In this document: one piece after another, positions 1 through 41,562 of the stretch
How positions within the stretch are numbered: the stretch's first letter is position 1
How the letters are laid out: each line of letters begins with the position of its first letter
Source: a virus
DNA: 41,562 nt
Reading direction: 5' to 3' (one strand)
IMG/VR virus record: IMGVR_UViG_3300007640_010161
Location: 1-41,562 of that record
Made by a program: the position numbers and the translations under genes
The notes under the pieces: generated by a model
What the model saw: only the letters and a program-made list of their open reading frames with translations
Told to the model about the DNA's origin: nothing
The model's database searches: none

Positions 1-900
1 AAGGGTAACAATATCGATATTACTGATGAATTGATACCTGGTTTAGGTGGACAAGGACGTTTCACATATCAAGATATATTGAATAATATTAGAAATCCAG
101 AACTTGATCCGTCAACAAAAGCTCTTATAGATTCTTATGAAACGGCTACTAATATTATGGTTAGCGCAGCCACCGAGATTAGTAGATTAAATTTAGAAGC
201 TGCTCAAAAATTTTCTGCGGCTGCTGATAGTCTTATAAATATGCCTTTGCCTAGTCTTGATGATGCTGCCAATCAAAATGCAGCTTTGAGTAATATCGAC
301 ACCAATGTTGCAGGATTACACGCCGCGGCTACTAATCGTGGTAGTTTATATACACATGACATAACAGCCGAATCTTTATTACGATCTATTGCGAGCGCGG
401 GTGAAAGTGGTACAGGTTTAGGATTGGACGCTTTACCCGATATTAATTTACCAATTTTTGAAAAAATCGCTACAGCTTTACCAAATTTAGATACACAAAT
501 ATTAAATATGATTAAGACGTTAGAATCATTTAATATAAATATAAATAATCTGTCAAAATCTTTTAATGAATTTGCTACTAGAAACCCAACAAGAAATGCT
601 GCTAATGTTACAAATGTTTTAGAAACGTTTAATACTAACATAGACTCGTTTGTAACTGCTACTAGAAATTTCGGCTCATACATACAACAACTAGAAAATA
701 TCAAATTCCCTGATCAAATTACTATGGGTGGCAGTTATACTGTTGATGTTAGAGTTAGTGGAGCAGCAGCTTTTCAAGCTATAGAAGAGAGAGTTCAAGA
801 ATTAATAGATGTAGAAATAGGTAAAGAACTAAATATTTTGGTTGAAAAAATAGCAAAATCAACTGGCTATAGAGTTGATCCCAGAAGGAGAGAACCATGA
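1..900 (+). CDS. Tail tape-measure-like protein, C-terminal part (5' partial)
   Basis: The frame is open from the first base of the window, so the gene begins upstream; 299 residues are visible. The visible part is Ala/Asn/Ile-rich and mostly helical, with long amphipathic stretches and no cysteine. The last ~50 residues (VDVRVSGAAAF, then a run of acidic and basic helix) resemble the C-terminal end of phage tail tape-measure proteins, which scaffold the tail tube and set its length. The stop overlaps the next ATG as ATGA, so translation is probably coupled to the distal-tail candidate. Position just before tail-tip genes supports the role. Assignment is by architecture and context, not by a signature motif; another helical virion protein remains possible. 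Confidence 0.55.
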   Translation, partial: KGNNIDITDELIPGLGGQGRFTYQDILNNIRNPELDPSTKALIDSYETATNIMVSAATEISRLNLEAAQKFSAAADSLINMPLPSLDDAANQNAALSNIDTNVAGLHAAATNRGSLYTHDITAESLLRSIASAGESGTGLGLDALPDINLPIFEKIATALPNLDTQILNMIKTLESFNININNLSKSFNEFATRNPTRNAANVTNVLETFNTNIDSFVTATRNFGSYIQQLENIKFPDQITMGGSYTVDVRVSGAAAFQAIEERVQELIDVEIGKELNILVEKIAKSTGYRVDPRRREP

Positions 901-2771
901 CAGACATTATAGATCAGTGCGGTGGATGTGACGGCACTACAACCAATGAAGATGCTGCCAGAACATTTTATGTACCATCTACTATGAAGCAGCCGCATCA
1001 AGAATTCGAACTAGTACCTGCTCCATTGTTAAATGTTAGTATGCAACATTTTTATGCCAACGAGAGCATTATCGGATATACTTATAATGTCACACTAACA
1101 GGCTATGCATCTAGTAAACAAAACAGACAATCTAATAATGGAGCTACTATTGATTGGGTTGTGAATAGTATAGCTAAAGTGCAAAATATTTTTGACGGAG
1201 CAGGAAATGGTGGTAATCTCATAATTATGAGTCCACATTTTGAAAAAGGTCCCTTAATGATTTTTAAGGGAGGAAGGATAAAAAGTCAAAATTATGCACC
1301 TAATGATAATCAGTGGGTAAATTATAGTGAATATACTATCGAATTAGAATTTAATGATGTTGAATTTTTTGGTTGCGACACAGAACACGTCAAAGGCTGT
1401 GGTGTTGTATTTCATGACGGCACGTCTAAAAAAGATTCCGAAGGGAACGTCATAGGCGTTGACACTGTACAAGAACAATTAGTTGATATCAAAAAATTTA
1501 AGATAAAAAACTTTAATGATCAATGGAATATTAATTTAGGAGACGAAGTTTATGATCATGGAAAAGTTGGTGGATCTTTAGATGTTAATAATAAAAGATA
1601 TAATGTTCAATACACAATTAGTGCTACTGGTCAACACCATTGGGATGATGCGGGAAATTTATTTCCGGCATGGAAACACGCCAAAGCATTTTGCCAGGAC
1701 AGATTAGTAAAACAAATAAACGGCTTGTATCAAAATTTAGCCATGCATTACATGGGGCCAGAATTAGAACCATGTGAATCTCATGAAAATTTGAAAACAA
1801 TACACTCTATAGACCAGCCTTCTATACATAATACAATTGGCGCTATGAATATTTTTGATGAAACTATAAGTTTTAATCATTCAGAAAGTGATGGTACTTT
1901 TTCAGTTACTTATAATTCGGTAGTAAAAAAAGGCAAAGAAACTTGTATAACTAGCGCTGATACTAATCATGATATAAGAATTAATTACGCTGGTAGTAAT
2001 ACTTGTGGTCAGAATAAAACAGCAAAAAGCGTAAATTTATCAGGAACCATACAAGGATTATTAAGAAATAATCAGGGCTCAATCTTCTATCCTAACAATT
2101 TGGGTTTTACATTACCAGAAGATCCCGGTCAGATTAGCTTTATTGGAGAAAGAGACAACGTTAAGCATAAATGGGATAGAGCAAAAGACTTATTAGATAG
2201 ATTTATAGATGAATGTGATGGTAAAATAATATGTGGAGAATTATGTGACATAGTATTAAAATGTTTAACGCCTCCGGATAATGATGAGTGCAAAGAATTA
2301 TGCGCCCCATCTTGTCCAAGGCCATCAAATTTCAGCATAACACATAATTATAATACCGGTACAATTGACTACAATTTAGATTTTAGCTATGATAGTAATG
2401 ATATAGATCAAAATAGATGTAATATTACTATTAGTACAGAGGAACCTGTGCCACTTACAGCGGAATTTACTATACCAGGAAGAGGAATATACTATCAGCC
2501 ATTAGGTGGATGTACTCCTAAAAAATGGACTGTTAACGCAGAAGGTAGGGTGTCGGGATATGACGATATATCTTGTCAAGATTTGGCTGCTTTAACGTCT
2601 GTTTGTGGATGTTTGCCTAAAGGCTGTGTGGATTTATTACCAGAACCTGGTGCCAATTATCTTTTACTTTCCAAACAGCAAACTTTTAACCCTATAGATG
2701 GATCCTTTAGTTATAACGCAACATATGCTTGCACAATTTGTGATGCTTATGTAGGATGCGGAACTTGTTAA
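897..2771 (+). CDS. Cysteine-rich virion protein, distal-tail candidate
   Basis: A 624-residue protein that starts with ATG at 897, behind AGAAGGAGA in the end of the preceding gene. It is probably a beta-rich structural protein: there are no long helices, membrane segments or catalytic motifs I recognise. Cysteines are frequent, beginning with CGGC near residue 8 and densest at about residues 440-475, where a string of paired and clustered cysteines links two domains, and again at the C-terminus (CTICDAYVGCGTC). Residues ~40-160 look like a compact beta domain of the kind found in tail-tube or distal-tail proteins. Position between the tape measure and the hub candidate is where distal-tail proteins usually lie. 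The family is not recognised, and the function is inferred from position. Confidence 0.55.
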   Translation: MTDIIDQCGGCDGTTTNEDAARTFYVPSTMKQPHQEFELVPAPLLNVSMQHFYANESIIGYTYNVTLTGYASSKQNRQSNNGATIDWVVNSIAKVQNIFDGAGNGGNLIIMSPHFEKGPLMIFKGGRIKSQNYAPNDNQWVNYSEYTIELEFNDVEFFGCDTEHVKGCGVVFHDGTSKKDSEGNVIGVDTVQEQLVDIKKFKIKNFNDQWNINLGDEVYDHGKVGGSLDVNNKRYNVQYTISATGQHHWDDAGNLFPAWKHAKAFCQDRLVKQINGLYQNLAMHYMGPELEPCESHENLKTIHSIDQPSIHNTIGAMNIFDETISFNHSESDGTFSVTYNSVVKKGKETCITSADTNHDIRINYAGSNTCGQNKTAKSVNLSGTIQGLLRNNQGSIFYPNNLGFTLPEDPGQISFIGERDNVKHKWDRAKDLLDRFIDECDGKIICGELCDIVLKCLTPPDNDECKELCAPSCPRPSNFSITHNYNTGTIDYNLDFSYDSNDIDQNRCNITISTEEPVPLTAEFTIPGRGIYYQPLGGCTPKKWTVNAEGRVSGYDDISCQDLAALTSVCGCLPKGCVDLLPEPGANYLLLSKQQTFNPIDGSFSYNATYACTICDAYVGCGTC

Positions 2772-2775
2772 ATAT

Positions 2776-5700
2776 ATGAGTAGTACACTAAAAAAACCTG
2801 TAATATTAGAAATAGAGTCCGTTAAAGTCGATACATCATCGGACACTATAAGAGAATTGCCCGATGGTACTTTTTTTGTACCTTTTAAACTTCGGGAAGT
2901 ATTTCCCGACCATATGTCTGTGGTAACAATAAGCGCTGTCGTAGAACCTTTTGATTATTATAATCGTTTATATGGTTTAGGCGGCGTACAAGTTGTTAGA
3001 AATTTTGATCGTAACACTAAACAATATGCAGAGATTTCTCATGTAAGAGTTTCTCCAGAGGAACCTCCAAAAGACGTAGAGTGGGGAGCTGTTTTTCCTA
3101 ATAGGCCAACGTTGGTTCATTTTACAGAACTTTATGTTGCTAATACAGGCAAAAACGATGAAGGAACAATATATGCAAATCTAGATTCTCATCTTAGTGA
3201 TTCTAAGACCGAAAAACTTGATGATTATGGCGGTTTAACCGTAATGTCCGATACCAGAAATCTTTATGGTCTAATCGTAGAGCCTAGCGGCGTTGGTGGA
3301 GAATTGCAAACGGTAGATTTAGCTGATCCTCCAGTAAAATATGCATACAATTTAGTTGTTGGAGCTGCTTCAATAGCGGAAATTCCAGAAAATGTACGGC
3401 AACAACCAGAGAATGTCACATTTAACTTTTTAACATCCAAAATCTTAAACCAAGACGATCCCCCAGACGAACCACAGCCAAATGCTACAAATACAGATAG
3501 AGATATCAAAGGTTTAGGAGAAAACGAATTCGTATATGAATCTCCTGGTTTTTATTCAGTTTGGTTTAAGGGGGATAAATATGGATCTTTGTCGGTAATG
3601 GCAGTGTTTGGTCAAGAAATTAACTATTGTACAAGAACATACCGAGCAGATTACAACTGTAAAGACAGAAGTTGGTCTGTATCATTCCAAAATGAAATTT
3701 GTGATACGAATATTTATCAAGATTGGAATATAGTAACTACTGACTCGGAATGTTATGCTACTAAAAAAGTGCCTTGTTTAAATTATAACAACAATTGTGA
3801 TCTTGTGCCTACGCCAGCTCCTCCAAAGTTAGACATGGCTTCTATATGTTGTGATGTTTGTATATGGCAATTTAAAAAAATATATGATTGCGAAAAAGAA
3901 TTATGGGTATGTGTTGAAGCAAGTTTAATTTGTGATAAGCCTAGCGGTGGTAATGGCGAATGGGCTGTAGATGGTTGTGAGGCTACCACAACCATTAATT
4001 TGGAAATACCTTGTGAGGGTGCCGGCGATTGTCCAAAACCAGATTGTGACAAAGCTCCTCCTGGACCATTTATTCGTCCGCCTGAATGTTGTGAAAATGA
4101 ACCACCTCCTGGTGAAGTTAACACAGCTATATGTGAGCCGTGTATTGGTAATTGCAAATTTTTAGGATGTAGTGTAGTAGGTTTTAATAGTTCTATAGGA
4201 TGGAATACCCAAGAAAGTATTGTAAATGTTGATTTAGTAGAAGTTCAATGCCCTATTCCGGGAGATCCTGTGTTTGTGCCAGAAGTATTTACTGGTGCGG
4301 ATTTAATTGGTTATCCAGTTTATTTTTCTTGCGGAGGATTTTTCTTCGGTGGGTTATTGCAAAATTGGACGTATCAAAGTAATAGTGGTGGAAGAACCTA
4401 CAATGTCAAAGTCATAGACCCTAGACAAATTTTAGAACAGTGCGTGCTTCTTATCGACACGTATGCTGGACCGCCGGTAAGAACATTGAATTATTTTAAT
4501 GTTTACGGTTTTTATGAACAAGAAGTTTATACAGACAAAAATTGCGACCTATTTGGCACATCCGAATCAACAGAACGCGGTATGCCTTATAATAAAATTA
4601 TGGAAGCTTTAAGACAAATGAACCCAGTGATATGTACACCTGTTGGGGCTAATCTAACAATAGATTGGTCTACTTTTAATATACCTGTTCCAGATTATTT
4701 TAAGGTTGCTGGACCTAGTATAACTATTTTACAATTGATATCTGATATATGTGACGAGGCTGGTTACGATTTTTTTGTGACTTTAGAGCCCGGCGACATA
4801 GTAAGAATATACACTGTGTCAACCAAAAAATACGATCCAATAGAAGATAACTTATTTTTTGGATTTAATAATGTGATAGACTTTACATATGGAAAAGAAT
4901 TGCGTATCACTAAAACAAGAAATTTATTATTGGGTGAACAACAGCACTATTTAGATGTTGTATATTTTGGAGAACCGGAACAAAATCCTGAAGCTGAAGT
5001 TCAGTATGTTTTTAATGGTGTTACCGGAGAAAAGCAGTATAGTACAGGCGCTCCTGGCGATAATAAAGACCCTTTTGAATTTTATTTTGGAGAAGAAGTC
5101 GATCCGGCAACAGGCGAAGCCAAGCCTATAGTTCCGTATAAACGAGAATTTGGTCAATTTTGGGTTGATATCGACATAAGAAAATTAAATGTAAATCTTA
5201 TTATACCATTTCCTGTCGACAGAATAAACATATGTGAATATGACATAAGAACAGCCATGTCTTCTTTTGAATCTTTTTGGAGTTGGATAGCTTATGAAGG
5301 AACACCTAGCGAATTAGGTCAAGCAATACAAGCTAATTGGCCGGTAACATATACTGTTGAAGCAGTGTTGCAAAGACTTAACCAGAGTTCTGTAACAATA
5401 GCCCACGCTTTATCTGATGTTTCTGCTGTTGCTAATAGTGCTAGAGCATCTGCTAATTTACATTCTTGGCCTCCGGTATTAGAAGATATAAAAAAGGTTC
5501 ATGAATGGATAGCAGAATTTGGTAGAACTTATTACGGTAGACAATATTTAGTACAACTCAATGAAAAGGTTTGTGTTAAGCCTCATCCAGAAGATTTTGG
5601 AGAAAAGTTATATACAGATACTCCAACAAACGATGGAGGTTGGGTTGAACCAGGAATTCCTGTTATGAGATTACAAGATCCGGATTTAGGTCTTTTTAGA

Positions 5701-5877
5701 ACCGATGACGATAGAGTAGGCCCGTTTGCTTTATTCTGTAATCCTTCTGAAGAGATGATTAATAGTGGTCTTGATTTATATTATAGTGGTAATGGTGGTG
5801 GAGATTACCAATATACTTTGGGTAGCGGCATACTGGATATAGCCCCTCAGCCTCCACCAACTGGACAAAATACATAA
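2776..5877 (+). CDS. Baseplate hub / tail-tip candidate with cysteine-rich insert
   Basis: A 1033-residue protein starting 4 bases after the previous stop, with no convincing ribosome binding site, so translation is probably coupled. Residues 1-280 form a beta-rich N-terminal part. Residues ~290-413 carry two copies of a Cys/Trp module (see findings), followed by Pro/Cys-rich linkers to ~460. Residues ~465-1000 look like a tail hub: a beta domain reading FFFGGLLQNWTYQ, then VKVIDPRQIL, and later LQLISDICDEAGYDFFV followed by a beta segment, as in gp27/gpD-like hub proteins that build the tail tip. The C-terminus is Gly/Pro-rich. Gene order (tape measure, distal tail, hub, fibre) supports the call. 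No peptidase or lysozyme motif was seen. Confidence 0.55.
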   Translation: MSSTLKKPVILEIESVKVDTSSDTIRELPDGTFFVPFKLREVFPDHMSVVTISAVVEPFDYYNRLYGLGGVQVVRNFDRNTKQYAEISHVRVSPEEPPKDVEWGAVFPNRPTLVHFTELYVANTGKNDEGTIYANLDSHLSDSKTEKLDDYGGLTVMSDTRNLYGLIVEPSGVGGELQTVDLADPPVKYAYNLVVGAASIAEIPENVRQQPENVTFNFLTSKILNQDDPPDEPQPNATNTDRDIKGLGENEFVYESPGFYSVWFKGDKYGSLSVMAVFGQEINYCTRTYRADYNCKDRSWSVSFQNEICDTNIYQDWNIVTTDSECYATKKVPCLNYNNNCDLVPTPAPPKLDMASICCDVCIWQFKKIYDCEKELWVCVEASLICDKPSGGNGEWAVDGCEATTTINLEIPCEGAGDCPKPDCDKAPPGPFIRPPECCENEPPPGEVNTAICEPCIGNCKFLGCSVVGFNSSIGWNTQESIVNVDLVEVQCPIPGDPVFVPEVFTGADLIGYPVYFSCGGFFFGGLLQNWTYQSNSGGRTYNVKVIDPRQILEQCVLLIDTYAGPPVRTLNYFNVYGFYEQEVYTDKNCDLFGTSESTERGMPYNKIMEALRQMNPVICTPVGANLTIDWSTFNIPVPDYFKVAGPSITILQLISDICDEAGYDFFVTLEPGDIVRIYTVSTKKYDPIEDNLFFGFNNVIDFTYGKELRITKTRNLLLGEQQHYLDVVYFGEPEQNPEAEVQYVFNGVTGEKQYSTGAPGDNKDPFEFYFGEEVDPATGEAKPIVPYKREFGQFWVDIDIRKLNVNLIIPFPVDRINICEYDIRTAMSSFESFWSWIAYEGTPSELGQAIQANWPVTYTVEAVLQRLNQSSVTIAHALSDVSAVANSARASANLHSWPPVLEDIKKVHEWIAEFGRTYYGRQYLVQLNEKVCVKPHPEDFGEKLYTDTPTNDGGWVEPGIPVMRLQDPDLGLFRTDDDRVGPFALFCNPSEEMINSGLDLYYSGNGGGDYQYTLGSGILDIAPQPPPTGQNT

Positions 5878-5887
5878 AGGTAAGATA

Positions 5888-8800
5888 ATGGCAACAGTAG
5901 ATCCTTCAAAAGTTTATCAATACCCAGGTTTTAGATGTGGTAAATTGGATTTAACCAAATTACCTACAGACGATTACTTGGTTATTGAACAAGATTCTTG
6001 GATTAGGGCATCTGTTGAAGAAAAGGTTTATCCAGAAGGAGAAAATTCTGGAAAAGTAGTGGTAAAATTTAATGATCCGTGTGTTGCAACTTTGTGTCCA
6101 AATGATTTTAAAGTTGGTAGAGAGTTGGCCGGTGCCACGGAAACAATGCTATTTATTCAGAATTTAATCAAATATAAGACTAGTGAAACTAGTGGTAAAC
6201 CAGAGTTTTATTACATAGATGCTACAGATCTAACAGAGACTTCTCAAAGACGAGTAGATTCAGCACTTGTGAATCAATACGGACTCTACCCACCTGCCGT
6301 AAAACCTTGTGCGATAGCAATTCCCTTAAGATCTAATATAAGACCATATGGTCCTTATGCTACTAGTAATTTCCATAATAGTTGTGGAGGAATAAATGTA
6401 GAGGTAGATAAAGATATTTGTCCTTGGGTATTTGGTTCTGTAGATCTTATGAATACTGCGGCCATGATAAGATTGCAAAACACAGAATTGGATCCTCTGG
6501 TTGTGGGTACAACTGGTAGTGTTACAGTACCTTGCTTGCCTCAGATAAGTTTGGGTCAAAGCATGTTATCTCAAGGCCCAGTATTAAATGGTCTAAATGT
6601 TAATTTTTCTTCTGGAGGAATAACCACCTCCTATACTTTTCAAACCTTTACCCCTAAATTTGGTTCTTTTTCTAGGGCAACATTAGATAGATTAAAATTA
6701 ATAGCTAAAAATAGAAGAGAGCAACTAAAACTATTACGAAATAATACTATATTAAATAATAAAATAGCTCGCAAAAGATCTGCCGTTGATTATAGGGCTA
6801 ATCCAATTTTATCCAAACAAGATGGTATAGGCAAGGCTGAATCTTTGTCTAGAGTATTTATAGGAGAAATGTTGGATTGGTGGAAACCCGGAGGAGCTTT
6901 ATGTACTATAAATGGAGAAGTTTGTGAAGCTAGTGGGGATGATCAAAGCTCATTACGTCCAATAAGAATAGATAGAGAATGGCAAACCGATCCCGGTACG
7001 TCTACACCGTGTATAAATCCATGTAATGGTTGTAGTGATCGTAGTGTGCCAATGTATGGGCCTTATGAAGAAAAACTATCTATTTTTGATGGGAATAGAT
7101 TGGAATCTAGTCCGGACTTTGGTGATGGTCCAATAGTACCAATCAGACATAATTCTCAAAGAACTGTTGTCGGTTCTGATACACTTACAAAACAAACATT
7201 GGAATTACGTTGGGATTATGAGAAAAAGGCTTTTATGAGTATGGATGGTCTATTGGGACCCATTTCTCTTAGCGGAGATGGTAACTTACCTCAATATGCC
7301 AAATATCAACCCAGATGCCATCGTCAAGCCCCACTATCTCCACAGCCACCATTTATATCGTGTTCTGGAGATCTTTCTATAACCGAATGTCCAGACGGGC
7401 CTCCGGGTTTCACGAGCGAAACTTGTGGTGTGCCAGTAGAAGTTCCATATTACAACCAAAAGATAGAACAAGTTTTCCAAAACCCTGTACAGAATCCTAC
7501 ATGTTGCCACCATCACGATGGTAGTGTTAGCGGTCATGTTATAGATGCCTTGGGTCGTAAAAGAAGTGTTGATCATCATATGATCATGAACCTTAATCCC
7601 GATCAAGATTATGCTGAAGATTATAGATTTTTGGGTTTGCGAGGTCCACTTGTTTTACATGCTTGGGGTTATGACACTTGGGGCAAGCCTATTCCTAATG
7701 AAGCCGATATCGAAAAAGATACGATGGAAGGCAAGTTTACGGATGCAAATCTAGTTGACAGATTTATGTGTGAATGGCTTTCTCGACCAGCAACATGGCC
7801 TGTTGGTCCTGTAGACTTGAGATTTGATAGAGATCGTGGGGTATGGGTGGCACCACCACAAGATTATAAAGTTACAGTAGTCGAATTATTAGATGACCTA
7901 GAGCCATTAAAGACCGCTAGAGCCAGATTAATAAATAAAGATCTAGAAGCAAATAAAGATTATGGTCCAGATTTATGGGGGCATTATGGAGAAAAATTAG
8001 AAGCTACAGATGATAGCTCATCGCCATACATTGTAATAGCTGAAGATAGAATAAAAGCCTCTTATGCTAAAGGAACTCGTGTTTATGCCCATTATGATAC
8101 TTTTAGATGTAATTATATTATATTTGGAGCCGTAGAATCAAACAATAAATCTAGTGAAATTATTAGATTTAAATTATACGATGAATGTATACCTAGTGGA
8201 ACAGGTTGCGATTGGTTGGCTTATGCTGGATACAGAGACAAATTTTTAAATAGTCACACAATAGGTGTTAGAATAAATTGTGATGGAGACCCTGTTAATG
8301 ATGATGGCGAAAAAATTTATGCCGAAGATATCGAAAATCCACAAGATAAAAGTAGTATATTTATTAATTTGTATGATACTGTAGGGCAACACGGTCCAGC
8401 CTATGCTCTTTATACATCATTTGAAGAATGGAAAGATAAAGCACACAACGGATATGCTGCAAAAATTAGAACAGCACCAATACCAGTAGCTTGTTGTAGC
8501 GGAGAAGATCCCAGTAATTCCGGTAATAATCCATACGACATATGTGCTCCGAATGACCAAAATCCTGGACCCGAAGAACCATGTTATTCTGGAGCATGTT
8601 CTGGTTCTGAAAGTTGCACTCTGGGAGATGTTAGATGCGGATGTCCTGATCCTTGCTTAGAAAATTATGAAATTTTGTTTTTGGAAGGTTATGCGAGATT
8701 TGTACATGCTACATTATTACAAGATCTATATCCGGCTTGCGAAACCGATTATCCAGAAGATCCTTATAAGAGTGAGTGTCCTTGCGGAAATGCCGCAGCA

Positions 8801-11128
8801 AATATTGATGGCCAATTACATTACGGCAATACGCCTAATGGTATAAGACCCAAATATTTTACGGCTTCTGGAGAAACATCTTTTAGGGTTTTTGATCCGT
8901 TCTATAAAATAGAACCATCGGACATGGACGATCCTGGCAAACAATACAAAAGTCCTTTTAAGCGTTTAAAAGCTGGAGAAAGAGTACTAGCAATTTTTAA
9001 TGAAAAAACAAAAAAATATTATATTTATGAATCAGAACAAATAGACACTTTAATCAAATTTGCTTTAATAGAAGATAAAAGAAGCGTGCATCAAATATGC
9101 ACAGAAGCAGTTATAGTAGATAATTTAAATAGGCCCATCAAACTATCTGACGGCCAATTAATACAAAATGATGAAGAGCTTAGAGAAAATAAAATTATAG
9201 TTGTAGATACTATAGCAGATAAAGCAAAAAGAACCGATACCAATAATTTCTCATTATTCGGCCCTGCTTTAGGCTCAGACAGTTTACAACATCATTATGA
9301 TGGTGAAGAACTTTTCCATTATGATAGAGGTGCTTATAGCGGTGTTGCACTAAGACCTTTCACTGGATTTGCTAAATATAGAGATCTGCTATGTTTAGAT
9401 CCTTGTGAAGATTGTCCTGATAGTGGTTGCCACCCATCCGCACCATCTGGTCATGATTGTGAATTTACTGGACCATATAGAAAAATAGAAGTTCCCTCTT
9501 ATGATATAATTACATTAGAAAATTTTGCTAATTTTGTCCAATTTGAAGTAGCTGAAGATATTATTGAACCACATGTAAATTATGCAGCTAATTATTATCA
9601 TTATTATGATGGAACTCAGCCTATCGGAAGAAAACACGAATCTTCAGAATATCATCATGATAGATTAATTAATCTAAATGTATATGACATTATTCCAGAA
9701 GCAGAAGAGTGGATAAAACGTCCAAGCTATATAGTTGGTGAAATTATAGGAGAAAAGGGTTGGGGGTGTCATGGTATAGGTAAATTAGATTCCCAAAAAT
9801 CTACAACAGATAAATTAGTATACAATATTATTGATGCTCAAACTCAAGCTTTATTTGGTAAGTTTAGAGTTTTGAATTGTGAAGGTGCTGAGGAATTAAA
9901 TTATGGTGGACAAGCAAAAAATCATGTCATTTGCGACCCCAAAAATGTCAGAATACATTGGTTTGGTGGTGGTTTTGAATGGCCAGAATATGGTAGAGTT
10001 GAAGGAGACTTTTTAACTTGCAACCGCAGAGGCGGTGTTGTAATAAAAAACAAAGAAGAATGGACTGGCAAATGGTATCATGAACCTAATCCTAGTGGTA
10101 ATAATGGTGCAGTAATTAACATTGGATTAGACGAATATTATATTTACGATGCTTATCCGATTGCTAAGGTTAAATTTGGAGAATTCACTATGCCTTCTGG
10201 TTCTGGTGGTCTATGCCCAATACCAGAAGATTGCGAAGAATTTTGTGATTATCTTGATGGAATACATCCAACGTGTTGTCACGACACCACTTCTCCTTGC
10301 ATGGGGCCTTGGCTACCTTTTTCTGGTGCTCAATATGTTGCATATTGGAATGAAGATTCTAAAGAATATAACATTATCAACGCTGAAGAAGCTCCAATTT
10401 TAATAGAAGGAACTCTGGCTAACGCTATAACGTGTTGTGATGGTTTGGCGGATGTTGAGGCGTATGCTGCAAGTAGCGAGGGTTTTGATAAAGAGCCAGT
10501 CAAAACCTTATTAAAGAATGTTGATAATCCTAGAGGTTTTTGTGGATTTGCTGGAGATCAGGTTATTGTTCATAGGCGTGCTGTTGGTGATTGCTATAGA
10601 TATATAGTATTGCATGTTGGCAAACCATGTACTTCTGGTGAAAGTTTAGATTCTGGCAATTGCTTATTGGGCGCCACAGAAGTTCCCCATGATATTTCTG
10701 GCTGTGATTATAGGTTTTTTAATGAAAGAATAGAATGTATACCGGGATATTCAGCTGGTGAAGTGCAACAATTAATGCACGGTAATGCTTTTGGTTTAAT
10801 GTGGGAAAAAATACAATCTTATCAAACCAAAGTTATACATGGTTGTTGGGATGGATCACAAATTTGCGGCATAAGAGGTTATTCGGGTTTTGATGGCGCC
10901 GATATACTCGGTTCCTGTGTACCAGTTTCCAATCCCGCATCGTGTTGTCCAGAAAATGGAAGTGTATTTGTGCCTCCAGAAAGTGGTTTGGCTTGGGCGA
11001 CTGCCACATATTTTGCATCTGCTAGCGGTTGCGAATGGGTTATAACTAATGCTGAATGCTGTGAAGATCCGTGTTTTATTTCTGGATGCGAGGAATGTAT
11101 AGAATTTATAGAATCTAGTGGAATTTAA
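5888..11128 (+). CDS. Giant modular fibre-like / receptor-binding candidate
   Basis: A 1746-residue protein starting at an ATG behind AAAGGTAAG. It is the largest complete gene in the window. It is rich in Gly, Asp, Tyr and Cys and looks like a chain of small beta modules. At least five copies of a short motif of the form hydrophobic-x-A-x-[YFW] ... [YW]-x-I-x-x-A/S-E occur at about residues 729, 1030, 1480, 1557 and 1704, for example VLAIFNEKTKKYYIYESEQ. Cysteine-rich linkers such as CSGSESCTLGDVRCGC separate the modules. Following the hub gene, it is best read as a tail fibre or receptor-binding protein. No intramolecular chaperone, peptidase or glycosidase motif is evident. The family assignment is an inference. 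Confidence 0.5.
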   Translation: MATVDPSKVYQYPGFRCGKLDLTKLPTDDYLVIEQDSWIRASVEEKVYPEGENSGKVVVKFNDPCVATLCPNDFKVGRELAGATETMLFIQNLIKYKTSETSGKPEFYYIDATDLTETSQRRVDSALVNQYGLYPPAVKPCAIAIPLRSNIRPYGPYATSNFHNSCGGINVEVDKDICPWVFGSVDLMNTAAMIRLQNTELDPLVVGTTGSVTVPCLPQISLGQSMLSQGPVLNGLNVNFSSGGITTSYTFQTFTPKFGSFSRATLDRLKLIAKNRREQLKLLRNNTILNNKIARKRSAVDYRANPILSKQDGIGKAESLSRVFIGEMLDWWKPGGALCTINGEVCEASGDDQSSLRPIRIDREWQTDPGTSTPCINPCNGCSDRSVPMYGPYEEKLSIFDGNRLESSPDFGDGPIVPIRHNSQRTVVGSDTLTKQTLELRWDYEKKAFMSMDGLLGPISLSGDGNLPQYAKYQPRCHRQAPLSPQPPFISCSGDLSITECPDGPPGFTSETCGVPVEVPYYNQKIEQVFQNPVQNPTCCHHHDGSVSGHVIDALGRKRSVDHHMIMNLNPDQDYAEDYRFLGLRGPLVLHAWGYDTWGKPIPNEADIEKDTMEGKFTDANLVDRFMCEWLSRPATWPVGPVDLRFDRDRGVWVAPPQDYKVTVVELLDDLEPLKTARARLINKDLEANKDYGPDLWGHYGEKLEATDDSSSPYIVIAEDRIKASYAKGTRVYAHYDTFRCNYIIFGAVESNNKSSEIIRFKLYDECIPSGTGCDWLAYAGYRDKFLNSHTIGVRINCDGDPVNDDGEKIYAEDIENPQDKSSIFINLYDTVGQHGPAYALYTSFEEWKDKAHNGYAAKIRTAPIPVACCSGEDPSNSGNNPYDICAPNDQNPGPEEPCYSGACSGSESCTLGDVRCGCPDPCLENYEILFLEGYARFVHATLLQDLYPACETDYPEDPYKSECPCGNAAANIDGQLHYGNTPNGIRPKYFTASGETSFRVFDPFYKIEPSDMDDPGKQYKSPFKRLKAGERVLAIFNEKTKKYYIYESEQIDTLIKFALIEDKRSVHQICTEAVIVDNLNRPIKLSDGQLIQNDEELRENKIIVVDTIADKAKRTDTNNFSLFGPALGSDSLQHHYDGEELFHYDRGAYSGVALRPFTGFAKYRDLLCLDPCEDCPDSGCHPSAPSGHDCEFTGPYRKIEVPSYDIITLENFANFVQFEVAEDIIEPHVNYAANYYHYYDGTQPIGRKHESSEYHHDRLINLNVYDIIPEAEEWIKRPSYIVGEIIGEKGWGCHGIGKLDSQKSTTDKLVYNIIDAQTQALFGKFRVLNCEGAEELNYGGQAKNHVICDPKNVRIHWFGGGFEWPEYGRVEGDFLTCNRRGGVVIKNKEEWTGKWYHEPNPSGNNGAVINIGLDEYYIYDAYPIAKVKFGEFTMPSGSGGLCPIPEDCEEFCDYLDGIHPTCCHDTTSPCMGPWLPFSGAQYVAYWNEDSKEYNIINAEEAPILIEGTLANAITCCDGLADVEAYAASSEGFDKEPVKTLLKNVDNPRGFCGFAGDQVIVHRRAVGDCYRYIVLHVGKPCTSGESLDSGNCLLGATEVPHDISGCDYRFFNERIECIPGYSAGEVQQLMHGNAFGLMWEKIQSYQTKVIHGCWDGSQICGIRGYSGFDGADILGSCVPVSNPASCCPENGSVFVPPESGLAWATATYFASASGCEWVITNAECCEDPCFISGCEECIEFIESSGI

Positions 11129-11133
11129 ATATC

Positions 11134-11835
11134 ATGCCTTCTCAGATAGGAAAATGTCCTTGCTGTAATTGCAAAAAATGTAAGTGCATAAGCATAGTGC
11201 AAAAAGGCGTCAAAGTAACTCCTTCTGGTTATGGGGGGTGGAGTCCTGCCCCTAAAATAATTTGCAAACAGAATAGTTTATTTGGTCAATTTATATTTGA
11301 AGATTCTTGCGATTGTGGTGGTGCAAACTGTTGTAGACAAAAGGGCTGTACAACTTCTATCATATGTTTGGAGAAAAAATATGTGTTTAGATTTAGAATA
11401 CAAGGATGTCTTGAAACTTCACGAGATGGCAAACATATTGGCGCTATTTATTATCGCAAAATTGGATGCGGGGTTAAAAAAGCCAAATTTAAAAAAATAT
11501 TAGAAATATCATCTAAAAAAAGTGGGCGTAAATGCTGTAGATCTAATCAACAAAAAACATGTGAAATTATTCTACCTAGAGGTAGATATGAATTTAAATT
11601 CACTGCTGATTCTGTAGATAATGTTGATCATTGCGTTAACATATTGAGATATTATGGCAAATGGTGCGCTTGGCAAAAAGATAAAAAAGTTTGTCCAAGA
11701 CTACCTACCCCTCCAAAATGCGAATTATATTGTTGTTCTGTAGCTCCAATATCATGTGAAGATTGTATGCCAGATTATAATACGCTTTGTAAGGGGTATC
11801 AAGTCCTGGATTGTGAGAATGTTCCAGTAGTTTAA
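11134..11835 (+). CDS. Small, extremely cysteine-rich protein
   Basis: 233 residues with 28 cysteines by direct count (about 12%), many in pairs or CxxC/CxC spacing. The N-terminus begins KCPCCNCKKCKC, and the centre (~residues 75-170) is a beta-rich, Lys-rich domain. There is no signal peptide or membrane segment. It starts 5 bases after the fibre-like gene, without a clear ribosome binding site, and ends the tail block, so it was probably translated with it. It may be a disulfide- or metal-stabilised tail-tip or fibre-associated protein, or a fibre assembly factor; the sequence does not decide. Its stop codon overlaps the stop of the convergent gene on the other strand by 4 bases. I do not recognise the family. 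Confidence 0.6.
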   Translation: MPSQIGKCPCCNCKKCKCISIVQKGVKVTPSGYGGWSPAPKIICKQNSLFGQFIFEDSCDCGGANCCRQKGCTTSIICLEKKYVFRFRIQGCLETSRDGKHIGAIYYRKIGCGVKKAKFKKILEISSKKSGRKCCRSNQQKTCEIILPRGRYEFKFTADSVDNVDHCVNILRYYGKWCAWQKDKKVCPRLPTPPKCELYCCSVAPISCEDCMPDYNTLCKGYQVLDCENVPVV

Positions 11836-12164
11836 TTTGATTTATTATTAGTTGGAACATATTTATGCCAACCTCTATTAGGTAGCCAATTTCCTTCTTC
11901 GTCTTTTCTTTTTGGAAATAATGTCTTACCTTTTTTATGTTGCCCAAAAGCAAGAATGGCGCCACAATCTGCGCATCGCAATTCATAATAGTCGTTATCT
12001 TCGACATTTCTTACGACAAATCTTATATTTGTGCTCCCACATAATCCGCATTTTTCTTCTGCAAATATTTCTTGAATTGAAGCTAGTTCTTTGAATATTT
12101 CCTTTTGACCATCACCCTCTAATTCAAATTCTAACTTATTTCCGACTTTATATTTTACTTTCAT
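11832..12164 (-). CDS. Zinc-finger protein, probable recombination accessory
   Basis: 110 residues. Two CxxC pairs (CGLC at ~residue 39 and CADC at ~residue 65) about 25 residues apart form a likely zinc ribbon, with LRCADCGAILAFGQHKKG and a conserved-looking Trp/His tail after it. Many phages have similar small ribbon proteins beside single-strand annealing or replication genes; I cannot assign a reaction. The ATG is preceded by TGGAGAT, which contains the stop codon (TAA) of the upstream gene, so translation is probably coupled. It is the last gene of the leftward transcription unit and meets the tail block tail-to-tail. Confidence 0.7.
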   Translation of the reverse strand: MKVKYKVGNKLEFELEGDGQKEIFKELASIQEIFAEEKCGLCGSTNIRFVVRNVEDNDYYELRCADCGAILAFGQHKKGKTLFPKRKDEEGNWLPNRGWHKYVPTNNKSN

Positions 12165-12168
12165 TTTT

Positions 12169-12924
12169 TTATCTCCATGAAGAATTGTAGCCTTTTATAG
12201 ATTCTTTGATGTTCTGTGAATCTCTTTGCATTTCACTTAACTCTGTTATAATAGCTACAGCAGAGTTGTAGTCTATACTATATATATTACTGTTTTTTAT
12301 TTTTATATTTAGTTCATCTACTAGCTTTAAAACATCAACGTCTATTCTTTTAGCTATAACGTCTATGAAATTTATTTGATTATTGGTAATTTTTGTTACC
12401 GAATCGCCATCCACATTATCTTCTATATCTTTAGCTATCTCTTCTGCTGCTACAACTTTTCTAAGTTTAAGTGCTCTTCTTAATGCTCGACCTTCTGCCC
12501 TAGTTTCAGCAACAGCTACAGGATGATTTCTATATATCTTGTCGCAGTTGCCCCAGTATACGTCTGCTGACCCGCTGACTGTACGATATTTAATATCTGA
12601 GTCAGTATCTATATCATTTAAAATAAACATTAAAGAATGTATCACAGTGGCCCGCTTTTCATTACTGATATCCGGTGTTTGAACTACATTTGACGTTGAT
12701 TCAATCATAGTACAATTTAATGCTTTCTCAAATATACGTCTCAATCCATCTGTTGTAGGATTATCGCTAATTTTTTCATCGTCCGATAGAAGACTCAGAA
12801 CATAATCTGTCCATTCAATATCGTTCGGTGTGGGTATTGTCACTGATACATTGTTCGTTGATTCGGTATCTGTTGAACAAGTGGCTTTGATTTCTGTCGA
12901 TTCTGTTTTCTTGGGTCTTCCCAT
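12169..12924 (-). CDS. Possible single-strand annealing / recombination protein
   Basis: 251 residues. The N-terminus has an AT-hook-like GRPKK and a Ser/Thr-rich low-complexity stretch to ~residue 30. The core (~35-165) ends in the motif HPVAVAETRAEGRALRRAL, a pattern like those seen in phage single-strand annealing proteins of the Rad52/ERF type, preceded by DVYWGNCDKIYRNHP. The C-terminal part (~175-240) is a separate small helical domain that starts ITNNQINFIDVIAKRI. ATG overlaps the upstream stop as TAATG, with AGGAG 7 bases before it. The neighbours, a zinc-ribbon protein and a nuclease, are typical of a recombination module. The annealing role is inferred from one motif and context and is uncertain. 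Confidence 0.45.
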   Translation of the reverse strand: MGRPKKTESTEIKATCSTDTESTNNVSVTIPTPNDIEWTDYVLSLLSDDEKISDNPTTDGLRRIFEKALNCTMIESTSNVVQTPDISNEKRATVIHSLMFILNDIDTDSDIKYRTVSGSADVYWGNCDKIYRNHPVAVAETRAEGRALRRALKLRKVVAAEEIAKDIEDNVDGDSVTKITNNQINFIDVIAKRIDVDVLKLVDELNIKIKNSNIYSIDYNSAVAIITELSEMQRDSQNIKESIKGYNSSWR

Positions 12925-13715
12925 TATTCATCTCCTATGGTTAATACTTTTCCTTGTGATATGCTCTGGTTTTCAATATCTTTTATCAGAGATTTTAATT
13001 TTTGAAATATCACATAACTGCGAGCTTTAGAAAAATCTTTAGTTTGTTTTATTCTTATTAAGAACAATCCTTTTCCAATGATTAATCCTGTTTTTTTATC
13101 ATCATATTTTTTATTTTTATTTAACGCCTGATCTCCCCAAACCGGAGCGAAATGTGATGGTCCATCAACCTCTATAGCTAAGTTTATGTTAGGCAAAAAA
13201 AGGTCGATTTGCAACTTGGTATTGGCCAATAATTGTTCTTTATGAAAATCTACCCTATAACCCATTTTTATCAGACTTTCCAATAAAAATTTTTCTAGTT
13301 TTGAACCAGTTTTGCTTGATTCTCTAACGGCTGCGTTGGCCTTACCTAGTATAACAGCTTTCTCATCTTCTGTTAATTTTTCCCAATTTTGTTTTGCTTT
13401 GAGTTTTCTCTGTAAAAGTACATCTTCATCAATATTTTTCCAATTTTCCATTACAGATTTACCGATTTTGTTTTTTGTTTCATCGCTGCGTTTTTTGCCT
13501 TTGGTTGGATGAGAATGTATGCCTGTTTTTATTGCGTTTTTTTGAGCCTCACTTTTGCTTCTGATAGGTATATTATATTTGATAGCATCTCTTCTAATTT
13601 TATTTGGATATGATCCAGCATCTTTCGCTATATTTTGAAAGCTTCTGTTGTTTTTTATATATTCTTGATATATATAATCTTGTTTTTGTTTGTCACTCAT
13701 TTGAGAATATATCAT
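12924..13715 (-). CDS. Vsr-like PD-(D/E)XK endonuclease with HTH/NUMOD-like N-terminus
   Basis: 263 residues from the ATG at 13715, which has AAAGGAGA 5 bases upstream; an earlier in-frame ATG at 13742 lacks such a site. Residues ~1-60 resemble a helix-turn-helix (SFQNIAKDAGSYPNKIRR). Residues ~65-90 (PTKGKKRSDETKNKIGKSV) look like a NUMOD3 DNA-binding repeat, typical of homing endonucleases. The C-terminal ~110 residues are a restriction-endonuclease fold, with LQIDLFLP, IEVDGPSHF and a Lys-rich helix holding the likely metal-binding acidic residues and the general base. The layout resembles Vsr/DUF559-type free-standing homing nucleases. It overlaps the carbohydrate cluster by 23 bases and sits at the border of two regions of different base composition. 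Confidence 0.7.
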   Translation of the reverse strand: MIYSQMSDKQKQDYIYQEYIKNNRSFQNIAKDAGSYPNKIRRDAIKYNIPIRSKSEAQKNAIKTGIHSHPTKGKKRSDETKNKIGKSVMENWKNIDEDVLLQRKLKAKQNWEKLTEDEKAVILGKANAAVRESSKTGSKLEKFLLESLIKMGYRVDFHKEQLLANTKLQIDLFLPNINLAIEVDGPSHFAPVWGDQALNKNKKYDDKKTGLIIGKGLFLIRIKQTKDFSKARSYVIFQKLKSLIKDIENQSISQGKVLTIGDE

Positions 13716-14091
13716 ATGTTTCTCCTTTAAAATGTAATGCATTTCGAATAAATTCTATACTAATTTTGTCGCACCATACTTCATCAACCTTTTTTAATAG
13801 TTCAAAGTATTCCATGCAATCTTTATTCATTATTTTGTTTTTACTATCTAGTAGGTAAATGATTCTGTTTTGAAAACCAAATACCTTGTTTATATCTTTT
13901 ATATTTGTAATTAGTACATCTATATTCCTCATTCTTATATCGGTATAATGAATAATTGCTTGATGATTGATGTTTGGTATGCTGATTACATCATATATGT
14001 AAAACCAATTTTTATACGTATTCTCGATATAATTATTTATTATCGAATAATTTATATTTTCGTCAAAATATATAGCTAGATTTTTTTTCAT
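13693..14091 (-). CDS. Half-size GT-B-like protein
   Basis: 132 residues, Asn/Ile-rich, from very AT-rich DNA. Predicted beta-alpha-beta pattern: IDVLITNIKDINKVF, then RIIYLLDSKN, then VDEVWCDKISIEFIRNAL. The last segment resembles the part of GT-B glycosyltransferase N-terminal domains where a strand (DEVWCD) precedes an acceptor-side helix; the 365-aa gene of the same cluster has a parallel DEIWVWDKNYKIFLSEI. The C-terminal nucleotide-sugar-binding half of a GT-B enzyme is absent, so it may work with a partner or lack activity. ATG overlaps the upstream stop as ATGA; no ribosome binding site is seen. Function is not established. Confidence 0.5.
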   Translation of the reverse strand: MKKNLAIYFDENINYSIINNYIENTYKNWFYIYDVISIPNINHQAIIHYTDIRMRNIDVLITNIKDINKVFGFQNRIIYLLDSKNKIMNKDCMEYFELLKKVDEVWCDKISIEFIRNALHFKGETYDIFSNE

Positions 14092-14696
14092 GATATGTAT
14101 TTTTTTGCAAAATCAGTGCTGTTAATTAATTTTTCTTTTTTTTGTTTTTGTTGTTTATGTTTGTTATCAGAAGAATATTCATAAAAATTAACGTTCAAAA
14201 AATTGCATATACCACTTGTTTCCTCAGTATCTGATACTATGTTATTGCTTGAATTAATTAAATTGTGTAAATCTTTACTACTTGTTATATGTCCACAATA
14301 TTGATAATGAAATTCATGGGATATAGGACTCAAGCTAAATATTTTCACACTTGAATCTCCAAATTTTATAGTTTTATTGTGTAGATATTTTTTGTCAAAA
14401 TTTTTGATTATTAATATGCAATCATAAATTTTTTCTAGATTTATTTTAATATTACTATTAAATAAAAAGTAAGGAAGATCATAAATTTTATGATTAATAT
14501 CTTCAATATATTCGAGTGGTATTTTTTCTTTATAATTTTTGTTGATTAATACAATGTCTGGTTTTACTAAATCATAATTATCATAAAACGAATAATCGCT
14601 ATTGCTTTGATATATTTTTACACTAGAGTTATAGGCATATGCAGAAGATATGGCTTCTACATTAAATTGATGATCAAATACTAAAATTCTTGACAT
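14088..14696 (-). CDS. Minimal GT-B-like protein
   Basis: 202 residues. It starts MSRILVFDHQFNVEAISSAY and continues with LVKPDIVLINKN, a Rossmann-type opening common in GT-B glycosyltransferases. A second half contains KIFSLSPIS and IVSDTEETSGICNFL, which could correspond to a shrunken nucleotide-sugar-binding domain. The last ~25 residues are Lys/Gln-rich. No complete GT4 signature (G-x-P-x-x-E-A) is present. It overlaps the upstream gene by 23 bases and the downstream gene by 4. There is no recognisable ribosome binding site, only AAAGCGA. A glycosyltransferase-derived protein is my best reading; the substrate is unknown. Confidence 0.5.
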   Translation of the reverse strand: MSRILVFDHQFNVEAISSAYAYNSSVKIYQSNSDYSFYDNYDLVKPDIVLINKNYKEKIPLEYIEDINHKIYDLPYFLFNSNIKINLEKIYDCILIIKNFDKKYLHNKTIKFGDSSVKIFSLSPISHEFHYQYCGHITSSKDLHNLINSSNNIVSDTEETSGICNFLNVNFYEYSSDNKHKQQKQKKEKLINSTDFAKKYIS

Positions 14697-15363
14697 AATA
14701 TCGCTTTAGTTTTTGTAAGTTTTTATTATTATTAATTTCGTACACAAATTGTGATTTTTTTATGAAATTAGGTCGCATGTCTACTCCCAAATTTATCATT
14801 TTATTTATTATCTCAAATGCGAATAAATTATCAAGGTTTTCTTCTTCTAACACACTTTTTAAGACATTTATATCTTTTTTTGATATGTAATATATGCCAC
14901 AACATCCATTTCTTAAATTATAAAATAAATTATGTATTTTATTGTTTTTAATAATAGATCCTATCTTTGTTTCTTTTTCAGATATAAAAACTTGCGATGT
15001 TGAATAATCAAATCGATTAAAAATTTTATGAGATAATAAAATTCTATTGAATAATATTAAAAGATTGTGGTTATCATCGATATTGTCTATTGCTAGTTTA
15101 ATATTAAAACCATTATTATGAGTTAAGAATTGATCATTATATACCAATTTTACATTTTTGTGTGAATAATTTTTTAAATTTTCAAAATCATGTCCGCCGA
15201 CATAAATGATTTGTTCGATATTTAATTTCTTTTTTAGGTTGTACACTTGATTTTCTAATATCGATTTGTTTTTAGATATATGTAAATTAGAAATGACACC
15301 CAATGATTTCATTCCTTTGATAGGCTTAGAACCTAATATAATAACATTAGTCAATGGTTTCAT
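14674..15363 (-). CDS. Nucleotidyltransferase-like (GT-A fold) protein
   Basis: 229 residues. The N-terminus VIILGSKPIKGMKSLG, followed by SILENQVYNLKKKL and EQIIYVGGHDFENL, follows the order of sugar-nucleotidyltransferase folds: opening strand and loop, lysine, helix with a buried Gln, then the strand ending VGG. Later NVKLVYNDQF and NNGFNIKLAI match the N-x-x-x and S/N-x-x-L-A elements. The classical LxxGxGxR loop is degenerate, so catalysis is uncertain. In capsule pathways such enzymes activate sugars as NDP-sugars; here it may modify a virion or host glycan, or use another phosphorylated acceptor. It overlaps the upstream gene by 17 bases, within the very AT-rich cluster. Confidence 0.55.
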   Translation of the reverse strand: MKPLTNVIILGSKPIKGMKSLGVISNLHISKNKSILENQVYNLKKKLNIEQIIYVGGHDFENLKNYSHKNVKLVYNDQFLTHNNGFNIKLAIDNIDDNHNLLILFNRILLSHKIFNRFDYSTSQVFISEKETKIGSIIKNNKIHNLFYNLRNGCCGIYYISKKDINVLKSVLEEENLDNLFAFEIINKMINLGVDMRPNFIKKSQFVYEINNNKNLQKLKRYYVKNFSI

Positions 15364-16111
15364 ATTTAGTATGCAATGTATGGGTTTGTAATAAATCTAT
15401 ATTTCTCATAGTTTTACAATATTGGACTGTAATATATGAAAAAAATAAGTTGGTGTCTATATCTATACATCCAAAATTTTTACCGCTATCTATAAATTTT
15501 TGTATATTTAAAATTGAGTTTGTAGGTATGCATTTTTTTAAGTTTGCCAAAAGATAAAACCTATCTATAGGGCAACTTTTTATTATTGATTCCATCATTT
15601 GATGGTCATCCATATCTCTATCTACAAAATTTTGTATTCTCCATTTGATATCAGATTGCAAGTTTTGAAAAACTTCCATAATTTCTTTATTAGATATTGC
15701 GTATTTTTCCCAACTTTTTTTGCTTATCAATATCCCTTTTGGTTGTATAAACTGTTTAGATAAATTGTTGACATATTTTAAAAATGTTTCTTTGGTATCT
15801 TCTTTATCTAAATTAATTATTGTTATGTATTTTAATAAATTTTCTGATTGTATTTTGGTTATAAGATAATCTATAGTTTGGCTTTTTTGTTTTTGTAGCC
15901 ATTTATCATCTCTATAGCCCAAACACTTCTTATTATTTATAACAAAAAAGTTTTTTTCATCGTCATATACTTCTAATATTTCTATACCAAGGTTTCTGTA
16001 TTTTTTTATATAATCTAATTCACAATCAGTTTGCGTAATATCTTCAAATTTTGCAAATACACAGTTTTTGCACGGCGTGTGTATTATGGATATCTTATTA
16101 TTTTTATTCAT
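15347..16111 (-). CDS. Cys4-motif protein of the carbohydrate cluster, function unknown
   Basis: 254 residues. The first ~70 hold four cysteines in a conserved-looking arrangement: PCKNCVFA, then TQTDCELDYIKKYRN, then EVYDDEKNFFVINNKKC and a GYRDDKW tail. This could bind zinc or an iron-sulfur cluster. The rest looks like a truncated GT2-like alpha/beta domain (YITIINLDKED, then KGILISKKSW), with DRDMDDHQMM as a possible metal-binding acidic patch. It is not a radical-SAM protein: the CxxxCxxC motif is absent. It overlaps its upstream neighbour by 8 bases. I do not recognise a described family and give no reaction. Confidence 0.5.
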   Translation of the reverse strand: MNKNNKISIIHTPCKNCVFAKFEDITQTDCELDYIKKYRNLGIEILEVYDDEKNFFVINNKKCLGYRDDKWLQKQKSQTIDYLITKIQSENLLKYITIINLDKEDTKETFLKYVNNLSKQFIQPKGILISKKSWEKYAISNKEIMEVFQNLQSDIKWRIQNFVDRDMDDHQMMESIIKSCPIDRFYLLANLKKCIPTNSILNIQKFIDSGKNFGCIDIDTNLFFSYITVQYCKTMRNIDLLQTHTLHTKYETID

Positions 16112-16526
16112 TGTTTGTTAATCGTCCAGCAATTATGTATATATATAAGGTGTCTGTTTTTATAGTTTTATATTGCAAGTTATTTTTTTGTATTGTATTT
16201 ACTAATGTAGCAATATTATATATTGTTGTTTTGTTACATAAAACTTTATTGATATGCTCAATATTTATTGAATTATCAAGATAATTTTCTGCTATTATGT
16301 CTATGTTGTGACATATAATATATACATTTCCAGATAGTCTCAATTTTGATTCTATTATTAGTAATAATTTTGATATGTCTGGATATATTTCTAATATATT
16401 GCTACAATATAGATTTTCTACAGAATTATCTGGTAAATTTTCTAATTCTTTTATTGATATTGTTGGGTAATCGGTATTTACGCCTAAAACATTAGGATAT
16501 GTCAATGTGTATGATTTATTGCTCAT
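16104..16526 (-). CDS. Methyltransferase-like fragment
   Basis: 140 residues. The order SVENLYCSNILEIYPD, helix, LRLSGNVYIICHNIDIIAENY, then a C-terminal pair of strands, matches the second half of class I SAM-dependent methyltransferases (the VLEHxxD region and the LKPGGxLxI strand). The N-terminal glycine-rich SAM-binding loop (motif I) is missing: only ~25 residues precede the match. It is therefore either a degenerate remnant or a binding module rather than a full enzyme. It overlaps the upstream gene by 11 bases and the downstream gene by 8, so the frame is maintained within a coupled set of genes, which argues against simple decay. Confidence 0.5.
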   Translation of the reverse strand: MSNKSYTLTYPNVLGVNTDYPTISIKELENLPDNSVENLYCSNILEIYPDISKLLLIIESKLRLSGNVYIICHNIDIIAENYLDNSINIEHINKVLCNKTTIYNIATLVNTIQKNNLQYKTIKTDTLYIYIIAGRLTNNE

Positions 16527-16947
16527 TTTGTATATTTAAAAGATATTGATTGATTTGATTTAGATGTAGAAAGCTATAGTTAGAATATGAGTTTTTAGTT
16601 TTTAGATATAACTCCATATCGGCTGTAATCATACTGATATCGCATATAGAAACTAATCTATTATAGTTCTGTTTTGTATCAAACAAAGACGAAACGTTTC
16701 CATGATTAACCACCACTATTTTGCTTAAAAATTTTTTATATATTGGTAAAATTGTTTCTAGCTTATCGAGGTCTACTATATATATGTCATATACTTCAAA
16801 CAAAGATATGTTTTTATAATCAAATATGTTAAAGTAACTATCGCTAATATATTTTATGATATTTTCTTTGTATTGAGTATTTAATAATAAATTTATTGGT
16901 TTGGTGTTTGTTGTATATTTGTCTATAATTTTAGAAACAATTGTCAT
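16516..16947 (-). CDS. Half-size GT-B-like protein
   Basis: 143 residues from the ATG at 16947, which has AGAGG 8 bases upstream; an in-frame ATG at 16986 would lengthen the overlap with the upstream gene to 56 bases and has no binding site. The sequence KPINLLLNTQYKENIIKYI, then YDIYIVDLDKLE, then KIVVVNHGNVSSL resembles the N-terminal half of a GT-B glycosyltransferase: acceptor-binding Rossmann-like domain with an xxNHG element. The donor-binding half is absent. It lies among other half-size proteins of the same flavour. Its role is unknown; it could act as a dimer with another half. Confidence 0.5.
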   Translation of the reverse strand: MTIVSKIIDKYTTNTKPINLLLNTQYKENIIKYISDSYFNIFDYKNISLFEVYDIYIVDLDKLETILPIYKKFLSKIVVVNHGNVSSLFDTKQNYNRLVSICDISMITADMELYLKTKNSYSNYSFLHLNQINQYLLNIQNEQ

Positions 16948-18028
16948 CGAATATACCTCTTGGGTTGAATTTGAGATAGCAATCATTTTCTATATTTTTG
17001 TTCATTAATGTATTATATATTAAAACAAGTTTTTCTTTTATAGATTCGTCTAATATGTTAGGATATAAATTAAACTCATTAAAATATGATTGTGAATAAT
17101 TTACAAAATTTCTAAAACTAGACCTATACGTTTGTATCAAATATTTTGGATCAAAAAATAAAATATCAGAAATATCACATATTGATATACAAAATTTCGA
17201 CATTTCGTGAGCTAATAAAACATGGTTGTTTGTTCTGTAGTCTATATTAATATAGCAGTCTCCATCCTTGTGGAATTTAACGTATGAAGCTTTATCCATC
17301 CATGGGTTGCCAGATATAATTGTTACCAATTGGTTAATTAAACTCTTGTTTATAAAAACCATATTATCAGTTATATTTTGTAATATTTTTTGAACAGGTT
17401 TTTCTGTATCCGAATTGCAAGAATTATCAACAAATATAGACAGTTTAACATTTGATGTTTTATAGAAAGTTGCAAGAAAATTAAAAATTAAGTTTTCCAA
17501 ATTTTGTATTTGAGAAAGATCTATTACTGTATAATAGTTTATGATTTTATCATTTGATGATAAATTGTCGTGTTGGGTTATATCTATCGGATCAGTTAAT
17601 AACATAGAATCATGGGGGTATCCTACGATTTTAATTTTTTTTTCATCTACTATTTCAGACAAAAATATTTTGTAATTTTTATCCCAAACCCATATTTCAT
17701 CGAATAAAGATATTTTATTTTGTATGCTAGGTTTTCTAGTTATAAAATGATCTGGATTATATATTACTATATTTTTGTACCCTTGATGTACTTCTAACAA
17801 ATCGATTGGAATATATTGTATTATTGTATCAATATTTTGTTTTTGAAAATTATATTCGCACAATTGTTCTACAAACTTTGGCACATTGATACTGCTAAAA
17901 TCCGGAACATTCTCCATGCAAACATCTGTTGTTTTGCCTAAAATTTGGGCAATACAGTATGATAAATACCCATCTTTTGTTGCAGATTCGTAACTTGACA
18001 AATATAATTTTTTATTTGTTGTATGCAT
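16931..18028 (-). CDS. GT-B-like glycosyltransferase family protein, divergent
   Basis: 365 residues. The N-terminal half reads KLYLSSYESATKDGYLSYC, then KNIVIYNPDHFI, then FDEIWVWDKNYKIFL and KIKIVGYPHD. This is the path of a GT-B acceptor domain followed by the linker to the donor domain. The C-terminal half has the matching helix/strand pattern (NDKIINYYTVIDLSQ, VKLSIFVDN, CYINIDYR, LLAHEMSKFCI), but the usual G-x-P-x-x-E-A is replaced by LLAHEMSKF. It is probably a divergent GT4-like transferase. It starts inside the 3' end of the GT4 gene (17-base overlap), without a ribosome binding site. Donor and acceptor are unknown. Confidence 0.55.
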   Translation of the reverse strand: MHTTNKKLYLSSYESATKDGYLSYCIAQILGKTTDVCMENVPDFSSINVPKFVEQLCEYNFQKQNIDTIIQYIPIDLLEVHQGYKNIVIYNPDHFITRKPSIQNKISLFDEIWVWDKNYKIFLSEIVDEKKIKIVGYPHDSMLLTDPIDITQHDNLSSNDKIINYYTVIDLSQIQNLENLIFNFLATFYKTSNVKLSIFVDNSCNSDTEKPVQKILQNITDNMVFINKSLINQLVTIISGNPWMDKASYVKFHKDGDCYINIDYRTNNHVLLAHEMSKFCISICDISDILFFDPKYLIQTYRSSFRNFVNYSQSYFNEFNLYPNILDESIKEKLVLIYNTLMNKNIENDCYLKFNPRGIFDDNCF

Positions 18029-19622
18029 ACAAAATATAGTCTTCCACTAATTTTTCTTTAGAGCAGCGTAATTCGTCTATGAAGGCTTTCATATTGGTGT
18101 ATTTTTCCAGTTTTTCTAGTGCTTGGTTTTTATCAAATGGAACAATCTTGTTATTACTATCCCTACTAATGCCATAATCCATTTCTACTAAAGTAGTTTG
18201 TATAAAATTGGTGAACATTAATTTTTTATCGAGTATAATATTTTCGCATATGTCTTTTATTAAATCAAAATTAGATAATTTGTTGTTAATATAAATTTTT
18301 TCAGATAAAGAGTATTGCTTTTCTTCTTGCCAATTACAATTGCTGGATATATCGATATCGTCAAATATTTCCTCCCAAATTTTGCTTATATTATCCCAAT
18401 TATAAAGCTCTTGAGTTTTTTTGCAAACTTCCACTTTTTTATTGTTTTTGTATACAACATCCGAAGATATATAATCATTTATTAATCCAACCGTATGTTC
18501 TATATCTGGATAAGCTCTTTTGGCATGGTTTTCTATTTCATAAGAAAGAGAACTCAAATTTATTGCGTAACCACCAATGTTTCTTACAATTTCTGACATC
18601 GCACTATAATCAACAGACATAACTGGTACGCCACAAGCAGAAGCTTCTATTTGTGGCATTCCAAAGCCTTCGCATACCGCATATTGTATATACAGATCAA
18701 ACATATTGTATATATCAGACAAGTCTTCATCCGATATACCATCGGAAGTACTGCTTAATGTACATTGAAAATTGTTACATTTAGGACAAAATGTTTGTGG
18801 TCCTACAAACTTAGACGGGAAAAAATGTGAACAACTTTTGCATTTATAAGTAAAATAAACATAATTAGTAATGCCAAAATCTAATAACAGTGAAGGTATA
18901 TTCCAACCGGCCATTTCCGGAAAGGTAGTATGCAAATATAAAATAGCATTAGAATTTTTTTCTCGAACTTTGGATAAAACTTCGAATAATCCAGGTATTA
19001 ACTTTCTTCTTTGATTGCGCATTACTGATCCGATAACAAAGCTATCCTGAGGTATACCGAAATCAGTTCTTCTGTTACGTTTAGGTTTAAATATATCTGT
19101 ATTTATACCTGCAGGAGTAGTTTTTGGCCAAAGATTATCAAATTTTTTTAGATATTCTTTAGCCCATAATGTATAAGGCACCAAAACATCGGCAGTATTA
19201 AAAGACGTCAACCATTCTGTTTTTTGCGGTATAGAATCCATTGCTGGCATTATTACCCATTTAAAAAACCTTCTAAGAGGAGAAGATGATTCGAAATCAA
19301 ACATCCAAGGATCTCTTACATCAAAAACTATATCTGGTTTAAAGTCTAAACATACTATATCAAATCTCCAATGACCAAACTGATTAATAGGACTCGACTT
19401 ATATTTTTTAAATCTCTCATCTTTTGCATCAACACCGTTTGCATAGTACATCCAAGGTATGGATTTTGATCTTGGGTCGTTTACGGTTCCATAACATCCA
19501 AGTTCTGCTATTTCGTATTTATCGGTTTTATATAATCTAGAAAGAATTTCTCGACCATAATTGGCATAACCAGAATTTAAAAAACTGGCTTCATTGCATA
19601 GCAGTATTCTTTTTTTTCTCAT
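18012..19622 (-). CDS. GT4-family glycosyltransferase with inserted zinc ribbon
   Basis: 536 residues. The N-terminus KRILLCNEASFLNSGYANYG is a GT4 opening (acceptor domain, glycine-rich loop). The donor domain starts near residue 190 (DSFVIGSVMRNQRRK), and CEGFGMPQIEASACGVPVM at ~residues 320-340 is the nucleotide-sugar-binding G-x-P-x-x-E-A signature of retaining GT4 enzymes. An unusual C-x2-C-x14-C-x2-C zinc ribbon lies at ~residues 258-282, inside the donor domain. The C-terminal ~130 residues are helical. It would transfer a sugar from an NDP donor; the substrate is unknown. The ATG has no ribosome binding site. It follows a hairpin after ssb, so it may have its own promoter. Confidence 0.75.
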   Translation of the reverse strand: MRKKRILLCNEASFLNSGYANYGREILSRLYKTDKYEIAELGCYGTVNDPRSKSIPWMYYANGVDAKDERFKKYKSSPINQFGHWRFDIVCLDFKPDIVFDVRDPWMFDFESSSPLRRFFKWVIMPAMDSIPQKTEWLTSFNTADVLVPYTLWAKEYLKKFDNLWPKTTPAGINTDIFKPKRNRRTDFGIPQDSFVIGSVMRNQRRKLIPGLFEVLSKVREKNSNAILYLHTTFPEMAGWNIPSLLLDFGITNYVYFTYKCKSCSHFFPSKFVGPQTFCPKCNNFQCTLSSTSDGISDEDLSDIYNMFDLYIQYAVCEGFGMPQIEASACGVPVMSVDYSAMSEIVRNIGGYAINLSSLSYEIENHAKRAYPDIEHTVGLINDYISSDVVYKNNKKVEVCKKTQELYNWDNISKIWEEIFDDIDISSNCNWQEEKQYSLSEKIYINNKLSNFDLIKDICENIILDKKLMFTNFIQTTLVEMDYGISRDSNNKIVPFDKNQALEKLEKYTNMKAFIDELRCSKEKLVEDYILYAYNK

Positions 19623-19639
19623 AGTTTCAGTATATGCAA

Positions 19640-19671
19640 AATAGCCGGCGACCGTTAAATCGCCAGCTATT
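19640..19671 (-). terminator. Hairpin terminator after ssb
   Basis: On the - strand, AATAGCTGGCGA and TCGCCGGCTATT can pair over 12 positions (one T-G wobble) around an 8-base loop, followed by TTTTGC. This is a strong stem with a short U-tract, placed 20 bases after the ssb stop and before the carbohydrate cluster. It should end or attenuate ssb transcripts. Confidence 0.7.
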
Positions 19672-19691
19672 CCACATAATTAATTGGTTTT

Positions 19692-20069
19692 TCAGAATGC
19701 GACGGCTTCGACTTCTTCGTTGGCCTTATCCGTATTTTTCTTTTTAGAAAGCTTAGCAATTTTAGCAAAATTACTAACTCTAACTTTCATTGTCGAATGC
19801 TTTACGCCATCCTTTTCCCATGAATCATTTCTCAATGAGCCTTCAACAAATACAAGATCTCCCTTTTTAAAAGTTTCAGAGATTGTATCTGCTCCAGAAT
19901 CCCATGCTTCACATGGAATAAAAGAAGTTATCTTATCCCGGGATCCATCGGCTCTAGTAAATTCTCTAGAAACAGCAACGGTAAAATTTACCACCGAAGT
20001 ACCCTTTTCTCCCACACTTCTTAATTCAGGATCACGAGCCAAATTACCACGCAAAATAACAGTATTCAT
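19692..20069 (-). CDS. ssb: Single-stranded DNA-binding protein
   Basis: 125 residues. The OB-fold of bacterial SSB is plain: NTVILRGNLARDPELR at the start, VVNFTVAVSREF, then FIPCEAWDSGAD, KKGDLVFVEGSLRNDSWE and TMKVRVSNFAKI. It would coat single-stranded DNA at the replication fork and during recombination, usually as a tetramer. It is shorter than the ~178-residue E. coli protein: the flexible linker is reduced to a Lys-rich then Glu-rich stretch, and the tail ends EAVAF rather than DDIPF. The acidic tip that docks partner proteins is thus weakly kept. ATG has AAAGG 8 bases upstream. A strong promoter lies just before it and a hairpin terminator after it, so it can be transcribed alone. 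Confidence 0.95.
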   Translation of the reverse strand: MNTVILRGNLARDPELRSVGEKGTSVVNFTVAVSREFTRADGSRDKITSFIPCEAWDSGADTISETFKKGDLVFVEGSLRNDSWEKDGVKHSTMKVRVSNFAKIAKLSKKKNTDKANEEVEAVAF

Positions 20070-20128
20070 ATAAATTACCTTTCACTTATAAATGTTGAAA
20101 CCAATGACACTCAACGGACCTTATTCTT

Positions 20129-20157
20129 ATAATAACATCTGGACCAGGATCGGTCAA
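20129..20157 (-). promoter_or_regulatory. Sigma-70-like promoter of ssb
   Basis: TTGACC (20157-20152), a 17-base spacer and TATTAT (20134-20129) on the - strand. The -35 begins 3 bases after the stop codon of the DnaE C-terminal gene. The expected start is near 20122, giving a leader of about 50 bases with AAAGG before the ssb ATG. The spacer contains CTGGTCCAG, an odd-centre palindrome that could be an operator. Confidence 0.75.
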
Positions 20158-20160
20158 GCC

Positions 20161-21798
20161 CTAGACTTGCCATATTTTTTTAACTATCAACGAGTCTCCT
20201 TCCTTGTTCTTATTTCCACTTATAACTACAGTGTTGCCTGGCTCTATCAGATCTTTAAATTCTGAAAATGCTTCTGGAAACAATATCACAGAGTCCACAC
20301 TTCCTATTGAATCTGAAATCGTAACAAAAGCCATTTCACTGCCTGGATTTTTTCCTTTTTTTGTTTTAGTTATTTTTACATCTATTATTTCACTAGCAAT
20401 ACTAATTGTTTTTAATAAAGTATTCTTAAATTCTGAACAAGTAATATTAGCCCCCAAATGATCACAACCATCTATTTTTGAACACGTTAAGGCTACTCCT
20501 AGAATAGCGTACTCGTTATCCGCTATCCATTCGGGGCTATCTATAAGCGTATATGGGGGATTTTGTAAGATTTTTAAAGCATCAGATATAGCTTTATGTC
20601 GTTTAGAAGAAGATAGCATCTGCCCTCTTCCTGTGGGCGATTCCAAAACTTTCGATAACAAATCTTCTGTGCTTTCAAGACCTATTAAACATTCATTATT
20701 CAATATATTCGAATATTCTTTACTAGTAAATACAGACAAACAATTTAAACACGCTATCATATAGTTTCTACTGTATTTCATGTAGTCTAAACCTCCGGCA
20801 GTAATCATATTTTTCACTGCGGATGAGTTCATATGTCTTAATATTTTTATATAAAGTTCTGGAAACTTTATGTTTGGTATATCAAAGTTATTATCATCAA
20901 TTATTTTTTTTAATTTTTTATATACGGATAAACCAAAGCCTTTTATATTGGTTAAACCGAAGCATATTTTTTGTTCGTGCAAAAGAAAATTTTCATTCAT
21001 CAGCCTTAAATCGGGTAGCATCACGCTTATGCCCATTTCTTTTGCATTATTCACTAATTCTCTAATTTCTCGTTGTGGATTAATTTTGTCTTTAGCAAAC
21101 ATTAAATACGACAAGAAAAAAACTTTAGGGAAATGAGATTTTGCATAAGCTGACAAAAATGCATTAAACGCATAACTAACCGCATGAGACTTATTAAAAG
21201 AATATCTTTGAGATTTTTCGATCCAATTAAACAATTCTGTAGCTTCTGAATTAGAAACTATATTTAATTTCTTGGCGCCAGATATAAACTTTTCTTTAAG
21301 TTTCGCCATTTCTTCTGGTTTTTTCTTGCCGATTGCTTTACGTAGCATGTCTGCTTGTTGCAGATCAAAACCAGCTATTTTCTGAGCTATTTGCATAGCC
21401 TGTTCTTGATAAATCATTTCTCCGTATGTTTTATTCAAAATATCTTTTAAGGCAGGATGGAAGTAGTCTACCGCTTCTTTTCCATTTTTTTTATCTATAT
21501 AATGATTAGTTACACTCTTGCCTTCTCTAAAAGCTTCCAAACATCCTGGTCTCATTATGCTAACTAAAGCCGCTAGTTCTTCTATATTTGAAGGTTTCAA
21601 TCTTTTAGCAAGAGACTGTCCTAATCTGGACTCTAATTGAAAACACCCTTTGGTGTTTCCATCTGACAAGATTTGCCACGTTCTTCGACAACCTAAATTA
21701 ATTTTAGATATATCTAAATTAAAATATATATTTGGTATCTTTTGTTCTTTGATAATATCAAAAGAGCATCCGCAAGATTTATAAACAAACTGTTTCAT
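20161..21798 (-). CDS. dnaE: DNA polymerase III alpha subunit, C-terminal part
   Basis: 545 residues. After a ~55-residue unmatched N-terminus (MKQFVYKSCGCSFDI...), the sequence joins bacterial DnaE at TKGCFQLESRLGQSLAKRL and continues through ALVSIMRPG, YGEMIYQEQAMQIAQ, DMLRKAIGKKKPEEMAK and RYSFNKSHAVSYAF (fingers and thumb regions). A helix-hairpin-helix-like segment (FGLTNIKGFGLSVYKKL) and a C-terminal OB domain (AFVTISDSIGSVDSVILF, then NTVVISGNKNKEG) follow. The catalytic aspartates lie in the other gene, so this product must pair with it. No intein motif or split-intein remnant is visible at its start. It starts in TAATG with the exonuclease gene and ends 3 bases before the ssb promoter. 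Confidence 0.95.
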   Translation of the reverse strand: MKQFVYKSCGCSFDIIKEQKIPNIYFNLDISKINLGCRRTWQILSDGNTKGCFQLESRLGQSLAKRLKPSNIEELAALVSIMRPGCLEAFREGKSVTNHYIDKKNGKEAVDYFHPALKDILNKTYGEMIYQEQAMQIAQKIAGFDLQQADMLRKAIGKKKPEEMAKLKEKFISGAKKLNIVSNSEATELFNWIEKSQRYSFNKSHAVSYAFNAFLSAYAKSHFPKVFFLSYLMFAKDKINPQREIRELVNNAKEMGISVMLPDLRLMNENFLLHEQKICFGLTNIKGFGLSVYKKLKKIIDDNNFDIPNIKFPELYIKILRHMNSSAVKNMITAGGLDYMKYSRNYMIACLNCLSVFTSKEYSNILNNECLIGLESTEDLLSKVLESPTGRGQMLSSSKRHKAISDALKILQNPPYTLIDSPEWIADNEYAILGVALTCSKIDGCDHLGANITCSEFKNTLLKTISIASEIIDVKITKTKKGKNPGSEMAFVTISDSIGSVDSVILFPEAFSEFKDLIEPGNTVVISGNKNKEGDSLIVKKIWQV

Positions 21799-22496
21799 TA
21801 GCCAATAAAAGAATTCTGGAACTTGATTTTTTTGAATAAATTTCTATGCAATCTTAAGAATCTAATAAGTATTTCTGCGGTGTCTTTGACGTCTTTAAGA
21901 GCATCATGAGCATTTTCTCCAGATATACCCATATATTTTCTAACATTGTCAAGAGTTAGGCTGTCTAAATCTGAAGATCCCTCAAACCAATAAAATAACA
22001 AATTCATGATATCCACAGTATCTCTAGGATAAAATAAATCAGTATTACCTTCCTTGTTTAGATTTTTATATTTTTTGCTCAATCTTTCTACTATTTTAAG
22101 ATCAAATCTAAATATATTATATCCTGCAGCTATAGGAGCGCTAAACATAGATTTTCTACTGCTGCGAGTATGATAATTTTGTAAGTATTGAACAAAACAA
22201 TTCCAAGACTGTGTTTGGTCGGGATATTCTTTCCAATTTGATAAAACTTTTTTAGGTGTTATGCCTAAAATTTTACCGTGCCAATCCAATATGTCTGAAT
22301 CATCGTAAGGGTTTTCGTCTTGAGATTCTGATAGTTTATCCGGCTTCAGATTAATATTGAACTCTGAATTGTCTATAATTTCTAACTTTACTGGATCTAT
22401 CATGACAGCAGCTATTTGTACTGGGCTGCATATAGATGGATCAGATCCGTCTGTCTCCATATCGAAGACACAAATTTTCCTATTTTTTATAAGCAT
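21798..22496 (-). CDS. DnaQ-like DEDDh 3'-5' exonuclease
   Basis: 232 residues. Exo I is FDMETDG (residues 11-17, with the metal-binding Asp and Glu). Exo II lies in AAGYNIFRFDLKIVERL, and Exo III is NAHDALKDVKDTAEIL with the His and Asp of the DEDDh class. It should proofread for the Pol III alpha whose two halves lie on either side of it, as DnaQ epsilon does in bacteria. It is close to the usual epsilon length (~240 residues), but I see no clear clamp-binding motif. The ATG lies 3 bases after the stop of the upstream small gene; its stop overlaps the DnaE C-terminal start by one base. Confidence 0.9.
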   Translation of the reverse strand: MLIKNRKICVFDMETDGSDPSICSPVQIAAVMIDPVKLEIIDNSEFNINLKPDKLSESQDENPYDDSDILDWHGKILGITPKKVLSNWKEYPDQTQSWNCFVQYLQNYHTRSSRKSMFSAPIAAGYNIFRFDLKIVERLSKKYKNLNKEGNTDLFYPRDTVDIMNLLFYWFEGSSDLDSLTLDNVRKYMGISGENAHDALKDVKDTAEILIRFLRLHRNLFKKIKFQNSFIG

Positions 22497-22499
22497 TAA

Positions 22500-22685
22500 T
22501 CAGTTATTATCTGTTACTTTGGTAACTTCCTCTAATGGCTTAATAACAATCTTGGGGTTGGGATCACCAGTTAATCTAGCATTACAACCAACTTTACAAC
22601 AAGAAACACGTTCCTCTTTAACTTTAACATGTTCAACATTGTTGTATAGAAATTTTTCACCTACTTTTAATTCAAAGAATTTCAT
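22500..22685 (-). CDS. Small conserved-type phage protein, function unknown
   Basis: 61 residues: MKFFELKVGEKFLYNNVEHVKV, then a CC-x3-C cluster (VSCCKVGCNARLT) and a charged tail. It has the F-x-x-L-x-x-G-x-x-F-x-x-N/G pattern seen in many tiny beta-barrel-like proteins of aquatic phages; no function is known to me. It has a strong ribosome binding site, AAGGGAG, 8 bases before the ATG, and follows a promoter, so it opens the exonuclease/DnaE C-terminal unit. Confidence 0.75.
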   Translation of the reverse strand: MKFFELKVGEKFLYNNVEHVKVKEERVSCCKVGCNARLTGDPNPKIVIKPLEEVTKVTDNN

Positions 22686-22719
22686 TATTTATACTCCCTT
22701 AGAAACGAACACATATACC

Positions 22720-22747
22720 ATATTAGTCAAGAAGCAGAACCGGTCAA
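22720..22747 (-). promoter_or_regulatory. Putative promoter between the two DnaE halves
   Basis: TTGACC (22747-22742), a 16-base spacer and TAATAT (22725-22720) on the - strand. The -35 hexamer contains the TGA stop codon of the DnaE N-terminal gene. The stretch TTGACCG-R-T-Y-CTG is shared with the ssb promoter. It would drive the small gene, the exonuclease and the DnaE C-terminal gene. The -10 matches consensus at only 4 of 6 positions. Confidence 0.5.
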
Positions 22748-24591
22748 CCCGCTAAAAATTCGCGTACTTTCATAATTTTATCCAACAATGCTACGCCCAA
22801 TATATCAAATTTAATTACACCTATTGATTCAAGATCAGACATCTCCATACCTGCTATAGTTTGGCCGGTTTTACTATCATAAACCATAGGACATATGCTG
22901 GATAAATCTTGTGCGGACACAGCAATTCCTGCGGCGTGTTTTGATTGATGGCATTTAACGCCCTCTAAACGTATGGCCTGTTCAAATCTTTTAGACAAAG
23001 GGCCGTGCAAAGAACCATCAGACTTTATCTGACACCACTGTTTTAATTTTTTGCCTTCGTTTTCTAATGCCCATTTTATGATTGATGCTTCTCCGTACTC
23101 TTCTTTCATTTCCTGTAGATCGTCGGCAATTTTTGCTTCATCTGGTATATTTTCAGTAATCTTATTCATTTCATCAAAAGATATTGTGTCATACACCCTT
23201 AAAACTTCTTTCAATGCCCCTCTACCTTTTAAGGTATTATACGTTATCATCTGACTAACTTTATTTTCACCATACATATTTTTAATATGTTCGATAACCA
23301 ATTCTCTTTTTTCTATTGGTACATCTACATCAATATCAGGCATACTAATTCTACCACCAACATTCCTTCCTGCGTTATAGAATCTTTCAAAGATAAGATC
23401 ATATTTTATAGGATCGATAGTGGTAATTCCCAACAAATAAGATACTAAGGCCCCAGCAGCACTTCCTCTGCCTGGACCCGGAAGCCATTTATTATCTTTA
23501 ATAAAGTCTACTATGTCTTTTACTATCAAAAAATACCCAGATAAATTTGCGGACATTAATACGTTTAATTCGTAATCTAGTCTATCTTTGTAGGTTTCTG
23601 ATAGATTGTTTTCTAAAATTTTTTGATACGTAATTTTTTTCAAATACTCCGCTTCTGTATAATCCCCTGGACATTTAAATGGAGGAAGTCTTGGTTCATC
23701 CAAGATATTAAAATTTTCACACATTTGATTTATTAGGTGAGTATTGCCCAATTCCTCTTCTGTATGAAGCAGACTCATTTCTTCGTTAGACAAAATGTAA
23801 AAATTGTCTGATTTAAAAAATGTTTTTAATCCAAAGTCCTCGTTGGCTAGCAATTTTTTAGTTACATTTGGTATAGTTGTTTTGAGATTATTGCATAATA
23901 ATATTCTTTGATCTACGGCATCCGTTTTATTGGCATAGTGAGCATCTATGGATGCGACTAAATTAATATCCAACAATGATTTATTTTCTCTATAAAAATT
24001 AGTTAATAGCTTTTGAGAATCACAATTTTCTCTATCCATCAATTGAGCTTCGATAAAAACATTATTTTTACCAAACATTTCTTTTAAGATATCTATTTTG
24101 GACTTGGCTATAGTAACAGCATCACTGTTAAGTTTATCTTGACACAATATATCATTTGATACTACAGAACCGGGGTGTCCTGTCATGCATATAAAATTTT
24201 CTAAACTATACTCGGATAATTCAGATAAAGATATTCTGGGCTTATGATAAAAATATTCTTTGCTATTGGATTTAGATACGATCTTTATAAGCTCTCTCCA
24301 AGCTTTTATATTTTTGCACAAAATGAGCATATGAGATAACTTTGAATTATCTTTGGATTGTATCTTTGCAGATTCTTTACAGATGTATAATTCTATTCCC
24401 AGAATAGGCTTGATGCCTTCTTTAGACATTTTTTGATAAAATTGAACATTTCCACTAATTGTTCCATGATCGGTTATTGCACAGGATTCGATGTTTAGAT
24501 CACAACATCTTTTTGCTATTTGTTCGGGTTTCGATAATCCGTCCAAAAGGCTATAGTGAGTGTGAACATGTAAAGGTATATATGAATTCAT
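22744..24591 (-). CDS. dnaE: DNA polymerase III alpha subunit, N-terminal part (PHP and catalytic palm)
   Basis: 615 residues. The PHP domain opens the protein: HVHTHYSLLDG, SCAITDHGTISGN and LGIELYICK carry the usual metal-binding His, Asp and Glu residues, so it may be an active metal site. The polymerase core follows with LPGPGRGSAAGALVSYLLGI, then MPDIDVDVP (~residues 416-424, two catalytic aspartates) and SKHAAGIAVSA, and ends with GVIKFDILGVALLDKI (third catalytic aspartate, ~residue 595). The protein stops about 20 residues later, at the point where bacterial DnaE runs on into the fingers; that remainder is encoded by the gene at 20161-21798. It begins in an ATGA overlap with the upstream nuclease gene. 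Confidence 0.97.
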   Translation of the reverse strand: MNSYIPLHVHTHYSLLDGLSKPEQIAKRCCDLNIESCAITDHGTISGNVQFYQKMSKEGIKPILGIELYICKESAKIQSKDNSKLSHMLILCKNIKAWRELIKIVSKSNSKEYFYHKPRISLSELSEYSLENFICMTGHPGSVVSNDILCQDKLNSDAVTIAKSKIDILKEMFGKNNVFIEAQLMDRENCDSQKLLTNFYRENKSLLDINLVASIDAHYANKTDAVDQRILLCNNLKTTIPNVTKKLLANEDFGLKTFFKSDNFYILSNEEMSLLHTEEELGNTHLINQMCENFNILDEPRLPPFKCPGDYTEAEYLKKITYQKILENNLSETYKDRLDYELNVLMSANLSGYFLIVKDIVDFIKDNKWLPGPGRGSAAGALVSYLLGITTIDPIKYDLIFERFYNAGRNVGGRISMPDIDVDVPIEKRELVIEHIKNMYGENKVSQMITYNTLKGRGALKEVLRVYDTISFDEMNKITENIPDEAKIADDLQEMKEEYGEASIIKWALENEGKKLKQWCQIKSDGSLHGPLSKRFEQAIRLEGVKCHQSKHAAGIAVSAQDLSSICPMVYDSKTGQTIAGMEMSDLESIGVIKFDILGVALLDKIMKVREFLAG

Positions 24592-25604
24592 TCTATTGAG
24601 CCTGGAGCTTTGTATTTTCCAACATTGTAGCCCGGAGCTGTGTATTTGTCAATGACTGCATTTAAGCCATGAAGCTCCGTATCGTGTTTAATTTGTTCAC
24701 ATTTGGTCATATGTGAATTTTTAGGCGTCACTTGATTGTCTCTATATTCTATAAGCGGCTCATCAAATGATGTTTTACCAAAATGACAAAGTTTGTTGCA
24801 TTTCCAGCTTCTATTTAATTTTGGTTTTTTGCATCTTTTAATTTCTTCAAATTTTTTCCTTATCATGTTTTCCGTTTCTGGAAGCTGACTTCTATCGTAA
24901 TTCATACTAAATATACCGCCATCATTGATGAAATATATACTTACTATTATGTGATCTATATCAGGATATAGCATACTAGCAGCATAATGATACATTCTTA
25001 ATTGAGGATCTTTTTCTAGTTTAGAAAAAGTTTTCTCTTGTCCAGTTGCCCAATCGAGCCTTCTGCCAGTTTTGTAATCTATTATTTCTAAAGTTGAATC
25101 ATTTGCCTTGGCTATAAGGTCAATAGTGCCTTTTATGGCCAAATTCCCCTCCAAATCATTATATTTATAATACGCCCAAGGTTTTGTGATTTCTATATCA
25201 AAGTGTTGTTCCGGTTTAACAATATTTTGCGTTCGTGGATCAAAGATACCATTATGGTCTGTGAGGGCTCTGTAGACCCAAGAAACGCAGTCTTTTAAGT
25301 CTTTATCCGACCAATCATGGTTTTTAAACCGACTGCTGTAATAATGGTAAATAGTATGAATTATGCTATCAAGATCATAATTATTGATATCTATATTTGG
25401 TATGATTTCATCATCGTAGTTATTTTTTTTATTTTGTTGACAGAGTTTAATACCGGCCAAAATTTCTAAAACTTTATGAACTATTGTACCTTTATCGGCC
25501 TTTTTATTAGATGGACTACGATGGCCTAATACGTATTCTATGAAATATTGTTGTTCGCACATACAATGTGTTCCATAAGAACTACTGCGTAAATATGTAA
25601 TAAT
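24588..25604 (-). CDS. Cas4/RecB-like PD-(D/E)XK nuclease, probable non-AUG start
   Basis: 338 residues if started at 25604. Motifs: CEQQYFIEYVLG, GTIVHKVLE (with the conserved His), LAIKGTIDLIAKA (Asp), LEIIDYKTGR (the E/D-x-K core) and QLRMYHYAA (the Q-x-x-x-Y motif of RecB-family nucleases). Four cysteines (one before the core, three near the C-terminus) could hold an iron-sulfur cluster or zinc, as in Cas4/AddB-type nucleases. The first ATG (25562) would cut off the Ser-rich stretch LRSSSYGTHC that normally precedes the first Cys in the family; in frame upstream of it only ATT, ATA and ATC can start. AAGGTG lies 8 bases before the ATT at 25604. It probably processes DNA ends in recombination. 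Confidence 0.8.
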   Translation of the reverse strand: MITYLRSSSYGTHCMCEQQYFIEYVLGHRSPSNKKADKGTIVHKVLEILAGIKLCQQNKKNNYDDEIIPNIDINNYDLDSIIHTIYHYYSSRFKNHDWSDKDLKDCVSWVYRALTDHNGIFDPRTQNIVKPEQHFDIEITKPWAYYKYNDLEGNLAIKGTIDLIAKANDSTLEIIDYKTGRRLDWATGQEKTFSKLEKDPQLRMYHYAASMLYPDIDHIIVSIYFINDGGIFSMNYDRSQLPETENMIRKKFEEIKRCKKPKLNRSWKCNKLCHFGKTSFDEPLIEYRDNQVTPKNSHMTKCEQIKHDTELHGLNAVIDKYTAPGYNVGKYKAPGSIE

Positions 25605-26200
25605 TATGATAGCACCTTTTTATTTTTTAAAAAGTTAAGTATAACCTGATTTTGTTCTGGGATAGAAAGATTTTCGTTATAGATTACAAGATCGAAATTT
25701 TGTGAATCATAATTAGATTCATCTAAAGCAGTTTCGCTTTCATGATCAGAATTGTATGGATTTCTTGTTAATTTTATTACCAGACCGCCAACCGCTTTTA
25801 CTGCCTCAACTTCATTAGGGAATCTACAATCTGCGATTATGGCAATTTTGGGTTTTTCTTTTTGTATTTTATTTATAGTAGCACTAGACCATACGTTATG
25901 TTTCATTTTGCGAAAGATATTTGTGCCAACAAACTGCATAACTTCTCTTGCGGTCATTTGTTTTCCATCATCCCAATAACAATCCACTAATTCGTTTTTT
26001 TGATCATCGGAACCATAACACTGGTCGTGCGTTAAGCCTAATACTTCGATGCATATGTTTTCTTTTAGGGGATCTGCAAAATTATATATTTTGGCTTTAT
26101 TAAAACCTTCTATTTTTCCGTTAAAATATTTAACTACAAATTCTGAACATGTAGTTTTACCAGACTGTTTTCTTCCTGCAAACGCTACAATTTTAGTCAT
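25604..26200 (-). CDS. Deoxynucleoside monophosphate kinase
   Basis: 198 residues. The P-loop GRKQSGKTT is at residues 9-17; NFADPLKENICIEVLGL, QFVGTNIFRKM and IIADCRFPNEVEAVKAVGG match the substrate-binding and lid regions of T4 gp1-type dNMP kinases (Pfam dNK). It would phosphorylate dNMPs, possibly including modified ones, to dNDPs and so feed dNTP synthesis with the ribonucleotide reductase and dCMP deaminase of the same strand. It has near the usual length (T4 gp1 ~241). It starts 8 bases inside the primase gene with GGAAAA upstream, and its stop overlaps the probable start of the nuclease gene. Confidence 0.88.
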   Translation of the reverse strand: MTKIVAFAGRKQSGKTTCSEFVVKYFNGKIEGFNKAKIYNFADPLKENICIEVLGLTHDQCYGSDDQKNELVDCYWDDGKQMTAREVMQFVGTNIFRKMKHNVWSSATINKIQKEKPKIAIIADCRFPNEVEAVKAVGGLVIKLTRNPYNSDHESETALDESNYDSQNFDLVIYNENLSIPEQNQVILNFLKNKKVLS

Positions 26201-27347
26201 AAATGTTTTCCTTGATATAATTTTTAATTTGTGTTTGTATTTCTTCTGGGGTCATATCCCCCACATCATTTTTAGTTATTTCGGGACAAAATATTCTATA
26301 GGTTTGGGAAAACTTTTTTATGATTTGTTTTTTAGCAGAAGCTCCTGCCGCATCATTATCGGTCAAAATCACAATATTCATAGCCCCCGACATGTCTAAT
26401 AAAAATTTTTGTTTTTGCCCAATGCTAGAACCAAATATAGCGACAGAGTTGTGTATAGAATTTTCTTCTAATCTCCAAACATTGCCGGGGCTTTCTACTA
26501 TTATAACAGTTTTGGTATTCTTTATATGATCTTTTGCAAACCATAGGTTGTATAAGGTTTCTTCGGCCTTAAAGCCTTTATTATGTCTCCACTTAGAATA
26601 TGAGAAAAGATATTTATCTGGACATTTTTTAGACTGGTCATGGAAATATCCGCAATTGTCACATTTTTCGAATATGCTTCTACCTGTACATCCAATCATG
26701 TACTTATAATCAACATCATATATCGGCACTACCACTCTTTGATACATAGGTTTGCCATAGCTATTACAAAATCCTACATCATATTTATCTAATATGTTTT
26801 CGGAATAACCTCGATTCAAATAATATTTTGCTGGAATTTGTAAAGAATTTCTAATGGTTTTTCTAGTTATAAATTGATTGTTAAATAATGGTTTGTTATT
26901 TATGGTTTTTATATTTTTAACAAATTTTTGTTTTTCATTATTTTTAATTTTAGGTATTTTTGTTAAATCAAGTTTTAGAAAATTTTCAATAAATTTTAAA
27001 GCCTCTTTAAACGATATTAGCTTATCGCCATCCTGTTGCCAATTATGTTTTCTGTGGGATAAAATACCTCTAATAAAACCTATAATAGAGGGCATAAATA
27101 TTTTTTCGCACTGATGGGAACGACATTTCCAATTACCTCTATAAACTTCTCCATAAGGATATATATTCAATGCTGTTGTATTGTCTCCTCCATGCACGGG
27201 ACATGCAGAAATAAACATCTTATCTGTTTGACGATATTCGATGTCAAAATAGTCCAGCAATTCATCTATACGATCAGATAATTGATCGCTGATGTTTTTC
27301 AGTTGTTCTTGATCAAGCGAATGGGATTGCTTGGTTTTGTTGTTCAT
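26193..27347 (-). CDS. DnaG-like primase
   Basis: 384 residues from the ATG at 27347; in-frame ATGs at 27377, 27368 and 27365 would lengthen the overlap with the helicase gene (up to 65 bases), and none has a good ribosome binding site. The zinc-binding CHC2 domain is near the N-terminus: ACPVHGGDNTTALNIYP and WKCRSHQC supply Cys, His, Cys, Cys. A second CDNCGYFHDQSKKC cluster lies mid-protein. The TOPRIM domain has VIIVESPGNVWRLEE and ILTDNDAAGAS, the acidic residues that bind catalytic metal. It would make RNA primers with the DnaB-like helicase encoded just upstream. Adjacent primase and helicase genes are usual in phages. Confidence 0.9.
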   Translation of the reverse strand: MNNKTKQSHSLDQEQLKNISDQLSDRIDELLDYFDIEYRQTDKMFISACPVHGGDNTTALNIYPYGEVYRGNWKCRSHQCEKIFMPSIIGFIRGILSHRKHNWQQDGDKLISFKEALKFIENFLKLDLTKIPKIKNNEKQKFVKNIKTINNKPLFNNQFITRKTIRNSLQIPAKYYLNRGYSENILDKYDVGFCNSYGKPMYQRVVVPIYDVDYKYMIGCTGRSIFEKCDNCGYFHDQSKKCPDKYLFSYSKWRHNKGFKAEETLYNLWFAKDHIKNTKTVIIVESPGNVWRLEENSIHNSVAIFGSSIGQKQKFLLDMSGAMNIVILTDNDAAGASAKKQIIKKFSQTYRIFCPEITKNDVGDMTPEEIQTQIKNYIKENIYD

Positions 27348-28776
27348 TGTCAATAATGAATCCATCATCAGAGCCATCGTTAGAGTTTGAATTTAAGAGT
27401 TCTATCCTAGTTTTACCTTCTGTAATTTTAGCACACCAACCTTTCATATTACAATTTATATAATCGTTATCGTCTAAACCACCTCCGTGTCTACTAATAA
27501 CAGGAACCAGTTTACGATTGCCATTTTTAGCACCATCTTCGGCTATTTCTTCATCTGTTTTGCGTTTGAAGATTGTAAAATTACTACATAACCAAATGAT
27601 TCTATCAGAACCAGAAGCTGTATCTGTAGTTTCTTTAGTTATACCATCTCTATTTAGTTGTACAAATGCAACTATTGGAACTTTATACTTTGTACAAAAA
27701 TTGTGTAACGCAGTCATCATAAAACCAAGAACTTGGTATTCTTTAAGGTCTTGTGAAATACCCTGAGAATCCATAAGTTTTAAATAGTCATAAAATATAA
27801 CACAGTCTTTTATTGAACCATCTTCATTGGTTCCTACAACTTTGGAAACCCATCTTCTCATTAATGAGAGCTGCTCGTCAAAACTCTTACCCGCTATAGA
27901 TTTATAATAAATAGGCACATCAGAAAGTTCTTTAATAGCTTCCTGTATTTTTTGACGCTTAGAGGAAGTGTTAGAAAATTTACCAGTCTCAATATCGTTT
28001 ATATCTATTTCTGTCATCATGGCCAAAAGTCTGTTGAGATGATCTTCGTGCGTCATTTCTGTGTCTAGATTAAGTACAGGTATACCCTGTTTTGCAATAT
28101 GCAAACCCATATTATCTACTAACAAAGTTTTACCCGTTTTAGGTCTAGCGGCAATCACATTTACTGTGCTTTTTCTTAAACCTCCACCTATAGATTTATC
28201 ATAAACAGGAAAGCCTGTAGATATACCGATTTGATCTATAGGATTCTGTATCAGATTCTCTATATAGTCTTCTAGGTCCTTGCTAATTAATATAGGATTA
28301 TTATCGTTATCATTAAGTTTATTTGTAAAATCAAATACAGTGTCTTCTGCAACATTCAATATCTGTGATATACTTTCCGTTCCATCAATATCTAATAAAT
28401 TTTCTTTTGCTGTATCTAATTGTTTGTATAGAGATCGAGCTATCGATAATTTTTTAATTTTTGCAGAAAACTTGGCTATATTATTTTGACTTGTATTAAA
28501 ATGCAAAATAGCTTTTAAATGCTCTATCTCTTCATCTCGCGATAGTATCTGATATAAATTTAATTCTTGAGATGATGACAATATTGATGGTAAATCAATT
28601 TGCTTAACATCATGTTGGTCAAATAAATTTTTTAGACACTTGTAGATGATTATATTGCTATCGACAGTAAAACAAGACTCATCCAGAAGCTCTTCCACAT
28701 CGACATATAAATCTTGTCCAAATTGAATCAATCCAGACAGAACTGCTCTTTCGGCGGATACATCAGTTAACGACAT
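27313..28776 (-). CDS. dnaB: DnaB-like replicative helicase
   Basis: 487 residues. The N-terminal DnaB domain (SAERAVLSGLIQFGQDLY, residues ~8-110) interacts with primase in bacteria. The RecA-like motor starts near residue 180: GISTGFPVYDKSIGGGLRK, Walker A ARPKTGKT, H1a NLDTEMTHEDH, Walker B VIFYDYLKLM and the H3 Gln in VAFVQLNRDG. It would unwind DNA 5'-3' as a hexamer at the fork. The C-terminus is unusual: an acidic stretch ending QAIPFA, close to the DDIPF tip of bacterial SSB. It starts 8 bases after the upstream zinc-motif gene and overlaps the primase gene. Confidence 0.95.
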   Translation of the reverse strand: MSLTDVSAERAVLSGLIQFGQDLYVDVEELLDESCFTVDSNIIIYKCLKNLFDQHDVKQIDLPSILSSSQELNLYQILSRDEEIEHLKAILHFNTSQNNIAKFSAKIKKLSIARSLYKQLDTAKENLLDIDGTESISQILNVAEDTVFDFTNKLNDNDNNPILISKDLEDYIENLIQNPIDQIGISTGFPVYDKSIGGGLRKSTVNVIAARPKTGKTLLVDNMGLHIAKQGIPVLNLDTEMTHEDHLNRLLAMMTEIDINDIETGKFSNTSSKRQKIQEAIKELSDVPIYYKSIAGKSFDEQLSLMRRWVSKVVGTNEDGSIKDCVIFYDYLKLMDSQGISQDLKEYQVLGFMMTALHNFCTKYKVPIVAFVQLNRDGITKETTDTASGSDRIIWLCSNFTIFKRKTDEEIAEDGAKNGNRKLVPVISRHGGGLDDNDYINCNMKGWCAKITEGKTRIELLNSNSNDGSDDGFIIDNEQQNQAIPFA

Positions 28777-28784
28777 AGTTTATA

Positions 28785-29195
28785 TTAGCCTGAGGATGTT
28801 GAGCATTTGTTACATTTATATCTATCTCTAGACTCCGGTAAAATTTTAGCATTTATGGTATCTTCTTTACCACAAACTCTGCATTTAACTTTTATCAAAG
28901 ACACCGACCTATTTCTGGGAGTAGGAGCATATTGTGCAAGTTTTTTATCTATAGTTGTATCTGACTTATGCATATTCATTTCTGGCATTTCTAAAAACTT
29001 ATTTTGATGCTCTTCATACGATCTACCCCTTTTTTCTTTGAGTGTTTTGGTATGACTTTTGTTTTTGGAGTTTTTTGTTTTGGGTTTTTCTATTTTTGCA
29101 TCTACACTTTCATCGTGTATTTGTTCTTCATTTTCTACCACCAGCTTTTGCAAAATACCTATCAAAGCTTTTACATCGTTTTTATCAAGTTCCAT
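28785..29195 (-). CDS. Zinc-ribbon protein of the replication cluster
   Basis: 136 residues. A short N-terminal helix (residues ~1-25) is followed by a ~45-residue Lys/Glu-rich, probably disordered linker, then a C-terminal zinc ribbon: CRVCGKEDT and KCNKC. It lies directly before the DnaB helicase gene and after the UvsY-like gene (11-base overlap), with AAGGTG before the ATG. A helicase-loading or DNA-binding accessory role is possible from position; the sequence alone does not show one. Confidence 0.7.
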   Translation of the reverse strand: MELDKNDVKALIGILQKLVVENEEQIHDESVDAKIEKPKTKNSKNKSHTKTLKEKRGRSYEEHQNKFLEMPEMNMHKSDTTIDKKLAQYAPTPRNRSVSLIKVKCRVCGKEDTINAKILPESRDRYKCNKCSTSSG

Positions 29196-29691
29196 GTTTC
29201 ACCTTATTTTTTTGTATATTCATCAGTATATTGGATAAGTTATTTAGAGAATTAGCTATATAAGATAATCTATTAATTCTTTGTTGCGCATATTTTTTAA
29301 TTTTATTCAACGAATATGCTTTTTCATTATGCTTTATAGCTTGGATAGATTTTTCAACAAAGCCATAACCTTTATAAGAATTCAGCTCATCTGCAATTAC
29401 GGTTTTTATTGTTTCGTCAGCCCAATTAAATCTTGCTTGTTCTCTATTAATAGTTCTTTGGGTATGAAAACTAAATTGTGCTAATCTATAAGCTATTTGA
29501 CCACAATCCTCTGGAGTTAATTTTTCTATTTCATCTCTACTCATGGTTAAGTATGAATTTAACTCAGATTCCGCCATAATTCCAGGATTATATTGTGGTA
29601 AACCCATGGATGTTTCATATTCATCTAATATGGTATCCCAATAGGATACTTCTTCTTTAGAATTCATAGTTTTTGTATTCTTTGTTTCCAT
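29185..29691 (-). CDS. UvsY-like recombination-mediator candidate
   Basis: 168 residues, all helical. The central part RLAQFSFHTQRTINREQARFNWADETIK, a short turn (NSYKGYG), then a Lys-rich helical C-terminus with NRLSYIANSLNNLSNILMNIQ follows the helix order of phage T4 UvsY (137 residues), which loads the RecA-like UvsX onto SSB-coated DNA. The gene lies two genes from the RecA-like gene, which supports this, but identity is low and no motif is diagnostic. It may instead start at the ATG at 29667, which overlaps the upstream stop as ATGA. Other possibilities are a helicase-loader or structural role. Confidence 0.5.
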   Translation of the reverse strand: METKNTKTMNSKEEVSYWDTILDEYETSMGLPQYNPGIMAESELNSYLTMSRDEIEKLTPEDCGQIAYRLAQFSFHTQRTINREQARFNWADETIKTVIADELNSYKGYGFVEKSIQAIKHNEKAYSLNKIKKYAQQRINRLSYIANSLNNLSNILMNIQKNKVKHGT

Positions 29692-30071
29692 TGTTCCAAA
29701 TTTTCGTTGTATGGTAATTCTATATATTCTAGATTGTTATTTTCGCACCAATTCTTTTTTTCTAAATCTCTTTTTTTATGTCTCATAAATCCCAAAGCAT
29801 TAGAATGATAATGGGCTACAAACTTATAATGTTGCTCTCCGTGAACTTCTATAGCCTTTTTTAATAAAGGTATGTAAAAGTCCAAATACAGTGTTTCTGT
29901 TCTTCTAAGAGGAATAGGCACTTCTTGTAAAACGGGTATTGTGGGATATAGGGTTTTTAATAATGCTAGTGTTGATTTATGTAATGAAGACTGTTTTTTT
30001 CGATTATTATTTATATGCCCCAATATATTCCATTTTACTCGATTACCATCTAAATCAATTACAAATGTCAT
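29664..30071 (-). CDS. Small PD-(D/E)XK-like nuclease
   Basis: 135 residues. LYLDFYIPLLKKAIEVHGEQHY has the D-...-E-x-x-G-x-x-H pattern of Vsr/DUF559-type restriction-endonuclease folds, with EVHGEQHY in place of E-x-K. KRDLEKKNWCENNNLEYIELPYNE continues like the Lys-containing helix and last strand of that fold. It may nick or cut recombination or repair intermediates. Its ATG overlaps the stop of the RecA-like gene as ATGA, so it is coupled to it. The unusual EVH core makes its activity uncertain. Confidence 0.65.
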   Translation of the reverse strand: MTFVIDLDGNRVKWNILGHINNNRKKQSSLHKSTLALLKTLYPTIPVLQEVPIPLRRTETLYLDFYIPLLKKAIEVHGEQHYKFVAHYHSNALGFMRHKKRDLEKKNWCENNNLEYIELPYNENLEQWKQRIQKL

Positions 30072-31087
30072 TTGAGTCCCATTGTATTTTTAATTTGATC
30101 ATACAAAGAATCATAGGCATCTTTGTTGTCTACCAAATATTGCCTAACCTTTTCTAGGCCTTGTAATTTTTGTTTATCTTTTTCTTCAAGAAATGATAGT
30201 GTATACCAAGATCCTGCTTTGGTTATTAAGCCCATGTCTGAGGCCAAAGTGGCTAATTCCATAGCCTTATCTATTCCTTGTCCATATCGTATATAACTTG
30301 TTATAGTTCCTCCAGGAGGACCAATAGCTGAACATTGAGTTATCCATTCAATTTCTTGTCCTATTTGAGTTTCATTATTTTGTGTGCCTACCATCCAGGG
30401 TTTATGGAATTTGGCTCTTAGCTTAACATCTGTTTGATATGCTACGGCCTGTCCAGATTTTTCTTTCCACTCTACATTGCCATATCCAGGGTTACCCATC
30501 AAATGAGTGATACCTATTACTATGGTCCTATTAACAGGTATAACGTTTGCTACTTTTCTACAAAATTTAGCTAAAAGCTTAGCCCCATCTGCTCTTTGCA
30601 TTTTATCCATATCCGACGTTATCTCTGCTTCAGTACATAGTGCAGAGTACGAGTCTATTATTAAAACACACTCAGGCTCTTCATTAATAATTCTTTCAGC
30701 AATTTGTAAATATTCTTCGGCATGCAGAATTTTTCCTGTTTGAGATCCTATGATATGAAATCTATCTAAATCTAAACCAGATATTCCTTCTAGGTCTCGT
30801 TTTTTCAATCTACCTTCTATATTTAGGTAGTACACTGTTCTCGGACCCTTTTCGCCATTATACTCCGGTTTTTGTGCAGTTGCGGCGAAGTCTAAGCTCG
30901 TAGTTGTTTTACCACACTTTGGCTGACCTGTAAGAATAACAAAACTTCCTTCTGGTATTCCTCCTCCTAGGATAATGTCCAAAGCCGGACTAACAGGTAT
31001 AGTTTTTAAATCTTTATCTATTAAGGCTTTGCCGTCTATAATTATGTTATCGCCAAAATTTTTTGTTACAGAATCCTTAATCGCCAT
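30068..31087 (-). CDS. RecA/UvsX-like recombinase
   Basis: 339 residues. Walker A is GQPKCGKT (residues 54-61) after PALDIILGGGIPEGSFVIL; Walker B is CVLIIDSYSALC (~residues 140-150); IGITHLM is the RecA motif following loop 1, and SGQAVAYQTDVKLR continues the core. It is close to the usual length for phage RecA-like proteins. The C-terminal domain (~270-339) is helical. It would form filaments on single-stranded DNA for strand exchange and recombination-dependent replication, with the SSB and the UvsY-like candidate. Start: GAGG is 9 bases before the ATG, and the gene overlaps the upstream gene by 11 bases. Confidence 0.9.
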   Translation of the reverse strand: MAIKDSVTKNFGDNIIIDGKALIDKDLKTIPVSPALDIILGGGIPEGSFVILTGQPKCGKTTTSLDFAATAQKPEYNGEKGPRTVYYLNIEGRLKKRDLEGISGLDLDRFHIIGSQTGKILHAEEYLQIAERIINEEPECVLIIDSYSALCTEAEITSDMDKMQRADGAKLLAKFCRKVANVIPVNRTIVIGITHLMGNPGYGNVEWKEKSGQAVAYQTDVKLRAKFHKPWMVGTQNNETQIGQEIEWITQCSAIGPPGGTITSYIRYGQGIDKAMELATLASDMGLITKAGSWYTLSFLEEKDKQKLQGLEKVRQYLVDNKDAYDSLYDQIKNTMGLK

Positions 31088-31499
31088 TATCTATTTCCTC
31101 TAATTTTGATAATATATTTTTTTTTGCTTTGTTTTGCTTTGTCTTTGGTTTGTCAATTCTATCAATCTTTATAGATTTTTTATGAGTTTCCGACAACTTA
31201 GCGACCTCTTGTGTTATTATATCTATCAGGTGAGGCGCTCGCAAAGAATAAATTTTTTGTCCTTTTGGGGTTTTGAGCGCTCTAATGATGGGTATAATGT
31301 CGTATTTTTTCAAGAGTTTATTGGCTGAAGCTATTTGATTGCGAAAAAATTTCTCCCATTTGGGACTTTGCCAAAATTTAAAATGCAAATCTTCTTTGTT
31401 AATTTTTGCTTTATTTTCGCATATCAATTCTGTCAGATATTGAGCTGCAGAAACATCCTTACCATTAGAATATTTGGAAGGATACTTATTATTTGCCAT
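31077..31499 (-). CDS. Small protein upstream of the RecA-like gene, wHTH-like
   Basis: 140 residues. The sequence SAAQYLTELICENKAKINK, then WEKFFRNQIASANKLLKKYD, then IIRALKTPKGQKIYSLRAPHL looks like a winged-helix DNA-binding fold; the last segment would be the recognition wing. The C-terminal ~30 residues are Lys-rich. It overlaps both neighbours by 11 bases. No family is recognised; a DNA-binding role beside recombination genes is an inference. Confidence 0.65.
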   Translation of the reverse strand: MANNKYPSKYSNGKDVSAAQYLTELICENKAKINKEDLHFKFWQSPKWEKFFRNQIASANKLLKKYDIIPIIRALKTPKGQKIYSLRAPHLIDIITQEVAKLSETHKKSIKIDRIDKPKTKQNKAKKNILSKLEEIDNGD

Positions 31500-31854
31500 C
31501 TTGATTTGGTCTAAAAATATGTTTTTGGTTTCTGTTTGTTTGAGGATCTACATTTTTTTTAACGGTGTCATTCATCATAGAGGCTTCTTGTGTCATAATC
31601 ATAACATGGTTACTTTTTTTCGCCGAAGTTTGATTAATCATTAAGTTTTTGCTTACGATTTTCTTTGCGGCAGATTTGGAAGCTGTTTTGATAGGATCAG
31701 ATTTTTTTGTATTTTTACTAGATTGATTTTTTTCTATTGTAGATATAACCTGTTTTGTTGTAATCTTTAATTCTGACGCAATAGTATCTTGATCTTTTCC
31801 AATATGGTTTAACCAATTTATTGCATATATTTGGGTTTTATTAAGTCTAGCCAT
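31489..31854 (-). CDS. Small HTH protein with Lys/Ser-rich tail
   Basis: 121 residues. Residues ~5-40 (KTQIYAINWLNHIGKDQDTIASELKITTKQVISTIEKN) form a helix-turn-helix of the sigma-region-4/GntR kind, with TIASELKITTKQVIS as the turn and recognition helix. The remainder is Lys/Ser/Asn-rich and probably disordered, ending HIFRPNQDGK. It may bind DNA as a small regulator or accessory protein. It starts in TAATG with AGAGG 7 bases upstream and overlaps the next gene by 11 bases. Confidence 0.65.
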   Translation of the reverse strand: MARLNKTQIYAINWLNHIGKDQDTIASELKITTKQVISTIEKNQSSKNTKKSDPIKTASKSAAKKIVSKNLMINQTSAKKSNHVMIMTQEASMMNDTVKKNVDPQTNRNQKHIFRPNQDGK

Positions 31855-32255
31855 TATTCAGCCTCTCTTTCAGCATTATGCAACCATGACAAATTTTTTG
31901 TTCTTAAAAAGTTAAGATATAGATTAAATACTTTTAGATTTACAGCCTTGAATTTAAAGTCTTTACAAGTCTTATCCAAAAATTTGCTACCTATTTCATC
32001 CTTACCGTACATACTCATAGGATTGTATATTTTTTTAGAAGCATTAGTTTTAACAAAAAGTCTGTGTGAGCCATCACTTTTTATTATTTTTTTAGCGAAG
32101 GTTCTCTCGTCATCCTTTTCCAATCTGGGGTTATTTTGAGAATCTAAAAAGTCATAATCATCTATAAAGCCGTAGTATGCATTTTCAATCAATTTGGGTT
32201 CTTCTTCATTGACCACTTTTTGTTGAAATATACAATCGCTTATATCTTGTCTCAT
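31854..32255 (-). CDS. Hypothetical phage protein
   Basis: 133 residues: an acidic N-terminal half (ENAYYGFIDDYDFLDSQ), a basic middle (RLFVKTNASKKIYNPM), and a Trp-containing C-terminal helix (VFNLYLNFLRTKNLSWLHNA). It has no recognised motif, no membrane segment and no cysteine pair. GGAG lies 5 bases before the ATG. It sits in a row of small coupled genes between the FmdB-like gene and the HTH gene, so it probably belongs to the same DNA-metabolism transcript. Function unknown. Confidence 0.7.
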   Translation of the reverse strand: MRQDISDCIFQQKVVNEEEPKLIENAYYGFIDDYDFLDSQNNPRLEKDDERTFAKKIIKSDGSHRLFVKTNASKKIYNPMSMYGKDEIGSKFLDKTCKDFKFKAVNLKVFNLYLNFLRTKNLSWLHNAEREAE

Positions 32256-32256
32256 A

Positions 32257-32601
32257 TCATCTCCATTTTATTTTTTTAGGTTTATTTATGCGTTTCATGC
32301 CTTTTGGTAGAGGTTTTTCTGGCACCGTTTCTTTATAAGAATTATGTTTTCTGTATAGATCATTTTTTTGATCTTCGCTCATAGTTTCTGAATTTCTATG
32401 AGCCAAATGACCCAATGTTTTAATTTCCGATTTAGCCAACTTTACAGAAGCATTTATAGTGGTCATGTCTTCTCCATAATCTCGAATAGTATATTCGGAT
32501 TCACAGATTGAACATTTTACGTTTTCGTTATAGTCCCTAATAGAGCATACAACACTAAATTTATTTTTACAGTCGTTGCAAATGTAAGAATATTCAGGCA
32601 T
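32257..32601 (-). CDS. FmdB-like zinc-ribbon protein
   Basis: 114 residues from the ATG at 32601; a TTG two codons earlier is also in frame, but the ATG overlaps the upstream stop by 8 bases. PEYSYICNDCKNKFSVVCSI and VKCSICESEYTIRDYG form the four-cysteine FmdB/zinc-ribbon fold, and the basic tail (KRINKPKKIKWR) could bind nucleic acid. FmdB-like proteins are common small phage proteins with no clear biochemical role. It lies between the HNH nuclease and small hypothetical genes. Confidence 0.75.
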   Translation of the reverse strand: MPEYSYICNDCKNKFSVVCSIRDYNENVKCSICESEYTIRDYGEDMTTINASVKLAKSEIKTLGHLAHRNSETMSEDQKNDLYRKHNSYKETVPEKPLPKGMKRINKPKKIKWR

Positions 32602-33184
32602 AATCAAAGTAAGATTGTGGTAAGTATATTTGCCATTCTGTAGGTATGCTATACTCTATATTAGATAGTTTGTGTGCTATCGGCAAGTATTTGTTAGTTT
32701 TTTCCGGCCTAAAAGGCAGTTTAGATAAATTCATATTTGCTTGTTTAGGAGTTTTGTTACCCTTTTTCCTATTGCATACAGAACAACACGTGACTATATT
32801 TGTCCAATTAGTTGGAGAACCTAAAGAATAATCCCAGGTAGATTTAGGTATCACATGATCATAAGTTAAATCTTTGGGCAAAAATTGCTTGTTACAATAT
32901 TGACAAGTAAACTTATCTCTTATAAAAATATTTTTTCGAGAAAACACCACTCCATATTTCAGATATTTAAAATAATGTTTAGTCTTGGCAACGGCTGGTA
33001 TAGGATGTTTTTTATTATTAACACATTGTATGTAATCATGTTTATAAAAATCTATTATTTCTATACCATAGTTATTATTATTTTCATATTTTATTTTCCA
33101 ATATATGGCTTTTTTCCAATCTATAATAGATATTGGAGAATAATCCGCATTCAATAAAAGACATTTTTTATGATCAGACCGCAT
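32594..33184 (-). CDS. HNH endonuclease
   Basis: 196 residues. An N-terminal ~80-residue part (LLLNADYSPISIIDWKKAI) is the leader often fused to phage HNH proteins, followed by the zinc-binding HNH core: CQYCNKQF, DLTYDHVIPKS (catalytic His) and NIVTCCSVCNRKKGNKTP. Both CxxC knuckles and the final Asn/His positions are intact, so it is probably active. It may be a homing nuclease or a genome-processing nuclease. It overlaps the PhoH gene by 11 bases and has no strong ribosome binding site. Confidence 0.88.
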   Translation of the reverse strand: MRSDHKKCLLLNADYSPISIIDWKKAIYWKIKYENNNNYGIEIIDFYKHDYIQCVNNKKHPIPAVAKTKHYFKYLKYGVVFSRKNIFIRDKFTCQYCNKQFLPKDLTYDHVIPKSTWDYSLGSPTNWTNIVTCCSVCNRKKGNKTPKQANMNLSKLPFRPEKTNKYLPIAHKLSNIEYSIPTEWQIYLPQSYFDYA

Positions 33185-33881
33185 TTTCCAGTGTTTCTAA
33201 CTTAGCAAGAATTTTACCTATAATAGGATTTCTAATTATGTCATCATTTAACAATTTCGATATTCCTATGTCTGGAACATCATGCAATATTTTGATGAGA
33301 TTCATAAAGCCACCCTGCATATTTTTATATAGATCTGATTGGCCCGTATCTCCTGTTAAAACCATTTTACTGTCATGACCTATTCGAGTCAATAGCATTT
33401 TTAACTGATCATATGAAGCGTTTTGGCATTCGTCAGCCACTACAAAGGCGTTATGAAAGTTTCTACCTCTCATTAAACCAAGAGGTACTACTTCTATTTT
33501 ATGTTGGGTTTTTAATGCCCCATATTGGCTCATTGGTATAAAGTAAGCAATTTCATCTAATATAGGCAGTAAATACGGATGCAACTTTTCTTCTGCTGTT
33601 CCGGGTAAAAAGCCTAACTTTTCTCCAGATTCTACTACCGGCCTAGTTATAATTATTTTTTCAACTTTATCTTCTAGCAAATATTCTAAAGCTATGCCTA
33701 TCGCGATATGGGTTTTTCCACTACCAGCAACACCTTGACAAAAAGTTATAGTGTTTTCAACTATTGTGCGTATAAAATTATGTTGGTTTGGAGTTCTGGG
33801 TTTTAATCGATTCTTATATACAGGATGATGTGATAATGGATTTGTAGCATCTATAACCTTCTTTTTTTTATTTTTTCTCAA
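33174..33881 (-). CDS. phoH: PhoH-like P-loop ATPase, TTG start
   Basis: 235 residues. A Lys-rich N-terminus is followed by RTPNQHNFIRTIVEN and Walker A GVAGSGKTH, RPVVESGEKLGFLPG, Walker B FVVADECQNAS and LTGDTGQSD. These are the standard motifs of PhoH, an RNA helicase/ATPase-like protein widespread in aquatic phages and of debated role. No ATG precedes the first conserved motif: the start must be the TTG at 33881, which has AAAGGTG 6 bases upstream. It begins 23 bases after the ribonucleotide reductase stop, so it may share its transcript. Confidence 0.93.
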   Translation of the reverse strand: MRKNKKKKVIDATNPLSHHPVYKNRLKPRTPNQHNFIRTIVENTITFCQGVAGSGKTHIAIGIALEYLLEDKVEKIIITRPVVESGEKLGFLPGTAEEKLHPYLLPILDEIAYFIPMSQYGALKTQHKIEVVPLGLMRGRNFHNAFVVADECQNASYDQLKMLLTRIGHDSKMVLTGDTGQSDLYKNMQGGFMNLIKILHDVPDIGISKLLNDDIIRNPIIGKILAKLETLENAV

Positions 33882-33904
33882 AATTTACACCTTTCGAAAT
33901 AAAG

Positions 33905-36103
33905 TTAAATTAGACATGCTCCACCCGCACAACTAACTTCCTCTATTCCAGCAGTGTTATCCTCTGTTTCTACTAGTTGTGTATAATCAACTTTTTGATA
34001 GCTGTTGAATAAATCACAATAAATTTTCCAATTATAAACGTCTTTCATGCAATATGTTAGACGTTTGATATCTCCATCAAAATATTTACCAGCGAAATTT
34101 TTCATTTTCGTGATAAACTTAAGCTTGGATTCATCGTCTTCTGGTTTTGCTTGATCAAAAGTAACATAGTCACAAGCTGCCCATAAATTTTTATCAAAAA
34201 CATTTAATGCTAATTCTATTAATCCAGAACACCACAAAGCAGCATCGCCATATTCTTTGACAATCTCTCTACTTGTATAAACTGTAGTAAATGGCGCTTG
34301 TGGATAATCTTTGTCTCCGCTTTGCGGAATCAAACTAATACCAGCAAAATATTTACGATTATCATAAATATATTTGGTAACAGCATCCCATTCATCTGGT
34401 TTAACCGTAACAGTGTTGCTGACATTATGACTTAAATAGTCTTGAGTACATAAATTTTTATTTTTTCCAGCATTTACCCAATTTTTTTGAGCATCTTTAA
34501 CTACCTCCAACATATCGACCGCTGGCAACTGATTTTTGGTTTTTGCACCATCTGGTACTTCAATTGGAAATTTGATAACTTCATCTGTATTATTTGCTGA
34601 CCAACTAGATTTTTCACATGCCTGCGGGTTATAATTTCTGAAGTGTTGATATGGTGCTTCTAAAATATTGGCTTGTACATGTCTTATATATCGTTTGGCG
34701 TGATGTGGGTGAATGCCAGAGCTAGTACCTAGCATACTACTACTTGTACCTTCTGGTTTTAAGCATGTTACCCTGGCAGCTTGATTTATTCCTATCTTTT
34801 TTGATAATTGTTTGTTAGTATCCACAGCAATTTTAGCGCCAGCTTTCAATACTTTTTCCGATAGAACTAGGTCATGTTTTTCCATAATACCCGTTAAAGA
34901 AACACCAAGCAGAGCCTCTCTAGCAAAAATTTTGCAACTAATTTCCCCAAGATAATCTAACTTAGTAAAACCAGCTTGTAAAGTACCTATAATAGCTGCG
35001 GCTTTACATCTTTCATAAAAATCATTCTCATTTTCTATTGAAGAACAATTAATGGTAGAAAGATTACAACCCTGCCAGCCGCTCTCATTTGTTTCTTCAT
35101 CAACAGGCCACATGCCCACTTCCACGCAAGGATTGAAAGTCATTTCTGTTGAATCGCTCCAAATAAATCCAGGTTCTCCAAATTCTTTCACACTTTCCAT
35201 TAATTTTTCGAATTGCTCTAAAGTGGTTTCATTTTTTAGAAGCAATGCGGAATTGTTGCTTCTCGCCCTTTGCGGATTATCTATGTACCAGTTACCTGTT
35301 TTAGCCTTAGCCATTTCTTCATCATCAGCACTAAATAATGCTAAACTAGCAGACCTTCTAACCCCACCGCTTAATACCGCATCACTGCTATGCATAACAA
35401 TATCATAAGCGTCAATTGGGCATAATTTTTTTTGTCCATTAGCAACACAACGATCTAATAGCGCTCTAATTTTTTCTAAGCCTTTAGCAAGAGGTTCATA
35501 TCCTGGGGCTTTTCCAATACCAGAACTTAATTCAGAACCTTGGGGTCGAATTTCAGAATAATCAAATATAACATATTGATCTTGATATGTTTTAAACCTC
35601 GCTTCTGCTGGTTTAACAAAGTATGAACTTAATAAAACACCTAAAGCATCAGCCCAGCCTTCGATACTATCTTCAATCACATACTTTACGCCCTTATCTT
35701 TATCTTTTGCCTTTTGAGATAAATTAGGCAATTTAGCTACGTGATGTTTTTGTACACTAAACCCTGTGCCACTGCCGCACAATAATAACCAAAAACATTC
35801 TTGAAAAAATCTTAGTCTATCACAATAAGAGCTTGTGCAGTTATAAATTTTTGCATGTCTTTTAAGAATAGGCTCTCCACCAAACTGCAGGCCTCTTTGA
35901 CTGCCAAGAACTTTTTTCTTGTACATCATATCATACGCCCAATTGATATCTTCTGAGATATTTTGGTCAGCATACATGGTATGCATCATATTTTTAACGC
36001 GTTCAACGGCTTCTTTCCATGTTTCTCTTCTATTTTTATTTTCTAACCATCTTGCATACTTACTAACAAATGTATAATTTTGAAGCTCTTGAAGCGCTGA
36101 CAT
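33905..36103 (-). CDS. nrdJ: Class II (B12-dependent) ribonucleotide reductase, monomeric type
   Basis: 732 residues, close to the 739 of the Lactobacillus leichmannii monomeric enzyme. The product reduces ribonucleoside triphosphates using adenosylcobalamin to start the radical chain. Visible motifs: NCTSSYC (first redox Cys), GSGTGFSVQKHHVAKLP, LSGGVRRSASLALF, NPCVEV (catalytic thiyl-radical Cys), GCNLSTINC, and the C-terminal pair SCAGGAC that is re-reduced by thioredoxin. All expected cysteines are present and no intein is seen. It needs B12 from the host. AGGGG lies 5 bases before the ATG; promoter, hairpin and a possible leader peptide lie upstream. It works with dCMP deaminase and dNMP kinase. 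Confidence 0.95.
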   Translation of the reverse strand: MSALQELQNYTFVSKYARWLENKNRRETWKEAVERVKNMMHTMYADQNISEDINWAYDMMYKKKVLGSQRGLQFGGEPILKRHAKIYNCTSSYCDRLRFFQECFWLLLCGSGTGFSVQKHHVAKLPNLSQKAKDKDKGVKYVIEDSIEGWADALGVLLSSYFVKPAEARFKTYQDQYVIFDYSEIRPQGSELSSGIGKAPGYEPLAKGLEKIRALLDRCVANGQKKLCPIDAYDIVMHSSDAVLSGGVRRSASLALFSADDEEMAKAKTGNWYIDNPQRARSNNSALLLKNETTLEQFEKLMESVKEFGEPGFIWSDSTEMTFNPCVEVGMWPVDEETNESGWQGCNLSTINCSSIENENDFYERCKAAAIIGTLQAGFTKLDYLGEISCKIFAREALLGVSLTGIMEKHDLVLSEKVLKAGAKIAVDTNKQLSKKIGINQAARVTCLKPEGTSSSMLGTSSGIHPHHAKRYIRHVQANILEAPYQHFRNYNPQACEKSSWSANNTDEVIKFPIEVPDGAKTKNQLPAVDMLEVVKDAQKNWVNAGKNKNLCTQDYLSHNVSNTVTVKPDEWDAVTKYIYDNRKYFAGISLIPQSGDKDYPQAPFTTVYTSREIVKEYGDAALWCSGLIELALNVFDKNLWAACDYVTFDQAKPEDDESKLKFITKMKNFAGKYFDGDIKRLTYCMKDVYNWKIYCDLFNSYQKVDYTQLVETEDNTAGIEEVSCAGGACLI

Positions 36104-36104
36104 A

Positions 36105-36200
36105 TTATCCCCTATTGATAAGAGTTAAAAGGCCTAATATAACTAAGGCCTGGAAAGAAATTTGTTGCATGATGTCATTTTTAATTAAAAAATTGATCAT
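36105..36200 (-). CDS. Possible 31- (or 21-) residue hydrophobic leader peptide
   Basis: An open frame of 31 codons ends one base before the ribonucleotide reductase ATG (TAATATG). The in-frame ATG at 36170 would give the 21-residue MQQISFQALVILGLLTLINRG, with a short hydrophobic helix. The ATG at 36200 lies within the -10 of the candidate promoter, so only the ATG at 36170 would be on that transcript. No ribosome binding site precedes either. An imperfect hairpin sits inside it. It could be a leader peptide coupled to nrdJ translation, or chance. Confidence 0.3.
   Translation of the reverse strand: MINFLIKNDIMQQISFQALVILGLLTLINRG
36130..36151 (-). terminator. Hairpin ahead of nrdJ, terminator or attenuator
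   Basis: Two AGGCCT hexamers (each self-complementary) separated by 10 bases fold into a 6-bp GC-rich stem, followed on the - strand by TTTT. It lies between dCMP deaminase and ribonucleotide reductase and inside the possible leader peptide, so it could end the dCMP deaminase transcript or attenuate nrdJ. Confidence 0.5.
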
Positions 36201-36223
36201 ATATATAATTAACATTATGTAAA
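36196..36223 (-). promoter_or_regulatory. Putative promoter of ribonucleotide reductase
   Basis: TTTACA (36223-36218), a 16-base spacer and TATGAT (36201-36196) on the - strand; each hexamer matches consensus at 5 of 6 positions. The expected start is near 36189, giving a leader of ~85 bases that contains the AGGCCT hairpin. The -35 begins 16 bases after the dCMP deaminase stop. Confidence 0.5.
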
Positions 36224-36238
36224 ATAGTTTGTTGTATA

Positions 36239-36706
36239 TCATAATACACCGCACAAAATTTTCAACCAAGAAAAATCTACATCAACATATTTTATGTTAA
36301 TGCCAGACATCGCTATAAATTGATCAAAAATCTTTTTTTGTTTGTCATCAAATAATAATGTTCCATGATTCTTGGCCATTATAACAGTTTTTATGCCTTC
36401 TTGCCATAAAGACATTATACAATTATTACAACATTGCCCTGTCACATACGCTATGCCATTTTCTGGTCGAATAACACAATTAGACAAAGCATTGCGTTCA
36501 GCGTGTATCATCCAGTCATACTTATCTGGTCTATTTGTGGGTAAAACATCGTCATCGAGCCCTCTAGGAAAACCATTATAACCTATCCCTAGCACACGAT
36601 TATTTTCGTCTGTAATTACACAACCATGTTTTGTGTGTACGTCGTGACTTTTTTGAGAAATTACTTTAGCTAAGACTAAAAAGTATTGCTGCCATGGTAT
36701 GTTCAT
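36239..36706 (-). CDS. dCMP deaminase, probably from a leaderless mRNA
   Basis: 155 residues from the ATG at 36706 (MNIPWQQYFLVLAKVI, the usual start of this family). A TTG five codons earlier is in frame but lies upstream of the expected transcript start. Zinc ligands are in HAERNAL and QCCNNC; KHGCVITDENNRVLGIGYNGFP is the substrate-binding part. It would make dUMP from dCMP, supplying thymidylate synthesis. No ribosome binding site precedes the ATG: a consensus promoter ends 6 bases before it, so the mRNA should begin at or next to the start codon. It lies between a sulfotransferase and ribonucleotide reductase. Confidence 0.9.
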   Translation of the reverse strand: MNIPWQQYFLVLAKVISQKSHDVHTKHGCVITDENNRVLGIGYNGFPRGLDDDVLPTNRPDKYDWMIHAERNALSNCVIRPENGIAYVTGQCCNNCIMSLWQEGIKTVIMAKNHGTLLFDDKQKKIFDQFIAMSGINIKYVDVDFSWLKILCGVL

Positions 36707-36712
36707 ACTTGT

Positions 36713-36740
36713 ATTATACAACGTTGCAGCGATTTGTCAA
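36713..36740 (-). promoter_or_regulatory. Consensus sigma-70 promoter of dCMP deaminase
   Basis: TTGACA (36740-36735), a 16-base spacer and TATAAT (36718-36713) on the - strand: both hexamers match the consensus fully. The -35 contains the TGA stop codon of the sulfotransferase gene. The ATG begins 6 bases after the -10, where transcription itself should start. Confidence 0.85.
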
Positions 36741-37873
36741 ACGTTATCTGTACAGATTTGTTTTACAAAACTAACAATTAGATCTTCAATATTTTTATTT
36801 TGTGTGTTTTTAGCCTTGGTAGTATGTCGCAAAAAATCTACAGAAGATCGTCTTAGTTCATTGAGTTGATCCACGGTGTGGATAACAGTTTTTTGTGGCA
36901 TGACTTTGTACTTTATTAATTCTTTTTTAAGTTTTGTTTGTATTCTTGTTATTCCGTTTATGTTCTTTGATATAAAATTATTAATAAATGGTCTACTTAA
37001 TGAGGGTTTGAAATCATTTTTTACTATAAAATAGGTTTTTAAGTAGTGTAACAACCTTATTCTTTGTTTCGTTGTTAAATTCAAAGGATTCCCTAATTTA
37101 GAATATAAATATAAAATTTTAATTCTTTCAGTAGTTAGTGACGGATTTATAAACAAATTTTTGGTATTGTCAAGGATAGTGCTTGGTATAGGTGAATAAT
37201 TTTTGTTTAAGTATCTAATGAAATCCGATACCATATTTTTATTATATGGTAAAAATTCAAGCCTGTTGTCATCAAAAATTCCAATTTGATCAAAAATAGA
37301 ATACTGTTGTTGTCGCATCAAAAATTCGAACACTTGAGACATATGTTCTGTTGATAATGAATTAAAAACAAATGATTCTTCTACATATTGTGAAAAATAA
37401 CTAGATAAAAATTCTGGTATAGTTTTTATAACAAATATTATTTTATAATCATATCTGTTTGTTGTTAAAAATTTTTTTAAATTTTCCAAAACTCTAGGCT
37501 CATTGCTGCATGATAGTCCTTCACAAGATATTATTGAAATTTTTTTTTTGTCATGTAAACGGCCTACATCTTCAATAAGTTTTTGTTTTAAATAGTCTCG
37601 ATATTTATCCAAATTTTTTATGTCTTGAACAAAACTTGGTCCAAATGGAACTTTTTTTACGTTTTTCCATCTTTCTAGGATATCATATGGATAAAAACAA
37701 AAATTTATTGGTGTACTTGGATTTTTTTTATCGACATCACGCTTGTTTTTTTTGTCGACATATGGCCAAAGATTAACCATTTGATAATTATCAAATGTAT
37801 TATTGTAGAAAAAATGTTGTATGGATGTTGAGCCGGTTTTTGGAAAACCAGCATGTATTAGGACCTTTTTCAT
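36737..37873 (-). CDS. Sulfotransferase-family protein
   Basis: 378 residues from the ATG at 37873; an ATG at 37909 lies inside the upstream gene. KVLIHAGFPKTGSTSIQHFF is the PAPS 5'-phosphosulfate-binding loop of sulfotransferases. KIIFVIKTIPEFLSSYFSQYVEE resembles the 3'-phosphate-binding helix (R-x-P-x-x-x-x-S-x-Y), with Lys in place of Arg. The C-terminal third is helical and basic. It would transfer sulfate from PAPS to a sugar or protein hydroxyl; the acceptor is unknown, perhaps a virion or host glycan. AAGG lies 11 bases before the ATG. A run of ten A on the coding strand lies at about residue 110. Its stop codon is part of the dCMP deaminase promoter. Confidence 0.8.
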   Translation of the reverse strand: MKKVLIHAGFPKTGSTSIQHFFYNNTFDNYQMVNLWPYVDKKNKRDVDKKNPSTPINFCFYPYDILERWKNVKKVPFGPSFVQDIKNLDKYRDYLKQKLIEDVGRLHDKKKISIISCEGLSCSNEPRVLENLKKFLTTNRYDYKIIFVIKTIPEFLSSYFSQYVEESFVFNSLSTEHMSQVFEFLMRQQQYSIFDQIGIFDDNRLEFLPYNKNMVSDFIRYLNKNYSPIPSTILDNTKNLFINPSLTTERIKILYLYSKLGNPLNLTTKQRIRLLHYLKTYFIVKNDFKPSLSRPFINNFISKNINGITRIQTKLKKELIKYKVMPQKTVIHTVDQLNELRRSSVDFLRHTTKAKNTQNKNIEDLIVSFVKQICTDNV

Positions 37874-37886
37874 TGACTGATTAGCC

Positions 37887-40800
37887 TTAAGGGTTTTGTG
37901 GAGCTGCATCTGCGTTTAGGGGCAAATCTGTGCAACCATCACATTGATTATCAACATTTCTACCCTTACCAGTTATAGCATCAAATTTTTCGCTTTTACT
38001 CAAAACAGCTTTGATTATGGCCATATCTGCTGTTGTAGGTTTTTGTAGTGCTGGGTTTTTAGGATTAACTTTACCTAGACTAGATCCAAAATTGTCCCAG
38101 TTTGGTGAAGTTTTAGGGTCTTTACCTAATGCACATATTTCTAACGCAGCTCTAATACTTTCTAAAGCGCTAACGCTAGCATCTACCACATTTTCTAAAT
38201 TATTTAGATACTCTAGCAAGGCCTTACCCTCATAATATATTCTTCTTAGAATACTAATTCTAACATTTGGACCATGTTGTCTAGGTTCGTGACCACAAAA
38301 TGCTGGACAAGGCTGATCAAGATCTTTGGTCGCTATTTGTTGACCGTTTGGTGGAGGATAATGATATGGACCGCCTTCATTCCCATCAGGAATAAATGCT
38401 GGTCCGCCTAGACCCGCCAAGCCTTCACCGGTTGTTGTTGGTTGATCGCTATCAAGACTATCAGGAATTTTGTCCTCAAATGCTCTATAAATAGTATTAT
38501 GAAAAACTGATGTTGATTTTTTATCACACAATATTGTGTTGTTGAGTATTCCTGTAATGTATGTTCCAAAAGCCATGAAAGATGTATCTTTTTGGAAAAA
38601 CTTGGTTCTATAAACTCTGTAGTTTACCAAAATGTGAGTAGGCTCTTGACCTACGCATATTATAGACACATCCTTTTCGCTAATATCTGCCAAGCCATCT
38701 TTTTGTGGAGTTGTTGGTTGGGGTGTCTCAAAAGGTAAATCGCCATCTCCTTTGCTAGGTGGACAAGCTTTAGATATTTTTTCTCTGAGTAACTGCATTA
38801 ATTTTGATTTTAAATCTCCTAAAGTTTTGGCCGGCCCATCGCCCCCTCCTTGAACTTGTGCATCTTTAACAAATTCAGCAATTTTTGCTAATATGCTTTC
38901 ATATGCTTCTTTCAGCCCTGCATCTAACTCATCTCTGATTCTATCGGCAACACTGGTATTACTATCTTTAAGTTTTGTGTTTAGTACAGTAGCACAATCC
39001 CAAGATTTAGAAAGCTCTAAGCAATTATTGTATAGTTCGTTTTGTCTGTCTATATACCTCACCATTTGCACCAATTTTCTTTTGGCTCTAGCATATGCAG
39101 ATGCTGCTCTTATATATCTTATTGTCATAGTGTCTATTATATCATCGGTCGATTTAAAACCACCGTGAGTAAAATCTAATTCCACCCGCTCTCTGATAAA
39201 ATTGGCAGTCGCAGAAGGTAAGTAATTATCGTTTATTACATCGGTATCTATTGCGCCGGTAATTTTTTGCGCCAGCTTAACACCACCAACTTCATAACCA
39301 CTAGGACTTCTTGCTGTTAACGCCTCCATTGCTTTTCTGGCGGCGTTAGCATCTTTGGTGCGTCGTGCTACTTCTTCATCAAAATCTGCTTTCTTAGACT
39401 CTGGATTTAGGTCCTCACATCCTGTTCCTCCTTCTCCCGGCTCAGCAATTAAACATTCCTCTACTAATTTTGTTATAGCTTCGGTAACCTTTGTGGTAGT
39501 AATTGTATTATCAAAAACATCTGTACCAGGTTCCTCAAATGCTGGATTTTTTTTATCGCCATCACATTTAAACTCTTTATCGTTAACCGCATTTAAAGCT
39601 TTTGTTAAATCAACGGATACTAATTTATCTACCGTATCATCTACTTTATTAATAAAACAAGATAAGAAACATGTACTAATTGTAGTAGCGCTACCGGTAT
39701 CACCCCCGCAATATATTTCTTTTAACTGTTCTAATTTACTAATTTCGCTTTGATTAGATACTTTTTCGTCACGTACTTCTTTTATAAGTTCGTTCAGAAT
39801 TTCGATTAGTTGGTTTAAGCTTTCTTCTCTTCTATCATAGAAGCCTGTATCTTCTGGGCCTATAGTATCACATTCTTCTGGGGTTATAGGATTAAACACA
39901 TCGGTGTCGTAACCACATGTCTTTTTGACCTTTTCTCCAGCATCAGCAAGTTCTCTTTTGCGTTTTAATACTGTTAGCCAGTGGGCTCCTGTTGGACCAG
40001 TGGTATCTTTGTCTAAGCCCTCAATGTCCTGTTGTAACTTATCTAATTTTCTTTTCCATTGAGTTTTAGCAGCAGAAATTCTTTCTCTTAGTGCTCCGGC
40101 TGTTCTTGGTGAAATATAGTCGTTGCCTTCCCAATATTTTTCGGTGGTGACATACCTCCATTCTCTCACTTCTATATCTTCAGAATCTAGTTTGCCTGTT
40201 AATACTCTTTCGTATCCTTTAATAACATCAAATATAGAATCGATTCTATTTTTTTCTAACCTTGATTCTGTTAATTGTTGTAAAGCTTTATTATACTCAT
40301 CTAAACTAAATTCATAATAGCTTTTAGCATCAAAATATTCTTCTCTGGCGCGAAGACATGCTGCTGATTCATTGCCGGTTTTGTTTGGTAATGTGTCTTT
40401 GGGAACATCTACGAATACGATCATTGGCTCCTCGTCTGGAGCCTCGCCTGGAATCCGTCGAGTTTCTTGTCTAGTACCTCTAGTTCTAGTTTTAGCCGCA
40501 GAACGCTCGCGATCATTTTCAGCTATTTCTTGTTGAAGTTCTTGTATGGTTTCTTGAGAATTTGCAATTGCTTGGTCTTTAATGTTTTGATCACGTTCTA
40601 GCTCATTTATTTGTGCAATAATCTTATCGCATTCTTTTTTGTCTACCTCTGGTAAATTTAGTTCGATATCAACACTTTCAAATATATCAGAAATTAGCTC
40701 AGTTAATTGTATCCTTAACTGTTTTTTCATTTCATTAATAATATTATCATATACTGTTATTAATGGTTGATTATCTATTTCAATACTGGATATACGAAAA

Positions 40801-41562
40801 ACCGCCGCTAAATCGTATTTGCATACTTGTTGTTGCGCTGTATTTCTATGTGCATCAACTCTAGCATTATCAGTATTATATATAACATCATCTTGATATA
40901 ATTCAGCGGTTTTATCATTGGCTGACAAATCATTAAATGATGGACCGGGTTTTACTCCATTTGCACCGGCACGAGCGCCTAATGCTCCAGCAAAATCTTG
41001 GCCGCAGCCTGTGTCACCAGGGTTGAGGTTTCCTTTGGCGTCTTTTAGTGATTGTGGAGGAGAGGTGACTAAGATATGAATTAAGAATGCTCTAATTAAC
41101 TTATAAAATAATCCATCTTGTTGACCAACACCATATAGCATTTGTTCTATAGCTGTTTTTAATTTATTAACACATGTGGGTTCGCCACTATTTGAAATTT
41201 GTCTTAATCCAGCTATGGCATTATCTACATCTTGTACTAATTTATCAATACAATTCGGATCATCTGGAGGAACGCAACATTCTATATCCGGACAAAGTTT
41301 AACGTTTCCTAAACAACATGTTAATGGTTCCGACAATGTTAAAGTTCCTGGAGGCGGTACACCTACCTCTGAACAAGGATTAGATGATCCCCCTAAACCA
41401 GCATCCACACCAAAAGACCATGAGAATAGTGATCTAGAGCCAGAGCCTGTTTCAACATTTTCTAAACCTTTATCCAACATTTCTCTAATAGCTTGTCGAC
41501 AACAATGTAGTACTATCTGACTTCTTTTTGCTCTCCACTGAGCATTAGGACTATTTGATACA
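37887..41562 (-). CDS. Giant coiled-coil, cysteine-containing virion-like protein (5' partial)
   Basis: The frame stays open past the first ATG (41480) to the right edge of the window, and those 27 upstream codons read like protein (NSPNAQWRAKRSQIVL), so the gene starts outside; 1224 residues are visible. It alternates coiled-coil blocks (for example INELERDQNIKDQAIANSQE and QLTESRLEKNRIDSIFD) with Cys/Pro/Gly-rich linkers (CCLGNVKLCPDIECCVPP). There is no signal peptide or catalytic motif. The mix of helical rods and cysteine clusters recalls the tail proteins at the left of the window, so it is probably a tail or virion structural protein, although on the opposite strand. It ends 13 bases before the sulfotransferase ATG, a candidate modifier of its surface. 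Confidence 0.6.
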   Translation of the reverse strand, partial: VSNSPNAQWRAKRSQIVLHCCRQAIREMLDKGLENVETGSGSRSLFSWSFGVDAGLGGSSNPCSEVGVPPPGTLTLSEPLTCCLGNVKLCPDIECCVPPDDPNCIDKLVQDVDNAIAGLRQISNSGEPTCVNKLKTAIEQMLYGVGQQDGLFYKLIRAFLIHILVTSPPQSLKDAKGNLNPGDTGCGQDFAGALGARAGANGVKPGPSFNDLSANDKTAELYQDDVIYNTDNARVDAHRNTAQQQVCKYDLAAVFRISSIEIDNQPLITVYDNIINEMKKQLRIQLTELISDIFESVDIELNLPEVDKKECDKIIAQINELERDQNIKDQAIANSQETIQELQQEIAENDRERSAAKTRTRGTRQETRRIPGEAPDEEPMIVFVDVPKDTLPNKTGNESAACLRAREEYFDAKSYYEFSLDEYNKALQQLTESRLEKNRIDSIFDVIKGYERVLTGKLDSEDIEVREWRYVTTEKYWEGNDYISPRTAGALRERISAAKTQWKRKLDKLQQDIEGLDKDTTGPTGAHWLTVLKRKRELADAGEKVKKTCGYDTDVFNPITPEECDTIGPEDTGFYDRREESLNQLIEILNELIKEVRDEKVSNQSEISKLEQLKEIYCGGDTGSATTISTCFLSCFINKVDDTVDKLVSVDLTKALNAVNDKEFKCDGDKKNPAFEEPGTDVFDNTITTTKVTEAITKLVEECLIAEPGEGGTGCEDLNPESKKADFDEEVARRTKDANAARKAMEALTARSPSGYEVGGVKLAQKITGAIDTDVINDNYLPSATANFIRERVELDFTHGGFKSTDDIIDTMTIRYIRAASAYARAKRKLVQMVRYIDRQNELYNNCLELSKSWDCATVLNTKLKDSNTSVADRIRDELDAGLKEAYESILAKIAEFVKDAQVQGGGDGPAKTLGDLKSKLMQLLREKISKACPPSKGDGDLPFETPQPTTPQKDGLADISEKDVSIICVGQEPTHILVNYRVYRTKFFQKDTSFMAFGTYITGILNNTILCDKKSTSVFHNTIYRAFEDKIPDSLDSDQPTTTGEGLAGLGGPAFIPDGNEGGPYHYPPPNGQQIATKDLDQPCPAFCGHEPRQHGPNVRISILRRIYYEGKALLEYLNNLENVVDASVSALESIRAALEICALGKDPKTSPNWDNFGSSLGKVNPKNPALQKPTTADMAIIKAVLSKSEKFDAITGKGRNVDNQCDGCTDLPLNADAAPQNP

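Follow-up and report, generated by a model that had tools for sequence, protein, structure and literature searches.

A few phage structures have shown tails linked by disulfides. In Agrobacterium phage Milano, the tail components are cross-linked by disulfides, with extensive intra- and inter-chain bonds in the baseplate and the receptor-binding proteins; contraction in vitro needed DTT together with guanidine, and reduction at infection has been proposed (PMC10811340). A disulfide network also holds the tail tube of phage T1 (PMC11945409), and baseplate-fibre disulfides are attributed to cyanophage Pam3 (cited in PMC10329688). Judging by these accounts, the bonds of T1 and Pam3 are few per subunit and serve the tube or the attachment of fibres, and the tip fibre of T1, gp33, has 5 Cys in 1172 aa. 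Tail-tip cysteines may also bind metal: Fe-S clusters coordinated by four conserved Cys are well documented for the tail tips of lambda (PMC10721106), RcGTA (PMC7296036), and roseophage R4C (PMC10276861), the cluster in lambda gpL and in the RcGTA hub being of the [4Fe-4S] type. An earlier note on the DNA analyzed here considered disulfides odd, given that tails are assembled in the reducing cytoplasm. Milano, T1 and, as far as the citing source goes, Pam3 are counter-examples, and the locus resembles T1 and Pam3 in that tail parts of virions assembled in the cytoplasm would be covalently linked by disulfides. Since disulfide-linked tails have precedents, the chemistry is not new. What is new is the cysteine density, its lineage-specific burst, and its clade-wide distal gradient.

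The window, i.e., the whole stretch analyzed, is an entire IMG/VR record of 41,562 bases. At its left end, the C-terminal end of a protein in tape-measure position (299 aa, 0 Cys; 1..900, plus strand, open at the window edge) is followed by four tightly packed plus-strand genes, A to D, which together span 897-11835. They encode 624 aa with 25 Cys (A, 897..2771), 1033 aa with 31 Cys (B, 2776-5877), 1746 aa with 70 Cys (C, 5888-11128), and 233 aa with 28 Cys (D, 11134..11835). The arrangement described by the earlier note, four consecutive tail genes of which the last has 28 Cys in 233 residues, is thereby confirmed. Everything to the right lies on the minus strand and includes the replication and metabolism genes for DnaB, a UvsX-like recombinase, ribonucleotide reductase (RNR), and dCMP deaminase. 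The convergent neighbor of D (11832..12164, minus strand) carries two CxxC motifs, CGLC and CADC. Of the 32 tail loci fetched at the outset, 15 have a homologue, 64-87% identical, at the corresponding position; in most relatives this gene delimits the tail module without being a member of it.

Position and fold class together identify A-D as a predicted tail-tip module. Relatives show the siphophage-type order of tape measure, Dit, hub, and fibre, with a tape-measure-position protein followed by A (often duplicated), B, and C. The AF2 model of A (pLDDT 67, pTM 0.49) matched tail tubes, Hcp, baseplate tube initiators, and SPP1 Dit in a Foldseek search of the PDB (best E 5e-3, prob 0.97-1.0), and its BFVD matches included Dit-like and tail-tube proteins; A would be a distal tail protein with a tail-tube/Dit-like fold. 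For the core of B (4126..5874, plus strand), nearly all leading PDB matches of a low-confidence model (pLDDT 51) were hub or spike proteins. They comprised 3d37 from Neisseria (E 7.5e-4, prob 0.99), Mu gp44 (1wru), the MuSo2 43 kDa protein, the T6SS VgrG-like 2p5z, and the tailocin hubs of diffocin and monocin, which points to a central hub of the Mu gp44/VgrG-like type. The match classes are coherent at low to moderate model confidence; because the TM-scores are low, we trust the fold class but not its details. When profiles were searched against the PDB, A and C matched nothing, B had a single non-significant match (Gp77, E 0.11), and D had weak, unusable kinase matches. Pfam and PHROG yielded no significant match for A-D or for the giant protein at the right edge of the window, and no homology of A-D to lambda gpL. 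Phage isolate records contained no match for A, the B core, C, D, or two diverged relatives of C; no isolate with the module was found.

Because a single-sequence search of IMG/VR with A was empty, relatives were reached through DnaB and RNR. Among the 40 records so obtained, 33 contain homologues of C and 32 homologues of B, and profile searches recovered A, B, and C homologues throughout the tail loci examined, most of which have B fused to C. D and the rest of the module occur together in two genomes besides the window, IMGVR_UViG_3300042882_000881 (loci L221/L255) and IMGVR_UViG_3300007216_002025 (L256), and these three form the lineage on which our conservation counts are based. The virus records are incomplete, and D is known from these three genomes only. 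The sheath family PF04984 was absent from 20 such records and matched in control genomes; the records are incomplete, and a divergent sheath might escape such a search. Thioredoxin, present in 7 of 20 records, was dropped as an explanation, as it is absent from the window and its two nearest relatives. A search for Erv1-family oxidases gave no match, and none in the controls either, so that it ran without a positive control. Assigning a host from genome bins led to two matches, a Lokiarchaeota and a Dehalococcoidia bin, both probably misbinned virus contigs.

Measured against the 32 non-tail genes of the window (1.93% Cys), C contains 70 Cys where 33.6 are expected (P=2e-8) and D 28 for 4.5 (P=2e-14), followed by A (12.0 expected, P=6e-4) and B (19.9 expected, P=0.012). 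The enrichment is uneven. It is strong in C and D and moderate in A, whereas the excess of B is due to an N-terminal insert (aa 1-455, 2776..4140, plus strand; 19 Cys at aa 285-453) that has no counterpart in any fetched locus, L255 and L256 included, the B core being at background. Thus, the claim that all four tail genes are cysteine-rich stands for C and D, less strongly for A, and not for the hub core. The right-edge giant (37887..41561, minus strand, at least 1224 aa, open at the edge) had been thought to share the trait. Its 32 Cys exceed the 24 expected only marginally (P=0.055), it has no relative in the fetched loci, and its membership in the module is unsupported. Cysteine is nearly lacking in the tape measure. 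Full-length homologues of 2029-2172 aa lie directly upstream of A in L221/L255/L256, and 39 of 48 tape-measure-position proteins in relatives have no Cys at all (50 Cys in 74,490 aa overall). As a special trait this was rejected, since lambda gpH (0 Cys) and T1 gp38 (1 Cys) make a nearly Cys-free tape measure ordinary.

The module resembles Milano in having cysteine-rich tail proteins whose cysteines are conserved within a clade. However, Milano is a contractile myophage with cysteines also in its sheath and an average of 2.1% in its structural proteins, compared with 0.9% for T4 and 0.7% for A511 (PMC10811340). Here, the cysteines are concentrated distally, reaching 5% in the distal part of C and 12% in D, and they are known from sequence alone. 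No sequence relation between the module and Milano was found.

Conservation among relatives had been named beforehand as a check on the functional reading, with poorly conserved cysteines on surface loops as the adverse outcome. In the three genomes, 55 of the 70 Cys of C are invariant as against 907 of 1676 other residues (54%, P=4e-5), and 24 of the 28 Cys of D as against 77 of 205 (38%; odds ratio 10, P=2e-6). The B core behaves similarly, with 11 of 12 Cys invariant and 323 of 567 other residues (57%). In contrast, the cysteines of A are not specially conserved (12/25 vs 275/599, 46%). Hence C, D, and the B core keep their cysteines far above other residues and A does not; the adverse outcome holds for A as regards conservation, whereas in C and D the cysteines are well conserved even though they stand in for mostly polar residues.

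The distal part of C shows how these cysteines may have arisen. This part (aa 756-1746, 8153..11125, plus strand) contains 50 Cys, about 5%, and follows a core (aa 1-755, 5888..8152, plus strand) that has homologues in all tail loci examined and probably forms an extension of the hub. Three Cys-poor homologues of the distal part (L264, L288, and L318; about 30% identity, 1.1-2.0% Cys) served as the comparison. Forty-two Cys are invariant in the cysteine-rich trio, and only 6 of them are common to the Cys-poor homologues. A further 22 occupy positions where the Cys-poor homologues hold other, mostly polar residues (D, E, N, K, and Q commonest), and 14 lie in a C-terminal part without a counterpart there. 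Because the 22 replace other residues, they were gained by a fold that was already there and does not need them. This favors staples introduced later, mostly at the surface, over structural metal sites. The core has changed as well, with about 2% Cys in the three-genome lineage against a clade median of 0.88% and eight lineage-linked Cys sites. Most of the cysteines were gained at once, in a lineage-specific burst on a pre-existing fold. In L256, the total of C is odd (65 Cys), so that at least one thiol has to stay unpaired or bond with another chain.

We counted Cys changes branch by branch on one tree per protein, with 91 sequences for A, 65 for B, and 73 for C. This count took the place of plain co-occurrence between Cys columns, whose correlations were high but are inflated by relatedness. 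The pair C477/C741 of protein C (7316..8110, plus strand) showed 3 co-changes out of 6 and 4 changes (p=1.6e-4), which passes Bonferroni correction for 190 tests. Among the listed site patterns, C477 occurs in 12 sequences and C741 in 12/12 of them. It is the one significant pair in C, with none in A or B, and no control pair of Trp, Tyr, or His passes the tree-based test. C65/C70 (p=0.0017) and C590/C659 of B (p=0.005) are suggestive. Also suggestive is the finding that the window-unique Cys of C form 6 adjacent pairs where 2.6 are expected (p=0.02), an effect not seen in A or in D, where the window-unique Cys are not adjacent. Tree-based co-change is modest evidence for two-Cys units.

One alternative is that the cysteines bind metal, in zinc-thiolate clusters or Fe-S centers that harden or regulate the tip. 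The candidate sites would be the N terminus of D and the ancestral cysteines of the hub. D is a basic protein (40 K+R, 19 D+E) whose two relatives have 34 Cys each. Its residues 8-18, CPCCNCKKCKC (11155..11187, plus strand), form a CxCCxCxxCxC pattern with all six Cys invariant in the three genomes. We take this dense array of CxC, CC, and CxxC to resemble metallothionein motifs; no homology to a metallothionein family was found, and the motif is the module's best candidate for metal binding. In the hub, Cys 492, 590, 659, and 933 are ancestral, and 456, 460, 465, 519, 556, 620, and 820 are specific to the lineage. The ancestral four vary largely as a block, being jointly present in 27 of 65 hubs and jointly absent in 8, which is compatible with a pair of disulfides and equally with a single four-ligand site. 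Conserved cysteines in a tail-tip protein of the hub region recall lambda gpL and the RcGTA hub (PMC10721106, PMC7296036). However, the Fe-S site of gpL, a protein of 232 aa with 8 Cys, gathers its four ligands (173, 182, 205, and 212) within 40 residues, whereas the four old hub cysteines span 440 residues here and dozens more follow in C and D. Furthermore, most of the cysteines in the module are single and scattered over a fold that also forms in homologues lacking them. CxxC is no commoner than in shuffled sequences (3 vs 2.7 in C, 4 vs 3.3 in D), C477/C741 acts as a unit of two and not four, and neither Phage_tail_L nor any other family was matched. We therefore hold metal binding to be unlikely as the general explanation, and of the earlier suggestion of a cross-linked or metal-hardened extracellular tip, the metal half is unsupported for the bulk of the cysteines while the disulfide half is the better supported.

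The distal concentration of cysteine extends well beyond the three genomes. In a sample of 73 non-redundant loci, with distal defined as C beyond its conserved core plus the adjoining giant gene where present, 50 loci have such a distal part, and in 47 of these its Cys content exceeds that of the core (2.74% vs 0.98%, Wilcoxon p=4e-13). A small cysteine-rich reading frame (<700 aa, at least 6% Cys, at most 8 kb downstream of C) was present in 28 of 57 loci; by comparison, 11 of 1638 reading frames qualified in 73 non-redundant DnaB/RNR control loci, for which the length cut-offs were slightly different. The distal pattern is, on these counts, clade-wide. Could it be neutral, the phage group being simply cysteine-rich and its tail genes following suit? 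Background Cys is indeed rather high, at 1.93% for the window and 1.98% for the control loci, and the excess of A is not conserved. Yet the tape measure of the same operon lacks Cys, the tail-core regions fall below the background and the distal parts above it, and C and D keep their cysteines above other residues at 50-67% protein identity. Compositional drift is thus very unlikely.

The same distal ends could instead be fast-evolving receptor-binding domains, in which disulfides hold only small exposed loops and no chains are cross-linked. In keeping with this, different small cysteine-rich genes stand at the end of the module across relatives, one near relative has an FGE-sulfatase-like protein next to that place (a weak match, below cut-off), and a glycogen-binding family matches D weakly, below threshold (E 0.069). 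This explanation would not account for the lineage-specific Cys that lie far from the variable tips, seven of them in the core of the hub and eight in that of C, and C, at 67% identity between genomes, is not hypervariable. It seems rather unlikely to us.

We consider disulfide reinforcement of the tail tip after release the best explanation, and a somewhat probable one. A cross-linked tip is favored because of the module's position and fold class, the conservation of cysteines in D, C, and the B core, their gain on a pre-existing fold, and the co-changing C477/C741 pair. The lack of CxxC enrichment, the distal gradient, and the Milano precedent add to this support; the ordinary conservation of Cys in A, the single significant pair, the non-adjacent window-unique Cys of D, the odd Cys count of C in L256, and the metal-like motif of D weaken it. 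Under this explanation, A would be the last tube-like (Dit-type) ring and B the central hub, from which C would reach outward as a long extension or fibre, with D perhaps sitting at or around C. Numerous residues on the surface of C, of the hub, and of D would have turned into Cys in the lineage's ancestor and been retained since. The thiols would stay reduced during tail assembly in the cytoplasm and presumably oxidize after lysis. The resulting intra- and inter-chain disulfides may staple the tip covalently, so that it resists shear, unfolding, or proteolysis in water, and parts of it may need re-reduction at the cell surface to open. A bolder form of the idea is tentative and, in our estimation, doubtful. 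It holds that an entire clade of large phages from water, most of them uncultivated, bears a covalently armored tip, with cysteine density rising from tube to outermost tip and, in the window's lineage, a burst that turned more than 20 surface positions of a single protein into Cys, and that reduction at the host surface opens the tip as a redox trigger of infection.

The sequence record suggests that distal-tip stapling may be a recurrent habit of a large phage clade. Cysteine-rich and Cys-poor homologues of one tip offer a natural comparison of what covalent hardening buys the virion, and a concrete way to ask whether cell-surface redox gates infection. In practical terms, tip proteins of this kind may fail to fold correctly when produced recombinantly in a reducing host.

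The small cysteine-rich proteins encoded downstream of C are mostly non-homologous to D. Several of these small proteins share a common N-terminal motif, GKLLxVNGKLA...CCC.

The N-terminal insert of the central hub protein B (2776-4140; 455 residues, 19 Cys) has no counterpart in any other fetched locus. Relatives of the giant protein that runs off the right edge of the window (37887-41561; 32 Cys) were also not found among these loci; 10 of its 32 cysteines lie within the first 130 residues of the visible part. Small Cys-rich proteins that close the tail modules of some relatives (L226:13041-13496, L222:17836-18801, L229:6248-6745, and L228:11764-12390, in each locus's own coordinates) share an N-terminal motif resembling GKLLxVNGKLAxxxxCCC and differ in sequence outside it.

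In the two nearest relatives, IMGVR_UViG_3300042882_000881 (L221) and IMGVR_UViG_3300007216_002025 (L256), another protein adjoins the tail module (L221:16459-17652 and L256:17372-19087). The match to FGE-sulfatase is weak and below the cut-off for the former and absent for the latter, and the two have similar sequence motifs. It is possible that both are receptor-binding proteins of the C-type-lectin fold. The window has no counterpart of this protein. Its tail module adjoins an HNH/homing-endonuclease-like gene (12924-13742; phrog_559), and similar genes occupy the same position in relatives.

Tail protein of the type in the window's module was found in contigs binned as Lokiarchaeota (JABXKB010000027.1, L260), where the entire tail-module gene order is present, and as Dehalococcoidia (CAJXDJ010000186.1, L261). 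Both are probably misbinned virus contigs. These bins provide the sole host hint found.

Elsewhere in the window, a minus-strand gene cluster (14088-19622) includes a glycosyltransferase (phrog_2170) and probably sugar-metabolism genes. Judged from sequence, a DnaE-like polymerase appears to be split across two ORFs (22744-24591 and 20161-21798), separated by a putative exonuclease ORF (21798-22496), with the start of the second DnaE-like ORF seemingly falling mid-domain.
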